From a virus: a stretch of DNA of 64,000 nucleotides. The notes under the pieces are model-generated. The model ran no database searches, was not told the origin of the DNA, and worked only from the letters and a program-made list of their open reading frames with translations. Positions 1 through 64,000 of the stretch are shown here, piece by piece. Position 1 is the stretch's first letter. Each line of letters begins with the position of its first letter. The stretch spans positions 54,418 to 118,417 of IMG/VR virus record IMGVR_UViG_3300021963_007890; one strand, written 5' to 3'. Made by a program: the position numbers and the translations under genes.

Positions 1-1
1 T

Positions 2-2230
2 GAAAGTCTTGACTTTAAGAAGATGAAGGAGTTAGGTAAATCTACCTACTTCAACAAATATGACCCTAAGCATAACCCAAAGTTAGCAACTAAATTAGGA
101 AACAAATATAAAGGAGACGGCGCACATTTTAGAGGTCGTGGCTTTATACAATTAACAGGTAGAGAAAACTACACACAAGCCAGTCGTGATATATTCGGTG
201 ACGATCGTCTAGTGAAGAAACCTGACCTAGCAGCACAGCCAGATATAGCCGCACGTATCGCGGTTTGGTATTGGACTGATCGTGTGAAACCTTTGGTCAA
301 AGATTTTTCAGATACTACTCGTGTTACCAAGATTATCAACGGTGGACTAAACGGTCTTGAAGATAGAGAAAATAATTTTAGAGACTACATGGCCAGTCTT
401 GGTCTAATGGAAAAGTGGTCAATGAAATATAAAAAGAGCATCAACTGTGCTAATCCCAAAGGATTCAGTCAGCGTGCTCATTGTCAAGGTCGTAAGAAAA
501 CAGAAGATGTAGAACAAGATCCAGGAGATCCTATACCTTTTCCAGCAGGCACTACTTCAGTAGATGTTAGTGATCCCTATGATTGGTATAAACTAGGCAT
601 GGTAATCAGTGATCTAGATGATGCTAATCCTCAAGCATTTGGACGAGGAGGTCCTAGCACTGTGATTGCCTTTGGCAGTGAAGATGAAGAACATAGACTA
701 TTACCTCATCTTAAACGACTTGGACTTAAATTACAAGACATAGATAAACCCAGTGACACTAGAAAAATTGTGCCCGCGAAGGCTGTTTTAGATAAACTGG
801 AAGAAGATTTTAGACTAGATATTATCAAAAATAATCTTCAAGAACTAGGAACTACACAATATAAAGTAACAGAACCTAGAGATATGGTAAATGTTGATTT
901 TAGAACCAAGCAAATCACCTACAAAGTTTTCAAGTTCAAAGTAGATAAGCAGGTATTTCTAATTGTGCTCACTGTAAAAGATCAGGCAATGCCAGGCGCT
1001 AAGAAAAAGGTTCCAACACTAAATGTGGCTTTTGGTAGGCAAGATAAAAACGGGTGGGATGTTGACGATATTGACACTAACCTAACTGGTGACAATCAAA
1101 ATCAATTTCAAATCTATTCTACTGTGATCAAGGCCATACAAAAGTTTATTACTCAACTGAACCCTAATGTAGCACAAATTATAATAAAAGGAGACAATGA
1201 GAGACAACAGGTGATGTATGATAGATTTTTTAACTCACGCTATTTAGAGAAATTCTTTCCAGGTTGGCAATTAAACCCAACAACTAAAACTCTAATAAAA
1301 AATCAAAGTCAGAATCTGAAAGAACTTTTGGACCCTAAACTAGCCGTAGATCTTGAATGGGCAGAGGGTAGTGACTATATTGCGGCTAGAGGTTATGTCA
1401 CAGTGACAGATCAATATGGCAACAAAGAAGATGAAGAATTAGAAGTAGAATTCGGGGAATTTCCACACAGAAATCGCAAAGAATACGAAGTTCAATTTAA
1501 AGTAGGCGATAGTTATGATATAACAGGTGGTGGCAACGCTAATGTGATTTTTGCCACGGTTAGACAGGCTTGTAAAGATTTCGTGGAAATGTATAACCCA
1601 GATCGATTATTCTTCACAGCAAAAGAGCAGTCCAGAGCAAGAATGTATGACACCATAACTAAACGTGTGGCCAAGGAAGTAGGCTGGCACGTTATACCAT
1701 TTGATGAAATACAAAAGGATCCATTGTATAGGAATAGGAGTGATAACGGGTTTGTGTTTGTCATACAAAAAGGTCAAGCACCTGAAAAATGGTCCAGTAG
1801 TCAAAAGCCACAACACGGTAGTTTTATGCCTATCTGGTTTGTGTATAATGTAGATAAAGATACACCTACTGTGGCAGTTAAGGTTAGGGCTCCAAATAGA
1901 GAGACTGCTGTTCAGCACGCTATGAAAATAGAACCCAGTTTTAAAGATTTGGATTTGATGCAGATACATGCCTTGAACAGCCTACCCAAGCGTGAAGTCA
2001 CTGCGGTAAAGGATGGCGGCACAGCAGAAGATCCTAGTAAGGTAGGAGAAAACTTTGCTGATGGTCGTAACCCACAGGACAAAGGCGATAGTGGTAGACA
2101 CGGCATTAAAAAAGGTATTACAATAGCACAACTAAAAAAGATTAGATCCAGTGACTCAGCCAGTCCGAGAAAGAAACAACTGGCGCATTGGCAGATCAAT
2201 ATGAGACAGGGGCGTAGTAAAAAAGGATAA
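2..2230 (+). CDS. GH19 endolysin-like domain fused to duplicated virion-type domains (5' partial)
   Basis: The reading frame is open to the window edge, so the true start lies upstream. The first 130 residues carry a glycoside hydrolase family 19 (chitinase/endolysin) signature, including FRGRGFIQLTGRENY and a following AVWYWTDR region, which suggests peptidoglycan cleavage. A Cys motif, CANPKGFSQRAHCQGRKK, follows; it is common in T4-like cyanophage structural proteins. Two related domains then appear (about residues 270-430 and 440-600), each with an AT-V---KDF---NP-------E--R--MYD pattern. The C-terminus is basic and contains an LAHWQINMRQGR element also seen in phage proteins. It is more likely a virion-associated lysin than a free endolysin. 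The GH19 call is firm; the role is inferred. Confidence 0.75.
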   Translation, partial: ESLDFKKMKELGKSTYFNKYDPKHNPKLATKLGNKYKGDGAHFRGRGFIQLTGRENYTQASRDIFGDDRLVKKPDLAAQPDIAARIAVWYWTDRVKPLVKDFSDTTRVTKIINGGLNGLEDRENNFRDYMASLGLMEKWSMKYKKSINCANPKGFSQRAHCQGRKKTEDVEQDPGDPIPFPAGTTSVDVSDPYDWYKLGMVISDLDDANPQAFGRGGPSTVIAFGSEDEEHRLLPHLKRLGLKLQDIDKPSDTRKIVPAKAVLDKLEEDFRLDIIKNNLQELGTTQYKVTEPRDMVNVDFRTKQITYKVFKFKVDKQVFLIVLTVKDQAMPGAKKKVPTLNVAFGRQDKNGWDVDDIDTNLTGDNQNQFQIYSTVIKAIQKFITQLNPNVAQIIIKGDNERQQVMYDRFFNSRYLEKFFPGWQLNPTTKTLIKNQSQNLKELLDPKLAVDLEWAEGSDYIAARGYVTVTDQYGNKEDEELEVEFGEFPHRNRKEYEVQFKVGDSYDITGGGNANVIFATVRQACKDFVEMYNPDRLFFTAKEQSRARMYDTITKRVAKEVGWHVIPFDEIQKDPLYRNRSDNGFVFVIQKGQAPEKWSSSQKPQHGSFMPIWFVYNVDKDTPTVAVKVRAPNRETAVQHAMKIEPSFKDLDLMQIHALNSLPKREVTAVKDGGTAEDPSKVGENFADGRNPQDKGDSGRHGIKKGITIAQLKKIRSSDSASPRKKQLAHWQINMRQGRSKKG

Positions 2231-2232
2231 CG

Positions 2233-2445
2233 ATGTTTCTAAATACAATCGCAGCAATTTTTATTATATACGCAATTTTAATTTTATTTTCAACCAAAGA
2301 CGGAATTAGCAAACAAGTAAGACAAGCCCTAGGCCCCGAAGATTTAGAAAGACTTCAAACTGAACTAGACTATCGTGAATATTGGGCGGTATTATTACTC
2401 TTATTCGGTTTATTAATATTATTACCTAAATTAATAATGTGGTAA
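2233..2445 (+). CDS. Small two-TM membrane protein
   Basis: This 70-residue protein has hydrophobic helices at about residues 3-20 and 50-68, separated by a charged linker. It starts two bases after the preceding stop, so it is probably co-transcribed with it. It is followed directly by a hairpin terminator. A holin-like or envelope role is possible, but no family is recognised. Confidence 0.6.
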   Translation: MFLNTIAAIFIIYAILILFSTKDGISKQVRQALGPEDLERLQTELDYREYWAVLLLLFGLLILLPKLIMW

Positions 2446-2448
2446 AAA

Positions 2449-2468
2449 AAAGGACCCTAAGGTCCTTT
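2449..2468. terminator. Bidirectional hairpin terminator
   Basis: An 8-bp stem, AAAGGACC/GGTCCTTT with a CTAA loop, is flanked by an A-run on the left. It lies between convergent genes ending at 2445 (+) and 2489 (-), so it can serve both strands; the U-tract is best on the minus strand. Confidence 0.75.
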
Positions 2469-2488
2469 AAATCTCTATGAGATAGATT

Positions 2489-2773
2489 TTATTTCCTACC
2501 ACCTGCTGCATTAACAAATTGATACATCTTTTCAGCAGTCTCTAGAACTTTATCAAGTCCTGGAAATTCAGGCATAGAAACTGTGCTGACAATTTGTCCA
2601 GTTTTTTCATCACGCTTGGCTGACAATTCCCAACCTTGGAATTTAGTATGAAATTCTGTTTGAACTAGGTCCTTGGCCATACCTAAGATTTCTGTGCGGA
2701 TTTCATATCCGTTCTTATTAAATTTTACTTCAGGTAATTTTATTTCTGGTAAAATTGGTTGACTGTTTGACAT
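2489..2773 (-). CDS. Hypothetical 94-aa protein
   Basis: It has a good Shine-Dalgarno sequence (AAAGGAGAAAAAT) before ATG. The sequence is soluble and mixed alpha/beta, with a Pro-rich N-terminus. It is the last gene of a minus-strand cluster ending at the 2449-2468 terminator. No family is recognised. Confidence 0.6.
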   Translation of the reverse strand: MSNSQPILPEIKLPEVKFNKNGYEIRTEILGMAKDLVQTEFHTKFQGWELSAKRDEKTGQIVSTVSMPEFPGLDKVLETAEKMYQFVNAAGGRK

Positions 2774-2806
2774 ATTTTTCTCCTTTGTGTATGTGTATGT
2801 CTTATA

Positions 2807-3097
2807 TTAGGATTTTTGTGCTGCACGACTCTGCGAAGACCAGGCATCCCAACCTGCCTTGAACCAGTCAATACTAAAAGGATTGACTAATTTTTCTACT
2901 TTGGTATGTAATATTTCTCTGCCACATGTTGAAATAATATTGCTTGTGGCTTCTACGGCACTGTGCAAAAATTTAGTTTGAGCATCAATATAGATAATCA
3001 TATCTGCTTTGATATCTTGATGACGTACATATTTTTCTACAAATTGCCTCTTAGCATTTTGCACGCTGTCGATGAACAGTAAAGGTTGATTAAACAT
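2807..3097 (-). CDS. Hypothetical alpha-helical 96-aa protein
   Basis: This mostly helical protein has a GGGAG ribosome site before ATG. The helical central part and the Trp-rich tail (WFKAGWDAW) are loosely phasin-like, but this is only an impression. It is followed by the 2489-2773 gene in the same minus-strand operon. Confidence 0.55.
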   Translation of the reverse strand: MFNQPLLFIDSVQNAKRQFVEKYVRHQDIKADMIIYIDAQTKFLHSAVEATSNIISTCGREILHTKVEKLVNPFSIDWFKAGWDAWSSQSRAAQKS

Positions 3098-3126
3098 AAT
3101 TGTCTCCCTGTCTGTATTATAAAACG

Positions 3127-3282
3127 TTATTTATTAATGTCAATAGGTCTGGGAATAAAATTTATTCTTGTAAAATCCCATTCCTCACCAAGTACAGTCT
3201 TTCTTTCTAACATTTCATCAATTGCTACAATGCCTAATAAAAACACTAGAAATCCTAGTGCTGCGATTAATTCGAATTCCAT
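3127..3282 (-). CDS. 51-aa single-TM protein
   Basis: The start was placed at the ATG preceded by TTAGGAGAATTT rather than at the longer upstream ATG, because the upstream extension overlaps another small gene. The protein has one N-terminal TM helix (about residues 4-22) and a charged tail. Its function is unknown. Confidence 0.55.
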   Translation of the reverse strand: MEFELIAALGFLVFLLGIVAIDEMLERKTVLGEEWDFTRINFIPRPIDINK

Positions 3283-3290
3283 AAATTCTC

Positions 3291-3422
3291 CTAAGTATTT
3301 ACTAACCAGTTTATAACATTTAGAAAACAGAATAATGGGCCTAACATTAGAAATATAATGATAGCCCACATCTTCTTATCGAAGTTTTTATAGTCCTTTT
3401 CACCTTCCATCCATTCTGTCAT
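3291..3422 (-). CDS. 43-aa single-TM protein
   Basis: The protein runs from MTEWMEGEKDYKNFDKK into a hydrophobic helix (about residues 18-40) and stops 8 bases before the next gene's start. Tight packing within the minus-strand cluster supports it. Its function is unknown. Confidence 0.45.
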   Translation of the reverse strand: MTEWMEGEKDYKNFDKKMWAIIIFLMLGPLFCFLNVINWLVNT

Positions 3423-3423
3423 A

Positions 3424-3531
3424 TCAGCGGCCCATTAATTTTACCGCACTTTGCCATTTACCTCTACGTGTCAAATGGCTAGCTACTAGACCTGTACACC
3501 AAACTTCATATAATATTTTTATTAAATTCAT
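3424..3531 (-). CDS. 35-aa basic protein
   Basis: Its ATG overlaps the upstream gene's stop (ATGA), and a CAGGAG site lies upstream. The C-terminal half, SHLTRRGKWQSAVKLMG, resembles the upstream small protein's basic helix, so the two may be related. Its function is unknown. Confidence 0.4.
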   Translation of the reverse strand: MNLIKILYEVWCTGLVASHLTRRGKWQSAVKLMGR

Positions 3532-3641
3532 TGCCATGCTCCTGGGTTGCGAGTGCTTAGGTATCTACGGGCACGAGCCTGGCCGCTGCGCTCTAGGGCG
3601 AGAAAAATTTTATGAAATACAGCTAAGATATAACTTATCAT
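3528..3641 (-). CDS. 37-aa basic amphipathic protein
   Basis: It has an AAGGAC site about 8 bases before ATG and ends in an ATGA overlap with the next gene. The N-terminal helix is hydrophobic and is followed by an Ala/Arg-rich helix (GQARARRYLSTR). Translational coupling in the cluster supports it. Its function is unknown. Confidence 0.4.
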   Translation of the reverse strand: MISYILAVFHKIFLALERSGQARARRYLSTRNPGAWQ

Positions 3642-3642
3642 A

Positions 3643-3927
3643 TTAAAAGTCCTTATGGGATTTGTATTCAAACTCTTTGATATGATTATCAAGAGTCGCA
3701 GCATCGGTAATGCTTTTTGTGCTTAGGTATGTTTCTAAACGGCTTTGGTATCCATCTTTTGGAAACATCTCTGCCAGTCGCTCAAGGTATTGAGCATAAT
3801 AGTTGATATAGACATTGCTTATATTTCTCCTATATGTATATGTGTATATGATTATATTTAGTATTATATTGTGCGACGCCGCAATAACAAATGATTTTGA
3901 AAAGTTTTTTTCAAATAAATAGTTCAT
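3643..3927 (-). CDS. Hypothetical protein, start uncertain
   Basis: The C-terminal 60 residues (from about NVYINYYAQYLERLAEMF) look like a real soluble protein. The only ATG in frame lies far upstream, in sequence that also serves the divergent gene at 3939. An AGGAG site at 3827-3831 is followed in this frame by ATA at 3822, and in the next frame by ATG. The protein probably begins near 3822 with a non-standard start, or the sequence carries a frameshift. Confidence 0.4.
   Translation of the reverse strand: MNYLFEKNFSKSFVIAASHNIILNIIIYTYTYRRNISNVYINYYAQYLERLAEMFPKDGYQSRLETYLSTKSITDAATLDNHIKEFEYKSHKDF
3914..3921 (+). promoter_or_regulatory. T4-type late promoter candidate
   Basis: AATAAATA matches the T4 gp55-type consensus TATAAATA at 7 of 8 positions and lies 17 bases upstream of the gene at 3939. 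Confidence 0.5.
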
Positions 3928-3938
3928 AGGAAACTTAG

Positions 3939-4187
3939 ATGAAAAAGACCACGAAAAGTTTAATGGAAGAGCTCAACAGCATTGCTGCCAAAAAAGACAA
4001 TAATGCTGTGATAGAATCTAGAGCTACTCATGTTATTAACAGTGCTATAAACTTACTTTCTTCACTGAAAGAAAACTTTCCAATTGAACAAGCGCAAGAG
4101 CTTGAAAGACGTTTTTTGAATAGTATAAAATCTTCTGATCCGGCTAAATTTACAAGAGGTATAAGAAAATACAGAGATAGTAAATGA
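3939..4187 (+). CDS. Hypothetical 82-aa helical protein
   Basis: This basic, helical protein with a TAGGAAACTTAG leader starts a plus-strand run of virion-type genes. MKKTTKSLMEELNSIAAKK resembles the short N-terminal leaders of T4-like head-associated proteins, but no family is recognised. Confidence 0.5.
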   Translation: MKKTTKSLMEELNSIAAKKDNNAVIESRATHVINSAINLLSSLKENFPIEQAQELERRFLNSIKSSDPAKFTRGIRKYRDSK

Positions 4188-4216
4188 TCCTGTAAACCAT
4201 AAATTTATTTTTTTAT

Positions 4217-4224
4217 AATAAATA
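4217..4224 (+). promoter_or_regulatory. T4-type late promoter candidate
   Basis: AATAAATA lies 48 bases upstream of the gene at 4273, whose own ribosome site is TTTAGGAGAAATTAAA. Confidence 0.5.
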
Positions 4225-4272
4225 AAAACATATTAGTGTGCATTTACACTTATAGATTTAGGAGAAATTAAA

Positions 4273-4683
4273 ATGCCAAGTATTGTTAAAAAGAATGAAG
4301 CTGTAGTTTTACCTGCATTTAAGAATGGTGTCAGTCTACAGTTTTTTAAAGTTACATTCCCAAGTGACGTTAGTGCTAAACTAACAGCCGTTTCAACATC
4401 TGGTGTAAGAAGCCCTGTAGCACAAGCTATTGAGGCTATCCAGGCTCGTGTTAGTGTTGAAGTAATGGCTCCGTTACAGACAGGCGGTACTGTTCTTCCA
4501 ATCGCTGTAGCAGCCATCGGTGGTGATTATCCTACAGATAATTATGATGGTACAGCAGGAACAGAATCAATGGCTGCTTATCTACAGAGCGTTGTTCAGG
4601 CAGCAGGTACAGTAACTGGTGCATTACAGGGTGTAGCGAACACAGCTACAACTGTTACAGGTGGTTGGCCCACAATTGCCTAA
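4273..4683 (+). CDS. Probable small virion protein
   Basis: This 136-residue Ala/Thr/Val-rich protein has no charged clusters and a beta-rich central region. It has its own late promoter and ends at a strong terminator, so it is monocistronic and probably abundantly expressed. This fits a minor or decoration virion protein. No specific family is recognised. Confidence 0.5.
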   Translation: MPSIVKKNEAVVLPAFKNGVSLQFFKVTFPSDVSAKLTAVSTSGVRSPVAQAIEAIQARVSVEVMAPLQTGGTVLPIAVAAIGGDYPTDNYDGTAGTESMAAYLQSVVQAAGTVTGALQGVANTATTVTGGWPTIA

Positions 4684-4701
4684 TTAGTTATTAGGAAATC
4701 A

Positions 4702-4726
4702 AAAGCGGCTTCGGCCGCTTTTTTTT
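4702..4726 (+). terminator. Strong intrinsic terminator
   Basis: AAAGCGGC/GCCGCTTT forms an 8-bp stem with a TTCG tetraloop, followed by a run of T. This is textbook rho-independent termination after the gene ending at 4683. Confidence 0.9.
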
Positions 4727-4728
4727 GC

Positions 4729-4736
4729 TATAAATA
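4729..4736 (+). promoter_or_regulatory. T4-type late promoter
   Basis: A perfect TATAAATA lies 20 bases upstream of ATG 4757, immediately after the terminator. This is the clearest late promoter of the window. Confidence 0.7.
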
Positions 4737-4756
4737 TCTTTAAATAGGTAGTTAAT

Positions 4757-5182
4757 ATGAAGATAATTGAAATCCAAACTCTAATTGACATCACAAATAC
4801 TAAAGTTAATAGACCAAGAAAAGATTTTTTAAAGGAATATGATCAATTTAAAAATTTTGTCACTTTGAAACAATGTTTAGAACTTCGTTCAATTATAAAT
4901 TATCAAACTGATCCAGTAGTAGAAACTAAAGATGTTAAAAATTTAGATTTTGGTTCTAAATTTAAAGGAAAACATAATGTATGGACATTTAGATTTAGTC
5001 CTGATAGATCGGGTGTATACTCCGATGGTATTTCCGAAATTGGATTATTAGTGGAAGATATTCATGAAGTACCATTCATTCAAAATCTTACAGAAACGAT
5101 AAATATTGCTAGGCCGGTCTTTGATTTAAAAGATACCGAGTCTAAAAATACAATCATCAAGGCATACGAAGGCTCAATTTAG
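4757..5182 (+). CDS. Hypothetical protein, virion-type context
   Basis: This 141-residue soluble protein begins MKIIEIQTLIDI, one of several N-termini of the type M(K/R)-I/F-x-E in this window. It is first in a plus-strand block of head/neck-type genes behind a perfect late promoter. No family is recognised. Confidence 0.5.
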   Translation: MKIIEIQTLIDITNTKVNRPRKDFLKEYDQFKNFVTLKQCLELRSIINYQTDPVVETKDVKNLDFGSKFKGKHNVWTFRFSPDRSGVYSDGISEIGLLVEDIHEVPFIQNLTETINIARPVFDLKDTESKNTIIKAYEGSI

Positions 5183-5227
5183 GCACATAAATTCTTGTTT
5201 GACAATTTATTAGGAGATCTTCGGAGT

Positions 5228-5455
5228 ATGGCCAGCGATATAGAAAAAGCCAATCTAGAGGCACATGTTGAATTATGTGCAGAAAGATATAAATCATTAG
5301 AATCTAGATTAGATGCTATAGAATTAAAGGTAGGCGACCTATCAAAAACTATAAAAGATAGTCATCTCAGTACCATTAAGGTTTTAATTGGCACGGCAGG
5401 AACAGTTGTAGCTAGTGTGTTAGGTTTAGTTGTAGTGATGATTCAAAAATTATGA
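5228..5455 (+). CDS. Coiled-coil protein with C-terminal TM helix
   Basis: ATG 5228 was chosen over the upstream TTG at 5195 because AGGAG lies upstream of it. The 75-residue protein has an N-terminal coiled coil (about residues 1-45) and one C-terminal TM helix (about 50-72). Similar proteins are common in T4-like cyanophages; a holin or lysis-accessory role is possible. It overlaps the next gene by ATGA. Confidence 0.55.
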   Translation: MASDIEKANLEAHVELCAERYKSLESRLDAIELKVGDLSKTIKDSHLSTIKVLIGTAGTVVASVLGLVVVMIQKL

Positions 5456-5850
5456 GAATTTTTGAACTTTTGGAACAAACCATAGGAACAACTGGATCAT
5501 CTACAGGCCAGATGAGCACTGTTCAACCTGTTAGTAATAAACCAAGTGATCAGCCAGCCACTGCTACAAGTCCAAAAGACAAATCTCCAACAATAGATCC
5601 TAAACAACAGCAGCAACTTGATAATTTATTAAAACAAAATCAAATTAATGTTAAAAGCTCAGATGATTTTCTTAGAGCGTTTGATGCCATCCAACAAAAA
5701 ACAGATATCAATAAGCTGCCTCCAGAACAACAAAAGGCTATAAGTGATTATACAAAAGCAACTATTACTAAGCCAGGATTACCTACTCAGATGAACATGT
5801 TGATGAAATCAGCTATTACTTCTAAACCCGCAGTAAATCCTAAAGTATAA
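5452..5850 (+). CDS. Low-complexity Gln/Pro/Thr-rich protein
   Basis: Residues 1-60 are Thr/Ser/Gln/Pro-rich and probably disordered; the rest is helical. The N-terminus MRIFELLE fits a short amphipathic leader ending in the L-x-E pattern recognised by T4-type prohead protease. It may be an internal head protein, by inference only. Confidence 0.5.
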   Translation: MRIFELLEQTIGTTGSSTGQMSTVQPVSNKPSDQPATATSPKDKSPTIDPKQQQQLDNLLKQNQINVKSSDDFLRAFDAIQQKTDINKLPPEQQKAISDYTKATITKPGLPTQMNMLMKSAITSKPAVNPKV

Positions 5851-5851
5851 T

Positions 5852-6313
5852 ATGGTTATATCTGATTCGCTGTTACAAAAATTATTTTTGCTGAATAATG
5901 AGGTACAGAAATCCTTAAAAAAGAAAGGATTTAATTCGGCAAAAAAGTTAGAAGATGGCTCTATACAGGTAGGGAAATTTACTATTAAGAAATGTAATAA
6001 TGGGTTTTTTTCTGTGCTAGATCAAAATCATTATATAATACTTGATAAGATTAATTTACCTCATACAGCAGCAATTCTTGCGAATAAACTAGCATGTGGA
6101 AAATGGACTGATAGAGAAATTTTAGATCTAGATAGAAAATATGGACACTATAGTTTTGTAGAAGAACTTTACACAGAACAAATGAAAAAATCTAAAAAAG
6201 ACTATGACAAACTGGACATCCTTAGTGAAAAACAAAAAATAGCTAGAATTAAAAAAGCCATGTATAAAAAACAGATCCAAATTGGATTTGATAAACTTTT
6301 AAAAATAGCATAA
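5852..6313 (+). CDS. Hypothetical 153-aa basic protein
   Basis: This Lys-rich soluble protein sits two bases after the preceding stop. It contains LDLDRKYGHYSFVEELY followed by a basic helical tail. Small T4-like phage proteins of this sort occur in head/neck gene blocks. Its function is unknown. Confidence 0.5.
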   Translation: MVISDSLLQKLFLLNNEVQKSLKKKGFNSAKKLEDGSIQVGKFTIKKCNNGFFSVLDQNHYIILDKINLPHTAAILANKLACGKWTDREILDLDRKYGHYSFVEELYTEQMKKSKKDYDKLDILSEKQKIARIKKAMYKKQIQIGFDKLLKIA

Positions 6314-6316
6314 ATA
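6309..6316 (+). promoter_or_regulatory. T4-type late promoter candidate
   Basis: CATAAATA matches the late consensus at 7 of 8 positions, 24 bases upstream of ATG 6341. Confidence 0.45.
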
Positions 6317-6340
6317 AAACTATAAAATTTGGATGTTTCT

Positions 6341-7906
6341 ATGAAAACAAGTGATTTTAAAAAAAAATTAACCAGTAAGGCTCTTTTAGAAAACATCTCT
6401 CGCCAATTTAATATCAAGTTAAATCTTGATGGTTATAACAGAGAGCAATTAGAAGATTATAGAAATAAGTTGAGAACTAGAGTATTTCAACAAGAAAACA
6501 ATTCAGCTATAAATTCATTACTTACAGATGAAACATACCAGAAAGATAAAGCAATGCTGGAATTGCTAAACACAAGGATTAAAGAAATGCTAGGCGAAGA
6601 TCTTAAAAAACTTAGAGATAAAATTGATGCTTTGGAAGAAGCGAAAAAAGGTGTTAGAGCACCAAAATATACCAAGAAAGCAAAAGGTGCTGATGATGGT
6701 AACCTAGCCAATAACTATCCTCCGTTTGATAAAGTTACCAGAGGCGATGTAATTGCCGGTGCTACTGGTAAAGATCAAAAAGGTGGAAAGAAGAAAGATG
6801 TAAAAGCAGACGAAGGTCGTCGCATTGCAGGCAAAGGTTACGATAATCCTGAACACGATAGTAAACCGCCAGAGGGTAAAGTTCCCTTTACCAGTTTTCA
6901 TCAAGGCAAGCAAGGTGATCAGGCCGCAAGACTACATGCTACACAGGTTAAAGGTAAGTTGGTCAAGGGCAAGGCACAGAGCGCAAAACAAGATGAGCCA
7001 GGTGTAAAAGAAGAAAAGTTCGATCCGTTAAAGCATGTTAAAAATCCTACACCAGGTGAAAAGAAGGCTGCTAAGGATGTTAAGCGTAGTAGCTATGCTG
7101 ATCGTGCCGCAATGTTAAGATCAGCCGAAAAAGATGGACGCTTAAAAGAAGCAGATGACAAGTGTAATCATACACCAAAAGGTAAGAAATGTCCAGTACA
7201 TGGTCTAAAAGAGTGTGGCACAATGGAAGGCAAGGACGAAGGTAAGCCAGGTAAGAACTTTGCTAAGATTGCTAAGAAAGCAGGCGAAAAGTATGGCAGC
7301 AAGGCAGCAGGTGAGCGTGTAGCAGGTGCTGTTCGTCAAAAATTAAAGAAGGCTGGTAAATTAGAAGAAGCTAATCTAGTCTTCAAACGTAATGTTCGTA
7401 CAGTAAATGAAAGTCTTGCTTATCTATTAAGCGAGGATGAGGAAGGTAAGGCCAAAGCTATCACAGCCGCAGGTGATATGGTAAATGATTATACAAGCTG
7501 GATGCAGCGTGTTGGCCAATACCAAACTAAGAGTATGATTGAACTTGCTGATGCTATCCGTGCTGACTTTGGACCTGCCGAAGCAGAGGCATTTAAGCAG
7601 GCTGTAGGCCCAGCGTTAAGTGCTACATTAGAAGTTCTTACTCAACAACGTGAAGCAATTTCAAATGCTGTAGCAGCACTGGCAGGAGAACAAATGCCTA
7701 CAGAGCCGATGGGCATGGACACAGGTATGGAACCAGATATGGATGCTGCGGCTCCAGATATGATGAATGAACCTGCTGCCGATGAGTTTGGTGCTGCTGA
7801 TGCTGCTGCGGGTGGTCCTGAGGCTGCTGGTCGTGAAATGCGTGAAAGTAAGTTTGCTCGCAAAATAGCAGAATCTCATAGCATAATTACCAAACTAGCA
7901 AAATGA
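6341..7906 (+). CDS. Large virion structural or scaffold-like protein
   Basis: ATG 6341 is preferred to the TTG at 6329. The 521-residue protein has a charged helical N-terminus, a long Lys/Gly-rich low-complexity middle (about 110-340), a small Cys/His cluster (CNHTPKGKKCPVHGLKEC, about 285-303), a helical domain (about 370-450) and an acidic Met/Ala/Pro-rich tail. The helical domain resembles T4-like cyanophage virion proteins with a ---MQT-SM-EL-DAI---- pattern. It is probably a prohead core or internal protein. The Cys/His cluster could bind zinc. Confidence 0.55.
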   Translation: MKTSDFKKKLTSKALLENISRQFNIKLNLDGYNREQLEDYRNKLRTRVFQQENNSAINSLLTDETYQKDKAMLELLNTRIKEMLGEDLKKLRDKIDALEEAKKGVRAPKYTKKAKGADDGNLANNYPPFDKVTRGDVIAGATGKDQKGGKKKDVKADEGRRIAGKGYDNPEHDSKPPEGKVPFTSFHQGKQGDQAARLHATQVKGKLVKGKAQSAKQDEPGVKEEKFDPLKHVKNPTPGEKKAAKDVKRSSYADRAAMLRSAEKDGRLKEADDKCNHTPKGKKCPVHGLKECGTMEGKDEGKPGKNFAKIAKKAGEKYGSKAAGERVAGAVRQKLKKAGKLEEANLVFKRNVRTVNESLAYLLSEDEEGKAKAITAAGDMVNDYTSWMQRVGQYQTKSMIELADAIRADFGPAEAEAFKQAVGPALSATLEVLTQQREAISNAVAALAGEQMPTEPMGMDTGMEPDMDAAAPDMMNEPAADEFGAADAAAGGPEAAGREMRESKFARKIAESHSIITKLAK

Positions 7907-8250
7907 AAATAAAGGAACTTTTTGAAGACCCGAGTTATGATATCGGGTCTCTTAGAAGTGCCTTGGCTGTCAGGCAGGGACAGGTTAAAAAAAGTGGTGC
8001 CTCTAAAGAACTTCCCCTTGCTGTGATAAAAGATATAGCAAGAGATCTTGGATTTTCTATCACAGATCTTGATACATTAAAAGCATTCAAAGATAAAATT
8101 GATCCCACAGGTGATGTTTTTGATATCACGGACAAAGGCACAATTATTCTAAATAAACCAGAATCAGCTATGATGCCTGGTAAAGGTGCAGGCCCTAGTG
8201 TAGATGCAATGGCCGCAAGCAACAGCAAAACACTATCTCCAAAAATTTGA
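7903..8250 (+). CDS. Hypothetical 115-aa protein with prohead-leader-like N-terminus
   Basis: It overlaps the previous gene by ATGA. It begins MKIKELFED, a short amphipathic leader ending in L-x-E as in T4 capsid-targeting sequences. The C-terminus is Gly/Met/Ala-rich. It is possibly packaged in the head. Confidence 0.5.
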   Translation: MKIKELFEDPSYDIGSLRSALAVRQGQVKKSGASKELPLAVIKDIARDLGFSITDLDTLKAFKDKIDPTGDVFDITDKGTIILNKPESAMMPGKGAGPSVDAMAASNSKTLSPKI

Positions 8251-8275
8251 CTTAGGTAATTAGGACTAGTATAAT
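8247..8275 (+). promoter_or_regulatory. Sigma-70 promoter overlapping a stop codon
   Basis: TTGACT, a 17-base spacer and TATAAT drive the nuclease gene at 8283. The upstream gene's TGA stop (8248-8250) lies inside the -35 box, and the start codon is only 7 bases beyond the -10 box, so the mRNA is probably nearly leaderless. Confidence 0.75.
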
Positions 8276-8282
8276 TAGCAGT

Positions 8283-8972
8283 ATGAATTATACTCCACCT
8301 CCTTTTGTTGATAAATTTCAATATAAAAATTGTAAGCAGATTAACGATCCAATTACTCGTAAGCGTGTATATCTTACACCTGACGGCGAACGCTTACCCA
8401 GTGTTACTACCATCCTCAGTGCTACCAAAGATATGACAGCATTAAATGAATGGCGTGATAGAATTGGGCACGAAAAGGCTCAACAGATTACTACAGAAGC
8501 GGCAGGCATAGGAACAGCCATGCACGGTAACCTAGAACGTTTTATCGCAGGTCTACAAAGACAACCGGGTAATAATCCTGTTCATGTACAAGCTAATAAA
8601 ATGGCAGATATTATAATTGAAAACGGACTAAAAGATGTGGATGAAGTTTGGGCTATGGAACAAAGTCTTTATTATCCTGGCTTATATTCAGGGACCACCG
8701 ACCTTGTTGGTGTTTATAAAGGTAATCCTAGTGTAATGGACTATAAACAGACTAATAAGCCCAAAAAAGAAGCCTGGATAGATGATTATAAAATTCAGCT
8801 AGTTGCCTATATTATGGCACATAACCAAGTCTACGGTACTGATATAAAAGAAGGTCATGTCTTCATGTGCTCTAGAGATCTTCAATATCAACAGTTTGAC
8901 CTAAGGCCTGACGAATTTGAACATTGGCAAAATCAATGGTTAGATAAAGTAGAAGAATACTATACCAAGTGA
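8283..8972 (+). CDS. PD-(D/E)XK exonuclease, RecB/Cas4-like
   Basis: This 229-residue protein matches the RecB-like nucleases of T4-like cyanophages. The motifs are PSVTTILS near residue 40, GTAMHGNLERF (helical His) near 75-85, SGTTDLVG and VMDYKQTNKPK (catalytic Asp and D-x-K) near 138-160, and QLVAYIMA near 170-180. It probably trims DNA ends in replication, recombination or host DNA degradation. It has its own sigma-70 promoter, suggesting earlier expression than the virion genes around it. Confidence 0.75.
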   Translation: MNYTPPPFVDKFQYKNCKQINDPITRKRVYLTPDGERLPSVTTILSATKDMTALNEWRDRIGHEKAQQITTEAAGIGTAMHGNLERFIAGLQRQPGNNPVHVQANKMADIIIENGLKDVDEVWAMEQSLYYPGLYSGTTDLVGVYKGNPSVMDYKQTNKPKKEAWIDDYKIQLVAYIMAHNQVYGTDIKEGHVFMCSRDLQYQQFDLRPDEFEHWQNQWLDKVEEYYTK

Positions 8973-9000
8973 ATGCAAGGACTTAAACAACTTCTAACCT

Positions 9001-9025
9001 GATAAATATCCTATAAGGGGATATT
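9001..9025 (+). promoter_or_regulatory. Late promoter with leader hairpin
   Basis: GATAAATA (9001-9008) matches the late consensus at 7 of 8 positions. The overlapping AATATCC/GGATATT inverted repeat can form a short leader hairpin just before ATG 9030. Confidence 0.45.
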
Positions 9026-9029
9026 ATCT

Positions 9030-11048
9030 ATGCCAGTTGTTGAAATAGCGAAAATTCAGGTTCGCAGAGGACAAGAAAACCAATCTGGGACTCCTGTTTT
9101 GGATAGTGGGGAATTTGGATGGGCTTCAGATACTGAAAAACTTTATATCGGGCTCCGTAGGGTAGATGGTGGATCGAGAGACGCCAATGTAAGAATTCTG
9201 ACAGAAAATGATCTAAGAAACTTTTTTCAATCATCAGTAATCGCTAATCTTAATACAACTACTTTATATACATTTAAAGTTGGCACTTTTATTGCAACCA
9301 GTAATACTACACATATTCCTCCCACTGGCCCACAGGTTGTTAGAAGTATTCAAGGTAAATTAGATGATATTGTTAGTATCAAAGATTTTGGGGCTATCGG
9401 TGATGGTATAAATGATGACCATATGGCTTTTCAAACTGCCATAGATAATCTCTACCTTTATGATAGATGGAAAAACACTTTAAGCCTTGCTACAGGCACA
9501 GAGAAAACACTATTTTTACCAAAAGGTTCTTATTTAATCAGTCAAACTTTGTATATACCTTCTAAAGTTAGAATTCAAGGTGAAGGAATAGAAAATACCA
9601 AAATAGTGCTGATAAGCACAGGATCTCACTTTTTTCAAACTATTGACGGTAACAGCACAGACAATAATAGAATACATTTCGATAATACTGGTAACTTTTC
9701 TACAAGTGGTCCTATGGGAAGTCCTGCTCCTGATTTTATCAGCCTCGAAAAACTGTCTTTAGTTCATCAATCTAGTACAGCGACAGGGTTGAGTTTTATC
9801 AGCATGGATGTTTCAGATTGTTCTATTATTAGAGATGTAAAATTTCAAGGCGCTTACACAGGGACATTTGCAGTAACTACTAATACTTATGTAGGAATAG
9901 ATTTAAGAGGTTACGGTGCTGCTACTACCCAAAATCTAATGATTGAAAATTGTCATTTCGACGGCCTATACGCAGGTATTAAAAGTAATTATAATGTACA
10001 AGATATAACTATAGATTCTTGTAGTTTTGTAGTTTGTGATAGAGGAATTTCATTTTTAGAGTCTATAGCAGGAAATGGACCGAAAAATGTCAAAATTACC
10101 AATAGCTCATTTGACAGAATTAGACGAGAGGCGATCTATGTAGGGGCTAACAGTAACCAAACAAATTGTCATATTTTAAGCCAAAATAATAGTTTTGTTC
10201 AGGTTGGAAATTATTTACCAGCTGGTGGAGAGGAGAACACCAATACAGGAACCAGCATAATCTATTTCACGCAAAAAGGTGGTATTAGTCAAAATGATTA
10301 TTTTGCTAGATATGAATCAATGGCTGCTAATATAGATGCGAATACAGGAACTTTTTTTCCATTAATAGGTGGTCAAGGGATTTTAGATTTTACTTATCAT
10401 CAAAGATTGCCGGTTATTGCCCGTGCGACAGCCACAGTGTGGGTAGTTCCTATAACTGGAGATTTTCAAAATATTGATGTAAAATACTCCTTGATCGGCG
10501 CTACTATTGATAGGATTGGGGATTTTAAAATAAATATATCGTCTGGTTCTAACCCAAATTTTGGTGTAACAGATAACTTTATCTACGATAATGGCTTATT
10601 AGTAGATAATATTCCATTTGATTTAAATTCTAACAGGAAATTTTTAAGAATACCGCTATATAATCTACCTCCTCCGGGTGTGAACGCTGCTTTTACTATA
10701 CAAAATTCTCCATATCCGGCCTGGACAGGTTCTACTGTTACGGGAACCTATACTAACCTAACGCTAGTAAGTCCAGGAGTAGATTTTATAGTAGGAGATC
10801 AAATAATATTACCTGGTGTAAGTTTTACTACAGGCACTTTTTTAGCTACAACACCTGTTAATAATGTATACGTTACTATTACTGGTGTCGATGGAGTTGG
10901 AGGCATAAACGCTTTTACTTTTATCGGTACAGCCACTAATATAATTAATACAGCTACCTTCTCATTTGCTGGCTTAAGTTCGATTAGAGTAGGTGGCCCG
11001 GGACAAACTGTTGAGTTTCTAAGCCAAACTAAAATTTTATATTCATGA
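9030..11048 (+). CDS. Tail fibre/spike with pectin-lyase-like beta-helix
   Basis: Residues 1-65 form an Mtd-type N-terminal domain (VQVRRG-like: IQVRRGQENQSGTPVLDSGE, then FGWASDTEKLYIGL). From about residue 115 the signature IKDFGAIGDGINDD begins a pectate-lyase-3 type right-handed beta-helix extending to about 440; the rest is a beta-rich C-terminal region. Such proteins bind or degrade host surface polysaccharide. At 672 residues it is complete, with a late promoter upstream and a 4-base overlap with the next gene. Confidence 0.85.
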   Translation: MPVVEIAKIQVRRGQENQSGTPVLDSGEFGWASDTEKLYIGLRRVDGGSRDANVRILTENDLRNFFQSSVIANLNTTTLYTFKVGTFIATSNTTHIPPTGPQVVRSIQGKLDDIVSIKDFGAIGDGINDDHMAFQTAIDNLYLYDRWKNTLSLATGTEKTLFLPKGSYLISQTLYIPSKVRIQGEGIENTKIVLISTGSHFFQTIDGNSTDNNRIHFDNTGNFSTSGPMGSPAPDFISLEKLSLVHQSSTATGLSFISMDVSDCSIIRDVKFQGAYTGTFAVTTNTYVGIDLRGYGAATTQNLMIENCHFDGLYAGIKSNYNVQDITIDSCSFVVCDRGISFLESIAGNGPKNVKITNSSFDRIRREAIYVGANSNQTNCHILSQNNSFVQVGNYLPAGGEENTNTGTSIIYFTQKGGISQNDYFARYESMAANIDANTGTFFPLIGGQGILDFTYHQRLPVIARATATVWVVPITGDFQNIDVKYSLIGATIDRIGDFKINISSGSNPNFGVTDNFIYDNGLLVDNIPFDLNSNRKFLRIPLYNLPPPGVNAAFTIQNSPYPAWTGSTVTGTYTNLTLVSPGVDFIVGDQIILPGVSFTTGTFLATTPVNNVYVTITGVDGVGGINAFTFIGTATNIINTATFSFAGLSSIRVGGPGQTVEFLSQTKILYS

Positions 11049-11482
11049 TTTTTAAGTCCAGTCTAGAAGATAGACTAGAATCTTGGAAAACTCTTAGGCG
11101 AAAGGCCAATAATTCTCAATATCCGCTTCAAGATATTTGGGACTATTGGCATTTGGCACCATTTAGTCCTTTAAACCATAATATTAATCCCTATCACAAG
11201 GAAAAATGGCCTTGTCCGTGGCAAATTATAGCTGATAATATCTATGATGACTTTACCAAAGCTCTTATGATAGCATATACTATTAAATTATTAGAAAGAT
11301 ATAATGATTCGAGTGTCAAACTCAAAATATTACTAGACAAACATAAAAAAATTGAATACAATCTTGTATTCGTAGATGATATCTCGGTACTAAACTATAG
11401 TGATAATGGCCCGATAAATGCTGATAATTTGCCCGATTCATTTATCCTACAAAATACAATAGAAGTTGAATGTCCTAGGTAA
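11045..11482 (+). CDS. Hypothetical 145-aa protein downstream of tail fibre
   Basis: Its ATG overlaps the tail-fibre stop, so translation is coupled. It is Trp/Tyr-rich near residues 20-60 (WDYWHLAPFSPLN). Such genes may encode fibre chaperones or accessory proteins, but no family is recognised. Confidence 0.5.
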   Translation: MIFKSSLEDRLESWKTLRRKANNSQYPLQDIWDYWHLAPFSPLNHNINPYHKEKWPCPWQIIADNIYDDFTKALMIAYTIKLLERYNDSSVKLKILLDKHKKIEYNLVFVDDISVLNYSDNGPINADNLPDSFILQNTIEVECPR

Positions 11483-11514
11483 ATATCTCATCCAAACAAA
11501 AGAGGTGAAGTCCT

Positions 11515-13824
11515 ATGATCACAGTGGTCAAAAGGAACGGGGATCGTGTTCCCCTAGACATTAGTAAGATACAGAGACAGGTGCTAAATTCTTGCAGGGG
11601 TATAGATGGAGTAAGCCCAAGCATGATTGAAATAAAAGCACAAATAGAAATACACGACGGGATGAAAACCCAAACTATAGACGAATTATTGCTCAAAGCA
11701 ATGGTCGATTTAATAGATGAAACAGAAAACCCTGAAATAAACAACATTAATTATCAATATGTAGCAGGTAGACAAAGAGTTAGTATGCTTCGTAAAGAAG
11801 TCTACGGCCAATATACTCCAGATAAACTCTATGATATTATTAAAAAAAATATAGAATTGGGATTATATACACCAGACTTGCTTACCTGGTATTCAGCTGA
11901 TGAATGGAATACTATAGAATTATTCATAGATCATGATAAAGATTTAAATTATACCTATGCGGCCATTGCCCAGCTTTGTGAAAAGTATTTGGTACAAAAT
12001 AGAACAACAGGCAAAATTTATGAAACCCCACAGGTTAGATACGCTGTGGCTGCGGCGACTGCTTTTCATTCTGAACCTCGAGATAAAAGATTAAAGTATG
12101 TAAAGGACTACTATGAGTGCGCTTCAGATGGCCATTTCACTCTTGCCACCCCTGTGCTTGCTGGGCTTGGCACTACTACTAAACAGTTCAGCAGTTGCGT
12201 TCTTATCAGCAGTGATGATACCCTTGATAGCATATTCGCTGCTGGTGAAATGATGGCCAAATATGCCAGTAAACGTGCTGGCATCGGTTTAGAGATTGGT
12301 CGTATTCGTCCATTGGGTTCACCTATTCGTAATGGCGAGATCAAGCACACAGGAATGGTACCTTTCCTTAAGAAGTGGTTCTCAGACCTGCGTAGTTGTA
12401 GTCAAGGGGGAATACGTAACGCAAGTTGCACAGTGACTTTTCCAATTTGGCATTATCAATTTGAAGATCTTATTGTATTAAAAAATAATCAGGGTACAGA
12501 AGAAACTCGTGTGCGCCAAATGGACTATTCAGTTGTAGTAAACTCTTTATTTTGGAATAGGTTTAAAAACAAAGAAAATATAACCTTATTTGATCCCCAT
12601 GAGGTACCTGATCTATACGAAGCCTACTACAGAGATAGCAAAGAATTTGAAAGACTATATCTACGCTATGAGCAAGATAAGACAAAAAAGAAAAAAATAT
12701 TATCCGCGGATGAGATATTCAAAAATGGAATACTTAAGGAGCGAACTGACACTGGCAGAATATACCTGGTCAATATTGACAATGTCATCCAACAAGGTCC
12801 CTTTGATACAAGCACTGATCCGATTTATCAATCAAATTTATGCCAGGAGATACTTTTACCCACGAAGCCTTTCCAAAGAATTGAAGATCCTGAAGGACGA
12901 ATTGCTCTTTGCACTCTTGGATCCATCAACTGGGGTGCCTTTCGCAATCCGCAGGATATGCGAAAAGCCTGTAGAGTATTGGTTCGATCACTAAGCAACC
13001 TACTCAACTATCAAGACTTCCTAAGCATACAGAGTAAGCTGGCTAATGAGGATTTCGAACCATTGGGTGTAGGTATTACCAATCTGGCGTATTGGCACGC
13101 TAGGCGTGGAATGAAATATGGAGAGACTGATAGTCTTGCCGAAGTTAAGCGTTGGGTAGAACACCAGGCTTTTTATCTCACTGAGACCAGTGTTGAGCTT
13201 GCCGAAGAAAGAGGTTCCTGTAAGCGTAGTCAATATACTTGGTATGGACGTGGAGTGTTTCCTTGGGAAAGGAGAAGTAAAAATGTTGACGAACTTACAG
13301 ATTTCAAGCCCTCGTTAGATTGGGAGATTCTTAGGGCTAAAATGAAAAAGCATGGCATTAGAAATGGTACTTTAATGGCAGTAGCCCCAGTTGAATCAAG
13401 TTCTGTTGTATTGAACAGTACCAATGGCATCGAAATGCCTATGGAACTTATTAGTGTAAAAGAATCTAAGGCAGGCAGTTTTGTTCAGGTAGTTCCTGAA
13501 TATAAGCGCCTTAAAAATAGATATGAACTTATGTGGGAACAAAAAGACTGTATAGGATATCTTAAAACAGCAGCAGTGCTAGCAGCCTATATAGATCAAA
13601 GTCTAAGCACTAATACATTTTATAATCCAGGAAACTATCGCGGAGGAAAAATTCCAGGAACATTGATCGCTAGGAACTTAATGTTAGCCTATAAATGGGG
13701 TATCAAAACAGTATATTATAGTTTAATCAACAAGGTAGGAGCTAAGTCAGAAATTACAACAGCCACTCAAATACAAAAAGTGGTAGTTGAAGATATAGAA
13801 AATTGTGAGGCATGCGTTTTATGA
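11515..13824 (+). CDS. nrdA: Ribonucleoside-diphosphate reductase, alpha subunit (class Ia)
   Basis: This 769-residue protein reduces ribonucleoside diphosphates to deoxyribonucleotides. It has an N-terminal ATP-cone (from VKRNGDRVPLDISKI), redox Cys in SSCVLIS (about 228), the N-x-C-x-E radical site in SNLCQEILL, the partner Cys in LCTLGSINWG, and the C-terminal CEACVL Cys pair that is re-reduced by glutaredoxin or thioredoxin. All key residues are present. The order nrdA, small gene, nrdB, glutaredoxin forms a nucleotide operon with ATGA overlaps. A weak late-type TAAATA lies about 30 bases upstream. Confidence 0.95.
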   Translation: MITVVKRNGDRVPLDISKIQRQVLNSCRGIDGVSPSMIEIKAQIEIHDGMKTQTIDELLLKAMVDLIDETENPEINNINYQYVAGRQRVSMLRKEVYGQYTPDKLYDIIKKNIELGLYTPDLLTWYSADEWNTIELFIDHDKDLNYTYAAIAQLCEKYLVQNRTTGKIYETPQVRYAVAAATAFHSEPRDKRLKYVKDYYECASDGHFTLATPVLAGLGTTTKQFSSCVLISSDDTLDSIFAAGEMMAKYASKRAGIGLEIGRIRPLGSPIRNGEIKHTGMVPFLKKWFSDLRSCSQGGIRNASCTVTFPIWHYQFEDLIVLKNNQGTEETRVRQMDYSVVVNSLFWNRFKNKENITLFDPHEVPDLYEAYYRDSKEFERLYLRYEQDKTKKKKILSADEIFKNGILKERTDTGRIYLVNIDNVIQQGPFDTSTDPIYQSNLCQEILLPTKPFQRIEDPEGRIALCTLGSINWGAFRNPQDMRKACRVLVRSLSNLLNYQDFLSIQSKLANEDFEPLGVGITNLAYWHARRGMKYGETDSLAEVKRWVEHQAFYLTETSVELAEERGSCKRSQYTWYGRGVFPWERRSKNVDELTDFKPSLDWEILRAKMKKHGIRNGTLMAVAPVESSSVVLNSTNGIEMPMELISVKESKAGSFVQVVPEYKRLKNRYELMWEQKDCIGYLKTAAVLAAYIDQSLSTNTFYNPGNYRGGKIPGTLIARNLMLAYKWGIKTVYYSLINKVGAKSEITTATQIQKVVVEDIENCEACVL

Positions 13825-14051
13825 GTGATGATCTAGAAGCCAAAAGAATAGAAATTACAACTCTATTGGCATACTATGGGCTACGTAGCTATGTTGAAAT
13901 TGAGGATGAAGCAGTACCGATGATTCTTACTACACTTAAGAGTGATGAAGTTATAAGAGTAAGAATTGATGAGGAAGGAGGACTGGTTATTGACCTCGAT
14001 GACACAGTTACATACAAACAGGAAAAACCAAATGAGCCAAGAACAATATAA
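13821..14051 (+). CDS. Hypothetical 76-aa acidic protein between nrdA and nrdB
   Basis: ATG 13821 overlaps the nrdA stop (ATGA) and is preferred to the ATG at 13812. The protein is acidic and beta-rich, with an I--D-DDTV pattern near its end. Its 3' end overlaps nrdB. It may be an accessory of the reductase, by position only. Confidence 0.55.
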   Translation: MSDDLEAKRIEITTLLAYYGLRSYVEIEDEAVPMILTTLKSDEVIRVRIDEEGGLVIDLDDTVTYKQEKPNEPRTI

Positions 14052-15135
14052 TTTAAAAAAACAGACTAATTATCTTAAACGTAAAATGTTTTTAGATCCT
14101 GAAGGTCCCGTTACCGTACAAAGATTCGAAGAAGTCAAATATCCTAAAATACAAAGATTTGAAGAGCTGGCTCGGGGGTTCTTCTGGGTGCCGGAAGAGA
14201 TAAGTTTGACAAAGGATAAAATTGATCACAAGGAAGCTAGTGACGCTGTACGTCATATTTTTACCAGCAATCTTTTAAGACAAACTGCGCTTGATAGTAT
14301 ACAGGGTAGAGCCCCATCGCAAATATTCAGTCCTGTGATCAGCATACCCGAATTAGAAGCATTGGTTAGTAATTGGAGTTTTTTCGAAACAAATATCCAC
14401 AGTAAGAGTTATAGTCATATTATACGTAATGTCTATGGTGTGCCAAAAGAGGAATTTAATAAGATTCACGACACACAAGAAATCGTCAATATGGCATCTA
14501 CTGTAGGAGAGTACTATGATCGCTTACATAAACTGAATAGCCATAAAGAAACGAAACCTGAGTCAGTAAGTGAAAAGGAACACATTAAATCTATTTGGTT
14601 AGCACTAAATGCCAGTTACGCCTTAGAAGCCCTACGATTTATGGTAAGTTTTGCCACAAGTTTAGCCATGGTAGAAAATCGTATTTTTATAGGTAATGGC
14701 AATATTATAAGTTTAATCCTACAAGACGAGTTGCTTCATGCTGAATGGACTGCTTTTCTTATTAATCAAGTGGTCAAAGAAGATCAAAGATTTGCCAATA
14801 TAGTTGACGAATGTCGTAGTGAAGTATATAACATGTATATGGACGTTATAGAGGAAGAAAAATCTTGGGCAGACTATCTGTTTAAAAAGGGAGTGGTCAT
14901 AGGACTCAATGCTCAGATTCTCAAGGATTTTGTAGACTATACAGCCTATTCAAGACTGAAGGATATCGGTATCAAATATCAAGCCGACCATCCTAAAAAT
15001 AATCCAATTCCTTGGTTTAACAAACACGTTCATATCAACAAAAAACAAACAGCATTACAAGAAAACGAATCTACAAACTATGTTATAGGAGTAATGAGTG
15101 ACATAGTTGAGTACGATGATCTGCCCGCACTATAA
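14032..15135 (+). CDS. nrdB: Ribonucleoside-diphosphate reductase, beta subunit (class Ia)
   Basis: ATG 14032 (MSQEQYNL) is chosen because CAGGAAAA precedes it and the upstream extension is an out-of-family tail. The 367-residue protein keeps the diiron/tyrosyl radical site: TALDSIQGR (Asp ligand), WSFFETNIHSKSYSHI (Glu, His and the radical Tyr) and DELLHAE (Glu, His). It partners NrdA, overlaps the small gene upstream by 20 bases, and is followed by glutaredoxin. Confidence 0.95.
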   Translation: MSQEQYNLKKQTNYLKRKMFLDPEGPVTVQRFEEVKYPKIQRFEELARGFFWVPEEISLTKDKIDHKEASDAVRHIFTSNLLRQTALDSIQGRAPSQIFSPVISIPELEALVSNWSFFETNIHSKSYSHIIRNVYGVPKEEFNKIHDTQEIVNMASTVGEYYDRLHKLNSHKETKPESVSEKEHIKSIWLALNASYALEALRFMVSFATSLAMVENRIFIGNGNIISLILQDELLHAEWTAFLINQVVKEDQRFANIVDECRSEVYNMYMDVIEEEKSWADYLFKKGVVIGLNAQILKDFVDYTAYSRLKDIGIKYQADHPKNNPIPWFNKHVHINKKQTALQENESTNYVIGVMSDIVEYDDLPAL

Positions 15136-15146
15136 GGAGAATAATA

Positions 15147-15383
15147 ATGAAGGCAATAATATGGAGCAAATACCACTGTAGTTATTGTGATCAGGCGATA
15201 ACGTTATTGAAACAACGTGGTATTGAATTTGAAGAACGTAAAATAGGTGACGGGTGGTCAAAAGAGGAATTACTAGAAGTAGTTCCTACAGCTAGAACAG
15301 TTCCGCAAATCTTCATCGATGATAAACACATCGGTGGCTACACAGAATTAAGGCAATATCTAGCAGAGGCAGCAAATGGATAA
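15147..15383 (+). CDS. Glutaredoxin
   Basis: This 78-residue thioredoxin-fold protein has a CSYC active site (Cys11, Cys14), a TVPQIFIDDKHIGG cis-Pro/glutathione-binding segment and the usual length. It probably re-reduces the NrdA C-terminal cysteines, as T4 NrdC does. It has an AAGGAGAATAAT ribosome site and overlaps the next gene by 8 bases. Confidence 0.9.
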   Translation: MKAIIWSKYHCSYCDQAITLLKQRGIEFEERKIGDGWSKEELLEVVPTARTVPQIFIDDKHIGGYTELRQYLAEAANG

Positions 15384-15861
15384 AGATGAAGAACAGTTCA
15401 TAATTTCAGCAAGTGATGATATGTCATCTCCAGTTATATCTGCACTAAGCTCTGAACAGATTAAGCCATTGGATCTTTCAGACCTAAACTTAGACACTAT
15501 CACCATAGATACATCTTTGAACAATTATGGGTCTGGTCTAACAGGAGCAGGACAATATGCGGCTGCTGGTAATTATGTCCTTAGCACTAACGGAACTGGT
15601 CCTGGTTGGAGTCCTCTTAGTTGGCCTTCAATCACGAGTAGTGTATCTACGATCGACAACACACTTTCAGTTAAGGGTGATGCAGAATTTGGAGGTGATG
15701 TGAAAATTCAAGGACATAGTATCCTACATCTGTTGAAAAAAATTGAGGATAGATTAGCGGTGCTTCAAGAACCAGATCCGGAAAAGCTAGAAAAGTTTGC
15801 TGCTTTGAAAAAGGCCTACGAACATTACAAGACTTTAGAACGACTTATAGGTGATGAATAA
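15376..15861 (+). CDS. T4-like virion protein with C-terminal coiled coil
   Basis: This 161-residue protein has a Ser/Thr/Gly-rich N-terminal region, then VKGDAEFGGDVKIQGHSIL and a helical tail (KKIEDRLAVLQEPDPEKLEKF). This repeated architecture is frequent in T4-like cyanophage structural proteins of tail or baseplate type. The exact role is unknown. Confidence 0.6.
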   Translation: MDKDEEQFIISASDDMSSPVISALSSEQIKPLDLSDLNLDTITIDTSLNNYGSGLTGAGQYAAAGNYVLSTNGTGPGWSPLSWPSITSSVSTIDNTLSVKGDAEFGGDVKIQGHSILHLLKKIEDRLAVLQEPDPEKLEKFAALKKAYEHYKTLERLIGDE

Positions 15862-16151
15862 TGCTAGTAAACAAAGGTTTTAGTTCAGGTGATATTGTCA
15901 GTATTAAACTGATTAACGGTGATGAGATTCTTGCTAGATTTGAATCAGAAACCAATGAAGATGTAACAATAACAAGACCTTTGGTATTGACTATGAACCA
16001 TACGGACGGATTAGGTATGATGCCTTGGATAATTTTAAGTGCCAAAGAATTAATCACCATTGACAAACGTAAGTTTTTTGTTATGGTTCCTTGTAAGCCA
16101 GATGCTGCTAAACAGTACATGGAAGGCACGACAGGGATAGCTTTAGGATAA
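15861..16151 (+). CDS. Small beta-barrel (LSm/SH3-like) phage protein
   Basis: This 96-residue protein has the pattern SGDIVSIKLINGDEILARFE, then ITRPLVLTM and LSAKELITIDKRKFFVMVP. It matches a family of small cyanophage proteins that look like Sm/SH3 barrels. Its start overlaps the preceding stop. The function is unknown. Confidence 0.55.
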   Translation: MLVNKGFSSGDIVSIKLINGDEILARFESETNEDVTITRPLVLTMNHTDGLGMMPWIILSAKELITIDKRKFFVMVPCKPDAAKQYMEGTTGIALG

Positions 16152-16155
16152 TCTT

Positions 16156-17043
16156 ATGCCATATGTAAGGGGTGCAACTGCTCACGGAGTTGTTCACGTA
16201 GCGGACGTTTATAACAGCGGTAATGTATTTGCCAATGGGACACAGATAGCATTGTGGAACGCTCCTGGTAATTCAGAAAGTTTTGTATTAGCAGCAATCA
16301 ATAGTCCTTCTTTCAATACGGAACAAGTGCTCTTCGAAATAGATGGTGAAGAGGATGAAGCTATCGTTGAGGCAAAACAGCAAGAGCTTGTTAAAAAAGG
16401 TGTTATTACCCAATATGAATTAGACAAGGGTAAAGGGGCGGGCGCAAATCCAGCTAATACCAATACTGCTCCCTCGGCTGCTGGTCCAGGCGACACAACA
16501 GGGACAGCAACCTTGGCTTCTGAGGTAGATGAAACTTTACTTTATGACGGTACCGCCACTTCGGGCGTAAAATGGTATGTCAAGACTGTAACTAAGCAGC
16601 CATTTGTAATCTTCCCCTATGATGTTGCTACAGTTGCCCCTCAGAACGGTACAACTGTTCAGGCTGTATGTGATAATTTGAGATTACTTGTCAAGAATTG
16701 TATAGACCCAATCAAAGCAAAATATAAAGATATGTTTTTAACCTGTACATTTAGAAAAGCAGGTGTAGGTGCTACAACTAGCCAACATCCAAAAGGTATG
16801 GCCTGTGATATACAATATAGCAGTGCATCAAAAGCAGATTATTATACAAGAGCTCTATGGATTAAAGATAATATTCCATTTGATCAATTTATTTTAGAAT
16901 ACAAAACAACAGGTACAGGTAACCCGTGGCACCATTTAAGTTTTGCTGCTGCAGGAAATAGACAACAGGTGCTTACATTTATGAATGACAAAAACTGTAA
17001 AGGGCCTGGAGTTACAGGACTGTATGATTTAAGCAACAGTTGA
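16156..17043 (+). CDS. Peptidase M15-type peptidoglycan hydrolase with N-terminal virion domain
   Basis: Residues 1-50 resemble a small phage baseplate/PAAR-like module (VRGATAHGVVHVADVYNSG). The C-terminal domain (about 135-285) carries the M15 D,D-/L,D-carboxypeptidase zinc motifs SQHPKGMACDIQ (S-x-H-x2-G-x-A-x-D) and WHHLSF. It probably cuts peptide cross-links during entry or lysis. The zinc ligands His, Asp and His are all present. Confidence 0.75.
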   Translation: MPYVRGATAHGVVHVADVYNSGNVFANGTQIALWNAPGNSESFVLAAINSPSFNTEQVLFEIDGEEDEAIVEAKQQELVKKGVITQYELDKGKGAGANPANTNTAPSAAGPGDTTGTATLASEVDETLLYDGTATSGVKWYVKTVTKQPFVIFPYDVATVAPQNGTTVQAVCDNLRLLVKNCIDPIKAKYKDMFLTCTFRKAGVGATTSQHPKGMACDIQYSSASKADYYTRALWIKDNIPFDQFILEYKTTGTGNPWHHLSFAAAGNRQQVLTFMNDKNCKGPGVTGLYDLSNS

Positions 17044-17068
17044 CCATTTCATTTATATGTCATATAAT
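17040..17068 (+). promoter_or_regulatory. Sigma-70 promoter overlapping a stop codon
   Basis: TTGACC, a 17-base spacer and TATAAT are seen. The upstream gene's TGA (17041-17043) is inside the -35 box, as at 8247. The downstream gene starts at GTG 17100. Confidence 0.7.
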
Positions 17069-17099
17069 ACGTGAACTAAACAACTTATTGGAGAATAAC

Positions 17100-17249
17100 G
17101 TGTACAAATATGCCCTTTGGATCAGAATTAATGCTTATCAAACTGCTAACACCTTTATCTTCGCTAATAACGACTATGAAGCCAAAATGCTTGCTGAAGC
17201 CCAATACGGTCAAGGAAATGTACTGAATTATAGTCGTGTAAGCGAATAA
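17100..17249 (+). CDS. 49-aa protein of T4-like phage type
   Basis: The GTG start at 17100 is preceded by TTGGAGAATAAC and lies 30 bases after a sigma-70 -10 box. The ending EAKMLAEAQYGQGNVLNYSR resembles small cyanophage proteins. It is too short to be certain; the function is unknown. Confidence 0.55.
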   Translation: MYKYALWIRINAYQTANTFIFANNDYEAKMLAEAQYGQGNVLNYSRVSE

Positions 17250-17260
17250 TTCTAGATCAC

Positions 17261-17282
17261 CACCAGTACATATCGGCTGGTG
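17261..17282 (+). terminator. Weak hairpin after 17100 gene
   Basis: CACCAG/CTGGTG forms a 6-bp stem followed by AATTTTATT. It may be a weak terminator. Confidence 0.35.
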
Positions 17283-17320
17283 AATTTTATTAGCTATTTT
17301 TATCGCAGGAATGTTTCAAT

Positions 17321-17713
17321 ATGTCAATGCACCTAGAAGGCCCTTGGTTATCAACTACTGGTAAGCGTAAAGGTAAATTCAAATATACTTCTGCCGAAGC
17401 CAAACGCCGTCAACAAGAGCTTGAAAATGATTGGAAAAATCTCAAGTCTAAATATCAAATTGAAGCAGATGAACGTAAAAAACAACATGGTCTAACTGCT
17501 AAAAAATTGGTGTATAACCTAGCACCGCCTCCTGGTCGCTCTACCACAGCCAATATCAAAAGTTTAGACAGTGGATTAGGTAATGCTACTAAAAAAGATG
17601 CACCAGTGTACACAGGAGATAAAATAGTCGGTATTGGTACTATGCACAAAAGCAACGCTGTTCCAATTTTTTCTGACGCACAGGCCAAAGAAATTTCTAG
17701 TATGCGCAGATAA
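17321..17713 (+). CDS. Basic hypothetical phage protein
   Basis: This 130-residue protein begins MSMHLEGPWLSTTGKRKGKFKYTSAEAKR (only the first 20 residues are diagnostic), with a Lys/Arg-rich N-terminal half and a Gly-rich C-terminal half. Proteins with this opening occur in T4-like marine phages. The function is unknown. Confidence 0.55.
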   Translation: MSMHLEGPWLSTTGKRKGKFKYTSAEAKRRQQELENDWKNLKSKYQIEADERKKQHGLTAKKLVYNLAPPPGRSTTANIKSLDSGLGNATKKDAPVYTGDKIVGIGTMHKSNAVPIFSDAQAKEISSMRR

Positions 17714-17743
17714 TTACCCCGTTTTGGGCTAATAAATATCTCT

Positions 17744-18814
17744 ATGAGTAAATTCAATGAGATACTATTAGCCTACTTGGCCTTGTTAAGCGGACTGGCA
17801 ATTTCTGCTGTCGCAGTTTATTATTCGGTTGTTGGATTAACTGCCATTTTTGCTGCCGCGGCTATCCCCATTATCATTATGGGTGTGGCTTTGGAAATAG
17901 GTAAACTAGTTGCTACAGTTTGGCTAAAGCAAAATTGGTCTATATGTCCTAAATCTGTTAAAATATACTTAATTTCTGCTATCATATTATTGATGGTCAT
18001 TACCAGTATGGGCATATTTGGATTTTTGTCTAAAGCCCATAGTGACCAAAGCCTAGTGGGTGGACAAGTTCTAAGTCAGTTAGCCATATATGATGAAAAA
18101 ATTAAAACTACCAAAGAGAGTATTGAAACCAAGCGCCGCGAACTTAAACAAATGGACGATGCAGTGGATCAAGTTATGGCACGATCGCAGGACGAAAAAG
18201 GTGCGGATAAATCCATTGCTCTACGTAAAAGTCAACAAAGGGATCGCACTCGTATTTCCCAAGAAATTGAAACCGAACAGAAAAGACTTAGTGAACTTAC
18301 TAACGAGGCCGCACCAATACGTGCGCAGGTTAGGCAAGTTGAGGCTGAGGTAGGGCCTCTTAAGTACATAGCGGCCTTCTTCTATGGTGAAACTGATCAA
18401 ACAGTTTTAGAAAAGTCAGTTGTTTGGGTTATAATTATTTTGATCGTGGTATTTGATCCGTTGGCTATAATTCTTCTTTTAGCCAGCCAAATAAGTTTTC
18501 AAAATTTAAGAGACATTAAAGATACACCTATAATTGAACAGACTCCTATTGAAACCAAATCAAAAACAGATGAACCCGTCATACCGATAAGTACACTGAC
18601 TAATACGGTTATTTTCGAAAACTCGGAATCAGTTGATCCCTGGACTCAAGAACAAATTGATTTGAAAAGAACAAAATTGAATGTGAAAGAATATAGAGGT
18701 GGCAGTGTTTTAGTTGACTATTATGCTAATATGATCACCACCAAACAATTAAAATTACATCAGGTTCCTGAACAACTGGTAAAAGAAGTCAAAGCGAGAT
18801 TAAATGAAAAATAA
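17744..18814 (+). CDS. Membrane protein with central coiled coil
   Basis: Three N-terminal TM segments (about residues 8-27, 32-52 and 73-92) are followed by a long charged coiled coil (about 105-195) and another TM helix (SVVWVIIILIVVFDPLAIIL, about 221-240). A soluble C-terminal tail ends the 356-residue protein. AATAAATA lies 5 bases upstream of ATG, so any late transcript would be nearly leaderless. The topology suggests an inner-membrane protein, possibly superinfection exclusion or lysis related. No family is recognised. Confidence 0.6.
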   Translation: MSKFNEILLAYLALLSGLAISAVAVYYSVVGLTAIFAAAAIPIIIMGVALEIGKLVATVWLKQNWSICPKSVKIYLISAIILLMVITSMGIFGFLSKAHSDQSLVGGQVLSQLAIYDEKIKTTKESIETKRRELKQMDDAVDQVMARSQDEKGADKSIALRKSQQRDRTRISQEIETEQKRLSELTNEAAPIRAQVRQVEAEVGPLKYIAAFFYGETDQTVLEKSVVWVIIILIVVFDPLAIILLLASQISFQNLRDIKDTPIIEQTPIETKSKTDEPVIPISTLTNTVIFENSESVDPWTQEQIDLKRTKLNVKEYRGGSVLVDYYANMITTKQLKLHQVPEQLVKEVKARLNEK

Positions 18815-19211
18815 AATCACACTAATAACTCCCCCTGACAAATTTGAAAACGCAAACTTTAATCTTACATTGATAAATTTAAATCAAAGTCAACAAGAAT
18901 CTGTTACCAATTGGTTAGAGCAAGTAGAGATAGAAAAAGATATGAATATATACTATTTCGGACCAAACGATGACGCTCAATGGTTGTTATATGCTGTAAA
19001 TCAATCACATCTTACCTACTGTAATATAGATAATCAATGCCAAACAATGTCTGTACTACTATCTTGGATTGTTGCCAAGAATAAAGTTTATTTCAATAGT
19101 GAAAACGAAAAGACTTCAACAATATTATCTAATATTACTCATAATAGAGTACCGGATATTAGCTTTTTTTTAGATCATTGCCTTTTTGATAAATTAAAGT
19201 TTTACGAATAA
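18804..19211 (+). CDS. Hypothetical 135-aa protein
   Basis: This soluble protein starts inside the end of the membrane-protein gene. It contains MNIYYFGPNDDAQWLLYAV and a beta-alpha pattern reminiscent of nucleotide-processing folds, but no motif is decisive. Confidence 0.5.
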   Translation: MKNKITLITPPDKFENANFNLTLINLNQSQQESVTNWLEQVEIEKDMNIYYFGPNDDAQWLLYAVNQSHLTYCNIDNQCQTMSVLLSWIVAKNKVYFNSENEKTSTILSNITHNRVPDISFFLDHCLFDKLKFYE

Positions 19212-19214
19212 ATA
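19207..19214 (+). promoter_or_regulatory. T4-type late promoter candidate
   Basis: AATAAATA (7 of 8) lies 18 bases upstream of the bS21 gene. Confidence 0.5.
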
Positions 19215-19232
19215 TTTTTTTGATTTGATAAA

Positions 19233-19466
19233 ATGGCTAAAAAACAACAAATTACTGGCAATAAAATAATCTGCGGTGATATACCGCTGAACACAGCACT
19301 AAAAAAGTTTAAACAAAAAGTTGAGGATTCTGGAATTTTAGAAGAAGTAAAAAACCGTATGTTTTACGAAAAACCAACTAGTGTAAAAAAACGTAAAAAA
19401 GGTGCTGCTCGTGCTCGATGGTTGAAAAAATTAAAAAGTCAAGAATTACCAAAGAAAAATTATTGA
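19233..19466 (+). CDS. rpsU: Ribosomal protein bS21
   Basis: This 77-residue protein matches bS21: N-terminal strand, ALKKFKQKVEDSGILEEVKNRMFYEKP, then a basic KKRKKGAARARWLKK tail. bS21 sits near the anti-Shine-Dalgarno end of 16S rRNA and aids initiation. Phage copies are known, including in pelagiphage-type viruses, and could retune host ribosomes toward phage mRNA. The length is normal and no truncation is seen. Confidence 0.9.
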   Translation: MAKKQQITGNKIICGDIPLNTALKKFKQKVEDSGILEEVKNRMFYEKPTSVKKRKKGAARARWLKKLKSQELPKKNY

Positions 19467-19491
19467 CTTTAGCTAATTCCTAGTGTACAAT
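19463..19491 (+). promoter_or_regulatory. Sigma-70 promoter overlapping a stop codon
   Basis: TTGACT, a 17-base spacer and TACAAT are seen; the rpsU stop TGA (19464-19466) lies in the -35 box. ATG 19497 is 5 bases beyond the -10 box, which predicts a leaderless mRNA. Confidence 0.7.
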
Positions 19492-19496
19492 ACACT

Positions 19497-19727
19497 ATGA
19501 ATAAAAAACTTACTCTTAAATTCGCCCCAGGCGCTTTTGATGACTTTGATGGAACTCAAGAGGAACTGGATCAACTTGTGAAAACTATCCAAGAAGCAGT
19601 AGATTCTGGAGAGATTCTACGAATGTCACAAGAAGTTGATCTAGATGATCTGGTCACTGAAGATCCGGAATTAGCAGAAACCTTAAGATTAATGTTGGAA
19701 GACCCTAATAAAAGGAAACTAAACTAA
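19497..19727 (+). CDS. Hypothetical acidic 76-aa protein
   Basis: It is rich in Asp/Glu and predicted helical. It has no evident ribosome site and sits directly on a sigma-70 promoter, so it may be translated leaderlessly. It overlaps the exonuclease start by one base. Confidence 0.55.
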   Translation: MNKKLTLKFAPGAFDDFDGTQEELDQLVKTIQEAVDSGEILRMSQEVDLDDLVTEDPELAETLRLMLEDPNKRKLN

Positions 19728-20260
19728 TGAGCAAGCACCTAATGGTTGATATGGAAACTTTGTCCGTAACTCCTCAGGCTGTGATTTTATCCATAGGAGC
19801 AGTGATATTCAATCCATATCATGAAGGACATACAGACGAGTTTTACTTGAAAGTCACACTAGATGATCAGGATCAATTAGGTAGAGAAATAGATCCTAAA
19901 ACTATCGACTGGTGGAGTAAACAAGATCCTGCAATAATGGAAGAAGCTTTTGATGAAACTGGTAGAATACTACTTAGCGAATCTATTGAACGATTTCATA
20001 AATTTGCCTGGGGGTGTGATGCTTTTTGGAGTCACGGTGCTACTTTTGACCTTGTAATACTTGAAAACATATACAAGAGCTTTAATAAAGGGTTACCTTG
20101 GAATTATTGGCAGTTAAGAGATACCCGTACATTATTTGATCTAGGATTTGATCCAGAAATGCCGCAAAATAGTAAACACGATGCTTTGCAAGATGCTATT
20201 AGGCAGGCTATCGGTGTTCAAAATGTTTATAGGAAAATAGCTCTGCTGAGGCAAGAATGA
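19727..20260 (+). CDS. DEDD-type 3'-5' exonuclease, DexA/Rv2179c-like
   Basis: The first DEDD motif is MVDMETLSVTPQAVILSIGAV (residues 6-26; catalytic Asp8 and Glu10). FWSHGATFDLVILE carries the second Asp near 104, and KHDALQDA the last Asp with its His neighbour. The 177-residue length fits the small DexA/exoribonuclease subgroup. The likely role is nucleic-acid degradation or processing. It overlaps the next gene by ATGA. Confidence 0.85.
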   Translation: MSKHLMVDMETLSVTPQAVILSIGAVIFNPYHEGHTDEFYLKVTLDDQDQLGREIDPKTIDWWSKQDPAIMEEAFDETGRILLSESIERFHKFAWGCDAFWSHGATFDLVILENIYKSFNKGLPWNYWQLRDTRTLFDLGFDPEMPQNSKHDALQDAIRQAIGVQNVYRKIALLRQE

Positions 20261-20511
20261 AAATAGGTAAATTAGATAAAAGGCATAACGGATATGATCG
20301 ATTCAAATACTTCGCCAGTTTCTCCTCTACCAATCTATATAAATTTGTAGAAGTAAGAAACTGGTGTTGGCAAAATTGGGGTCCTAGTTCTGAGTTGGAC
20401 ATAACCGGTTTAGGTGACCAGAAATGGGCCTGGATTCATGGTCAATATAATACAAGGATTTATTTGGCTACAGACGCAGAATACCAATGGTTCGTTTTAA
20501 AATGGAAATAG
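20257..20511 (+). CDS. Hypothetical 84-aa Trp-rich protein
   Basis: It has an ATGA overlap with the exonuclease. It contains RNWCWQNWGPSSELD and QYNTRIYLATDAEYQWF; similar short proteins occur in T4-like cyanophages. No function is known. Confidence 0.5.
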   Translation: MKIGKLDKRHNGYDRFKYFASFSSTNLYKFVEVRNWCWQNWGPSSELDITGLGDQKWAWIHGQYNTRIYLATDAEYQWFVLKWK

Positions 20512-20512
20512 T

Positions 20513-21367
20513 ATGAAAATTACCCTAGTATCAGATCTACATCTTGAGTTTAGCGACGTCAACCTTACTAACGAACAAGGTGCTGATGTTCTAATCCTTG
20601 GTGGCGATATTATGGTAGCACAAGACCTACACGATCATCCCGAGCCTGCCAATGCCATTGAGCGATCAATGATTGCTCATGGTCAAGGTTTAGGACGTAG
20701 GCAGGAAAAGGCTCAACAATTTAGGGATTTTCTAAAAAGAGTAAGTTTTCAATTCCCACACGTTATCTACATTGCGGGTAACCACGAGTACTATCATGGT
20801 AAATGGCCAGATAGCATTCGATACCTACGTGATGAAGTCAGTGTATTTCCTAACATTTATTTTTTAGAAAATGACGTAAAGGAAATTGATGATGTAGTAT
20901 TTGTGGGTGGTACCCTTTGGACTGATATGAACCGGGGTGATAGTGCGACTATTAACATGGTAAAGGCCATGTTAAATGACTATCGTGTTGTAAGAGATAG
21001 CACTAAAGAATATAGCAAACTACATCCACTTACTACATTAGGTAGACATCGTGAAACCTTGAAGTATATAAAGAATGTTGTAGACAGTGATCCCACTCGT
21101 AAGTATGTAGTGGTTGGTCATCACGCACCTAGTAAACGCAGCACCAAGCCAAAGTATGAAAAAGAATTTCACTTGAATGGTGGTTATAGCAGTGACCTAA
21201 ATGAATTCATTGAGGCACGCCCACAGATCAAATTATGGACTCATGGACATACACATGATGTTTATGATTATATAGTTGGTAGTACTCGCATTGTATGTAA
21301 CCCCCGTGGCTATGAGGGTTATGAGCCAGATAGTGGATGGGATCCTAACTTCACAATTGAGGTATGA
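20513..21367 (+). CDS. Calcineurin-like metallophosphoesterase
   Basis: The motifs are in order: SDLHLEF (D-x-H), LILGGDI (G-G-D), IAGNHEYY (G-N-H-E), VVGHHAPS and WTHGHTHDVYDY (G-H-x-H). All metal ligands are present in 284 residues. The substrate may be a nucleotide, nucleic acid or phosphoester; context does not decide. It overlaps the following small gene. Confidence 0.8.
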   Translation: MKITLVSDLHLEFSDVNLTNEQGADVLILGGDIMVAQDLHDHPEPANAIERSMIAHGQGLGRRQEKAQQFRDFLKRVSFQFPHVIYIAGNHEYYHGKWPDSIRYLRDEVSVFPNIYFLENDVKEIDDVVFVGGTLWTDMNRGDSATINMVKAMLNDYRVVRDSTKEYSKLHPLTTLGRHRETLKYIKNVVDSDPTRKYVVVGHHAPSKRSTKPKYEKEFHLNGGYSSDLNEFIEARPQIKLWTHGHTHDVYDYIVGSTRIVCNPRGYEGYEPDSGWDPNFTIEV

Positions 21368-21573
21368 TAGCACTCAGAGTTTTTGATATAAAACCCAACG
21401 AGGTTTTAGAGATAGTTCACCAAGTTAAGCAGCAGGGTTATAAACAGGGTATTGATTTTGATTTCGCACATTTTCAAGCAAAAATATCAATAGATGGTGT
21501 AGAAAGACGTTATACTAACTTTATGTTTTACAATGAAAAATTAGCTACTTATTTTGCTTTGAGGTATCAATGA
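21364..21573 (+). CDS. Hypothetical 69-aa protein
   Basis: This short soluble protein is translationally coupled (ATGA) to genes on both sides. It contains QVKQQGYKQGIDFDFAHFQA and a C-terminal YFALRY. Its shape recalls small T4-like phage proteins; no function is known. Confidence 0.5.
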   Translation: MIALRVFDIKPNEVLEIVHQVKQQGYKQGIDFDFAHFQAKISIDGVERRYTNFMFYNEKLATYFALRYQ

Positions 21574-21848
21574 GACCAATCCAAGATGAACTATATGAAA
21601 ATTGGTGCGATCGATCTCGTATTTTTGAGCGAAATGTTGCTATTAGTCGAATATCTCAGAATGAAAATATCAAACTCGTTTTGGAAGAAATGTCTAATAA
21701 ACTCTTATCCAAAATGATGCATCCGTTATTTGAAATAATCAAAGAAGAAATTGTTAATGATTATGATCCTGTTAAATCTAGAGAAGAATACAAACGATTA
21801 TATTTGGATAAAGTTGGGCCTAGAGCCGACCACGTTTCTAATGACTAA
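21570..21848 (+). CDS. Hypothetical 92-aa helical protein
   Basis: This charged helical protein is coupled by ATGA to the preceding gene. No family is recognised. It ends the operon before the chaperone block. Confidence 0.5.
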   Translation: MRPIQDELYENWCDRSRIFERNVAISRISQNENIKLVLEEMSNKLLSKMMHPLFEIIKEEIVNDYDPVKSREEYKRLYLDKVGPRADHVSND

Positions 21849-21909
21849 TTTTTAAAATTTGTATATAATATAGATAAATAAATTTATATCAGACCTAATG
21901 GCTGATATA
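21841..21909 (+). promoter_or_regulatory. dnaK promoter region with leader hairpin
   Basis: ATGACT, a 17-base spacer and TATAAT (21864-21869) form a sigma-70-type promoter. GATAAATA (21873-21880) is a possible late promoter. TATATCAG (21885-21892) pairs with CTGATATA (21902-21909) to form an 8-bp leader hairpin. Dual early/late expression of dnaK is suggested. Confidence 0.55.
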
Positions 21910-21951
21910 TAGGCATAAGCCAAATTACTCACTTTTTAAGGAGAACAGATT

Positions 21952-23844
21952 ATGAGTAAAGTCATCGGTATCGATCTCGGTACTACCAATAGCTGCGTCG
22001 CAGTAATCGAAAACGGAAATCCCAAGGTAATTGAAAATTCAGAAGGTGCTCGTACTACACCTAGTATCATTGCCTACGGTGAGGAAATACTTGTTGGAGC
22101 ACCGGCAAAGCGCCAAGCAGTAACCAATCCCAAGAACACTATCTATGCTGCTAAACGACTGATCGGCAGAAAATTTAAGGAAAATGCTGTACAAAAAGAT
22201 ATCGATTTAATGCCCTATAAAATCATCGAGGCAGACAATGGTGATGCTTGGGTAGAAGCCAATAATCAAAAACTAGCACCTCCTCAGATCAGCGCAGAAG
22301 TATTGCGTAAAATGAAAAAGACTGCTGAAGATTATCTAGGTGCGGAAGTAACACAGGCTGTAATCACTGTACCTGCCTACTTTAACGATAGTCAAAGACA
22401 GGCTACTAAAGATGCAGGCCGTATAGCTGGACTTGAAGTTCTACGTATTATTAACGAACCTACTGCGGCGGCATTGGCCTACGGCGTAGACAAAACAGAT
22501 AAAAAAGATCGTAAAATTGCTGTATATGATCTAGGTGGTGGAACATTTGATATTAGTATTATTGAGATAGCCAACATTGACGATGATAAGCAAATTGAAG
22601 TATTAAGTACCAATGGTGATACATTTTTAGGTGGTGAAGATTTTGATCAACGCATTATGGATTTCCTAGTCACCGAGTTCAAAAAAGAACAAGGAGTTGA
22701 TCTAACTAAAGACGTTTTGGCACTTCAGCGTCTCAAAGAGGCTGCTGAAAAAGCTAAAATTGAACTAAGTAATAGCGCTCAAACCAATGTAAATCTGCCA
22801 TATGTAACCGCAGATGCTACAGGACCCAAACATTTAAACATAAGCATAACCAGAGCTAAATTAGAAAGTCTTGTGGATGAACTTATTCAACGCAGTATTG
22901 AACCTTGCCGTATCGCTATGAAGGATGCAGGAGTAACTGCAGCAGATATAGATGAGGTTATCCTTGTAGGTGGTATGACACGCATGCCTAAGGTACAGGC
23001 TACAGTTGAACAGGTATTTGGGAAGGCTCCGCGTCGAGATGTCAATCCAGATGAAGCTGTAGCAGCAGGGGCAGCTGTTCAAGGAGCAGTGCTTGCAGGT
23101 GATCGTAAAGATGTTCTTTTACTTGATGTCACTCCATTGAGCCTAGGTATTGAAACACAAGGCGGCGTAATGACCAAGGTTATTCAAAAGAATACAACTA
23201 TTCCTACTAAAAGTAGCGAAATTTTTAGCACCGCAGAAGACAATCAACCTGCAGTTAGCATTAGAGTATTCCAGGGCGAAAGAGATCTTGTAGTGTACAA
23301 TAAGTTACTAGGAGATTTTAGTTTAGGTGGTATTAACCCGGCTGCTAGAGGAACTCCTCAAATCGAAGTAACTTTTGATATAGATGCTAATGGTATCTTA
23401 AATGTTAGTGCTAAAGATAAAAGCACAGGTAAGGAAAATCAAATTACCATTAAATCAAGCAGTGGTCTAACCGAGTCTGAAATTAAAAAGATGATCAAAG
23501 AAGCGGAGGAAAATGCTGAGGCAGATAAGAAGCTAAAGGATCTTATCACTAGCCGTAACAGTGCAGAATCTCAACTTTATTCTGTAAAGAAAGATCTAAC
23601 CGAGTTTGATACTATAATTACAGAAGAAGAAAAAACTAGGATAAATGACAGTATTAAAGATCTAGAAGAAAAGGTCAAATCTGAAGATGCAGAAGCTATT
23701 CAAAAGGCCACTATGACATTAGTCCAAGATTCCTTGCCAATTCTTAAAGCCAAACAGGAAAAAGAAAAGGCAGAAAAAACTGCTAAAGATCAACCTAAAG
23801 ACGAAAAGGTTGTTGATGCAGAATTTACTGAAGTTAAAAACTAA
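21952..23844 (+). CDS. dnaK: Chaperone DnaK (Hsp70), full length
   Basis: This 630-residue protein has the Hsp70 ATPase domain: [13 protein letters not shown] at 5-17, the [17 protein letters not shown] loop, [13 protein letters not shown], and [12 protein letters not shown]. The substrate domain follows ([13 protein letters not shown], then the lid) with a DAEFTEVKN tail close to bacterial DnaK ends. Nothing is truncated. DnaJ and GrpE are not in the window, so it probably uses host co-chaperones. The leader (CACTTTTTAAGGAG) is nearly identical to the Hsp20 leader downstream. A full DnaK is rare in phage genomes; it may be host-derived. Confidence 0.97.
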
Positions 23845-23909
23845 TTTCAGTATAATTGGGGGTACCTAATAGGGCCCCATAAGTGTCTTACTTTTTAAGG
23901 AGATATATT

Positions 23910-24344
23910 ATGACACAATTAGTTAGATTTGATACAAACGCTTTAAATAGGTCCTTTTTGGGTTTTGATCATTTGTTTAATGATTTGGAACGTAGATTTA
24001 CTAATCAAATCAATAACAATTATCCGCCCTATAATATTATTAAGACCAAAGAAAATCACTATAATCTTGAGGTGGCTGTCACAGGATTTCAAAAAGATGA
24101 AATTACTGTAGAAGTAGATCAAGACATGTTGATTGTCAAAGGCGAAAGGCAACGTCAAGACGATGATGAAGTACAATATCTACATCATGGACTGGCCAAT
24201 AGGGATTTTACAAGAACTTGGCCTTTGGCTGAACATATTGAAGTAGGCGAAGTTACTATTAAAAATGGTGTGCTTACTATCAATCTAGAAAGAAAAATTC
24301 CTGAATCATTAAAACCCCGTGTTTTGAAGATTAAGGAAGCCTAA
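23910..24344 (+). CDS. Small heat-shock protein Hsp20 (IbpA-like)
   Basis: ATG 23910 is chosen because TTTTTAAGGAGATATATT precedes it. The 144-residue protein has an N-terminal arm with FDHLFNDLERRF, an alpha-crystallin domain (YNLEVAVTGFQKDEITVEV to GVLTINLERKIP) and a short C-terminal extension. It holds unfolding proteins for DnaK refolding. T4-like cyanophages also carry Hsp20. It shares its leader motif with dnaK. Confidence 0.92.
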   Translation: MTQLVRFDTNALNRSFLGFDHLFNDLERRFTNQINNNYPPYNIIKTKENHYNLEVAVTGFQKDEITVEVDQDMLIVKGERQRQDDDEVQYLHHGLANRDFTRTWPLAEHIEVGEVTIKNGVLTINLERKIPESLKPRVLKIKEA

Positions 24345-24349
24345 TCACC

Positions 24350-24368
24350 GTGGGGGATAATCCCCCAC
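24350..24368 (+). terminator. Hairpin after hsp20
   Basis: GTGGGGGA/TCCCCCAC forms an 8-bp stem with a TAA loop. It lacks a clear U-tract, so it may be an RNA-stabilising or partial terminator element. Confidence 0.5.
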
Positions 24369-24390
24369 TAAATTATAGCTAAATATAATT

Positions 24391-24696
24391 ATGACAACTG
24401 AAACTGTTCTTGAGAAAACTAACAAAACTCTTGACAAATTTAAGGAGCCAAAAAAATATAAAGTCATTGTTTTAAATGATGACGTTACACCTATGGAATT
24501 TGTTATAGCATTATTAACCACAGTTTTTAGACACAGTATGGAGGCCGCCAGAGATATTACGCTGAAAATTCATAATGAAGGTAGTGCTGTGGTTGGGATA
24601 TATAATTATGAAGTAGCAGAACAAAAGACATTTGAAGCGAAAAGTTTAGCTAAGGCCAATAACCTACCTTTACAGATAACTATGGATCAAGAGTAA
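24391..24696 (+). CDS. clpS: ClpS adaptor
   Basis: This 101-residue protein has the ClpS core: YKVIVLNDDVTPMEFVIALL, then FRHSMEAARDITLKIHNEG and the downstream V-EQKT segment. ClpS delivers N-degron substrates to ClpAP and blocks SsrA substrates. In the phage it could redirect host proteolysis. It follows DnaK and Hsp20 in a protein-quality block. A TAAATATAATTATG leader lies at the start. Confidence 0.9.
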   Translation: MTTETVLEKTNKTLDKFKEPKKYKVIVLNDDVTPMEFVIALLTTVFRHSMEAARDITLKIHNEGSAVVGIYNYEVAEQKTFEAKSLAKANNLPLQITMDQE

Positions 24697-24698
24697 CA

Positions 24699-25253
24699 AT
24701 GAGTTTAAAAGAACGTACTAAAGAAAAGCACAAGCAGGCAGAATCAACTTTATTTATGGAATCAGTTTTCAAAAAGAAACTACCAACTGACTTATGGATA
24801 GACTGGACGAAACAAAAAAGTTTTTTTTATAATAAGATAGAATATTATTCAGACCAATTAGGGATTTTAGAGGGAATTGAAGATATTAGAAGAAGTTATT
24901 ACCTGCTTCAAGATTACTCAATTATGAATAACGGTAATTTGATTCATTCTATAAGGACACCAGTATTAGAATATGGTAATTACCTTGATTCTATAGGTAA
25001 TGATAGAAATAAAATTCTTGCTCATTTATATACCTGGCATATGGGAGATATGTTTGGCGGGCAAATGATAAAGAAAATTGTACCTGGATCACATTTAGCA
25101 TTGGAATTTAACAATTCTCAAAGTATTATGTCTAATCTTAGAGAGAAACTAAGTGACGATTTGGCAGACGAAGCTAATATAGCGTTTGATTGGGCCATAG
25201 AAATGATGAGCGATTATGACAACCACTTGGAACAAAATTATCAACTTAGCTGA
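24699..25253 (+). CDS. Heme oxygenase
   Basis: This 184-residue all-helical enzyme opens heme to biliverdin, CO and iron. The N-terminal helix carries the proximal heme ligand His11 (KERTKEKHKQAE), and the distal helix reads WHMGDMFGGQMIKK (G-D-x-x-G-G-Q). The usual size is about 200-240, so it is compact but complete. It overlaps the bilin reductase gene by 38 bases, a tight functional pair known from phage ho1/pebS and ho1/pcyX cassettes. Confidence 0.88.
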   Translation: MSLKERTKEKHKQAESTLFMESVFKKKLPTDLWIDWTKQKSFFYNKIEYYSDQLGILEGIEDIRRSYYLLQDYSIMNNGNLIHSIRTPVLEYGNYLDSIGNDRNKILAHLYTWHMGDMFGGQMIKKIVPGSHLALEFNNSQSIMSNLREKLSDDLADEANIAFDWAIEMMSDYDNHLEQNYQLS

Positions 25254-25884
25254 AAGCATTGAAGATAAATTCAAAGCTACCGGCGAACGTTATCAAGAAA
25301 AAGAACATGCCTACGATTGGTATAATAATCTATATTCTAGTATAAGATATAGAAGAGCACACATTGAAATAGTAGATAAAAGAAATACACACGGTATATA
25401 TATTTTACATTCAACAGTGTTCCCTCATTTTAACGACCCTAGTCCAATTTGGGGATTTGATGCTATCTGCGGCAAAAATAAAATAACAGGCGCTTTTCAC
25501 GATTTTAGTAATGGTGGAGATCCTACGCACGACATGATGAATTGGTTTGATAAAGCAACACAGGATCTAGCTTGGTCTAAACCTCGACAACTTCCAGATT
25601 GGGCTAAACAAATTTTTAGTAAAAGTATGGTAGCTGCTGGTAATATACAAGAGGAAATAGAAATTGATCTACTTTGTCATTTAGCTAATACTTCTCTTAA
25701 GTATTATCTTGAAAATGTAGGAATAACTCAGACTTGCGGGGGAGATTTTCATATGGCGCAAAATCGTTACTGTCATTACCAAAAACAAAACCCACAAGTG
25801 ATCAAAAGTATGGTAGCTATGGGTGTTCCTGAACCTACTATTATAAAATTTGTAGACGAAATTTTGTTCCCAGAAACCGTATAA
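25216..25884 (+). CDS. Ferredoxin-dependent bilin reductase, PcyA/PcyX-type
   Basis: This 222-residue protein fits the ferredoxin-dependent bilin reductase family. RAHIEIV carries Glu51, ILHSTVFP carries His65 and WGFDAICG carries Asp82, matching the PcyA catalytic Glu, His and Asp. A DFS motif and a C-terminal NRYCHYQKQNPQVIKSM...DEILFPE segment match family ends. It probably reduces biliverdin to phycoerythrobilin, as described for phage PcyX, or to another bilin. It is encoded with heme oxygenase and needs host ferredoxin. The product identity is inferred. Confidence 0.82.
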   Translation: MTTTWNKIINLAESIEDKFKATGERYQEKEHAYDWYNNLYSSIRYRRAHIEIVDKRNTHGIYILHSTVFPHFNDPSPIWGFDAICGKNKITGAFHDFSNGGDPTHDMMNWFDKATQDLAWSKPRQLPDWAKQIFSKSMVAAGNIQEEIEIDLLCHLANTSLKYYLENVGITQTCGGDFHMAQNRYCHYQKQNPQVIKSMVAMGVPEPTIIKFVDEILFPETV

Positions 25885-25887
25885 ATA
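25880..25887 (+). promoter_or_regulatory. T4-type late promoter
   Basis: A perfect TATAAATA lies 7 bases before ATG 25895, so the transcript would be nearly leaderless. Confidence 0.6.
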
Positions 25888-25894
25888 TTTTATT

Positions 25895-27016
25895 ATGCGA
25901 TTTAGTGAATTCTCAACCCCATTAGAAGAAGGTGGAAAAAGCAGCGGTGTTAGGTATAACAGCGAAATTGCGATGTTATGCGCTCTCATAGGTTCTGATC
26001 CTGAAACATTTAATCCTGCTAATCCTCAGTTAACTATTCCTTCTGAATCATTATCAGATCCAACTGGTACATATAATTCAATAAAAAAACTTTTAGGACC
26101 TAACTTTGATCAAGGACTATTTTTAAGATGGTTCCAGATAGGCTCTAAATATTCTGAACTTATTAAAAATAAACTATCAGAAACAGGAGAGTCAATTATC
26201 AGTTTCTCATGGGCAGGTGGAAAAAACAAAGCAGACAATGCTGCAGATATCGGATTTGAAGGAACTAGCATAGCAGGAATAAGTCTTAAGGCAGAAGGAG
26301 GAATCACTCTTGCTAACCTAACACCTAAGGCTCTGGGACTGACTCCAGAAAGAGGAAATGATATATTTTATCAATACGCTCAAGACGAATTTAAAAAAAT
26401 GAAGCAGGATATTTTCAATGATGTGTTGGCGCAGGCACAAAGCCAACCGGGTGAAGTAATCGCTCCATTGACAGACAAATATACAATAATGTTTGACCCT
26501 GCTACACAAAAGTTTACTTGTAAAGGTAAAACCAGTTTAACAGCAGATGCTAATACTATTATTGCCTCTTCAGGTAAAAATGCAAAATGGCAACGTGTGT
26601 TTGGTGATTGGTTTCAGGCCAATTGGCAAACAAAGAAAGCATATGCTACTCCTTTATTTTCTAAGATTGCTACTGTTTTTGAAGCTATAATTGAAAACAA
26701 TCTTAAACAAAATAACAGTCTTACATCTATGCTTAGATTTTCCAAACAGCCTTACTTTTATGCAAGTGTAAACGGACTTTATTATGTACCTAGTATAACA
26801 GAAGTTGAGGACCTCCAACTAATGGGATTGAAGTATGGAGCCCCAGACGGAACTAGTCAACTATTTGTAGCCCAAATTGGACGTCCTGACAGCAACGAGT
26901 TCGCAGAGTTAGATATCTATATTAGATATGCTAACGGTATGTTTGAAAGTAATCCTACAGTTAGAATTCAAACTCTACGAAATCCTCAATTTATCAGTTG
27001 GGAAAAATTATCTTAA
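25895..27016 (+). CDS. Hypothetical 373-aa protein, possibly nuclease-like and head-packaged
   Basis: It begins MRFSEFSTPLEEGG, an amphipathic leader ending in L-x-E|G as in T4 prohead-protease sites. A region near residues 105-135 reads ADNAADIGFEGTSIAGISLK, which resembles the spaced D...(x)-x-K of PD-(D/E)XK restriction-type nucleases but is not proof. The remainder is soluble. It has its own perfect late promoter. If correct, it may be an injected virion nuclease. Confidence 0.5.
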   Translation: MRFSEFSTPLEEGGKSSGVRYNSEIAMLCALIGSDPETFNPANPQLTIPSESLSDPTGTYNSIKKLLGPNFDQGLFLRWFQIGSKYSELIKNKLSETGESIISFSWAGGKNKADNAADIGFEGTSIAGISLKAEGGITLANLTPKALGLTPERGNDIFYQYAQDEFKKMKQDIFNDVLAQAQSQPGEVIAPLTDKYTIMFDPATQKFTCKGKTSLTADANTIIASSGKNAKWQRVFGDWFQANWQTKKAYATPLFSKIATVFEAIIENNLKQNNSLTSMLRFSKQPYFYASVNGLYYVPSITEVEDLQLMGLKYGAPDGTSQLFVAQIGRPDSNEFAELDIYIRYANGMFESNPTVRIQTLRNPQFISWEKLS

Positions 27017-27031
27017 TTAGATAAGTATCCA

Positions 27032-27039
27032 TATAAATA
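27032..27039 (+). promoter_or_regulatory. T4-type late promoter
   Basis: A perfect TATAAATA sits within a CCATAT/ATATGG inverted repeat, 5 bases before ATG 27045. Confidence 0.55.
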
Positions 27040-27044
27040 GTTAT

Positions 27045-27422
27045 ATGGAGATATTACTATTAATGTTTCTGCTACAGGCCAAACATTGGTACGCAGACTT
27101 TTTCATTCAAACATATGATCAAACTGTAAAAAAGGGAATTTATGGTGATCCTATAGGTTTAAGCCACTCATTAGATCATATCCTATGGAGCATAGTGGCT
27201 CTTGTAATTTTTAGTTTCTTTCATTATCTTACCCCAGTTGAAATACTGGCTATCAGCATTTTAGAAGGTATCGCTCACTATCATATAGACTGGTTTAAGG
27301 TAAAGTATGGAACTAAGGACATGACCAAGCCTAGATTTTGGCGAGAGTTTGGTGCAGATCAAATGGCACATCATATCTGCTACTTGTTTATAATTTGGTA
27401 TATAATGGTTAGAAGCAGTTAA
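27045..27422 (+). CDS. DUF3307-like membrane protein
   Basis: This 125-residue protein has His/Asp-bearing helices (AKHWYADFFIQ, then SHSLDHILWS) and two or three TM segments, as in DUF3307-type proteins. ATG 27063 is an alternative start. The function is unknown; the His/Asp pattern may bind metal. Confidence 0.6.
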   Translation: MEILLLMFLLQAKHWYADFFIQTYDQTVKKGIYGDPIGLSHSLDHILWSIVALVIFSFFHYLTPVEILAISILEGIAHYHIDWFKVKYGTKDMTKPRFWREFGADQMAHHICYLFIIWYIMVRSS

Positions 27423-27437
27423 ATTCTTAAACGCTCC

Positions 27438-27445
27438 GATAAATA
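27438..27445 (+). promoter_or_regulatory. T4-type late promoter candidate for curli block
   Basis: GATAAATA (7 of 8) lies 21 bases upstream of the CsgF-like gene, before a CTAAGGAGCGACT ribosome site. Confidence 0.5.
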
Positions 27446-27466
27446 ATATATAACTAAGGAGCGACT

Positions 27467-27940
27467 ATGAAGAAAATTGCGTTGGTATTGCTTCTCATTC
27501 CAACACTTGTTCATGCTGAATTGGTTCAACAATTTAAGAGTCCAAGTTTTAACGGACAAAATTGGAGCAGCCATGTTCTTACCATAGACAGTATAGAAAA
27601 AGCACGTAAAGATAACATCGAGAGCCAGAAGAAATCAGAAGAGGCTAAATTGTTAGCCGAAGCACAGAATACACCATTGGCTCGCTTTATGAGCCTGTTT
27701 ACCAGTCAAGTATATGCTCAATTGGCCAGTCAACTTAGCACAAATCTATTCCAAAATAAATGCCAAGGTGCAGACGGATTAGCCATACCCGGTTGCGTTA
27801 ATCCTTCAAGCGGAGTGTTTAGTTTAGATGGTAATACTATTACCTGGGTAAAAACGGACAAAGATGTTACTTTGACAGTGGTTGATAAGGCAGGCACCGT
27901 AACTGTTGTCAAAGTTCCTATAGCAAGTTTTGGATTCTAA
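27467..27940 (+). CDS. CsgF-like curli assembly protein
   Basis: This 157-residue exported protein has a signal peptide (cleaved after VHA) and a mature start ELVQQFKSPSFNGQNW. That matches the CsgF N-terminal segment which binds the CsgG pore (aromatic F-G/N-x-N-W). A helical Lys/Glu-rich region and a Cys-containing C-terminal domain follow. It is first in a csgF-csgG-curlin order. It caps the secretion channel and nucleates curli in bacteria. Confidence 0.8.
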   Translation: MKKIALVLLLIPTLVHAELVQQFKSPSFNGQNWSSHVLTIDSIEKARKDNIESQKKSEEAKLLAEAQNTPLARFMSLFTSQVYAQLASQLSTNLFQNKCQGADGLAIPGCVNPSSGVFSLDGNTITWVKTDKDVTLTVVDKAGTVTVVKVPIASFGF

Positions 27941-27941
27941 T

Positions 27942-28853
27942 ATGAAGAATATATTTAAACTAACTATCATAGCGGCCAGTATAGCCATATCGGGCTGTAA
28001 TGCCATTCGTCCAGTGTTAGATGCTAAAGCAGCCAGTGAACCCAGAGTCAGCCAAAACATGCTGAAAGAACTTAATCAAGTTCCAGCACCAATGGGTCCT
28101 CCTATCACTGTGGCTGTATATAACTTTAGAGACCTAACAGGACAACGTAAACCCAGTAACACACTGAGTCTTTTTAGTTCAGCAGTGACACAGGGCGCAG
28201 AAAGTTATCTAATTAAAACACTGGCAGAAGTAGGTAATCGTCAATGGTTTACTGTGGTAGAACGTGTTGGTCTTGACAATCTATTAAAAGAACGTCAAAT
28301 GATCAAACAGACTCGTGAGATCTATGACGGTGAAAAGGCCAAGATGCTGCCACCGATGACACTGGCAGGTGTTATCATTGAGGGCGGTATTATAGATTAT
28401 AATTCAAACACACTGACAGGTGGAACTGGAGCACGTTGGTTAGGCATAGGGCCATATACTCAATATACACAAGATTTGGTCGTTATTAGTCTAAGACTGG
28501 TCAGTGTTCAAACAGGTGAAGTATTAACCAGCGTCACTATTGAAAAGAACTTACTATCTACAGCAGAAGGTGTTACTACATTTAAATTCTTCAACACTGC
28601 CACAAGAGCCTTTGAATTAGACTCAAGTCAGACTTTTAATGAACCGGGCAACTATGCTCTACGTTCGGCCATAGAAGCGGGTGTAATAGAACTTATTCGT
28701 CAAGGAGAAAGCCAAGGACTGTGGAAATACAAGGAGCAAGTGAAACATGACGTGGTTCCGACACCGCAGCCCAAAACTGCCCCCCAGTCTACTGAATCAG
28801 CCCCCAATCAAGGATTGGTCGACTCCAGCGGCCAACCAGTTAAAACAAACTAA
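27942..28853 (+). CDS. csgG: CsgG curli secretion channel lipoprotein
   Basis: ATG 27942 gives MKNIFKLTIIAASIAISGC, a lipoprotein signal with lipobox ISGC. The 303-residue protein contains VAVYNFRDLTGQRK and the QWFTVVERVGLDNLLKERQ motif of CsgG, followed by the TM-hairpin region. It forms the nonameric outer-membrane pore that exports curlin subunits. Its Pro/Ser-rich C-terminal tail overlaps the reading frame upstream of the curlin gene. Confidence 0.9.
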   Translation: MKNIFKLTIIAASIAISGCNAIRPVLDAKAASEPRVSQNMLKELNQVPAPMGPPITVAVYNFRDLTGQRKPSNTLSLFSSAVTQGAESYLIKTLAEVGNRQWFTVVERVGLDNLLKERQMIKQTREIYDGEKAKMLPPMTLAGVIIEGGIIDYNSNTLTGGTGARWLGIGPYTQYTQDLVVISLRLVSVQTGEVLTSVTIEKNLLSTAEGVTTFKFFNTATRAFELDSSQTFNEPGNYALRSAIEAGVIELIRQGESQGLWKYKEQVKHDVVPTPQPKTAPQSTESAPNQGLVDSSGQPVKTN

Positions 28854-28869
28854 GAAGGACGGAGCGAAC

Positions 28870-29736
28870 ATGAAAAAAACACTATTAACACTGCTGATGA
28901 TCTCAGCATTTCCGGTAGCAGCACAAACAACAGTGGCAGCACCAACTCCAACGACCCCCGTTGATCCCACAGTGGGAGTGATGGCAGGCACCGCCACAGC
29001 ACTGACACAGAGTGCGACCAATCGTGTGTTCGTAGATCAAGACGGCGAACGTCCTAATGTCAGCATTACACAAACAGGTAGTGGCAATACAGCAGGCAGT
29101 GATTCAACATATAGCAAAATTATAACAGGTATTGTGGATCGACTAAACGCAGGTGGTGTGCGTCAATACACAGTAAACAGTGCTTTGTATCTACGTGGTG
29201 ACGATCATAACATTATCTTAAATCAAGTGGGCAACAATAACACCATTGCTATGAAGGCCATAAGCCCAGATGTAGCAGCACAGGGAGTAGATATTACTAT
29301 TCAACAATTAGGCAACAGTAACTTTGCTGATGTCCTATGCGGATCAGGATCAAGTTCAGCAGGAACAGCATTGACAGGTTGTAAAGATGCTGTGCTGAAT
29401 TGGAAATTTACAGGCAATAGCAATGCCATACAGTTTCGTGGCACAGGTGATGATCTAAACAGCCAGATCACAGTGACCAGTGGAAACAGCAATGAATTTA
29501 ACATTGACTCTGTAGGTAATAAGCATAATCAAACTATCACCGTGGCAGGTAACTTCAATGTGTTTAATATCAGTCAAACAGGTAACAGCGCCTATGGTAG
29601 CAGTGTTTGGATGGATGTAAATGGAGCAAGTAATAGGTTTGCTATCAGTCAAGCAGGCACACAGGACAATGTAGTTAAAATTACCACTGTGGGCAGTAGT
29701 GGAGTTTGGAATATAATCCAAAGAACAACACCATAA
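28870..29736 (+). CDS. Curlin-repeat amyloid protein
   Basis: ATG 28870 follows a GGACGGAGCGAAC site and yields a signal peptide MKKTLLTLLMISAFPVAAQ. The 288-residue protein has about six imperfect curlin-type repeats with the pattern (I/V)xQxGxxNx (for example ISITQTGSGN-like, ILNQVGNNNT, IQQLGNSN, ISQTGNSA, ISQAGTQD). These stack as beta-strands in amyloid. It is probably secreted by the adjacent CsgG. Confidence 0.85.
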   Translation: MKKTLLTLLMISAFPVAAQTTVAAPTPTTPVDPTVGVMAGTATALTQSATNRVFVDQDGERPNVSITQTGSGNTAGSDSTYSKIITGIVDRLNAGGVRQYTVNSALYLRGDDHNIILNQVGNNNTIAMKAISPDVAAQGVDITIQQLGNSNFADVLCGSGSSSAGTALTGCKDAVLNWKFTGNSNAIQFRGTGDDLNSQITVTSGNSNEFNIDSVGNKHNQTITVAGNFNVFNISQTGNSAYGSSVWMDVNGASNRFAISQAGTQDNVVKITTVGSSGVWNIIQRTTP

Positions 29737-29745
29737 GGAGTTGTC

Positions 29746-30900
29746 GTGCGTTATTACTTTTTAAGTTTATTATTTTGCGCCACCACGGCCTGGGCAGACA
29801 TAGGTTCAGTTACAGAGATCACAGGCAGTGGCACAATAAAACGTGGTAAAGATTCTGTGACAATAGCCAAGGGAACGGTGATTCAAACCAATGATAAGAT
29901 TGAAACAAAGAATGGCAAGGTTAAAATTACTTTTAAGGACAATACTACAGTATCAGTCACGGAACACAGTAGTTTGGTTATTGATGATTTTGTTTATGAT
30001 CCTAAAAATGCTCAGGGAGGAAAACTTGGTCTAAAGGCCACTGGTGGTGCTGTGCGCTATGTAAGTGGTGCCATAGCTGGTGCTAATCCTAATGCTGTGA
30101 AAATTAATACACCCACTGCTGCTATTGCTGTGCGTGGCACTGACTTTGTTATGGCAGTAAATGAAACTGGAGCATCTACTGTGATATTGATGCCCAGTTG
30201 CGAAGATAACACAGGACCTAATGTAAAAGGTGCTGTATGTGGCAGTGGTGCTATTGATGTAGAAAGTGGCCCTAACCTTGTCACTATGAATCGTCCATTT
30301 CAAGCCACTATGGTAGAAACAGCGGGCGCACCACCTACGCCACCATTGACAGTGAATTTGTTTGCTACACCCGTAGGCACTAATTTATTAGTCAGTCCTC
30401 CACCTATAATGAGCGGTGCGCCGTTGGTAGCAGCCGCAAGAGCAGCCGCGGCAGCAGCAGGTGTTCCGGGAGCAAAGAAAAATGACGCAAAGAAAGAGAG
30501 CAAAGAAGAGAGCAAAGATGGTGGCGACAATTCTGAACAGGTCGCAAGTAACCAGGCGGCAGAAAGTAAAAAGGCTCAAGAAGCCCCTGCTTCAGACAGC
30601 AAGACCACAGTAGCACAGGCTGAGGCCAAAGAAGAAGTTGTAGCCACTGCTGCCAAAGAAGAAACAAAGTCAGAAGATCCAGAATGGCTACGTAAGATTT
30701 ATAAAGATAAAAGTGAAACCAAACAGGTAGGTTGGGCCATAGAATCAGTAAGTCAAAATGGTCGCAATGTAGCACAGGTTTCGCTACAGATGAGCACACA
30801 AGTCCAAGTTAGCGTTACACAGGATATGATGAGTATCAGTAACAATTTTAGTTCAGGACGCCCTCAAGGACAGATTATAATTAATCAAACATACAGATGA
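29746..30900 (+). CDS. Secreted FecR-domain protein in curli block
   Basis: It uses a GTG start after AAGGAGTTGTC. A signal peptide is cleaved after WA (MRYYFLSLLFCATTAWA). A FecR domain covers about residues 20-145 (GSGTIKRGKDSVTIAKGTVI, DNTTVSVTEHSSLVIDDF, AVRGTDFVM). An Ala/Lys/Glu-rich low-complexity linker (about 220-320) precedes a C-terminal beta segment. The role is probably periplasmic or surface scaffold or regulator of amyloid export. Confidence 0.8.
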   Translation: MRYYFLSLLFCATTAWADIGSVTEITGSGTIKRGKDSVTIAKGTVIQTNDKIETKNGKVKITFKDNTTVSVTEHSSLVIDDFVYDPKNAQGGKLGLKATGGAVRYVSGAIAGANPNAVKINTPTAAIAVRGTDFVMAVNETGASTVILMPSCEDNTGPNVKGAVCGSGAIDVESGPNLVTMNRPFQATMVETAGAPPTPPLTVNLFATPVGTNLLVSPPPIMSGAPLVAAARAAAAAAGVPGAKKNDAKKESKEESKDGGDNSEQVASNQAAESKKAQEAPASDSKTTVAQAEAKEEVVATAAKEETKSEDPEWLRKIYKDKSETKQVGWAIESVSQNGRNVAQVSLQMSTQVQVSVTQDMMSISNNFSSGRPQGQIIINQTYR

Positions 30901-32744
30901 AATACGGATATAAATGGGTCACAGGATTTGGCATATTTGTTCTTATACTATGCCTAAGTTTAGTTTTTATAGCAATCTCGCCTACTCCGGCTCGTGCTGA
31001 CGTCACCGACCTACAACTACCTGTAGGTAAGGTATTTGACAGTCAATGGAACGTAGGAGCCTGCACCGCAGCCAGTGGAACCTGCTCAGTCAGCGGCCTT
31101 GTATCAAGTCAACTTTATAGTCCATCAGCAGGATGGAAAAGTTTTACCTCAGGTATGACTGTGCGTTTTAGTTATAATAACGGCAGTGTGGCAGGCAACC
31201 CTATACAGTTAGAACTATGGAATAGTAATAATACTCTAAACACTGTGATGATACCTTATGGCAGATTTATTGCTTTTGAAAATGGTGCTAATGAAGGTCG
31301 TCAATATATGTTTGTGGATAACACCACTTGGTATGGATATTATATAAATTTACAAGCATCAACCTCAACTACCAGTTCAACTTGGAATCACGGTGGTGCT
31401 GCCACTACAGCACAATATCAAGCAATCACACAGGCCATGGTCACTGCGCCACCGCCACCAGCCATACCCACAAATAATGTAGCACAGACCAGTGGGTCAA
31501 GTCTATATCCCTATACCAGAGGAACATCAAATCGTGGATGGACAATACAATGGTGGGACTGCTGTGGCAGCGGTGGTTGGAATATGTCAAATGCTACCTG
31601 GAGTCAAGGCGGCACAGGCAGTGGATTTTATGCTTGGGTCACAGGATATCTCCGCTGGCCAGGTGCTCAAGACGGTGTAAGTAGAACCATATGGTTTAGA
31701 ACAGGTTGGGATGACAAGCATAGATTATACATAAATGGCACACAGGTAACTAATGGTGATTGCTGTTCCTACTCTTATGGTTCATATACTGCCAAACCTG
31801 GTGAAATACTTTATGTTCAATTTTATACAGACAACAGTGGCGGTGGTCCTACCAGTTGGGAAATAGCCTGGGATCCACAGGGTGACGGCACCTATGAAAT
31901 ATTAGGTGGCGAAAGCATAGGATTAGAAGCAGGTGGTGGTTCCAGCTGGTATTCAAGCACAGAGACTGCCGCACAACTTAATCAAAAGAATTCAGATCGT
32001 GCTCGATTAGCAGCATTGGCACAGGGCAATAAATTATATATCGCACAAAGTGGCAGTTACGCAGATGTTGATATTATACAAGAAGGTTCAACAAATTATA
32101 TACAGGGTCGTGGTGGTGTAGGTGATGCTCAACTCATAGGTAATTATAATACTCTACGTATTAGACAAGGTGATGGCCTAGGTTCAGGTAAGAACCTAAT
32201 TGAGTTTGATGTTAATGGAACTGCTAATACTGTGACACTGTTACAAGGGTGGAATGGAACTTGGCCCTCTGTCAGTAAGGATGGATTAGAAAGTGGCGGA
32301 CATTTTATTGATCTAAAACTAACAGGTAACAATAACACAGTGACATTTCAACAGGCCAACGTGGGTGCGGCAAATTCAGGACACTATAATAGATCAGAAA
32401 TCACAGGTGACACTAATACAGTGTTAGTAAGACAACTATGGGGCAGCGCAGCCTATCACACATTCTTCGGCAACATTACTGGTAATAGTAATAATGTAGA
32501 TGTATTACAGACAGGCTCAGCAGCCAAGTATATGGATCTTACCTTGACAGGAAATGGACACACTGTGGTGGCCTCACAGTCAGGCACAGGTAGTCATAGA
32601 GCAACAATTGATCTAACCAGAGTGCTAGGATCATCCACTTTAAATCTTACTCAACAAGGTGCTGTCACACAACAATATAACATTACTCAGGCCTGCGCTA
32701 ATCTTAGTGGTTGCTCAGTGACAGTAACACAGGGTTCGCCATGA
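30897..32744 (+). CDS. Large secreted curlin-repeat protein with lectin-like domain
   Basis: This 615-residue protein has an N-terminal TM/signal segment (about 8-35) and a beta-rich domain to 165. A PA14-like carbohydrate-binding-type domain lies at about 200-335, with paired Cys (WWDCCGSGGW, GDCCSYSY). From about 380 there are ten curlin-like repeats (KLYIAQSGSYADVDIIQEGS, VTLLQGWNG, VTFQQAN, VDVLQTGS). It may be a fused amyloid adhesin. It overlaps genes on both sides (ATGA). Confidence 0.8.
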   Translation: MKYGYKWVTGFGIFVLILCLSLVFIAISPTPARADVTDLQLPVGKVFDSQWNVGACTAASGTCSVSGLVSSQLYSPSAGWKSFTSGMTVRFSYNNGSVAGNPIQLELWNSNNTLNTVMIPYGRFIAFENGANEGRQYMFVDNTTWYGYYINLQASTSTTSSTWNHGGAATTAQYQAITQAMVTAPPPPAIPTNNVAQTSGSSLYPYTRGTSNRGWTIQWWDCCGSGGWNMSNATWSQGGTGSGFYAWVTGYLRWPGAQDGVSRTIWFRTGWDDKHRLYINGTQVTNGDCCSYSYGSYTAKPGEILYVQFYTDNSGGGPTSWEIAWDPQGDGTYEILGGESIGLEAGGGSSWYSSTETAAQLNQKNSDRARLAALAQGNKLYIAQSGSYADVDIIQEGSTNYIQGRGGVGDAQLIGNYNTLRIRQGDGLGSGKNLIEFDVNGTANTVTLLQGWNGTWPSVSKDGLESGGHFIDLKLTGNNNTVTFQQANVGAANSGHYNRSEITGDTNTVLVRQLWGSAAYHTFFGNITGNSNNVDVLQTGSAAKYMDLTLTGNGHTVVASQSGTGSHRATIDLTRVLGSSTLNLTQQGAVTQQYNITQACANLSGCSVTVTQGSP

Positions 32745-32974
32745 ACATCAATCAATTACACAAAGAAATTTGTCTACAGATCTTTCGTGTGATAGAATTA
32801 TGCTATAGTCAAGGTGTTACAACAACCTGGCGTGACATTTATCTATTTCTTAGACTACCTAAAAAAATTTGGGAAGGTGATACTGATTTAGATGAAAAAA
32901 TTATAGTATCTTCAGATGAAGAACTAGAAATGATCCGCGACCTTTTAATGGCCAACTTCGCTACAAAACATTAA
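32741..32974 (+). CDS. Hypothetical 77-aa protein
   Basis: Its ATG overlaps the preceding stop (ATGA). The helical protein contains WRDIYLFLRLPKKIWEGDTD and ends the curli operon. It is not obviously a curli component; function unknown. Confidence 0.5.
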   Translation: MNINQLHKEICLQIFRVIELCYSQGVTTTWRDIYLFLRLPKKIWEGDTDLDEKIIVSSDEELEMIRDLLMANFATKH

Positions 32975-33074
32975 ATATACACATAGGATCCTTACAGCAA
33001 AATTATTTGGCCTTCTTGATCGCTGTTCACAGCGTGTGATATCCCAAAACGGATCCTGTTTATAAAGCAACCAC
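32970..33074 (+). promoter_or_regulatory. Intergenic region with ATTAAATA and repeats
   Basis: ATTAAATA (7 of 8 to late consensus) begins the gap. A GGATCC box occurs twice (about 32988 and 33052), and GCTGTTCACAGC forms a 5-bp hairpin between them. No ribosome site is seen until the gene at 33075. Confidence 0.35.
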
Positions 33075-33371
33075 ATGAAAAAATTCTTATTAGTATTGTT
33101 GTTATTTCCATTCACTGCTCATGCTCAACAAACTGCCTATAAGGCCGTAATGTGTGCAGATACTCAAAATGTTATAAAATCTCTTACTGGAAATGATTAT
33201 AAAGAACGACCATTCTGGATGGGTGTTGATCAGAAAGATCATACATTCTCAATTTTTTATAATAAAGAAACTACAGGGTGGACCATAATTGAATTTAAAG
33301 GTAAGACTGCCTGTATATTGGGCGCTGGTGAGGAAAGTCAATTAAGTCAAGAGCTAAGTAAAATAAAGTAA
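33075..33371 (+). CDS. Small secreted protein
   Basis: This 98-residue protein has a signal peptide (MKKFLLVLLLFPFTAHA) and a mature domain with two Cys (about 27 and 79). Its compact beta-strand pattern suggests a periplasmic or secreted factor. It lies between curli and adhesin genes. No family is recognised. Confidence 0.6.
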   Translation: MKKFLLVLLLFPFTAHAQQTAYKAVMCADTQNVIKSLTGNDYKERPFWMGVDQKDHTFSIFYNKETTGWTIIEFKGKTACILGAGEESQLSQELSKIK

Positions 33372-33385
33372 AGGGATAAAGCATT

Positions 33386-34144
33386 ATGTTCATATTATCA
33401 GGTGGCATGACATTATCGGGAGGGCTCACATTTACACCGACCTATAATTTAGCCTCATCTGGATTGAGAGTTCATTTAGATGCTGCTAATACTAGCAGTT
33501 ATCCGGGATCGGGTTCGACCTGGACAGATCTAAGCGGAACTGGAAATAATGCTACATTAATTAATACTCCTGTTTATAGTGCTAGTTTTGGTGGATACAT
33601 AGGAGATAATGGTTCTAATACAGCATATATGTCGCTGGCAAATGCGTCTAGTACTCTAGTTTTCGGAACAGGTGATTTTACTATAGAAATCTGGCATAGA
33701 CCGAAATTTGATACTACGAGTGGTAGTGTATCTGCTGTATTATTCCAAATTGGAGGAGTATTGTTATCCTGGGATAATATTTACAAATCTTGGAACGGTG
33801 AATCTATTTCAACAGGTGGGAGTGGAACTTATACCGCAAGACCAGATAGTAATAATAATATATTAGCATTGTGTCCTCAAAATATATGGAAGCAGGTAGT
33901 GTATAGAAGGCAAGGAACAACAGCACAGATTTTTTATAATGGGGCTTTGGTAGCTACTGGAACTGATAATGCCAATTACACAGGAGGAGGTCCTCAAGGT
34001 AATTATTGGATAGGTGAAAGAGATCCTTATCCTGAACAGCAATTTAAATGCGATGTAAGTATTTTAAGAATCTACAATAGAGCTATCTCTAATTTAGAAA
34101 TAAGTGATAATTTTAATCTCCAGAAAACAAGATATAGCATTTAA
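33386..34144 (+). CDS. LamG/concanavalin-like tail adhesin
   Basis: This 252-residue protein begins MFILSGGMTLSGG and then has SSGLRVHLDAANTSSYPGSG and WTDLSGTGNNATL, a hallmark of phage LamG-type lectin fibres. The beta-sandwich probably binds host glycan. The N-terminus resembles that of the next gene, suggesting a shared docking site. Confidence 0.75.
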   Translation: MFILSGGMTLSGGLTFTPTYNLASSGLRVHLDAANTSSYPGSGSTWTDLSGTGNNATLINTPVYSASFGGYIGDNGSNTAYMSLANASSTLVFGTGDFTIEIWHRPKFDTTSGSVSAVLFQIGGVLLSWDNIYKSWNGESISTGGSGTYTARPDSNNNILALCPQNIWKQVVYRRQGTTAQIFYNGALVATGTDNANYTGGGPQGNYWIGERDPYPEQQFKCDVSILRIYNRAISNLEISDNFNLQKTRYSI

Positions 34145-34162
34145 AAATAAGGATAGGGAATA

Positions 34163-35071
34163 ATGTTAATTCAAGGAGGAGTATTAATTAGTAGTGGAGT
34201 ATCTATGATAGGTATTCCTTCACAAATAGATATTCTTCTTGTGGCAGGTGGGGCCGGCGGTACTAGGTCTTTTAATGGTGGCAGTCCCGGAGGTGGGGCC
34301 GGAGGATGGATAGAAGTTTTTAATATTGATCTAGTATCTGGTACAACTTATAATATCACAATAGGTTCCGGTGGTAACGGTGGCGGATATAGTACTTCTA
34401 ATAATGGTAATGACAGTTTATTTGGCACATTGCTCACAGCCAAGGGCGGAGGCGCTAATATATTAAATGGTTTTTGGTCTGAAAATGGTCGAAGTGGTGG
34501 AAGTGGTGGTGGAAGTGCTCCAGGATCTACTTGGGTAGGAGGATCCGCAACACAACCACTACAACCTGGTCTAAGTGGCGCATATGGATTTGGTAATCGT
34601 GGCGCCAGTGTTGTAGTATCAAATGGTGATGTAGGAGGGGGAGGTGGTGGAGCAGGCGGACCTGGCGGATCTGTAACAACTGTTGCAGATGGAGGAGCTG
34701 GCAAACAAAGTTCTATATCAGGAACCCCTACATTTTACGCTGGGGGAGGTGGCGGAGCATCTTATGGAACAGCAGGAACTCCCCCTCAACGAGCAGGAGC
34801 AGGAGGCAGTGGTATAGGCGGTGATGGGAGCAATCTAAATGGTGCCGCTGCCGCTGTGGGCGGAAGTGGAAGTATCAATGGTTTACTAAATTCCGGATCT
34901 GGTGGAGGTGGAGCTTACGGATTCACTTCGGGAAATGGAGGATCTGGAGTGTGTATATTAAGACATCCAAATACAATACCACAAAAAACTACCACCGGAT
35001 CTCCTACTATAACAACCAGCAGCGGATATATTATATATATATGGACTGGAACTGGAAGTATAACATGGTGA
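34163..35071 (+). CDS. Glycine-rich tail adhesin
   Basis: This 302-residue protein is over a third Gly in the middle, with many GGxGG runs (GGAGGTRSFNGG, GGGGGAGGPGGS). That is typical of phage glycine-rich adhesin domains, which may form polyglycine-II helix bundles as in S16 gp38-type tips. The N-terminus MLIQGGVLISSGVSM parallels the preceding adhesin. It probably recognises receptors. Confidence 0.7.
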   Translation: MLIQGGVLISSGVSMIGIPSQIDILLVAGGAGGTRSFNGGSPGGGAGGWIEVFNIDLVSGTTYNITIGSGGNGGGYSTSNNGNDSLFGTLLTAKGGGANILNGFWSENGRSGGSGGGSAPGSTWVGGSATQPLQPGLSGAYGFGNRGASVVVSNGDVGGGGGGAGGPGGSVTTVADGGAGKQSSISGTPTFYAGGGGGASYGTAGTPPQRAGAGGSGIGGDGSNLNGAAAAVGGSGSINGLLNSGSGGGGAYGFTSGNGGSGVCILRHPNTIPQKTTTGSPTITTSSGYIIYIWTGTGSITW

Positions 35072-35077
35072 GATCTT

Positions 35078-35449
35078 ATGGCACATTTTGCTAAGTTAGA
35101 CGAAAACAACATAGTATTATTAGTATGTACGGTTAATAATAATGTAATACTTGATGAACAAGGTATTGAAAGAGAATCTAAAGGAATTGACTTTTTAACC
35201 GGATGGTCTGGTGGGCACCGTAATTGGAAACAAACTAGTTATAATTGCTCTTTTAGAAAAAACTATGCCGGTATCGGTGATAGATATGATCCTGTTTTAG
35301 ATGCTTTTATCTCACCCTCACCTTACCCTAGTTGGAACCTAAATACACAAACTTGTAGATATGAACCTCCTGTTCCGTTTCCGAGTATTCATGAAAATAA
35401 ACGATGGGGTTGGGACGAAAATATTCAAAACTGGATTGAAATACCTTAA
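35078..35449 (+). CDS. T4-like fibre-associated small protein
   Basis: This 123-residue protein contains KQTSYNCSFRKNYAGIGDRY, PSPYPSWNLN and a C-terminal WDENIQNWIEI. This is a widespread family beside cyanophage and pelagiphage tail-fibre genes. The role is presumed structural. Confidence 0.7.
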   Translation: MAHFAKLDENNIVLLVCTVNNNVILDEQGIERESKGIDFLTGWSGGHRNWKQTSYNCSFRKNYAGIGDRYDPVLDAFISPSPYPSWNLNTQTCRYEPPVPFPSIHENKRWGWDENIQNWIEIP

Positions 35450-35483
35450 TTCTATATAGAAAAATTAAACACAGGGAGACGCA

Positions 35484-36116
35484 ATGTTAGAAACTTGCTG
35501 CGATGTTTTAGCAGAAGCATATCACCGTAATTGGATTACCAGTAGAGACGGTAATCTCAGTATTAGATACCACGATCGTAATCATTTTTATATAACACCA
35601 AGTGGTGTGCGCAAACAAAAACTACAATACGATATGTTTAAAAAGATACGTATTGCTAATAAGGGTACGACAGAATATCCTGAAGTCATAGAACAAGATG
35701 ATATCAGTGGTAATTTACAGCCCAGTGGAGAACTGCCATTACATTGGGGACTTCAGAGACAAATGGGACAGCACTCAGAAGATATTCGTGTGGTAGTTCA
35801 TCTTCACCCAACATACACCATAGCGGCCATGCACCGTGGCATAATCCTACAAGACCTAGTGAAAGACTTTCCTGAACTTAGTCGTTATACTAAAGTAGCA
35901 CCTAATGTAGGTGATGTTGCTCCGATCAGCCAAGAACTAGCAGATGAATGCCACCGCGCCCTAGAGCTAGATAAGTTTGGCAATATTGCCTATGACATAG
36001 TAGGCATAAAAGGACATGGAGTAGTGGCCATAGATACCACACCCTGGCGAGCCTTTGAGCATATAGAGAGATTAGAGCACATTTGCCAAATAGTCTTGGC
36101 CAGCGGTGTAAAATAG
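35484..36116 (+). CDS. Class II aldolase/adducin family enzyme
   Basis: This 210-residue protein has PSGE (Glu83), VHLHPTYT (His106, His108) and GIKGHGVVA (His near 176), the zinc and catalytic residues of class II aldolases such as FucA/AraD/MtnB. The substrate is unknown. It is an unusual metabolic gene next to adhesins. Confidence 0.75.
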   Translation: MLETCCDVLAEAYHRNWITSRDGNLSIRYHDRNHFYITPSGVRKQKLQYDMFKKIRIANKGTTEYPEVIEQDDISGNLQPSGELPLHWGLQRQMGQHSEDIRVVVHLHPTYTIAAMHRGIILQDLVKDFPELSRYTKVAPNVGDVAPISQELADECHRALELDKFGNIAYDIVGIKGHGVVAIDTTPWRAFEHIERLEHICQIVLASGVK

Positions 36117-36145
36117 TGTATAATCCTTGTATAGGACAATAAATA
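36096..36145 (+). promoter_or_regulatory. Sigma-70 plus late promoter before cytochrome gene
   Basis: TTGGCC, a 17-base spacer and TATAAT (36119-36124) are followed by AATAAATA (36138-36145). The cytochrome gene at 36173 may be expressed both early and late. Confidence 0.55.
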
Positions 36146-36172
36146 TCACACCTAACACATATAGAGGATTTT

Positions 36173-36469
36173 ATGAAACAACTAGCAATTCTAGCATTAT
36201 CAGCCCTACCATTTACAGCACAGGCAGACGAGGCTCTACTTAAAAAGTATAACTGCACTGCCTGTCATCAAAACGCTGCCAAACTAGTAGGACCAGCATA
36301 TAAGGATGTAGCAGCAAAATACACAGGCCAGAATATGACCGATAAACTAGCGGCCAAGATCAAGGCAGGTGGTGCTGGTGTATGGGGACAAGTTCCTATG
36401 CCCCCTCATCCACAGATTCCGGACGCTGATCTTAAGAAAATGGCCGCATATATTCTAACCATTAAGTAA
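36173..36469 (+). CDS. Class I cytochrome c (c551/c552-like)
   Basis: This 98-residue protein has a signal peptide (cleaved near AQA). It also has the heme attachment motif CTACH (Cys28, Cys31, His32) and an axial Met in VWGQVPMPPHP (Met76). It would be a periplasmic electron carrier requiring host heme maturation. Cytochromes are rare in phages; it may bypass or support host respiration. Confidence 0.88.
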   Translation: MKQLAILALSALPFTAQADEALLKKYNCTACHQNAAKLVGPAYKDVAAKYTGQNMTDKLAAKIKAGGAGVWGQVPMPPHPQIPDADLKKMAAYILTIK

Positions 36470-36474
36470 CAGAT

Positions 36475-36633
36475 ATGAAATACGCCATCGCTACATTTGT
36501 AGCCTTTATCTTGCCCGTTTTAATTGGTCTTGGTCTATACGCCATCAAGGATCAACACTACGGTGTAACTAACATATGTAATGAACAATTTTACCCAGAT
36601 CTCTGCGGTAAAAAGACTGACAAAGAATCTTAA
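36475..36633 (+). CDS. 52-aa membrane/secreted protein
   Basis: MKYAIATFVAFILPVLIGLG is a hydrophobic N-terminus, followed by a short periplasmic part with two Cys (NICNEQFYPDLCGKK). It starts 5 bases after the cytochrome stop, so it is probably co-transcribed. The Cys pair is notable beside a cytochrome. Confidence 0.5.
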   Translation: MKYAIATFVAFILPVLIGLGLYAIKDQHYGVTNICNEQFYPDLCGKKTDKES

Positions 36634-36656
36634 TTTTTTAACAGGAGACACAGACC

Positions 36657-37031
36657 ATGTTCGGACTTATTAAATTTCTCATTTCTCTATATCGTGCTTT
36701 CGTAGCACTACTTGATCCCAATCGTAATGCGCTCAAAGATGCACCCCCTCAAATTAAGTATATCACCAGCGTATTTTTAGCGACATTTTGGGCATTAGCA
36801 TTCAATCTATATACAGGAGAACTTTGGTATCTTGGGTATAACATCATTGGACACTTTGCTATAGTGAGTATGGCATTTGTCACTTGGTTGGTATTCCGTC
36901 ATTTCCGTAAGACCTATACAAATAGATCGGAGTACGATCTACTACGTGATCCTAACCGCTTGCCCAAGTGTTATGAACTGACCGATGAAGAGAGACTACA
37001 GGCCGCACAGAAAGCAAGTTTTCAAAATTAA
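36657..37031 (+). CDS. Two-TM membrane protein
   Basis: This 124-residue protein has TM helices at about residues 36-54 and 62-82 and a basic tail with DPNRLPKCYELTDEER. It follows an ACAGGAGACACAGACC site and the cytochrome cluster. Its function is unknown. Confidence 0.6.
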   Translation: MFGLIKFLISLYRAFVALLDPNRNALKDAPPQIKYITSVFLATFWALAFNLYTGELWYLGYNIIGHFAIVSMAFVTWLVFRHFRKTYTNRSEYDLLRDPNRLPKCYELTDEERLQAAQKASFQN

Positions 37032-37040
37032 ACCAAATCC

Positions 37041-37110
37041 CTGTATCTCGGCATTAAATATTCCATATTATGGCAACTATAAAGGCACAACATGGAATCA
37101 AGATACAGGG
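37041..37110 (+). promoter_or_regulatory. Inverted repeat around the polymerase start
   Basis: TCCCTGTATCT (37040-37050) is perfectly complementary to AGATACAGGGA (37101-37111). The loop holds ATTAAATA (37055-37062) and the start codon at 37092. An RNA stem here would enclose or occlude the initiation site. Confidence 0.55.
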
Positions 37111-38756
37111 AACTAGAACACCTCATCACTAAATTTACCAGGCAAATACCCGATACTGAAGAATATAACACAAGACTAGCAGAAGAATTAGAACTCATAG
37201 CACAACTAGGTTTTGCCAAACACTTTCTAAGAGTTAGAGAAATATTGGATCTAACTCGTGACATTCCACACATAACCAGAGGTTCAGCAGGCTCAAGCCT
37301 GATCTGTTATCTAATGGCTATATCAGATGTAGATCCTGTTAAGGAACGCATACCTTTAGCACGTTTTATGAATCCTAAACGTGATGACTTACCTGACATA
37401 GACTTAGACTTTCCTCACTGGCAACAGGAAACTGTGATGAACAGGATATACAAAAGATGGCCAGGACAATCTGCCCGTGTGTCAAACTATGTAACCTATA
37501 AAGAAAAATCTGCCATACGAGAAGCCGCTAAGAGATATGGTGCCAAGGGCAGACTACCTCGCAATATTGATCTCGATAAGGTTGTGCCCGAATTCGCCGA
37601 AGATGCCAAAAGGCTAGTTAAAAAACTACTAGGTAAGAAACGCTGTATATCTAAACACTGCGGTGGCATATTGATCTTTGATCGCTCAGTGCCTAAAAGC
37701 CTAATCAATGCTGAGAATCAAATTCTACTGGACAAATATGAAATTGAAGATCTTGAACACTTTAAGATAGATATCTTGGCTAATCGTGGGCTAAGTCAAC
37801 TATGGGAAATAGAACAGCGTTCATTGTCTGACTATCCCGAACATGATGAGGCTACCAGCGAACTATTGTGTCGTGGTGATATACTGGGTGTAACACAGGG
37901 TGAAAGCCCTGCTATGAAGCGTCTGTTTCGTGCTATTCGTCCTAAGAGCAAGAGTGACTGCACCTTGGCCACAGCACTGATTCGTCCAGTGGCTACACAA
38001 GGTCGTCGTAAGGCCAGTTTCTTTCAAGACTGGTCAAAGGATGGATTTCAAGATACCATAGTGTTCGAAGATGATGCCATAGAACTTATATCAGAGATTC
38101 TAGGCTGTGATACGTATACCGCAGACATGTGGCGTCGTGCTTTTGCCAAAAAGAACGAAGAAAAGATGTTCGAATTCCTACAACTAGTGGGCGATCATCC
38201 ACGTAAGGACGATGTGTTTATGGCGCTGAAAGAACTCAGCCACTTTGGTCTGTGTCGTGCTCATGCCATAAACTTAGGAAGGTTGATCTGGGCCTTGGCA
38301 TACCAAAAGGCTCATAACCCCGAAGCATTCTGGCGTGCTGCCCTCAAACACTGTCAAGGCTCATATGCTCGTTGGGTCTATTGGCAAGAAGCAAAGTTAG
38401 CGGGTGCTGTGCCTTCCATAGGCCAGGGTGGTGAAATTGAGGATCTAATGAAAATGGGTCGTTGGCGTTCAAAGAGTTTTATACCTGTGTGCCAGGAAAT
38501 TCGCAAGCCAGGGCAGGTAGAGTTCTGTGGATTGGTAGCAAACTATCGTGTGTTCAAATCTAAGCCTAAAGAGTATATAACATTTGTCACACTGGGCACA
38601 GGCAATGGTCGTTACTTGGATGTGGTTCTACCTCATGCTGTGAGCCTACATGATCATCCTATTATCTGGGGCACGGGCAAATTGGGGTATAAAAATAACA
38701 CAGAATATGTTACAGTATACAAGCATAAAAGAATCAAACTACAAGAATTAGTATGA
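37092..38756 (+). CDS. DNA polymerase III alpha-like core lacking the PHP domain
   Basis: This 554-residue protein aligns with DnaE from just after the PHP domain: YNTRLAEELELIAQLGF, then TRGSAGSSLICYLMAI, LPDIDLDFPHW (Asp104 and Asp106 catalytic), HCGGILIF, FKIDILANRGL (third Asp, 227), and a helical FGLCRAHAINLGRLIWALAYQKAH thumb/HhH segment. DnaE is about 1160 residues. Here the PHP exonuclease domain and much of the C-terminal clamp/tau region are missing, but the catalytic triad is intact. It overlaps the next gene by ATGA. Confidence 0.85.
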   Translation: MESRYRELEHLITKFTRQIPDTEEYNTRLAEELELIAQLGFAKHFLRVREILDLTRDIPHITRGSAGSSLICYLMAISDVDPVKERIPLARFMNPKRDDLPDIDLDFPHWQQETVMNRIYKRWPGQSARVSNYVTYKEKSAIREAAKRYGAKGRLPRNIDLDKVVPEFAEDAKRLVKKLLGKKRCISKHCGGILIFDRSVPKSLINAENQILLDKYEIEDLEHFKIDILANRGLSQLWEIEQRSLSDYPEHDEATSELLCRGDILGVTQGESPAMKRLFRAIRPKSKSDCTLATALIRPVATQGRRKASFFQDWSKDGFQDTIVFEDDAIELISEILGCDTYTADMWRRAFAKKNEEKMFEFLQLVGDHPRKDDVFMALKELSHFGLCRAHAINLGRLIWALAYQKAHNPEAFWRAALKHCQGSYARWVYWQEAKLAGAVPSIGQGGEIEDLMKMGRWRSKSFIPVCQEIRKPGQVEFCGLVANYRVFKSKPKEYITFVTLGTGNGRYLDVVLPHAVSLHDHPIIWGTGKLGYKNNTEYVTVYKHKRIKLQELV

Positions 38757-39040
38757 GATCACGACTACAAATATACACAGGTAAAGATGTCAAAGACCCC
38801 GCTTACATAGTGGGAGAACGTGCCGCATTGAAAGAACTAGCACAGGCTCTAATACAGGCAGCAGACAGCCCCGCAGGTTTTCAAACGGTGAACCTATACA
38901 AGGGCAACGGACACGACTATGAAATCTTTGTTACTAAAAACGTCAAAGAAGCAGAATGGCAGGACATGCCACAACAACCTGATAAACTGGACTTTATATC
39001 CGAGTACGATAGTTTGAAGAAAAGTCTTCAGAAACTGTAA
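38753..39040 (+). CDS. Hypothetical 95-aa protein coupled to polymerase
   Basis: Its ATG overlaps the polymerase stop. This soluble alpha/beta protein contains YIVGERAALKELAQALIQA and YEIFVTKNVKEAEW. Small proteins of this kind occur in immunity-type and phage contexts, but no function can be given. Its TAA lies inside a Pho-box-like repeat. Confidence 0.5.
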   Translation: MRSRLQIYTGKDVKDPAYIVGERAALKELAQALIQAADSPAGFQTVNLYKGNGHDYEIFVTKNVKEAEWQDMPQQPDKLDFISEYDSLKKSLQKL

Positions 39041-39084
39041 TAATTCTGTAATTATTATATGCTAATATAAATGTAAATATTAGC
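39035..39084 (+). promoter_or_regulatory. Pho-box-like promoter before phoX
   Basis: CTGTAAT-AATT-CTGTAAT (39035-39052) is a direct repeat with the 7-4-7 spacing of PhoB boxes, followed 10 bases later by TAATAT (39063-39068) as a possible -10. GCTAATA/TATTAGC (39061-39084) is an overlapping inverted repeat. Control by the host PhoB is inferred. Confidence 0.6.
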
Positions 39085-39111
39085 AACAATCATTTACATA
39101 GGAGAAAGCAG

Positions 39112-41325
39112 ATGATTACAGAGACTGAGAATACGTCTAACAATTCACATATCAGTGATGTGATTAAAGAGATGTTAGGCAACCCAAATCGCCGAAGTTT
39201 CCTAAAAGGAAGTTCGGCTTTTTTAACGGCGGCAACAGGTGCCACATTGGCAGGTTGTGCCAGTGGTGACGATGATTTTTTTACTCGTCCTACGGCCTTA
39301 ACTTTTGAAGCAGTTCCTAAGAACACTTTAGATAAGGTCACACTACCCCCAGGTTATCAATTCACAGTGCTACACGGCACTGGTGATAGACTAGTAAGTA
39401 GTATTCCTGCTTATTCAAACAAAGGTACAGAAACCGATGACTGGAGCCAGCGAGTAGGCGATCATCACGATGGTATTGAATTATTTCACTTAGACAGTGC
39501 TGGCAAATATACTAAAAATATGACTGATCGTGCTCTACTATGTATGAACCATGAAAGTTCAGCAGACGCACATTTCTTTCATCCTAACGGACAGACCAGT
39601 AATGGCGTCAGTGGAAAGAAATATGATCAATTCGGTCAATGGGACCTAGGCACACGCCCAGGATTAGAAGCACTTAAAGAAATCAATCATCACGGTGTTA
39701 GTATTGTAGAGATCAACCGAGGCAGCACTGGCTGGACCTACAAGTTAGATAGTGCCTTCAATCGTAGAATAAACCCACAAACTGTTTGTCGTGTGGCAGG
39801 ACCAGCAGCAGAGTTAGCCAATATTAAAGCATTATTAGCAACTAAGTTTGATACCACTGGTGCTACTGCTCGTGGAACCCTAAACAACTGCGGCACAGGA
39901 TATACTCCTTGGGGCACATTCTTAACCTGTGAAGAAAACTGGGCTACCTATTTTGCCATGCCCAAAGGAAGTCAAGCACCAGACGCTCGTATGACACAGA
40001 CCAGAGCAAGATATGGTGTTCGTAACTCAGCAACTGCTGCCACTGCTACAACAGCAAACACACAGGGATGGCATACTGTAACCGATCAACCAGATACAGC
40101 ATTTAGATTTAGTCGTTGGGATGTCAGCATCAAAGGTGCTACAGAGCGTGACGACTTCCGTAACGAACCACAGACCTTCGGATATATTGTTGAGATTGAT
40201 CCTACCCAGCCAAACAGTCAACCTGTTAAACGAGTGGCCATGGGAAGGACCGCTCACGAGGCCTGTGTGTTCGGCAAATTGGAAGCAGGCAAGCCAGTGA
40301 CATTTTATATGGGTTGTGACAGTCGCAATGAGTACATTTACAAATGGGTAAGTACAAAAACTTGGGATCCTGCTGATTTCGGTGGCGGCACTGCTGCTGG
40401 CGACAAGTATCTCAATGATGGTAAATTGTATGTGGCCAAGTTTGCTGCTGATGGCACAGGTATGTGGTTAGAACTCTCAATCACTAATCCTGCTATTGCT
40501 AACTATGCTACATTTAAGTTTAACAATCAAGCAGAAATTTATGTGTTCACAAGATTGGCGGCTGATGCTGTAGGTGCTACAAAAATGGATCGTCCTGAGT
40601 GGGGTGCTGTGAATCCTGCCAATGGCGAGATTTATTTCGCACTGACAAATAATAGTGCGGCAAATCGTACCCCAAATACCACTGACGCAGCCAACCCAAG
40701 AAGTTATGCTGATCCAGATGGAAAAATGGGTTCAGGCAATCCTAACGGACATATTATTCGTTTTAAGGAAAGTTCAACAGGACTAACATTCCAGTTTGAT
40801 ATTTTCTTATTCGGTTCTGAAGAAGATAACGCTGCCAGTAACATCAGTAAACTTACTGCTAAAAACTCATTCAGTAGCCCAGATGGTTTATGGTTCAGCA
40901 AGGCCACTGGTCTATGCTGGATTCAAACCGATGACGGTGCTTACACAGATGAAGTTCATTGTATGCTATTGGTTGCAATTCCAGGACAAGTTGGTGATGG
41001 TAAGGCTGTAACAATTACCAATACCCTAAGTGGTGCTACTAAAGATCAGGCAACATTTGTCGGTGCCGAATTAGGTGAAACAAAGTTGCGTAGATTCTTA
41101 ACAGGTCCAGCAGGTTGTGAAATAACCGGTATTGCTGAATCCGCAGATGGTAGAACTATATTTGTCAATGTTCAACATCCTGGCGAAAATACCACAGCAG
41201 CATTTTGGACAGGCACAGCACCTGAAAGCCAATGGCCTGGTAACGCAGGTTATGGTGTAACAGGTCGTCCTCGTTCTGCTACCTTGGTAATCACAAAGGT
41301 TGACGGCGGACTAATAGGTGTATAA
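39112..41325 (+). CDS. phoX: PhoX-type alkaline phosphatase
   Basis: This 737-residue DUF839/PhoX protein hydrolyses phosphate esters using calcium and iron. It has a Tat signal (NRRSFLKG, residues 26-33) and a lipobox-like LAGC at 46-49. The mature beta-propeller contains LLCMNHESSADAHFF, NCGTGYTPWGTFLTCEENW, and GRTAHEACVF. The length fits the family. It leads a phosphate block behind a Pho-box-like element and reads toward pstS. Confidence 0.9.
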   Translation: MITETENTSNNSHISDVIKEMLGNPNRRSFLKGSSAFLTAATGATLAGCASGDDDFFTRPTALTFEAVPKNTLDKVTLPPGYQFTVLHGTGDRLVSSIPAYSNKGTETDDWSQRVGDHHDGIELFHLDSAGKYTKNMTDRALLCMNHESSADAHFFHPNGQTSNGVSGKKYDQFGQWDLGTRPGLEALKEINHHGVSIVEINRGSTGWTYKLDSAFNRRINPQTVCRVAGPAAELANIKALLATKFDTTGATARGTLNNCGTGYTPWGTFLTCEENWATYFAMPKGSQAPDARMTQTRARYGVRNSATAATATTANTQGWHTVTDQPDTAFRFSRWDVSIKGATERDDFRNEPQTFGYIVEIDPTQPNSQPVKRVAMGRTAHEACVFGKLEAGKPVTFYMGCDSRNEYIYKWVSTKTWDPADFGGGTAAGDKYLNDGKLYVAKFAADGTGMWLELSITNPAIANYATFKFNNQAEIYVFTRLAADAVGATKMDRPEWGAVNPANGEIYFALTNNSAANRTPNTTDAANPRSYADPDGKMGSGNPNGHIIRFKESSTGLTFQFDIFLFGSEEDNAASNISKLTAKNSFSSPDGLWFSKATGLCWIQTDDGAYTDEVHCMLLVAIPGQVGDGKAVTITNTLSGATKDQATFVGAELGETKLRRFLTGPAGCEITGIAESADGRTIFVNVQHPGENTTAAFWTGTAPESQWPGNAGYGVTGRPRSATLVITKVDGGLIGV

Positions 41326-41329
41326 AATA

Positions 41330-41351
41330 GTAGGGGACTCTGGTCCCCTAC
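41330..41351 (+). terminator. Strong hairpin between phoX and pstS
   Basis: GTAGGGGAC/GTCCCCTAC forms a 9-bp stem but is not followed by a U-tract. It may attenuate read-through or stabilise the upstream mRNA within an operon. Confidence 0.5.
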
Positions 41352-41375
41352 TCTAACACACATAAGGAAAATTTA

Positions 41376-42383
41376 ATGAAACGACTAATCGCAGCCGTTG
41401 CGACTGCTCTATTCGCAACGATCACACAAGCAGCGGAAATCACAGGGGCCGGTGCTACATTTCCCTATCCTATCTACGCCAAATGGGCCGAAGCATATAA
41501 TAAGGCCACTGGTAATACACTAAACTATCAAAGTATTGGCAGTTCAGGTGGTATCCGTCAAATCAATAATAAGACAGTCTCATTCGGTGCTACAGACGCA
41601 CCAGTAAAAGGAGAAGACCTTGAAAAACTTGGACAAGTTCAATTCCCTGCTATCATTGGTGGCACGGTGCCTGTGGTTAATCTTGAAGGGTTTAAGCCAG
41701 GTGAACTTCGCATCACAGGACCTGTGCTTGCCGAAGTGTTTATGGGCGACATCACTAAGTGGAACGACCCCAAACTACAAGCACTAAATCCAGGTAAAAA
41801 ACTACCCGACCAAAATATCACAGTGGTTCATCGTGCTGATGGCTCGGGAACAACATTTAACTGGACTGATTATTTGACAGAAGTCAGTGCTGCGTGGAAG
41901 GACAGAGTAGGCAAGGGTGCTGCTGTAAAGTGGCCTGCTGCCAGTTCAGTTGGTGGCAAAGGCAATGAAGGTGTCGCCGCCAATGTGAATAGAGTAAAAG
42001 GTAGTATTGGTTATGTTGAATACGCCTATGTTAAAAAGAACAATATGAATTATATGTTGTTACAGAACCGAGCCGGCGTCTTTGTTGCCCCTGATGACAC
42101 AACTTTCGCAGCAGCCGCAGCGGGAGCAGATTGGTTCTCAGTTCCAGGAATGGGCCTGAGTATTGTAAATCAACCAGGCAAAGACACTTGGCCTGTTACC
42201 ACAGCAAGTTTTATCATAATGTATCGAGAACCTGCTGATAAAAAGGCCAGTCAAGAAGTAATCAAATTCTTTGATTGGGCATTTAAGAACGGTAAGAAAC
42301 TTAGTGAAGAACTTGACTATGTTCACTTACCTGATAAGTTACAGGCTGATATCAGAACAAGAGTTTGGTCACAGATAAAATGA
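41376..42383 (+). CDS. pstS: Phosphate-binding protein PstS
   Basis: This 335-residue protein has a signal peptide (MKRLIAAVATALFATITQA) and the PstS phosphate pocket: GAGATFPYPIYAKW, SIGSSGGIRQI, FGATDAPV and HRADGSGTTFNWTDYL. It is the periplasmic ligand-binding part of the Pst transporter, and would feed the host PstCAB. Cyanophages also carry pstS. It has no Pho box of its own and probably follows phoX. Confidence 0.95.
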   Translation: MKRLIAAVATALFATITQAAEITGAGATFPYPIYAKWAEAYNKATGNTLNYQSIGSSGGIRQINNKTVSFGATDAPVKGEDLEKLGQVQFPAIIGGTVPVVNLEGFKPGELRITGPVLAEVFMGDITKWNDPKLQALNPGKKLPDQNITVVHRADGSGTTFNWTDYLTEVSAAWKDRVGKGAAVKWPAASSVGGKGNEGVAANVNRVKGSIGYVEYAYVKKNNMNYMLLQNRAGVFVAPDDTTFAAAAAGADWFSVPGMGLSIVNQPGKDTWPVTTASFIIMYREPADKKASQEVIKFFDWAFKNGKKLSEELDYVHLPDKLQADIRTRVWSQIK

Positions 42384-42384
42384 T

Positions 42385-42402
42385 TGTAATAATTCTGTAA
42401 AA
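42385..42402 (+). promoter_or_regulatory. Pho-box-like repeat
   Basis: TTGTAAT-AATT-CTGTAAA has 7-4-7 spacing and shares the 16-base core TGTAATAATTCTGTAA with the repeat before phoX. It lies 75 bases upstream of the gene at 42477. Confidence 0.5.
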
Positions 42403-42476
42403 ATAAAATACGCATTTAATTGTAAATAAGGGAGGAAGGTCACACGCCTTCCTCTCATAGCATAAGGAGACACAAA

Positions 42477-42716
42477 ATGAAACTTGAGATGCGTGCCTGG
42501 GACTTAGATGTAAAGGTTGAGTTAGAAGATGATGAAAGTTTAGATCCTCTAGAAGTTTTTACTACTGTAAAAACATTGTTAGAAACTCTAGTAAAATATG
42601 AAAAAGTTAGCGTAAGTGTTCAACAAATTGTTGATCCAGAAGACGATAATGACGAAGATGATGAAGAAGACGATGAGCAACACGAAGAAGTTAATCATCT
42701 AAGTGTTGTAGCCTAA
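42477..42716 (+). CDS. Acidic 79-aa protein in phosphate block
   Basis: The C-terminal third is almost all Asp/Glu (DPEDDNDEDDEEDDEQHEE). The N-terminal half is a compact alpha/beta domain. It lies between Pho-box-like repeats and a terminator, so it is probably a separate transcript. The function is unknown; metal or cation binding is possible. Confidence 0.6.
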   Translation: MKLEMRAWDLDVKVELEDDESLDPLEVFTTVKTLLETLVKYEKVSVSVQQIVDPEDDNDEDDEEDDEQHEEVNHLSVVA

Positions 42717-42761
42717 CAAAACGACCGCAAGATAGAGTGGTGCTGGATGCTCGTAACCAGC

Positions 42762-42786
42762 AATAGGGCCTACAAGGCCCTATTTT
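42762..42786 (+). terminator. Intrinsic terminator
   Basis: AATAGGGCC/GGCCCTATT with a TACAA loop is followed by TTTT. It isolates the acidic gene from plcP. Confidence 0.8.
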
Positions 42787-42795
42787 TGTCTGATA

Positions 42796-42813
42796 GTTTA
42801 ATAATACTGTAAT
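42796..42813 (+). promoter_or_regulatory. Degenerate Pho-box-like repeat before plcP
   Basis: GTTTAAT-AATA-CTGTAAT has the 7-4-7 spacing with one degenerate half. It lies 33 bases before ATG 42846, with a late-type AGTAAATA (42833-42840) in between. Confidence 0.4.
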
Positions 42814-42845
42814 ATTTTTTTTGCGGTAACGCAGTAAATATTATT

Positions 42846-43619
42846 ATGGAATACCAAACCATATTCATATCAGACATACACCTTGGGTCAAAGGGTTGTA
42901 AAGCAGATGTGTTGAACAATTTTCTCAAGCACAATTCTGCTAAAAAATTATATCTTGTCGGTGACATTATAGATGGTTGGAAAATACAACAGAACAAATG
43001 GCGTTGGAATCAAAGTCATTCAAATGTAGTGCGTAGAATATTAGGACATGCTAAACGAGGCACTGAAGTAATCTATGTGGCAGGTAATCACGATGAGTTT
43101 CTTAGACCAATGATTCCCTATAATATCACACTTGGCCGTGTGTTGGTCTGTAATCAAGCAGAGCACATGGGTGTAGATGGTTGTAGATATTTGGTAACTC
43201 ACGGAGATCTATTTGATGGCATAGCAAGACTGACACCTTGGATCAGTTTTTTAGGGGACAAGGCCTATGACATTTTACTCATATTCAATACCGCCTTCAA
43301 TCGCTGGCGTCGTAGATTTGGATTCGGCTATTGGAGTCTTAGCCAATATCTTAAACAACGTGTCAAACGGGCTGTGGATTTTGTTTTTCATTTTGAGCGT
43401 AATCTCAGTGACTATTGCCGTAAGCGTGGTTTTGACGGAGTCATCTGCGGACACATACACAAAGCAGAAATCAAAGAAATAAATGGTGTTGTATATATGA
43501 ATGATGGTGACTGGGTGGAATCATGTTCCGCCTTAGTTGAGCATTTAGATGGCCGTTGGGAGATCATCTACTGGACTCGAGACCGAGATGACCTGGATCT
43601 TATTCCTCATAGTGGTTAA
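42846..43619 (+). CDS. plcP: PlcP-type metallophosphatase (phospholipase C)
   Basis: This 257-residue protein has metallophosphoesterase motifs ISDIHLGSKGC (Asp10, His12), LVGDIIDGW (Asp40), AGNHDEF, VTHGDLFDG and ICGHIHKAEI, plus YWSLSQYLKQRVKRAV and MNDGDWVESCSALVEH. This layout matches the COG2908 proteins often annotated as LpxH-like. In alphaproteobacteria some are PlcP, which degrades phospholipids under phosphate starvation. The next large gene is an Agt-type glycosyltransferase, the usual plcP partner. LpxH remains the alternative. Confidence 0.8.
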   Translation: MEYQTIFISDIHLGSKGCKADVLNNFLKHNSAKKLYLVGDIIDGWKIQQNKWRWNQSHSNVVRRILGHAKRGTEVIYVAGNHDEFLRPMIPYNITLGRVLVCNQAEHMGVDGCRYLVTHGDLFDGIARLTPWISFLGDKAYDILLIFNTAFNRWRRRFGFGYWSLSQYLKQRVKRAVDFVFHFERNLSDYCRKRGFDGVICGHIHKAEIKEINGVVYMNDGDWVESCSALVEHLDGRWEIIYWTRDRDDLDLIPHSG

Positions 43620-43794
43620 TATCTATGACGCTACAGATATACCTGGGCGTATACAATTAGAATTTCGTGATCAGGCCAGTTGCGAACAGGCACTTAAAAA
43701 CATGAACTACTGGGTCAAGTTTCCCTGGTTTCGAGTGGAGGGCAGATGTGAAAAAAATATTGATCATAACAGACAACCTACCAGATCAAATTAA
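43588..43794 (+). CDS. 68-aa protein with N-terminal hydrophobic segment
   Basis: ATG 43588 lies within the end of plcP, and the gene runs into the start of agt, so all three are coupled. It begins MTWILFLIVVNIYD and ends with a soluble part having two Cys (RDQASCEQAL, VEGRCEKN). It is probably a secreted or inner-membrane small protein. Confidence 0.5.
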   Translation: MTWILFLIVVNIYDATDIPGRIQLEFRDQASCEQALKNMNYWVKFPWFRVEGRCEKNIDHNRQPTRSN

Positions 43795-44752
43795 TGGCGT
43801 CGTTACAACATATTCGAATATTGAGGCGTGTGCGCTTCGTGACAGTTATCAGTTTGTTTATATTACTCCCGGGGACTTCAGCCATGTTGATTGCCCTATC
43901 TATAACGAAGTCAAACTTGCCCTTCCGAGGAAGATGGGCGAGAAGATTGAGGAGATCGGTGCGGATTATTACCATATCGCCACGGAGGGTCCTGTGGGTC
44001 TGTGGGCTCGAAAATATCTTACAAAACATCATATTAGGTATAATACTGCTTATCACACTAAGTTCCCTGAAGGACTATATACCCTTCTTGGCATTCCTGA
44101 ATCAATAACTTGGCGTTACATAAAGTGGTTCCATAAACATACAGGTCGAGTATTGACCACTACAGAATCAATGGTCCGTCAATTAGAGAGCAAAGGACTG
44201 CGTGGTAATATCATACCATGGACTCGTGGTGTAGATAGATCCCTGTTTCGTCCTGAACTAAGAACAAAACGAGCAGGAGAAGTTGTATTGGTCTGTGTCA
44301 GTCGTGTTAGCAAAGAAAAGAATTTGGATGATTTTTGTTCTTTAGATTATTTCGGTGCTCGTAAGATCATGGTGGGAGATGGTCCTTATAGGACGGAATT
44401 AGAATCTAAATACCCCAATGTTGAATTTGTTGGCTTTAAGCGTGGTGAAGAATTAGCCACTTACTATGCCAACGCTGATGTATTTGTGTTTCCTTCACGC
44501 TGGGAAACATTTGGCATTGTCATGATAGAAGCCATGGCCTGTGGCACACCGGTGGCAGCATATCCTGTCCAAGGACCACAGGATGTTGTTGATCATGGAC
44601 GAACAGGATATTTGAGAGATAATCTCAAACAGGCCATAACAGAATGCTTGATATTAAATAGAAACGATGTTATACTTGGTAGTCAAAGGTGGTCATGGAA
44701 TGCTGCCTGGACGATATTTCGTGACAATCTAATAGAGGCATATAATGAGTGA
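43748..44752 (+). CDS. GT4 glycosyltransferase, Agt (lipid glycosyltransferase)-like
   Basis: The GTG start gives MKKILIITDNLPDQINGVVT, a GT-B fold N-terminus. TAYHTKFPEGLY, VLTTTESMVRQLESKG and NIIPWTRGVD are typical of the GT4 group with diacylglycerol glucuronosyl/galactosyltransferases. The donor-binding site is FVFPSRWETFGIVMIEAMACG (E-x7-E). At 334 residues it is complete. Beside plcP it is probably Agt, which builds phosphorus-free glycolipids from the diacylglycerol released by PlcP. This is inference from gene pairing. Confidence 0.8.
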   Translation: MKKILIITDNLPDQINGVVTTYSNIEACALRDSYQFVYITPGDFSHVDCPIYNEVKLALPRKMGEKIEEIGADYYHIATEGPVGLWARKYLTKHHIRYNTAYHTKFPEGLYTLLGIPESITWRYIKWFHKHTGRVLTTTESMVRQLESKGLRGNIIPWTRGVDRSLFRPELRTKRAGEVVLVCVSRVSKEKNLDDFCSLDYFGARKIMVGDGPYRTELESKYPNVEFVGFKRGEELATYYANADVFVFPSRWETFGIVMIEAMACGTPVAAYPVQGPQDVVDHGRTGYLRDNLKQAITECLILNRNDVILGSQRWSWNAAWTIFRDNLIEAYNE

Positions 44753-44960
44753 ATCAACCGGCGGATTTTTAGGTGTATTCGAGCAAAGAGTTAATCAACT
44801 TAGGAAAAGACTTAAGGATGAGTTAGACAAAGACAAACTCATCCGCTGCCGTAGGACTCTTAAAAAGATAATAAAAGAAATAAAAGAATGGGAAGATGTT
44901 CTACATCAACATCGTAAGGACACCAAACGCTGTCCGCATTGTGGGGAGAAGTTAGAATGA
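44745..44960 (+). CDS. Coiled-coil protein with C-terminal zinc-ribbon half
   Basis: This 71-residue protein is a charged helix (about 12-55) ending in RCPHCGEKLE (one C-x2-C). It is coupled to agt by overlap. A dimer could complete a four-Cys zinc site. Confidence 0.55.
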   Translation: MSESTGGFLGVFEQRVNQLRKRLKDELDKDKLIRCRRTLKKIIKEIKEWEDVLHQHRKDTKRCPHCGEKLE

Positions 44961-45058
44961 CTACAGAATTATGGTTATTTGTCTTAGCAGTATTTGCCAT
45001 TACCGCCGCCATAGTAGTGCCTAACATAATTGTATGGCGGCATAGGCGAAAAGACTAA
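44957..45058 (+). CDS. 33-aa single-TM peptide
   Basis: ATG 44957 overlaps the preceding stop (ATGA). The peptide has one TM helix (LWLFVLAVFAITAAIVVP) and a basic tail. It is the last gene of the plcP-agt operon. It faces a convergent minus-strand gene with overlapping stops. Confidence 0.45.
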   Translation: MTTELWLFVLAVFAITAAIVVPNIIVWRHRRKD

Positions 45059-45222
45059 CTCATTCCTAATGCTAGAATAACAGCAACAACTAATATAAAA
45101 AATACAATAAACCCTGACCTGTCCTTGTGACCACCATGGACAGGATCTATGTCTTTAAAGTCAGGCCTAGTTGTATTTTTCTTTTGTGCTGCTATCAGCG
45201 TCTGAAGTAGAACTGGTTTCAT
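45055..45222 (-). CDS. 55-aa single-TM protein overlapping terC end
   Basis: This frame runs from an ATG inside the terC 3' end. It reads TTRPDFKDIDPVHGGHKDRS and then a hydrophobic helix ILVVAVILALG. Conserved-looking composition and convergent packing support a real gene, but the start is uncertain. Confidence 0.4.
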   Translation of the reverse strand: MKPVLLQTLIAAQKKNTTRPDFKDIDPVHGGHKDRSGFIVFFILVVAVILALGMS

Positions 45223-45895
45223 TTTTTGATTTCCTTATGCGTGTTCTATAATATTGTTTAAAAGTCAATACAACTGCTAAAACCCACGGTAGTCCCATTT
45301 CGGACCAATCATGAAGTGGATCTATATACTTATCGACAAATGGCTCTGCTACAATCATCTTAAAGGCCACAGCATATAAAACAAATGCGCCTATAAAGAT
45401 TGTGTCAGGATGACGTTCCATAATACGTGCTACTATTGTGCTACCAAACAAGATAATAGGAACACTGACAAGAAGTCCAAATATAATTAAAATCCAATTA
45501 CCACCAGCAGCACCAGCAATGGCTAGAGCATTATCTAGGCCCATTACAGCATCTGCTAGAACAATAGTTGCCATAGCACCCCAAAATGTATCCGAAGCCT
45601 TAACATCGCTGTGATCATCATTTCCTGTTGTAAGACGCCAGGCGATCCATATAAGCATAAGACCTCCTACAAACCTAAGACCGGGAATCATCAACAAATA
45701 TGTTAGTGCTGCCACACAGGCGAACCTCACTGCCACAGCACCAAATGTTCCCCATATCATGGCTCGCTTTCTTAAATTTTCAGGCAACTTATTAGCGGCC
45801 ATAGCAATAACTAAGGCGTTCTCACCGCCTAATACTACATCAATTAAAATGATAGCCAATAAGGCCCATAAGAATTCAAATGTTAAGATTTCCAT
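45167..45895 (-). CDS. TerC-family integral membrane protein
   Basis: This 242-residue protein has about seven TM helices. It carries the TerC/Alx signatures DVVLGGENALVIAMAA (Glu/Asn in TM1) and DAVMGLDNALAIAGAAGGNW. Members export manganese or secure metal supply to exported enzymes. The acidic/Ser tail is species-specific. It is transcribed opposite to the plcP-agt operon. Confidence 0.85.
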   Translation of the reverse strand: MEILTFEFLWALLAIILIDVVLGGENALVIAMAANKLPENLRKRAMIWGTFGAVAVRFACVAALTYLLMIPGLRFVGGLMLIWIAWRLTTGNDDHSDVKASDTFWGAMATIVLADAVMGLDNALAIAGAAGGNWILIIFGLLVSVPIILFGSTIVARIMERHPDTIFIGAFVLYAVAFKMIVAEPFVDKYIDPLHDWSEMGLPWVLAVVLTFKQYYRTRIRKSKNETSSTSDADSSTKEKYN

Positions 45896-45927
45896 AAATT
45901 GTCCTGTACAAAATCATTTTATTTAAT

Positions 45928-45952
45928 AAAAAAAGGGCCCTAAGGCCCTTTT
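45928..45952. terminator. Hairpin terminator
   Basis: AAAAGGGCCCTAAGGCCCTTTT forms a GC-rich stem with A/T flanks on both sides. It terminates the minus-strand HTH gene and shields terC. Confidence 0.75.
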
Positions 45953-45970
45953 AGTTTGAACTGGATCTAA

Positions 45971-46240
45971 TTACAGACCAAGTTGTAGAGCACGATAACC
46001 AGCAGCAATCAAACGACGGCTGGGTTGGCCCATAACATATTCAGTGACCTGAACGCCATTGCCTGCTTTGCGGCTATTGGCATATACAGCGAAACCAGCC
46101 TGACGGATACGACTTGCTTCTGCTGAAATGTTCTTGATGCCAAAACGCTTTTCTGCCTGCGCAGAAGTTAATTTCTCACCTGACTTAAGTGCGGTGAAAA
46201 GTTTATGGGTCTTTGTGCCTTCATTGATAGAATATAACAT
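45971..46240 (-). CDS. HTH_39-type DNA-binding protein
   Basis: The start is ATG 46240, which has an AAGAGGAAATAAT site. The 89-residue protein has the helix-turn-helix KLFTALKSGEKLTSAQAEKR and FGIKNISAEASRIRQAGF, then a wing (AVYANSRK). It resembles small phage HTH regulators. It has its own sigma-70 promoter and terminator, so it is probably an early regulator. Confidence 0.7.
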   Translation of the reverse strand: MLYSINEGTKTHKLFTALKSGEKLTSAQAEKRFGIKNISAEASRIRQAGFAVYANSRKAGNGVQVTEYVMGQPSRRLIAAGYRALQLGL

Positions 46241-46262
46241 ATTATTTCCTCTTGAATATTTA

Positions 46263-46315
46263 CACTGCTTTTTAGCAGTTAGACCTATAATAGCGTAATA
46301 ATTTAACAAGGTCAA
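46263..46315 (-). promoter_or_regulatory. Sigma-70 promoter and leader hairpin for HTH gene
   Basis: On the minus strand TTGACC (46315-46310), a 17-base spacer and TATTAT (46292-46287) are seen. ACTGCT/AGCAGT (46263-46279 region) forms a small leader hairpin before the ribosome site. Confidence 0.65.
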
Positions 46316-46330
46316 GATCTTTTTTCGCCA

Positions 46331-46338
46331 AATAAATA
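46331..46338 (+). promoter_or_regulatory. T4-type late promoter candidate
   Basis: AATAAATA (7 of 8) lies 7 bases before the cyclase start. Confidence 0.45.
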
Positions 46339-46345
46339 AACTATT

Positions 46346-48400
46346 ATGAGAAAGATAATTTTAAACCCTTGGTGGGCTCTACTCACCCTTATAGCAGTTA
46401 TAGCATTAAGATTTTTTGATCCTAGTTTTGTAGAGTCAGTTAGATTACGCTACTTTGATCAGCTTATAACTAGTCAACCTCAAGTTGATGTTCCGGTTCA
46501 CACAGTGAACATTGATGAGGCTACTCTAGAGAAAATGGGTCAATGGCCATTCCCTAGAGGTGACTATGCTAAAATGATTGACGAATTGTATAAAAGAAAT
46601 GCAGGCTTAGTGGTATTCAATGTATTAATGCCTGAGCAAGATCGTTTTAAAGAAGATAAGGAACTAGCACAATATCTTAAAACGCACCCTGTAGTTCTTC
46701 CAGTATTAGGACATACAAAAGAACGTAATGCCACACAACCGCCCAATACTCAAGTTGTAGGACAGGATCCTCAGGGCAAAGTGGTAGAGTATCCAGGTGT
46801 TATCAGTTCGGTGGCCACAATAACAGGTCAAGCCGCAGGATACGGTGTTGTTAACACCTTTCCTGAAATAGACGGGGTAGTTCGTCGTATGCCTCTTGTT
46901 ATAGCTAGTCAAGGTAAATTACATCCGGCTCTGGCGCTAGAAACACTGCGAGTAGCAGCACAGGATCCTAAGGTGCAAGTAAAAATTGGTGATATTGGTG
47001 TAGAAGCACTTCGTGTTCCTAAAATAGGAAAGATACCAACCGATCCCTTAAGTCGTATTTGGATTGATTGGGCAGCAACTCCTAAAGAACATAGTTATAC
47101 AAAATTACCAGATAATTTTAATGGTGAGATAGTAATAGTGGGACTGTCCGCAGCAGGTTTAGCTAATCCTGTAGCAACTGCCAATGGGGAAGTTTGGCCT
47201 CACTATTTACAAGGAGCCGTTTTTGGAACTTTGGCAACACAAAGCCACATACAGAGACCAGATTGGGCAGATGCCGCTGAACTAGGTGCTATTGCTGTAT
47301 TTGGCATTGTTTTAATATTTTTATCAAGGTGGGTCTATGTCGGTATCGGATTTTATCTTATTCTTGCTGGTTCATGCGTGGCAGGCAGTATATACGGGTA
47401 TAGTAATTATAGGTGGCTTATTGATGCAACTCTTCCTACCCTTAGTATTCTTCTTGTAGCACTACACGCCTATACGGTGAAGTTTATTTCAGAATTTCTA
47501 CAGAAACAGCAAATACGCAAACAGTTCCAAAGTTATCTATCACCAGATCTTGTGGCTAAACTGATCAAAGATCCTAGCTTACTTAAACTAGGCGGTGAAG
47601 AAAAAGAACTCAGTATCATGTTCACAGATGTAAGAGGATTTACCAGCATCAGCGAACATTATGGCAAAGATGTTCAAGGTCTTACTAAGATAATGAATCG
47701 TTATATGACTGCCATGACACGAAAGATACTGGAAAACCACGGCACATTGGACAAGTATATAGGTGATGCTCAAATGGCATTTTGGAACGCTCCTTTAGAT
47801 GAAACTATTCATTGTAAGGAAAGTGTTAAAGCAGCATTAGAAATGTTAGAGGATTTAAAGGTATTCAATGATGAAATCACAAAAGAAGGAATACCAGCGT
47901 TTGGCATGGGCATTGGTATTAATACCGGTGTTGTTGTGGTTGGTAATATGGGTAGTGAACAGCGTTTTGATTATACTTGTCTTGGTGATGCGGTAAATCT
48001 AGCAAGTAGGTTAGAAGGACAGAGTAAGAACTATGGTGTTTTACTAGTTATTGGTCCTGTAACAGAAAGCAGATTAGAAGGCACAGCATTTAGTCTACCT
48101 TTAGATTGTATAGCGGTCAAGGGCAAACATGAAGGCGTAAACATTTTTACAGCATTTAAAAATCCTCCATCGTTAGAAATGTCAACATGGCAAAACGATA
48201 AACAGCGTCACGAAGCCATGCTTGACTTATACCGTAGACAAGAATGGACTAAAGCCCTTAAAGCAGTTGAATCATTAAAAGGCTGCTTTGGAGGACAGAT
48301 GGACAACTACTACGATCATTGGGTAGATCGTATCCACGAAATGGCCAAGATGAATTTACCTAAAGACTGGGATGCCACTTACAGAGCCACCTCGAAGTAA
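46346..48400 (+). CDS. Class III adenylate/guanylate cyclase with CHASE2 sensor
   Basis: This 684-residue protein has an N-terminal TM helix, an extracytoplasmic CHASE2 domain (about 45-310; VNIDEATLEKMGQWPFPRGD), two or three TM helices (about 312-372) and a cyclase domain (about 415-600). Cyclase motifs are MFTDVRGFTSISE (first metal Asp), KYIGDAQMAFWNAP (Lys and second metal Asp) and GDAVNLASRLEG (Asn and Arg). All catalytic residues appear present. It would make cAMP (Lys/Asp-type pocket) in response to an envelope signal. Confidence 0.9.
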   Translation: MRKIILNPWWALLTLIAVIALRFFDPSFVESVRLRYFDQLITSQPQVDVPVHTVNIDEATLEKMGQWPFPRGDYAKMIDELYKRNAGLVVFNVLMPEQDRFKEDKELAQYLKTHPVVLPVLGHTKERNATQPPNTQVVGQDPQGKVVEYPGVISSVATITGQAAGYGVVNTFPEIDGVVRRMPLVIASQGKLHPALALETLRVAAQDPKVQVKIGDIGVEALRVPKIGKIPTDPLSRIWIDWAATPKEHSYTKLPDNFNGEIVIVGLSAAGLANPVATANGEVWPHYLQGAVFGTLATQSHIQRPDWADAAELGAIAVFGIVLIFLSRWVYVGIGFYLILAGSCVAGSIYGYSNYRWLIDATLPTLSILLVALHAYTVKFISEFLQKQQIRKQFQSYLSPDLVAKLIKDPSLLKLGGEEKELSIMFTDVRGFTSISEHYGKDVQGLTKIMNRYMTAMTRKILENHGTLDKYIGDAQMAFWNAPLDETIHCKESVKAALEMLEDLKVFNDEITKEGIPAFGMGIGINTGVVVVGNMGSEQRFDYTCLGDAVNLASRLEGQSKNYGVLLVIGPVTESRLEGTAFSLPLDCIAVKGKHEGVNIFTAFKNPPSLEMSTWQNDKQRHEAMLDLYRRQEWTKALKAVESLKGCFGGQMDNYYDHWVDRIHEMAKMNLPKDWDATYRATSK

Positions 48401-48442
48401 GGTTTTTTGTGCTACTGTTAAATACATTATAGGAGAAACGTT

Positions 48443-49129
48443 ATGTATCTATATGTAAAAACTCATAATGTAACAGGATTAAAATATTTAGGAAAAACTA
48501 CACAAGATCCTTACAAATATAAAGGATCAGGAACTCATTGGATAAGACATCTTAAAAAATACGGTGATAGTGTGACTACAGAAGTTTTATTAGAAACAGA
48601 CGATAAAAAATTATTACGAGAAAAGGGAATTTATTATAGTAATTTATGGAATGTTGTAGAATCTAAAGAATGGGCAAATATAGTTCCAGAACAAGGTGAT
48701 GGTGGAGATACTTCAAAGTCACCTAATCATATATCTTCAATGAAGAAAAAAGTTCCAAAAATATCTGGATCAAATAATTATTTTTACGGTCAAAAGCACA
48801 GTGTAGAAACTAAACAAAAGATTAGTCAAAAAAATAAAGGAAGATTAAAAGGGGTTCCAAAGCCAGAAGGATTTTCTGAAAAGTGTAGGGAACGAATGTT
48901 AAGCGGGAATAATCCAATGTATGGTAAAACACCATGGAATAAAGGATTAAAAGGAGTTCAACCAAAGAGTTTAGAAACAAAGAAAAAAGTTTCTGTGCCT
49001 GTTATTTTTAGAGGTGTAGAATATTATTCAATAAAAGAAGCAGCACGACAATCGGGTTTATCTGATTATCTTATTAAAAAGGAAGTATATGGAAATGGAT
49101 TACACAGAGTCCGTCCTAAAACTGAATAA
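48443..49129 (+). CDS. GIY-YIG homing endonuclease with NUMOD motifs
   Basis: Residues 1-95 are a degenerate GIY-YIG domain (LYVKTHNVTGLKYLGKT, then YKGSGTHWIRHLKKYG). DNA-binding NUMOD3 repeats follow (GSNNYFYGQKHSVETKQKIS; GNNPMYGKTPWNKG), and a NUMOD1-type helix-turn-helix ends the 228-residue protein (IKEAARQSGLSDYLIKKEVYG). It is free-standing and probably a selfish gene lodged between the two cyclases. Confidence 0.85.
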   Translation: MYLYVKTHNVTGLKYLGKTTQDPYKYKGSGTHWIRHLKKYGDSVTTEVLLETDDKKLLREKGIYYSNLWNVVESKEWANIVPEQGDGGDTSKSPNHISSMKKKVPKISGSNNYFYGQKHSVETKQKISQKNKGRLKGVPKPEGFSEKCRERMLSGNNPMYGKTPWNKGLKGVQPKSLETKKKVSVPVIFRGVEYYSIKEAARQSGLSDYLIKKEVYGNGLHRVRPKTE

Positions 49130-49148
49130 TCAAATAGCAAGTGATATC

Positions 49149-49271
49149 ATGGACGCCCAAATACAATTCTTTGTCACTGCTTGGTTCTGGCCCTACTTTG
49201 TCATGGGCAATTTGGATAGTTGGCAAAAACTTGGTATAACACTTAACGGAGCAAGACCAATAAGGTGCTAA
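49149..49271 (+). CDS. 40-aa peptide between endonuclease and cyclase
   Basis: MDAQIQFFVTAWFWPYFVMG is hydrophobic, followed by a short tail. A longer start at 49089 overlaps the endonuclease. It ends one base before the second cyclase ATG, so it may be coupled. A TM peptide or remnant is possible. Confidence 0.35.
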   Translation: MDAQIQFFVTAWFWPYFVMGNLDSWQKLGITLNGARPIRC

Positions 49272-50501
49272 ATGGACAAAAAATTAACCACCATACTGTG
49301 TAGTGATGTTATAGGATACAGTCGTATGATGGGAGAGAATGAACATCTAACTCTCCAAAAATTAGATCAATGTAGACAAATCATTGATCCCAGTATAGCA
49401 AAATACAATGGCCGTATTTTTAACACAGCAGGCGATGCTGTGTTAGCAGAGTTTGCCAGTCCCACTGATGCTGTAAAATGTGCTGTAGATATTCAAAACT
49501 CAATTAACAAACTTGATACGGACATGCGTTGGCGTATTGGACTACATCTCGGTGAAGTCTATACCTACGGTGATAATCTCATGGGCGACACTGTAAACAT
49601 TGCAGCCCGTATAGAAAGCACTGCTGATCTAGGTGGAGTTTGTTTTAGCAGTCAGGTCTTTGACGCAATCAGTGGTAAGGTTACTATGGACATAGAATGG
49701 CGTGGACCACAGTCATTTAAGAATATCAAAGATCCTATCAAAATCTATGCTATAAAGATAGCAGGTGCCCAGAAAAATCCTAATGTAGTTCATAAAGAAA
49801 CTGTAAAATATAGTAAAGAACAATTGATTAAGAGTGTGATCAATGACAAACCTGCCATAGGAAAAACTTTACACGATGCTCAAAATCTTAAACGTGATCG
49901 TCAGTTTGGTCCAGCTGTTCGTGTATTAATGTGGCGTATTACAAAAAAGTGCGGACCAAGCCTAAATGAACTGTTAGATATGAGCCAAAAAGAATTAGTG
50001 CCTGTGGAATTAAGACATGTTGTAGTAGCTATACTCAGTGAATATTGTAAAGGTGTAGACAGTGATCGTGCTATGACTATATATCGACTACTACAAGGAC
50101 CGTTAGGCGTTCATCGTAGTCTTGGATTACAATTTTTAAAACAGGCCGCAAAGACCAATCTCGAAGCTCAGATGGAATATAGTTCTACAATTATGGAAGA
50201 TCCACATAGTAGCCAAAATGAAATCACGGATGCTGTAGAACAGTTGGTCACTATGGCTCGTAGAAAAAGTCAGCCTGCTATGTTGAAGTTATGTGACTAC
50301 TATAATAAGGTGGGTGAAAAACATCAACAGTTTTTATGGTTGTGGGTATTGAGGGGACTGTTTGAACCTTCAGCACAAAACAAACTTCAACTGTTAATGA
50401 ACACAATTAACAAAACTGATTTTACTAATTGGAAAATAGAAGGAGAGTCGCTCTTAGATGAGATTAAATTTAAGAACGATCCTGGTAATTATGGTTATTA
50501 A
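49272..50501 (+). CDS. Class III nucleotidyl cyclase, soluble
   Basis: This 409-residue protein begins with a cyclase domain (about 5-165). It has ILCSDVIGYSRMM (metal Asp), FNTAGDAVLAEFASP (second metal Asp) and GDTVNIAARIES (Asn, Arg). The remaining 240 residues are helical and may be TPR/Sel1-like (helical pairs near 270-370). It lacks a membrane sensor, unlike the CHASE2 cyclase upstream. The base product is not certain. Confidence 0.88.
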   Translation: MDKKLTTILCSDVIGYSRMMGENEHLTLQKLDQCRQIIDPSIAKYNGRIFNTAGDAVLAEFASPTDAVKCAVDIQNSINKLDTDMRWRIGLHLGEVYTYGDNLMGDTVNIAARIESTADLGGVCFSSQVFDAISGKVTMDIEWRGPQSFKNIKDPIKIYAIKIAGAQKNPNVVHKETVKYSKEQLIKSVINDKPAIGKTLHDAQNLKRDRQFGPAVRVLMWRITKKCGPSLNELLDMSQKELVPVELRHVVVAILSEYCKGVDSDRAMTIYRLLQGPLGVHRSLGLQFLKQAAKTNLEAQMEYSSTIMEDPHSSQNEITDAVEQLVTMARRKSQPAMLKLCDYYNKVGEKHQQFLWLWVLRGLFEPSAQNKLQLLMNTINKTDFTNWKIEGESLLDEIKFKNDPGNYGY

Positions 50502-51195
50502 TTTCAGCCAATCTTAGAAATTCAAATAACTTGAGATAACAATAACCAATATCTATTTCAAACCACTTACGGGATAGTTTGACACTTGCGGGATCAAGAT
50601 GGTGGTTGTTGTGCAACTCTTCTCCACCAATAACAATACCCCAAGGACAAATGTTCCTACTATTATCTTCTGTATTCCCATTTCTATATCCTAACCAATG
50701 TCCAACACCATTAATGACACCAGCAGCCCAGAACGGTATCCATAATACCTGTATAAGCCAAATAACAATGCCCCACCAGCTAAAAAACAATATGTTAAAA
50801 CTAAGTAAAAAAATAATTCCATGATAATGGCAGGGAGTATATAAGTTACGCTCTATCCAATCAGAGGGCGCATCGGGAGCGTAGGCCTTGATACCAATCC
50901 CTCTCTTAAGAGCAAGACAATAATATCTAACGCCACGTAAGAGAATATTGTAGTTGCCAAAAACAACAGGACTATGCGGATCGCCAGGCCGATCGCTGTA
51001 TCTATGATGCGCACGGTGAACTGCCATCCACTGCTTTGTAACCATACCAGTAGTCAGCCACAACCAAAACCTCATAAAGTGACTTAATAAAGGGTGAAAC
51101 TTGATACCACGATGTGCCATGCCTCTGTGTAGATATAGCGTTACACAAATTATAGTTATGTGAGTGGCTATCAGTGTCCATATTACCATCCACAT
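50470..51195 (-). CDS. Acyl-lipid/acyl-CoA delta-9-type fatty acid desaturase
   Basis: This 241-residue membrane enzyme has all three histidine boxes: HITIICVTLYLHRGMAHRG (H-x4-H region), HRAHHRY (H-x2-H-H) and HNNHH (H-x2-H-H). Four TM segments are visible. It introduces a double bond into fatty acids, increasing membrane fluidity. Its ATG overlaps the upstream stop (TAATG) in a seven-gene minus operon. It ends within 32 bases of the opposite cyclase end. Confidence 0.9.
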   Translation of the reverse strand: MWMVIWTLIATHITIICVTLYLHRGMAHRGIKFHPLLSHFMRFWLWLTTGMVTKQWMAVHRAHHRYSDRPGDPHSPVVFGNYNILLRGVRYYCLALKRGIGIKAYAPDAPSDWIERNLYTPCHYHGIIFLLSFNILFFSWWGIVIWLIQVLWIPFWAAGVINGVGHWLGYRNGNTEDNSRNICPWGIVIGGEELHNNHHLDPASVKLSRKWFEIDIGYCYLKLFEFLRLAEINNHNYQDRS

Positions 51196-51392
51196 TAAAC
51201 TACGCTGGCTGCTATATGAACAGCCTGAACTATGTACCTAAACATCTCTTCATTACCTGCACACTCCTGAGCAGCACGAACTTCTTTTATTTCCTGTAAA
51301 AGATAATTACGTTCTTCGAGACTTAGCTGCCCACCTCTGTAGGCTGCTTCTATATTGCTTATTTCTTGTATTAATGGGTGTGTTGCTGTCAT
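51195..51392 (-). CDS. 65-aa helical protein
   Basis: The start at 51392 is chosen because GGAGCAAGCG precedes ATG. The protein (MTATHPLIQEISNIEAAYRG) is a helix-rich T4-like phage type with a YLLQEIKEVRAAQ centre and an Ala-rich tail. It is coupled to the desaturase. The function is unknown. Confidence 0.6.
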   Translation of the reverse strand: MTATHPLIQEISNIEAAYRGGQLSLEERNYLLQEIKEVRAAQECAGNEEMFRYIVQAVHIAASVV

Positions 51393-51763
51393 CGCTTGCT
51401 CCATGAAGTTATTACTACACTGATTCTGTCCTTGGCAGTTGTCTTTCCAAAAGTACAAAATATTTTTTTAGGATTGGATTTTAATTTTTCAAAGTGCTGA
51501 TGTAATCCTTTTAGGTTTTCAGTCTGTGGATCTCTGCGAAGTTCTGCGTATCTTGCTAAAAACATTGACTTAAAAATAAGATCATTAAATTCTGGCTTAT
51601 CGCAATCAATTGCGTCAATGTCTATACTTAAACTAAGAGCACGCTCAAACATTACAGGGTCGTGATCTCTCGGCCAATATTTCTTAACAGTATCTACTCC
51701 AGATTGAATGGTAGAACAACCTGTTATCAAAAAAAATAATAAACCTAAGAATAGTTTAATCAT
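51389..51763 (-). CDS. Small lipoprotein (o-spanin-like)
   Basis: The start at 51763 gives MIKLFLGLLFFLITGC, a lipobox signal. The 124-residue protein ends in a charged helical domain with two more Cys. It lies downstream of an N-terminal-TM coiled-coil gene, the order seen for outer-membrane spanins. A lysis role is inferred, not shown. Confidence 0.5.
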   Translation of the reverse strand: MIKLFLGLLFFLITGCSTIQSGVDTVKKYWPRDHDPVMFERALSLSIDIDAIDCDKPEFNDLIFKSMFLARYAELRRDPQTENLKGLHQHFEKLKSNPKKIFCTFGKTTAKDRISVVITSWSKR

Positions 51764-52166
51764 CACCAGCCGCATCTTTTATTTCTTGAGCAGTGGCTTT
51801 ACGGCCTTTAGAGCCGCCTATTGGTTTGGCGTCTTCTTCCGCTGCTTTCTTAGCAGCAGCATCTTCTTCACGTTTTTTCTTAAATGGATCTACATTTATT
51901 TCTTGTTCAGCAATAATACGCTCTTTGTCAATAGTTTTACCACGCAGTTGTAGTACAACTTCTACCTTTTGGTTTAGTCTTATTAAATCGTTATCTAACA
52001 TACGAATACGATCAATAAGAGCAATAAGAGTCCCATTAGCCTGTCCTATAACAGGTTTAACCACAGTGGTCACCCATTTCCAAACGAAGAAAATAAAGTA
52101 TCCCATGCCGGCGGCTGACACTATAGGAAATCCGTATTTGTTAATTAGTTCTGCTACGTTGTCCAT
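51756..52166 (-). CDS. N-terminal TM protein with coiled coil (i-spanin-like)
   Basis: This 136-residue protein has a TM helix (about 10-33), a coiled coil (about 45-80) and a Lys/Glu/Ala-rich tail. It resembles the inner-membrane spanin layout and is a paralogue of the 52261 protein (shared GFPI--A---GYF-F---K). The lysis role is inferred. Confidence 0.5.
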   Translation of the reverse strand: MDNVAELINKYGFPIVSAAGMGYFIFFVWKWVTTVVKPVIGQANGTLIALIDRIRMLDNDLIRLNQKVEVVLQLRGKTIDKERIIAEQEINVDPFKKKREEDAAAKKAAEEDAKPIGGSKGRKATAQEIKDAAGDD

Positions 52167-52261
52167 TGATATAGTAATTCCATTAGGTAGCGAAACTCAA
52201 TTGGATTTTTATTTTCATCTATGCCAATTCCCCAGGCATGTATTAATTCCTGTAAAGACAT
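52154..52261 (-). CDS. 35-aa peptide
   Basis: MSLQELIHAWGIGIDENKNP starts at ATG 52261, overlapping the upstream stop (TAATG), with a GGAGAGAC site before it. It overlaps the next gene by 13 bases. It is a tightly coupled small gene of unknown function. Confidence 0.5.
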   Translation of the reverse strand: MSLQELIHAWGIGIDENKNPIEFRYLMELLYQWTT

Positions 52262-52536
52262 TAGTCTCTCCTTTGATCACTTTGTTCAGCGCGACTGATA
52301 CGATTATAATCTGGCTGAAGTCCAAGCGCATGGCTTATTTTTACATCAATACGTTGTACATCATGATTCATAGTTGATACCCTAGAATCAAGACCTTTGA
52401 TAATTCCAGCCATGCCATTAACACTAGATGTAACACCATCTAGAATAAATTTCAGTGTAAGGAAAACAAAGTAGCCAGCGGCCAGTGCTGCTGCTATAGG
52501 AAATCCGACATCTGCTACTAATTTGAAGAAATCCAA
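52261..52536 (-). CDS. Single-TM coiled-coil protein, paralogue of downstream gene
   Basis: This 91-residue protein has a TM helix (about 10-35) followed by coiled coil and a charged tail. Its N-terminal GFPIAAALAAGYFVFLTLK matches the 51756 protein's GFPI--AAGMGYFIFFVWK. It may be a spanin or envelope protein. Confidence 0.5.
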   Translation of the reverse strand: MDFFKLVADVGFPIAAALAAGYFVFLTLKFILDGVTSSVNGMAGIIKGLDSRVSTMNHDVQRIDVKISHALGLQPDYNRISRAEQSDQRRD

Positions 52537-52596
52537 GTTACCGCTCCCAATAACAATTATATTTAGTGTTAATTGGGAGAGATTTTAACTACGCAG

Positions 52597-53331
52597 TTAT
52601 TCTAACCACCAGCATGGACTTTCTGGAAAAACCTGACATACATAATCCGCATTACGAGGAACACCTGGGGCACAATTTGGATCAGCTACTCTAGCCATAC
52701 CTGGAGCGAATTCACCCCAGCGATCGCCGTAGAAGTCTTTGACAATATTAGTGTATGGGACATAAAATTCAGGAAACTTTCCTTTATAGACAGTGTTATA
52801 ATCTTCATTAAGGTTATTCCAATTGATAAAATCTTGAACATTAGAACCTGCTATGATTTGAATATTATTCTCAGGGAAGTTATGTCTTGGACACCAAAAT
52901 GTCGTCCAACCTTGATCTAAATTATTAACATAATCTTGTATACGATGAGATATTAGAAACGCATCTGATTCGATGTGTATAATTTTTTCAAAGCCATACT
53001 TCTCTGCCAATTTAGCAGCAAACATAAAACTACGGTGCCAACCTGGACTATCAATAGGCGGATCATCTGGTTTCATCGGAGGGCGATGTCCAAGGTTTTT
53101 ATTGAAGTGAAAAATTACTCCTCTACTATCTGGACATGACTCAGGTAGGTCCTCGGCGTCAACAACTTCGACTCCTTCCCATTGTGGTAGAACTGTGCTA
53201 CCGTCATCTATCATAAAAATTTGATCATATTCTAAATTGCTGTTTTCAAGAGCATTTATCCAACGAGCGAATAAACCGGACCACCTTTCTTGATTAGTGG
53301 ACCACGATGTGCAAAATACAAAAGTTTTCAT
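52597..53331 (-). CDS. GT-A-type glycosyltransferase
   Basis: This 244-residue protein begins MKTFVFCTSWSTNQERW. It has a DQIFMIDDGS motif (about 37-46) and KIIHIESDAFLIS (an E-S-D variant of the D-x-D nucleotide-sugar site, about 118-130), plus a C-terminal CQVFPESPCWWLE. It heads the minus operon and lies divergent from the sugar operon. Acceptor and sugar are unknown. Confidence 0.65.
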   Translation of the reverse strand: MKTFVFCTSWSTNQERWSGLFARWINALENSNLEYDQIFMIDDGSTVLPQWEGVEVVDAEDLPESCPDSRGVIFHFNKNLGHRPPMKPDDPPIDSPGWHRSFMFAAKLAEKYGFEKIIHIESDAFLISHRIQDYVNNLDQGWTTFWCPRHNFPENNIQIIAGSNVQDFINWNNLNEDYNTVYKGKFPEFYVPYTNIVKDFYGDRWGEFAPGMARVADPNCAPGVPRNADYVCQVFPESPCWWLE

Positions 53332-53348
53332 AGTGAAATATTTAGTGC

Positions 53349-53396
53349 TTGACCTTTCATTGAAAAAATTATAGTATACTTTAATTAAAATAAATA
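53349..53396 (+). promoter_or_regulatory. Promoter region of the glycan operon
   Basis: TTGACC (53349-53354) with TAGTAT 17 bases later (or TATAGT at 15) is a weak sigma-70-type signal, and AATAAATA (53389-53396) is late-type. The first gene of the operon starts at 53417. Confidence 0.45.
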
Positions 53397-53416
53397 TCTA
53401 CAATTAAAGGATTAAA

Positions 53417-54217
53417 ATGGAGAAAAGACTCAGCTTCTGTCATCCAGGTACATTTGGTGACACCCTTTATGGCATGTGTGCTGTAAAATTACTAGGGGGT
53501 GGAGATGTTTACATAAAGCTAAATGGCATGAACGAAGTAGCCTATAAGGCTTTTGGCATGCCTGACGCAGGTGTACATGCTGGCAGATATACACAAAAAG
53601 ATTTAGATTTTTTGTTTCCCTTATTAGAGCATCAAAGTTATATTCATAAATTAGATGTATGGAGAAACGAAACTGTTGATTTTGATCTAGGAAATCATTA
53701 TAAATTTACCACAGGGCCAAATGGATGGCAAGGTAATCAAACTGAATGTTATGCTCTAGTTTGCGGACTTGATCTTACAATATATAGAAAACAGTTAAAC
53801 ATTGATCCGTGGTTGGATCCGGTAGAGCCAAAAAAAATTCCAGGACGATCTGTTGTAATTAATCGTACAGGAAGATATCTACAGGGCAGTGACCCAAAAC
53901 CAGAAATGTGGACTAAATGGATCAACGAAGGATTAGAAGATGTTTCTATATTCATAGGTACAGAACAGGAATGTGACACATTTAATAAATTGTTTGGATG
54001 TAATGTACCATATCGCCCTGTTAAAGATATGTTAGAAATGGCACAGTATGTTCAAGGTGCCGAACTGGTTATTGCTAATCAAAGTCCCGTAATGGCAGTG
54101 GCTATTGGATTAGGTAAAACATTCTGGAGTGAAACTAGAAAAGATTGGAATGCTTTTAAAAGCCCTCACGGTTGGGGTGATGTTTGGTTCCCTAGAGTTA
54201 ATGGGAATTATTTCTAA
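53417..54217 (+). CDS. Heptosyltransferase (GT9)-like glycosyltransferase
   Basis: This 266-residue protein begins CHPGTFGDTLYGMCAVKLLG and later has VVINRTGRYLQG and VQGAELVIANQSPVMAVAIGLGK. This recalls the GT9 pattern of D-x-L for nucleotide-sugar binding and a conserved S-P-x-A-ALG site. It probably adds a sugar to a surface glycan. It opens the operon and is followed by rfbC with a one-base overlap. Confidence 0.65.
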   Translation: MEKRLSFCHPGTFGDTLYGMCAVKLLGGGDVYIKLNGMNEVAYKAFGMPDAGVHAGRYTQKDLDFLFPLLEHQSYIHKLDVWRNETVDFDLGNHYKFTTGPNGWQGNQTECYALVCGLDLTIYRKQLNIDPWLDPVEPKKIPGRSVVINRTGRYLQGSDPKPEMWTKWINEGLEDVSIFIGTEQECDTFNKLFGCNVPYRPVKDMLEMAQYVQGAELVIANQSPVMAVAIGLGKTFWSETRKDWNAFKSPHGWGDVWFPRVNGNYF

Positions 54218-54765
54218 TGCTAGCCACTGTTGAATTAAATCTTAAGCCAGCTAGATTAATTACACTAAAGTCTCATATAGATGACCGAGGTTGGTTTACA
54301 GAGACTTATAGAAAGTCTTGGTATGAATCTTTAGAAAATACAGAGTTCATATTCGAATTCAATACACTCAGCAAAATTCAAAAAACACTGCGAGGTCTAC
54401 ACTGTCAAAATGATTTAATGTCACAGTCTAAACTGGTGACAGTTTTACAGGGTAGAATTTTTGATGTCATAGTAGATGCCAGATTAAACAGTCCTACCTA
54501 CGGACAGTATCAGACTTTTATACTAAGTGACAATTTAATACAAACATTATATGTGCCAAAAGGATTCTATCATGGATTCCTCACGTTAGAAACTAATACG
54601 TTAGTTAACTACAAGTTAGATAACTATCATCTTGAAGAAGCCGAAACTGGTTTAATGTATAATGATTCTACTCTAAATATACCATGGCCTTGTGATCCGT
54701 TAGTAATAAGCAAAAGGGATCAAAATCATCCCTCTTGGGGAAATTGTTTCAAATTTAAGGAATAG
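54217..54765 (+). CDS. rfbC: dTDP-4-dehydrorhamnose 3,5-epimerase-like
   Basis: This 182-residue cupin has FTETYRKSWY, KTLRGLHCQND (catalytic His) and YVPKGFYHGFLTL, as in RfbC/RmlC. It epimerises C3/C5 of a nucleotide 4-keto-6-deoxyhexose. The substrate could be the product of the 4,6-dehydratase gene at 61665. The length fits the family. Confidence 0.88.
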   Translation: MLATVELNLKPARLITLKSHIDDRGWFTETYRKSWYESLENTEFIFEFNTLSKIQKTLRGLHCQNDLMSQSKLVTVLQGRIFDVIVDARLNSPTYGQYQTFILSDNLIQTLYVPKGFYHGFLTLETNTLVNYKLDNYHLEEAETGLMYNDSTLNIPWPCDPLVISKRDQNHPSWGNCFKFKE

Positions 54766-54766
54766 T

Positions 54767-55423
54767 ATGAAAATAGCAATGTGTCAAGCCTGGGACAAAA
54801 ATTATGAACCATTGGCGCAAATTACATGGTATCAGAACAAAAAACTCTATTGCGATCATTGGCAGTATCCATATCATTTAAAAACTGATGGCTTCAAATA
54901 TCAAGTCAGCTACGAAAAAATTAAATTGATGTTAGATACTATGAATGAGCATCCTGAGTACGACTGGCTTTATTGGGCAGGAACTGATACGCTAATCACT
55001 AACATGTATATTAAATTAGAAAGTTTTGTTGACGAAAATTATCACATTGTTATGGCCAAGGATATCAATAATATCAATGCTGATAGCTTTATGATAAAAA
55101 ATAGTCAAGAAAGCAAAGATTTTCTAGCCTATATATGGTCCTTAGTAGATACTTACAATAGTCATCATTGGTGGGAACAGCAGGCAATGATAGACAATAT
55201 GGATAAGTTTGAACATTTATTTAAATTTGTTCCTCAAAAAACATTCAATAGTTTTTTATACAAGGAACTATATTGGAATATCTACAGAAGTTCGATTGAC
55301 AAAACAGGACATGATGGTCAATGGGAACCTGGTGATTTTCTGTTACATGTCCCAGGAACAGGATTACCTAAGGTAGAAATAATGAGTAAATTTTTAGGCT
55401 TAGTCAGACACATAGTAGCCTAA
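54767..55423 (+). CDS. GT34-like (GMA12/MNN10-type) glycosyltransferase
   Basis: This 218-residue protein has YDWLYWAGTDTLITN (D-x-x-x-T region acting as the D-x-D site), HWWEQQAMID and WEPGDFLLHVPG, hallmarks of the GMA12/MNN10 family. It is a paralogue of the gene at 59350 (about a third of residues visibly shared). It probably adds hexose to a glycan. Confidence 0.75.
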   Translation: MKIAMCQAWDKNYEPLAQITWYQNKKLYCDHWQYPYHLKTDGFKYQVSYEKIKLMLDTMNEHPEYDWLYWAGTDTLITNMYIKLESFVDENYHIVMAKDINNINADSFMIKNSQESKDFLAYIWSLVDTYNSHHWWEQQAMIDNMDKFEHLFKFVPQKTFNSFLYKELYWNIYRSSIDKTGHDGQWEPGDFLLHVPGTGLPKVEIMSKFLGLVRHIVA

Positions 55424-55436
55424 TGGAAAAAAAAAT

Positions 55437-56756
55437 ATGAAAGAAATTTTAGATCTAGTTAAAAATTTTATAGAAAACAAACAGGCAAATAAATCTTGGA
55501 CTCCAGGAAAAGATTTTGTTAACTATGCAGGTCCTTACTATTCAAGTGCCGAATATGTGGCAGGAGTAGAAAGTCTACTTGGTGGTTGGCTTGTCATGGG
55601 CGATAAAAGTCTCAAATTTGAAAGAAAGTTTCACGACTACTTTGGAAAGCCCCATGGCGTGTTAACGAACTCGGGTAGTAGTGCTAACCTATTAATGGCA
55701 GCTAGTTTGACCAGTAAAAGAGGTCATGCTTTCCCCAAGGGTACTAAAGTATTAACACCTATCGCAGGTTTTCCTGTAACACTAAACCCCACTATTCAAA
55801 TGGGCTTCCAGCCTATCTTTGTAGATATTGAATTAGATACTCTAAACTTAGATTTGGATCAATGTGAAAAAAGACTTAAAGAACATCCAGATATTAAAGT
55901 GATTACTTTTGCTCATGTATTAGGCAATCCCCCTAATATGGATCAGCTGATGGATCTAGTCCAAAAATATAATCTAGTGCTACTCGAAGATTGTTGTGAT
56001 GCTCTAGGTTCAACCTACGATGGAAGATTACTAGGCAGCTATGGTGAAATGGCGTCTTGTAGTTTTTATCCCGCACATCATATGACCATGGGAGAAGGTG
56101 GTTATGTTGCCTGTAATACATATGATCAAGAAGTCATTTTAAGATCATTTAGAGAATGGGGACGTGGATGTTACTGTGTAGGACCAGAGGCTAATAAATT
56201 ACAGTGTGGAACCTGCGGTAAGAGATTTAGTGATTGGGTTCCATGTATGCCCGGTGAAATTTTTGATCATAAATATGTATATGATGAAATTGGATTTAAC
56301 CTCAAACCTATAGAAATTCAAGCAGCGATGGGACTACATCAACTTGATAAGTTAGATGAAATACACGAATTAAGAAAGCGTAATTATAGGTTGATGTTTA
56401 ATATATACGAAAAGTATGAGGAGTTTTTCCATCTTCCTAGACCGCGTGCCAAGAGCAGTCCTAGTTGGTTTGCTTTTCCTTTGACAATTAGAAAAGGATC
56501 TCCTTTTACAAGACATGATATAGTAGATCATTTAGAAACTAATCTTATCCAAACTCGTCCGTATTTTGCTGGAAATCTAATGCTACAACCTGCTTATAGC
56601 CACCTAATGGATCCAATGGTAGCTAAAAACGATTTTCCAACTGCTACTTATGTTATGAGTAATACATTTTTCCATGGAACAAGTCCAGTTATTACACCTG
56701 AACAAATCGATTATATTGGAGAAACTGTGGATGGATTTATGAGTTTATTTGTATAA
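55437..56756 (+). CDS. rfbH: RfbH-type CDP-6-deoxyhexose 3-dehydrase (PMP/[2Fe-2S])
   Basis: This 439-residue protein belongs to the DegT/AHBA family but has CSFYPAHHMTMGEGG, with His in place of the PLP Lys, as in the E1 enzyme RfbH/AscC. The [2Fe-2S] cysteines are seen in CYCVGPEAN and CGTCGKRFSDWVPC. It removes the C3 hydroxyl of CDP-4-keto-6-deoxyglucose to give a 3,6-dideoxy sugar. The usual E3 reductase is not in this window and may be host-supplied. It is followed by a TPP enzyme. Confidence 0.85.
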   Translation: MKEILDLVKNFIENKQANKSWTPGKDFVNYAGPYYSSAEYVAGVESLLGGWLVMGDKSLKFERKFHDYFGKPHGVLTNSGSSANLLMAASLTSKRGHAFPKGTKVLTPIAGFPVTLNPTIQMGFQPIFVDIELDTLNLDLDQCEKRLKEHPDIKVITFAHVLGNPPNMDQLMDLVQKYNLVLLEDCCDALGSTYDGRLLGSYGEMASCSFYPAHHMTMGEGGYVACNTYDQEVILRSFREWGRGCYCVGPEANKLQCGTCGKRFSDWVPCMPGEIFDHKYVYDEIGFNLKPIEIQAAMGLHQLDKLDEIHELRKRNYRLMFNIYEKYEEFFHLPRPRAKSSPSWFAFPLTIRKGSPFTRHDIVDHLETNLIQTRPYFAGNLMLQPAYSHLMDPMVAKNDFPTATYVMSNTFFHGTSPVITPEQIDYIGETVDGFMSLFV

Positions 56757-56764
56757 GGAAATTT

Positions 56765-58531
56765 ATGAAAGGTTCTCTCTACGTCGCAAAATTTTTAGAA
56801 GCTATAGGTATTCAGCAGGTATACATTGTCCAAGGAGGAGCTTGTGCCTTCATGTTAGACTCTTTAGCAACTTCTACAAAAGTTGGATATGTTTGTTTTC
56901 AACATGAACAAGCAGCAGCTATGGCAGCAGATGCTGTTTGGAGATTGAATAGCAATCTAGGTGTAACATTTTGTACAAGCGGTCCGGGTGCTAGTAATTT
57001 AATCACAGGAATAGCTTGTTCTTATTATGATAGTATACCTAGTCTACACATCACAGGACAGGTCAATGGTAAAGAAGTAGCTCAATATAGAGGAGCTAAA
57101 GTTAGGCAGGCAGGATTCCAACAAATGGATATAGTAAGTATGGTTAAACCTGTAACCAAGTATGCTGTCGCAGTTCATGATGCAGAAGGTCTTAAAAGAG
57201 AATTGAAACGAGCCGTAGAAGAAGCCTATAGCGGTAGAATGGGTCCAGTGCTTGTAGATATTCCTATGGATGTTCAAACTGAAGATGTAGGTGATGAACT
57301 TCTACTGCCCGATATTAATTTGGCAAAAAGGTATTATAATAATATAAACTCTGCTAACTCAGTGGCGGACAAAATAAGTGAGTTTTTCCAAAACAGTCAA
57401 CGACCACTTGTTGTGTTCGGTGCTGGCCCAGGTTTAGCCGATACCCACAAAGAACTTGAAAGTTGGTTAAAATCTACAGGAATACCTTTTGTTGCTAGTT
57501 GGAGCGGTATGACATTCTTCAATCACGATATTCCTAATTATGTAGGTCATTTCGGAGTTTACGGCAATAGAGGTGGTAACTTTGCTATTCAAAACGCAGA
57601 CAAAATTTTAGTGCTAGGTAGTAGACTAGATAACAGACAAAGAAGCGGAAATCCAAAAACTTTTGCTCCATATTCAAAATTACTTGTCTTAGACATAGAC
57701 AAGGAAGAATTATTCAAATATGATCCCGAACAATACAATACTGTAGAATTTGATTTTAGGAATTTGCCAGCAGTGTTAAGTAGTATTAAGTTGAACACAA
57801 TAAGCCAAGATTGGCTATCTCATATTTCCGATCTTAAAAAGAAATATTTTAATAAAGATACTAGCAGTTATTCTAAGAATAATAATACTCTCAGTCCATA
57901 TCTTGTTGTACAAAAATTCAGTGAAATTATGGATAAGGATGCTGTGGTTATTACAGATGCAGGTGCTAATCATTGTTGGATATATCAAATGTTTTATAGA
58001 AATAGAGAACAGTATTTAATGACCAGTTCTGGACATTATTCTATGGGCTATTCTTTACCAGCGGCTATAGGTTCCAAACTTACTATGCCTGCTAGGCAAG
58101 TTCTTAGTTTCAACGGTGATGGTGGAATTCAAATGAATATTCAAGAACTGCAGACTTTGAAAGAATATGATTTAGATGTCAAGGTAATTGTGTTCAACAA
58201 TCATGCTTTGGGTATGATCAAACAATTTCAGGACTCATATATGGAGTCAAGGTATGAAGCCACTTCACAAGGAAAAGGCCCAGGTAATCCTAATTTTAAA
58301 ATGATTGCCTTGGCTTATGACATGGAATATGCTCTTGTGAATAATTTAGATCAAATAACAATTGATCTTCTTAAACCTGGCAGTAGACTAATAGAAATTA
58401 TTATAGATAAAGGCACACTAATTGAACCTAAATTAGAAATGGGTCGGCCTATCAACGATCAATTTCCTTACTTGTCCGATAAAGAATTCAAAGATAGTAA
58501 TAGATATAACGAATTTACAAGGTATAAATGA
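56765..58531 (+). CDS. TPP-dependent acetolactate-synthase-like enzyme, YerE-type candidate
   Basis: This 588-residue protein has the N-terminal pyrimidine-domain Glu (CFQHEQAAAMAADA), a middle FAD-like domain (about 190-330), and the TPP motif FNGDGGIQMN...FNNHALGM (G-D-G-x-N-N). Its homologues include acetolactate synthase and YerE, which attaches an acetyl-derived two-carbon branch to a CDP-3,6-dideoxy-4-keto sugar. Placement directly after RfbH favours the YerE role. Valine/isoleucine synthesis is the alternative. Confidence 0.7.
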   Translation: MKGSLYVAKFLEAIGIQQVYIVQGGACAFMLDSLATSTKVGYVCFQHEQAAAMAADAVWRLNSNLGVTFCTSGPGASNLITGIACSYYDSIPSLHITGQVNGKEVAQYRGAKVRQAGFQQMDIVSMVKPVTKYAVAVHDAEGLKRELKRAVEEAYSGRMGPVLVDIPMDVQTEDVGDELLLPDINLAKRYYNNINSANSVADKISEFFQNSQRPLVVFGAGPGLADTHKELESWLKSTGIPFVASWSGMTFFNHDIPNYVGHFGVYGNRGGNFAIQNADKILVLGSRLDNRQRSGNPKTFAPYSKLLVLDIDKEELFKYDPEQYNTVEFDFRNLPAVLSSIKLNTISQDWLSHISDLKKKYFNKDTSSYSKNNNTLSPYLVVQKFSEIMDKDAVVITDAGANHCWIYQMFYRNREQYLMTSSGHYSMGYSLPAAIGSKLTMPARQVLSFNGDGGIQMNIQELQTLKEYDLDVKVIVFNNHALGMIKQFQDSYMESRYEATSQGKGPGNPNFKMIALAYDMEYALVNNLDQITIDLLKPGSRLIEIIIDKGTLIEPKLEMGRPINDQFPYLSDKEFKDSNRYNEFTRYK

Positions 58532-59343
58532 AAATACTAATCACAGGAGCTGACGGGTTTATAGGTTCCTATCTTAAAAATCGTTTGAAGAATTCTAATC
58601 ATTTAACTTCTCCTAGTAGATCTAACTGTGATTTCGCAAATAAAAATGATGTTGATCATATATTTCGAGATCGGTATTATGATGCAGTAATACATTGTGC
58701 AGTTGAAGGACGATATACACCTATGGCCATAAGCGATAATATTTTGAATACTAATTTGGCTATGTTTAAAAATTTAAGCAGATATAAAGATCGTTTTGGA
58801 AAATTTATCAACATAGGTACAGGTGCTGAATTCGGATTGACGAATAATATTTCCAATGCCAGAGAAGCTGAAATTTTGAATGTCGATCCTAAAGAAAGTT
58901 ATGGTTTAAGTAAAAATTGGATAGCCAGAGAAATATTAGAACTAAACAATTTTTATACATTAAGATTATTTGGTATTTTTGATAGTTCAGAACCAGAAGC
59001 AAGACTATTAAGTGGACTAGACAAAAAAATAAAAAATAAAGAAGTATTTGAATTAAGTAATGACAGGTACTGCGATTATATCAGTGCTGATGATTTCTAT
59101 ATGGTTATCACTACAGTATTAAATGATGAAATAAATTTCAAAGACTTTAATTGTGTTTATAACAGTAAATTTAAATTAAGTGACATTTGTAACCTATATT
59201 GTGATATTAAAAATTATGATAAATCCTTAATTGCTATAAAAAGTCAAACAAATAATCATTATACTGGGAACAGTTTTAGGTTAAACAGTTTAAATTTGCC
59301 ATTAAAAGGCCTAGAAGAATCATTGAAACTTTATAATAGATAG
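58528..59343 (+). CDS. NAD(P)-dependent sugar reductase/epimerase (SDR)
   Basis: This 271-residue extended SDR has GADGFIGSYL (G-x-x-G-x-x-G), NIGTGAEFG and SYGLSKNW (Y-x3-K). It overlaps the TPP enzyme by ATGA. It could reduce the branched keto sugar (YerF-like) or act as an epimerase. It is related to the SDR at 60862. Confidence 0.75.
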   Translation: MKILITGADGFIGSYLKNRLKNSNHLTSPSRSNCDFANKNDVDHIFRDRYYDAVIHCAVEGRYTPMAISDNILNTNLAMFKNLSRYKDRFGKFINIGTGAEFGLTNNISNAREAEILNVDPKESYGLSKNWIAREILELNNFYTLRLFGIFDSSEPEARLLSGLDKKIKNKEVFELSNDRYCDYISADDFYMVITTVLNDEINFKDFNCVYNSKFKLSDICNLYCDIKNYDKSLIAIKSQTNNHYTGNSFRLNSLNLPLKGLEESLKLYNR

Positions 59344-59349
59344 GAAAAT

Positions 59350-60009
59350 ATGATTGCCATTATTTCATCTCATACTAAAGAATATGAGCCTTTAGCAAAG
59401 TATACTTGGACTAATAAGGTAGAATATGCAGAAAAACACAATTACCTCTATCATTGTAAAACAGAAGGTCACGATCCAAATCTAAGATGGCATCACGATA
59501 AACTATATTTTATAAGAGACTGTTTAGAAATTAATCCTGATGTATCGTGGTTTTTATGGGTGGGCTGCGACACATTAATTACAAATTATAATATAAAATT
59601 AGAATCATTGGTAGATGATAATTTTAATATTATCATAGCTACAGACGGAAATGGTATTAATAACGACATTTGTATTTTCAAAAATAGTTCTGATACCCGT
59701 GAGTATTTAGATCATCTTATAGAAATTTTTCCACAATATGCCCATCATCCTTTTTTGGAACAGCAGGCAATGATTGAAAGTTATGAGTATCCTAAATGGC
59801 AAAAACTATATAAGATTGTTCCTCAATACTTGCTTAATTCACACGATTGCTGGCCCAACGAACACCAACCAGATCCTAAATGGACTGACAAGTTCGGTAA
59901 TCGCTCGTGGTGGGAACCTGGAGATTTCATAGTTCATTGGCCGGGCAGTAGTTTACAAACAAGACTGGAAAGAATGATTCCCCACTATATACCTAAGGTA
60001 ATTAAATGA
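59350..60009 (+). CDS. GT34-like glycosyltransferase (paralogue)
   Basis: This 219-residue protein has WFLWVGCDTLITN, HPFLEQQAMIES and WWEPGDFIVHWPG, the same layout as the gene at 54767. A gene duplication probably created two transferases with different acceptors. Confidence 0.75.
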   Translation: MIAIISSHTKEYEPLAKYTWTNKVEYAEKHNYLYHCKTEGHDPNLRWHHDKLYFIRDCLEINPDVSWFLWVGCDTLITNYNIKLESLVDDNFNIIIATDGNGINNDICIFKNSSDTREYLDHLIEIFPQYAHHPFLEQQAMIESYEYPKWQKLYKIVPQYLLNSHDCWPNEHQPDPKWTDKFGNRSWWEPGDFIVHWPGSSLQTRLERMIPHYIPKVIK

Positions 60010-60869
60010 GAAAAATATACGATTGCTTTCCTTTTTTTAATGAATACGATCTATTAGAGTTAAGGTTAGAAGAAGCCTATGACCATGTTGATTATTTTGT
60101 CATATCAGAATCTGATAGATCATTTCAAAACAAACCCAAACCATGGAACCTAGAAAATAACTGGTCCAGGTATGAAAAATATCACGATAAGATCATATAC
60201 TTAAAAATCACTGATATGCCTCATGGTGAAGGTAATCAGGCCAATTGGATTAGAGAAAATTTTCAAAGGGATGTATTAGCAAGAGGTATTGGGGATGCTG
60301 GTCCTAATGATGTAATTGTCATAAGTGATTGTGATGAAATGCTTAGACCTTCCACTTATGATCTTTTAAGATCAGATACAGAGCATTATTTTTGGATGTG
60401 TAGACAGCCAATCTTTTGGACTAGATTTAATTATTGGCAGGCTAATCCTCGTGGCTATAATATCAGCAGTATGGCCATACTGAAAAGTCATCTCATCAAT
60501 CCGCAAGAAATTAGAAATAGAATGAATTGGGCATACACACTACCAGAAAACTTCGATCAAAATGGTATGAGATTTATTCATCATGCCGGATGGCATTTTA
60601 CTTATTTAGGCAATGATGATAATGCTAAAAACAAACTGCTCAATTTTGCTCATGATGAATGTACTCACTTGGCCAGTAGATTAAATATCGATGAAGCGAT
60701 ATCTGCTAACAAGAACCCAATTGATCAGAACGATCCTACTCAATTTTTACCTGTGAAATTGGATGATTATTTCCCTAAGACTGTAGTCAATAATATTGAC
60801 AAATATAAAAATTATATTATACAAGATGTAGATACTGATATACGAGGTCATTTACCAACATATGATTAA
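60006..60869 (+). CDS. GT17-like glycosyltransferase
   Basis: This 287-residue protein begins MRKIYDCFPFFNEYDLLELR, then has YFVISESDRSFQNKPKP and VIVISDCDEMLRPSTYDLL (D-x-D). This matches glycosyltransferase family 17 (beta-1,4-N-acetylglucosaminyltransferase-like). It probably adds GlcNAc to a surface glycan. It overlaps the preceding gene. Confidence 0.8.
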   Translation: MRKIYDCFPFFNEYDLLELRLEEAYDHVDYFVISESDRSFQNKPKPWNLENNWSRYEKYHDKIIYLKITDMPHGEGNQANWIRENFQRDVLARGIGDAGPNDVIVISDCDEMLRPSTYDLLRSDTEHYFWMCRQPIFWTRFNYWQANPRGYNISSMAILKSHLINPQEIRNRMNWAYTLPENFDQNGMRFIHHAGWHFTYLGNDDNAKNKLLNFAHDECTHLASRLNIDEAISANKNPIDQNDPTQFLPVKLDDYFPKTVVNNIDKYKNYIIQDVDTDIRGHLPTYD

Positions 60870-61668
60870 AAATGTTCTAATCACAGGATCGCATGGGTTC
60901 GTAGGTAATAAGATATCTGCTGAGTTAGATAAAAAATTTAATCTAATTAGGCCTACTAAGTATGAGCTAGATCTTTTAGATTTTAAACAAACTGAAGAAT
61001 ACTTTCTGGCCAACAGCATAGATGCGGTGGTTCATTGTGCTTTGACAGGTAGAGAAGTCTTGTTTAGTGTAGATCCAACCTTTCTTTCAGATGGTTTGAT
61101 TATGTTTAGAAACCTATATCATAATAGGGATCGGTATAAATTATTTGTAAATCTAGGGACTGCTTATGAATTAGATTTGACAAAGAGTCATAATCTAGTC
61201 AACGAGGATGAATTTTTAAATCACTTGCCATTGCCTAGTTATGGACTTGCCAAAAACTTAATAGCTAGAACTTGTCGAGAAACAAATAACTTTTATAATC
61301 TTCGTTTATTTGGAGTGTTTCATGAAGATGAAAAAGATTTAAGATTTTTCAAGAGAGTTAAATTAGCAGATCAAGTAGTTATCGAAAACGATCAATATCT
61401 AGATTATATCTATCTTTTAGATATAGTTCCTATGATAGAAAAGATACTTAATTTACAATCTAACCATAAAGACATAAACATGGTATACGAGCAAAAGTAT
61501 AAATTAAGTGAAATGGCATTTATGCTTTGTGATGTACTAGGCGTTGACAAAAATAAAATATCTATTAAAAACCATAATGGTAGAAACCTTACAGGTGATT
61601 GGACTAAATTAAAGAGTTACAATTTAAGCCTTATAGGTTTAGCAAATGGATTTAGGAATTACTTATGA
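60862..61668 (+). CDS. NAD(P)-dependent sugar reductase/epimerase (SDR), paralogue
   Basis: This 268-residue SDR has TGSHGFVGNK, NLGTAYELD and SYGLAKNL (Y-x3-K). It is a clear paralogue of the gene at 58528, with the same gene order after a GT34-like gene and the same N-terminal ALTGREV/AVEGRYT-type position. The sugar substrate is unknown. Confidence 0.72.
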   Translation: MIKNVLITGSHGFVGNKISAELDKKFNLIRPTKYELDLLDFKQTEEYFLANSIDAVVHCALTGREVLFSVDPTFLSDGLIMFRNLYHNRDRYKLFVNLGTAYELDLTKSHNLVNEDEFLNHLPLPSYGLAKNLIARTCRETNNFYNLRLFGVFHEDEKDLRFFKRVKLADQVVIENDQYLDYIYLLDIVPMIEKILNLQSNHKDINMVYEQKYKLSEMAFMLCDVLGVDKNKISIKNHNGRNLTGDWTKLKSYNLSLIGLANGFRNYL

Positions 61669-62603
61669 AAATTGTTTATGTTACTGGCTGCTTGGGATTC
61701 ATTGGATTTCATCTTACTAAAAAATGTCTAGACAGAGGTTGGTATGTGGTAGGTGTTGATAAAGAAACATACGCAGCTAATCTAAATTTTTTGCCTATTT
61801 TAAAAGAGTACAGTAACTTCAAATATATAAAAGAAGATATTAGAAATTTAACTTATCTTTTAGATTGTGATTATGTTATTAATACAGCAGCAGAAAGTCA
61901 TGTCGATAACAGTATTGTTGGCAGCGAAGTTTTCTTAGATACTAACATATACGGAGCTCATAATTTATTAAATTTATTACAAAAGAACAAATTTAAAGTT
62001 CCAACATTTTTACATTTTAGTACCGACGAAGTATACGGTGACATCGTAACAGGATCCCATACTGAAGTTGATTTGCTGAAACCCAGTAACCCTTATAGTG
62101 CTACCAAGGCCAGTGCAGACATGTTGATCAGTGCTTGGGCTAGAACTCATGATATTCCTTGGGTAATTGTACGCCCTACAAACAATTACGGAATTGGTCA
62201 ATATGTAGAAAAGCTGATTCCTAAAAGTGTAAAATATTTGAATATCAATCGTCCTATACCTTTACATCAAAACGGAACTCCTCGCCGTACTTGGCTCCAT
62301 GTTAGTGACACAGTAGAAGCAGTTATAACTATCATTGATAAAGAAGTCACAGGAGAAATCTTTAATATTAGTGGAAACTATGAAGAAAGTAATTTGGAAA
62401 TTGTAAAGCAAATTATCAAACTTACTCGTCATACTGATCATTATGAAGAGTTTATTGATTTCAAATTCAGTCGACCTGGGCAAGATGTTAGATATAGCAT
62501 TGACGATACTAAACTACGAGCGTTAGGTTGGAGTGCCAAAGCGGACTTTAACATTGAGCTAGCTAAAATAGTTCAGTACTATAAACAGAATTTTGTGTGG
62601 TAA
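61665..62603 (+). CDS. Nucleotide-sugar 4,6-dehydratase (RfbB/RfbG-like)
   Basis: This 312-residue extended SDR has TGCLGFIGFHL, STDEVYGD (Thr-Asp-Glu catalytic) and YSATKAS (Y-x3-K), then VRPTNNYG and GTPRRTWLHVSD. These match dTDP/CDP-glucose 4,6-dehydratases. It would supply the 4-keto-6-deoxy sugar used by RfbC and RfbH. It overlaps the upstream stop (ATGA) and ends the operon. Confidence 0.85.
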   Translation: MKIVYVTGCLGFIGFHLTKKCLDRGWYVVGVDKETYAANLNFLPILKEYSNFKYIKEDIRNLTYLLDCDYVINTAAESHVDNSIVGSEVFLDTNIYGAHNLLNLLQKNKFKVPTFLHFSTDEVYGDIVTGSHTEVDLLKPSNPYSATKASADMLISAWARTHDIPWVIVRPTNNYGIGQYVEKLIPKSVKYLNINRPIPLHQNGTPRRTWLHVSDTVEAVITIIDKEVTGEIFNISGNYEESNLEIVKQIIKLTRHTDHYEEFIDFKFSRPGQDVRYSIDDTKLRALGWSAKADFNIELAKIVQYYKQNFVW

Positions 62604-62857
62604 AAACAACAGGTTGACAACTGAGATAAATAAATACATAATAGATATATTGTTAGTTCAGTGCTTTACGATGTTGTGGTATAAAAACAACGGTAAAATA
62701 AGTAGTTGACAATTAAAGAAATAGGCATTACAATAGATTCATGCGTTAGAGATTGTGTTGTTTTAGAGCAAGTAGCAAAAAAACAACAGGTTGACAACGT
62801 GCTAATAAGGTAGTATAATTTGTCGTGTAGTAATTAAAAAGGAAACGAGATTCAAAA
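62602..62857 (+). promoter_or_regulatory. Triple sigma-70 promoter array with repeats
   Basis: Three near-consensus promoters are seen. P1 is TTGACA (62614-62619), 17 bases, CATAAT (62637-62642). P2 is TTGACA (62706-62711), 17 bases, TACAAT (62729-62734). P3 is TTGACA (62791-62796), 17 bases, TATAAT (62814-62819). The 20-base repeat AAAAACAACAGGTTGACAAC occurs at 62602 and 62779. GTTGTTTT...AAAACAAC forms a hairpin before P3. No gene lies between P1 and P3. Confidence 0.75.
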
Positions 62858-63004
62858 ATGAAACCCAGTGTAAGATCAACAAAGCATTATAATAGCAAGC
62901 CCCAGAATTATGGCTTTACAGCCTGTTCTTGGTCTGCGATTAGAATGTCAAGTTATGATCGCACACCAGAGGGTAGTCGGGGTCCAAAGGAGACCGGTGT
63001 ATAG
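62858..63004 (+). CDS. 48-aa early-type small protein
   Basis: ATG 62858 follows AAAAAGGAAACGAG and lies 38 bases after a perfect TATAAT. The product begins MKPSVRSTKHYNSKPQNYGF and is basic and soluble. Strong promoters and a downstream terminator argue for a real, highly expressed early gene. The function is unknown. Confidence 0.55.
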   Translation: MKPSVRSTKHYNSKPQNYGFTACSWSAIRMSSYDRTPEGSRGPKETGV

Positions 63005-63031
63005 AAGTAGATAACACCAAACTCTAAAGGA

Positions 63032-63068
63032 CCCCAGGATTGACAACCCTGGGGTTTTTTGTTATAGT
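63032..63068 (+). terminator. Terminator overlapping a sigma-70 promoter
   Basis: CCCCAGG/CCTGGGG with T6 forms an intrinsic terminator (about 63032-63060). Its loop begins TTGACA (63040-63045), and 17 bases later TATAGT (63063-63068) forms a -10 box. One site thus ends the small gene and restarts transcription into the RNA region. Confidence 0.65.
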
Positions 63069-63069
63069 A

Positions 63070-63316
63070 GTACATGTTATAGGGAACGCGACCCTGCGGT
63101 GCATGTAAAACATGCCGCAAATGAGGGCGGAGACAGGGATGATAAGTCTGGGGCGATAACTCAGATGTGTAAAAACTGTCAGTAATAAAGCAGATTGCCG
63201 AACAGACAAATGGTGTAGTATGCCGATGAGTAGTCTGCTTTATTACACACACTCGTCCATCTGTACATAGTACACTGGGGCAGAAAGATAAACTGCTAGA
63301 GTGTGTTAACAATTAT
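63070..63316 (+). ncRNA. Structured non-coding RNA region
   Basis: Several strong stems occur with no convincing ORF. GCGG-GCATG/CATGCCGC forms a bulged hairpin (about 63094-63119). GTAATAAAGCAGA (63182-63194) pairs with TCTGCTTTATTAC (63234-63246), extended by four more pairs. ACACACTC (63247-63254) pairs with GAGTGTGT (63299-63306). The region is transcribed from the promoter at 63040 and abuts the first tRNA. No known RNA family is recognised. Confidence 0.55.
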
Positions 63317-63404
63317 GGGGGCTGTTCTCTGCGGGTGACTGTAAATCACTTGCCATAATATGCAGAGTGGCGGCAGTTAGGTTCGATTCCTTCAGTCCCC
63401 ACCA
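63317..63404 (+). tRNA. tRNA-Tyr-like (GTA), atypical D arm
   Basis: GGGGGCT pairs with AGTCCCC in the acceptor, GGTTCGATTCC is the T loop and CTGTAAA is an anticodon loop reading GTA; CCA is encoded. The 10 bases between acceptor and anticodon stem are too few for a D arm. Instead CTCTGC near 63328 can pair with GCAGAG near 63362, so the fold is unusual. Confidence 0.5.
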
Positions 63405-63409
63405 AATAA

Positions 63410-63486
63410 GCCGGTTTAGCTCAGTTGGCCAGAGCAGTGCTCTTGTAAAGCAAAGGTCGTCAGTTCGAATCCGACAACCGGCACCA
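63410..63486 (+). tRNA. tRNA-Thr (TGT)
   Basis: GCCGGTT/AACCGGC acceptor, GCTC/GAGC D stem, loop CTTGTAA (anticodon TGT), GTCAG/CCGAC-type T arm with TTCGAAT, and encoded CCA. Confidence 0.93.
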
Positions 63487-63492
63487 AACAAT

Positions 63493-63566
63493 TCCGGGGT
63501 AGTATAATGGCAGTGCGGCGGTCTCCAAAACCGTTAGTGGGGGTTCGATTCCCTCCCTCGGAGCCA
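63493..63566 (+). tRNA. tRNA-Trp (CCA)
   Basis: TCCGGGG/CCTCGGA acceptor, anticodon loop CTCCAAA (CCA), GGGGTTCGATTCC T arm, discriminator G and encoded CCA. Confidence 0.92.
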
Positions 63567-63572
63567 AACATT

Positions 63573-63647
63573 GGGCTGGTAGTGATAATGGTAGCACAGG
63601 GGCTTTGCAAGCCTTTAGTCGGAGTTCGATCCTCCGCCGGTCCACCA
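63573..63647 (+). tRNA. tRNA-Ala (TGC)
   Basis: GGGCTGG/CCGGTCC acceptor, anticodon loop TTTGCAA (TGC), GGAGTTCGATCCTCC T arm and encoded CCA. The acceptor lacks the usual G3-U70 pair at position 3 but contains G-U pairs nearby, so identity rests on the anticodon. Confidence 0.85.
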
Positions 63648-63652
63648 AATAT

Positions 63653-63727
63653 GGTCTCTTCGTCTATCGGTGAGGATAGCGGCTTGTCACGCCGCAGAGA
63701 CGGGTTCGACTCCCGTAGGGACCGCCA
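63653..63727 (+). tRNA. tRNA-Asp (GTC)
   Basis: GGTCTCT/AGGGACC acceptor, GCGGC-TTGTCAC-GCCGC anticodon arm (GTC), CGGGTTCGACTCCCG T arm, discriminator G and encoded CCA. Confidence 0.93.
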
Positions 63728-63733
63728 AACTGT

Positions 63734-63807
63734 TGGGGTATGGTGTAATGGCAACACAGTAGATTTTGATTCCACTGCTCTTGGTTCGATTCCAGGTACC
63801 CCTGCCA
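63734..63807 (+). tRNA. tRNA-Gln (TTG)
   Basis: TGGGGTA/TACCCCT acceptor with a weak first pair (typical of Gln), anticodon loop TTTTGAT (TTG), TTGGTTCGATTCCAG T arm and encoded CCA. Confidence 0.9.
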
Positions 63808-63889
63808 TATTGAAGCACATTTTGATGCCTATAAGGCAACAGAGTTGATCGCCTGTTGTACGGTGTGTGATGGGTGTGTTTCAATATGG
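63805..63889 (+). ncRNA. Long hairpin fused to tRNA-Gln 3' end
   Basis: CCATATTGAAGCACA (63805-63819) pairs with TGTGTTTCAATATGG (63875-63889), a 15-bp stem with one G-U. It includes the tRNA CCA. Inside are two smaller hairpins: GCCT-ATA-AGGC (63827-63837) and CAACAG/CTGTTG (63837-63858). It may be a processing signal or a separate RNA. Confidence 0.5.
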
Positions 63890-64000
63890 TGAGTAGGAAG
63901 TAACCGTGAGCCGACTTGGTGAGGTTGCAGACTAAAGATCAACTTCGACCGCGTAGATAGTCCGGACTATCGTTTGAAACGGAAGATGCATCCATCCCCT
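63890..64000 (+). other. 3' end of window, probably structured RNA
   Basis: No gene is seen. GATAGTCCGGACTATC (63956-63971) is a perfect 16-base palindrome followed at once by CGTTTGAAACG, another inverted repeat. A further RNA gene running off the window is likely. Confidence 0.35.

Follow-up and report, generated by a model that had tools for sequence, protein, structure and literature searches.

Known Pathways to Branched Deoxysugars

A small number of antibiotics and glycans of bacterial surfaces are known to contain branched deoxysugars. In the yersiniose pathway, YerE adds activated acetaldehyde derived from pyruvate to CDP-4-keto-3,6-dideoxyglucose (PMC12247030), and a YerE from Pseudomonas protegens (PpYerE), which is 59% identical to the Yersinia enzyme (PMC8541089), has been described together with its solved structure (PMC8541089, PMC12247030). 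On the viral side, RfbH and, separately, 'ilvB' have been entered as auxiliary metabolic genes (PMC10653327, PMC11295528, PMC8226683). No report of a link between the two, or of a branched sugar encoded by a virus, was found in the open-licence literature, which counts as weak evidence.

The window analyzed here, a stretch of 64,000 bases, makes up the 3′ portion of a 118,417-base IMG/VR phage record. The phage nature of this record is sound, as it contains endolysin-like, virion, tail-spike, ribonucleotide reductase and DNA polymerase genes. An earlier note on this DNA had read the succession of an RfbH and a YerE-like enzyme as a candidate pathway to a branched dideoxysugar, and this reading is supported by a phylogenetic tree, an AU test and the rfbFGH-yerE-like-SDR order of bacterial genes. 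With a probability of roughly three in four, the cassette directs the synthesis of a yersiniose-like sugar, a nucleotide-linked 3,6-dideoxyhexose branched at C4, for which the branching enzyme is interchangeable among phages.

Organization of the Cassette

The ten genes of the cassette run head to tail on the plus strand from 53417 to 62603; neighbours are never more than 13 bases apart, and several overlap by a few bases. The first product (53417..54217) is a GT-B-like protein and probable glycosyltransferase, the AlphaFold model of which (pLDDT 83) finds a GT9 structure, 3tov, as its best Foldseek match, a weak one (E 1.6e-5, TM about 0.5). It is followed by an RmlC-like dTDP-4-keto-6-deoxysugar 3,5-epimerase, a possible step of the pathway (54217..54765; Pfam PF00908, 168.5 bits; 152.7 bits against TIGR01221, with a cut-off of 155.75), a GT34-like glycosyltransferase (54767..55423; PF05637, 65 bits), the RfbH/E1-type 3-dehydrase (55437..56756; 439 aa) and the YerE-like ThDP ketone carboligase, the putative C4-branching enzyme (56765..58531; 588 aa). 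Next comes SDR1 (58528..59343), a putative branch-ketone reductase in a YerF-like role, which matches the Epimerase and RmlD Pfam models and retains GxxGxxG and YxxxK in the alignment. The remaining genes encode a second GT34-like glycosyltransferase (59350..60009; PF05637, 61.5 bits), a GT17-like glycosyltransferase (60006..60869; PF04724, 72 bits), SDR2 (60862..61668), which is assigned by Pfam and homologous to SDR1 (38% in the alignment), and an RmlB-type NDP-glucose 4,6-dehydratase (61665..62603).

Pfam and NCBIfam profile matches thus confirm as real the 4,6-dehydratase, the two SDRs and the RfbC that had been claimed for this region. Five transferases had been claimed as well; the two GT34 enzymes and the GT17 enzyme stand by Pfam and the GT9-like enzyme by its weak fold match, but the fifth, encoded on the minus strand at 52597..53331, is a protein without an assigned family, which stays beside the cassette in the sister phages (L031, L033, L053, L078 and L082). 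The T4-type late promoter TATAAATA is not enriched, with 3 occurrences observed versus 8.4 expected, and none lies close to the cassette.

The RfbH-Type 3-Dehydrase

The product of 55437..56756 was recognized early as an E1-type 3-dehydrase, and it scores 440 bits against the RfbH equivalog model NF011936, for which the cut-off is 423. Among solved structures, it matches Yersinia E1 best (3bcx, 343 bits), with ColD reaching half of that score (172 bits). The exchange of the PLP lysine for histidine holds, because His214 of the window protein aligns with His220 of E1 (the 3bb8 entry carries Lys at this E1 position), and the FYPAHH motif occurs in all 101 viral RfbH relatives. The four cysteines attributed to the Fe-S cluster are present (Cys245, Cys247, Cys257 and Cys260), but the third is displaced, as it belongs to a short insert that Yersinia E1 does not have; at this third position, about 5 of the 101 viral relatives have N or R. 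The pairing with the ThDP gene is not due to chance, because RfbH lies directly upstream in all 24 viral YerE-type loci that have upstream sequence, which bears out the gene pair described for the window.

Family Placement of the ThDP Enzyme

The protein encoded at 56765..58531, described as a TPP enzyme of acetolactate-synthase shape, is complete, with all three TPP_enzyme Pfam domains (N, M and C), and has the HEQ glutamate and the NGDG..N ThDP motif. Its named NCBIfam matches are all acetolactate synthase (AHAS) or other ThDP-enzyme models, and it falls well under the cut-offs of all acetolactate synthase models (at best 373 versus 738; 367 versus 538). By sequence, its best solved relatives are 5ahk from P. 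protegens (298 bits), E. coli AHAS I (259 bits) and JanthE (8rph, 251 bits). The structure 5ahk is taken to be PpYerE because it is the P. protegens entry among the PDB matches and the literature describes a solved YerE from this species. The window enzyme and PpYerE have in common an insert that precedes the RQ-GFQ motif and corresponds to a gap of about eight residues in AHAS, as well as a C-terminal P-LE-GR-I--Q motif, which reads EPKLEMGRPINDQ in the former and RPRLEYGRAIDQQ in the latter.

In a maximum likelihood tree of 36 proteins, in which PpYerE stands in for the Yersinia enzyme (YpYerE), the six AHAS are set apart, with support of 100/100, from PpYerE, JanthE, all of the viral decarboxylase-type enzymes and the alphaproteobacterial relatives. 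A place within an IlvB clade had been named beforehand as the refuting outcome of this comparison; the window enzyme is instead found on the YerE-like side (100/100), inside a viral clade (100/98) that adjoins the alphaproteobacterial relatives (100/100). Constraining it to group with AHAS costs 43.5 log units and is rejected by the AU test (p = 0.0017), so that membership in IlvB is ruled out by the tree, the AU test and the model scores together. PpYerE itself, about 33% identical to the window enzyme, has a long branch in the tree, and a sister relationship of the two is not rejected (p = 0.318) but is not the best tree. Homologues of the ThDP enzyme in annotated phages mostly look like bacterial contamination with true AHAS, and two of them were kept solely as references. 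PHROGs gives no function for the family (phrog_11199, unknown).

Structure prediction, which had been proposed as a further check, agrees with this placement in that the AlphaFold model of the enzyme (pLDDT 78) matches JanthE chains first and AHAS after them; the top six Foldseek matches are all JanthE chains, and the highest identity is to 5ahk.

Among 84,980 species genomes, 26 relatives of the window enzyme were found, all of them alphaproteobacterial by title and 49-58% identical, and most have RfbH close by. The one cluster seen in full, in Bradyrhizobium (L110), has the order rfbF-rfbG-rfbH-yerE-like-SDR, in which rfbF, rfbG and rfbH each exceed their own equivalog cut-off; this is the yersiniose arrangement.

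Proposed Pathway and the Nucleotide Carrier

From the identities, family placement and linkage of these genes, we infer the substrates, nucleotide, product, acceptor and biological purpose of the cassette. Synthesis would begin with conversion of an NDP-glucose, most likely dTDP-glucose of the host, to a 4-keto-6-deoxy sugar by the RmlB-type dehydratase. RfbH would then remove the 3-hydroxyl group with the aid of PMP and its Fe-S cluster, electrons being delivered by a host reductase, after which the YerE-like enzyme would decarboxylate a 2-keto acid, probably pyruvate, and join the resulting activated aldehyde to the ketone at C4 to give a tertiary alcohol bearing an acyl branch. The branch ketone would be reduced by SDR1, RmlC and SDR2 may set the stereochemistry, and the GT34, GT17 and GT9-like enzymes would transfer the finished sugar to a glycan on a surface or on the virion.

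The window dehydratase scores 296 bits against the dTDP model (TIGR01181), under the equivalog cut-off of 365, and 61 against the CDP model, whereas the true RfbG of Bradyrhizobium scores 96 and 453, respectively. It has the motif STDEVYG, which most viral dehydratase copies retain in this form or as STDEIYG, and its best PDB matches are all dTDP-glucose 4,6-dehydratases. Because the dehydratase is of the RmlB type and RfbG was found in 0 of 95 phage contigs, a dTDP-linked route is likelier than a CDP-linked one, and the sugar is probably dTDP-linked, unlike that of the known CDP pathway. The earlier note's branched-sugar chemistry is still the probable one, but its CDP-linked substrate is less likely. 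That the same chemistry yields a C4-branched CDP-sugar from CDP-glucose of the host, as in Yersinia, is an unlikely alternative, for which it speaks that the characterized RfbH and YerE work on CDP sugars (PMC12247030) and that the Bradyrhizobium relative employs RfbF and RfbG; beyond the features of the phage dehydratase just described, it is opposed by cyanophage S-H68, which likewise couples RfbH with a dehydratase annotated as dTDP-type.

The lack of a CDP-glucose synthase and of an E3 reductase, noticed earlier in the window, extends to the whole 118-kb record, in which neither an NTP_transferase nor an NAD_binding_1 reductase nor a Fer2 ferredoxin was found; activated glucose and electrons would therefore be derived from the host. 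The lack of E3 is no objection to the pathway, because the Bradyrhizobium cluster also has none.

A Proposed Exchangeable Slot for ThDP Ligases in Phages

Viral relatives of the ThDP enzyme were found at 27 loci, most of which have SDR1 directly downstream. A ThDP carbon-carbon ligase lies near RfbH in 86 of 95 distinct viral contigs holding a close RfbH; these contigs were picked by closeness to the window RfbH and are not independent, so that the figures do not extend to viral RfbH as a whole, of which the full set comprises 415 stretches. Where the flanks are long (4 kb or more upstream of RfbH and 4.5 kb or more downstream), a ligase is present in 52 of 53 contigs and an RmlB-type dehydratase in 50, and a reductase usually accompanies the ligase at viral RfbH loci. 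Over the 95 contigs, the ligase is of the YerE type in 21, a split transketolase in 19, a split decarboxylase in 15, another decarboxylase-type enzyme in 14, an E1-alpha/beta pair in 14 and of the JanthE type in 3, with representatives of each kind confirmed by Pfam. In the sister phages named above, most of the flanking cassette is kept and the slot differs; L031, for example, has an E1-alpha/beta pair there and L078 a split transketolase. Split-decarboxylase loci often contain an aminotransferase, and one JanthE-type locus (L063) also has genes for an acetaldehyde dehydrogenase (DmpF) and a DmpG-like aldolase, enzymes that could supply a keto-acid donor of greater length. The three ThDP superfamilies found in the slot have been implicated in C-branching of keto sugars, and 13 putative branching-type transketolases, all split-gene and none characterized, have been listed (PMC12247030).

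Reciprocal searches show how tightly these ligases are tied to RfbH. Starting from E1-alpha, RfbH is present within reach in 63 of 80 loci and RmlB in 75, and starting from the split transketolase of the L078 type, RfbH is present in just 6 of 31 loci and RmlB in 24; the latter module is not tied to 3-deoxygenation, because so few of its loci have RfbH. The RfbH-free loci inspected (L227, L243, L254, L163 and L183) mostly have their ThDP genes flanked by RmlB and an SDR. On these counts and loci, the constant core consists of RmlB, a ThDP ligase and an SDR, with RfbH, and hence 3-deoxygenation, optional. Related phages have different, partly unrelated ThDP ligases in the branching position and can do without RfbH, and so appear to vary a single sugar through exchanges of its branch. 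In its broadest form, the proposal is that several phage lineages exchange unrelated or distant ThDP ligases in one slot around a constant RmlB-(RfbH)-SDR core, giving differently branched, probably dTDP-linked sugars by a route not present in known bacteria and changing host or virion surfaces; we consider the odds of this to be even.

ThDP genes were not found near the more distant phage RfbHs of Synechococcus phage S-H68, marine virus AG-345-D19 and LR756502. In four other phages (L099, L100, L103 and L104), a small SDR comes after RmlB-RfbH and no ThDP gene lies within the following 2-4 kb, an arrangement that would fit an unbranched 3,6-dideoxyhexose. They lend something to the alternative that the window cassette, too, makes an unbranched sugar of the abequose or paratose type and uses its ThDP enzyme for another purpose; these are, however, precisely the phages without a ThDP gene, which elsewhere is coupled to RfbH or RmlB and to an SDR1-type SDR, and this alternative is improbable.

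Acceptor of the Sugar

The likeliest acceptor of the branched sugar, judged from gene content, would be host LPS or a virion protein. No ORF with more than five predicted membrane segments was seen, so that export of an O-antigen is not obviously encoded by the phage. This lack of lipid-linked glycan export, and the fact that DNA glycosylation occurs in other phages, would suit attachment of the sugar to phage DNA instead, to which we give a slim chance: the record has no homologue of thymidylate synthase or dCMP hydroxymethylase, and glycosyltransferases of the GT9, GT17 and GT34 types are more familiar from the glycans of surfaces or proteins. The glycosyltransferases of pelagimyophages have been read as surface modifiers that counter coinfection (PMC7029224). 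If phages make branched sugars and swap the branching enzymes, they would have a route for redecorating surfaces, for example against superinfection.

That the ThDP enzyme is instead an acetolactate synthase boosting branched-chain amino acids during infection, with RfbH adjacent by accident, is highly improbable in spite of its AHAS-like fold, its 30-32% identity to IlvB and IlvG, its named model matches and the entry of similar viral genes as ilvB (PMC8226683), given a score half that of the AHAS model cut-off, the AU test, the constant position directly behind RfbH, the lack of ilvN, ilvC and ilvD beside the gene, and the presence of a true IlvI (52% to E. coli) in addition to the YerE-like enzyme in both of the two bacteria that were checked.

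If the branched-sugar reading is true, some viral genes assigned to amino acid metabolism as 'acetolactate synthase' or to central carbon metabolism as 'transketolase' encode sugar-branching enzymes, and many new candidate ketone-accepting ThDP enzymes are on offer, including small split transketolases and E1 pairs.

Comparison with Known Systems

The cassette resembles the yersiniose A pathway of Yersinia pseudotuberculosis in having an RfbH-type 3-dehydrase directly before a YerE-like ThDP enzyme, together with a reductase. It differs in lying in a phage genome, in the replacement of RfbG by an RmlB-type enzyme and in having neither a cytidylyltransferase nor E3, and its ThDP enzyme is only distantly related to Yersinia YerE. 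Bradyrhizobium L110 and the other alphaproteobacteria hold the closest cellular relatives of this enzyme, mostly adjoining RfbH and with the EPKLEMGRPINDQ tail, but the Bradyrhizobium cluster is chromosomal and includes a CDP-type dehydratase and a cytidylyltransferase. With JanthE of Janthinobacterium and PpYerE, which are characterized ketone carboligases, the window enzyme shares the fold, the insert and the side of the tree opposite AHAS, although the two are about 28-33% identical to it and JanthE has CDG in place of NGDG. The RfbH cassette of Synechococcus phage S-H68 is likewise phage-borne and combines RmlB, RmlC and RfbH with glycosyltransferases, but has no ThDP branching enzyme nearby. 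Finally, the split transketolases and alpha-keto acid dehydrogenase 2 of branched sugars in actinomycetes are two-gene ThDP ligases beside deoxysugar genes, an arrangement now seen in phages, in which, unlike in the actinomycete systems, the slot that they occupy is interchangeable with a YerE-like enzyme.

Other genes in the window

Proteins resembling, by eye, the fatty acid desaturase encoded on the minus strand at window 50470-51195 (PF00487) occur in several related phages. Two class III nucleotide cyclases are encoded nearby, the first (46346-48400) with a CHASE2 sensor domain and the second at 49272-50501. Several related phages, namely the sister phages L078 and L082 as well as L040 and L044, carry lookalikes of the CHASE2 cyclase, again judged by eye, close to their cassettes. 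On the minus strand at 45167-45895 is a phrog_7180 membrane protein (PHROGs) that appears TerC-like by eye. The window also carries a phage-borne DnaK chaperone (21952-23844), with identity of up to about 68% to records that are annotated as, or are likely to be, bacterial DnaK, and a tight row of five tRNA genes, for Thr, Trp, Ala, Asp and Gln (63410-63807).

Possible Fe-S supply, split transketolases and a putative donor module

Outside the window, inspection by eye suggested an IscU-like Fe-S scaffold (G000:18330-18713, minus strand) and, at about 4-15 kb of G000, several successive proteins of radical-SAM-like or SPASM-like appearance. The 3-dehydrase RfbH could also draw on such an Fe-S supply.

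Split transketolases occur without RfbH in phages L163, L168, L170, L173, L183 and others, where they mostly adjoin genes for RmlB, an SDR, a methyltransferase-like protein and GT34. Phage split transketolases are a wider family than the RfbH-associated set.

In the phage locus L063 (11325-15060), a JanthE-type enzyme is followed by an acetaldehyde dehydrogenase and a DmpG-like aldolase, which apparently form a module that makes the donor of a longer branch. The CDG motif of JanthE, the characterised YerE-like ketone carboligase of Janthinobacterium, is present in this phage enzyme.
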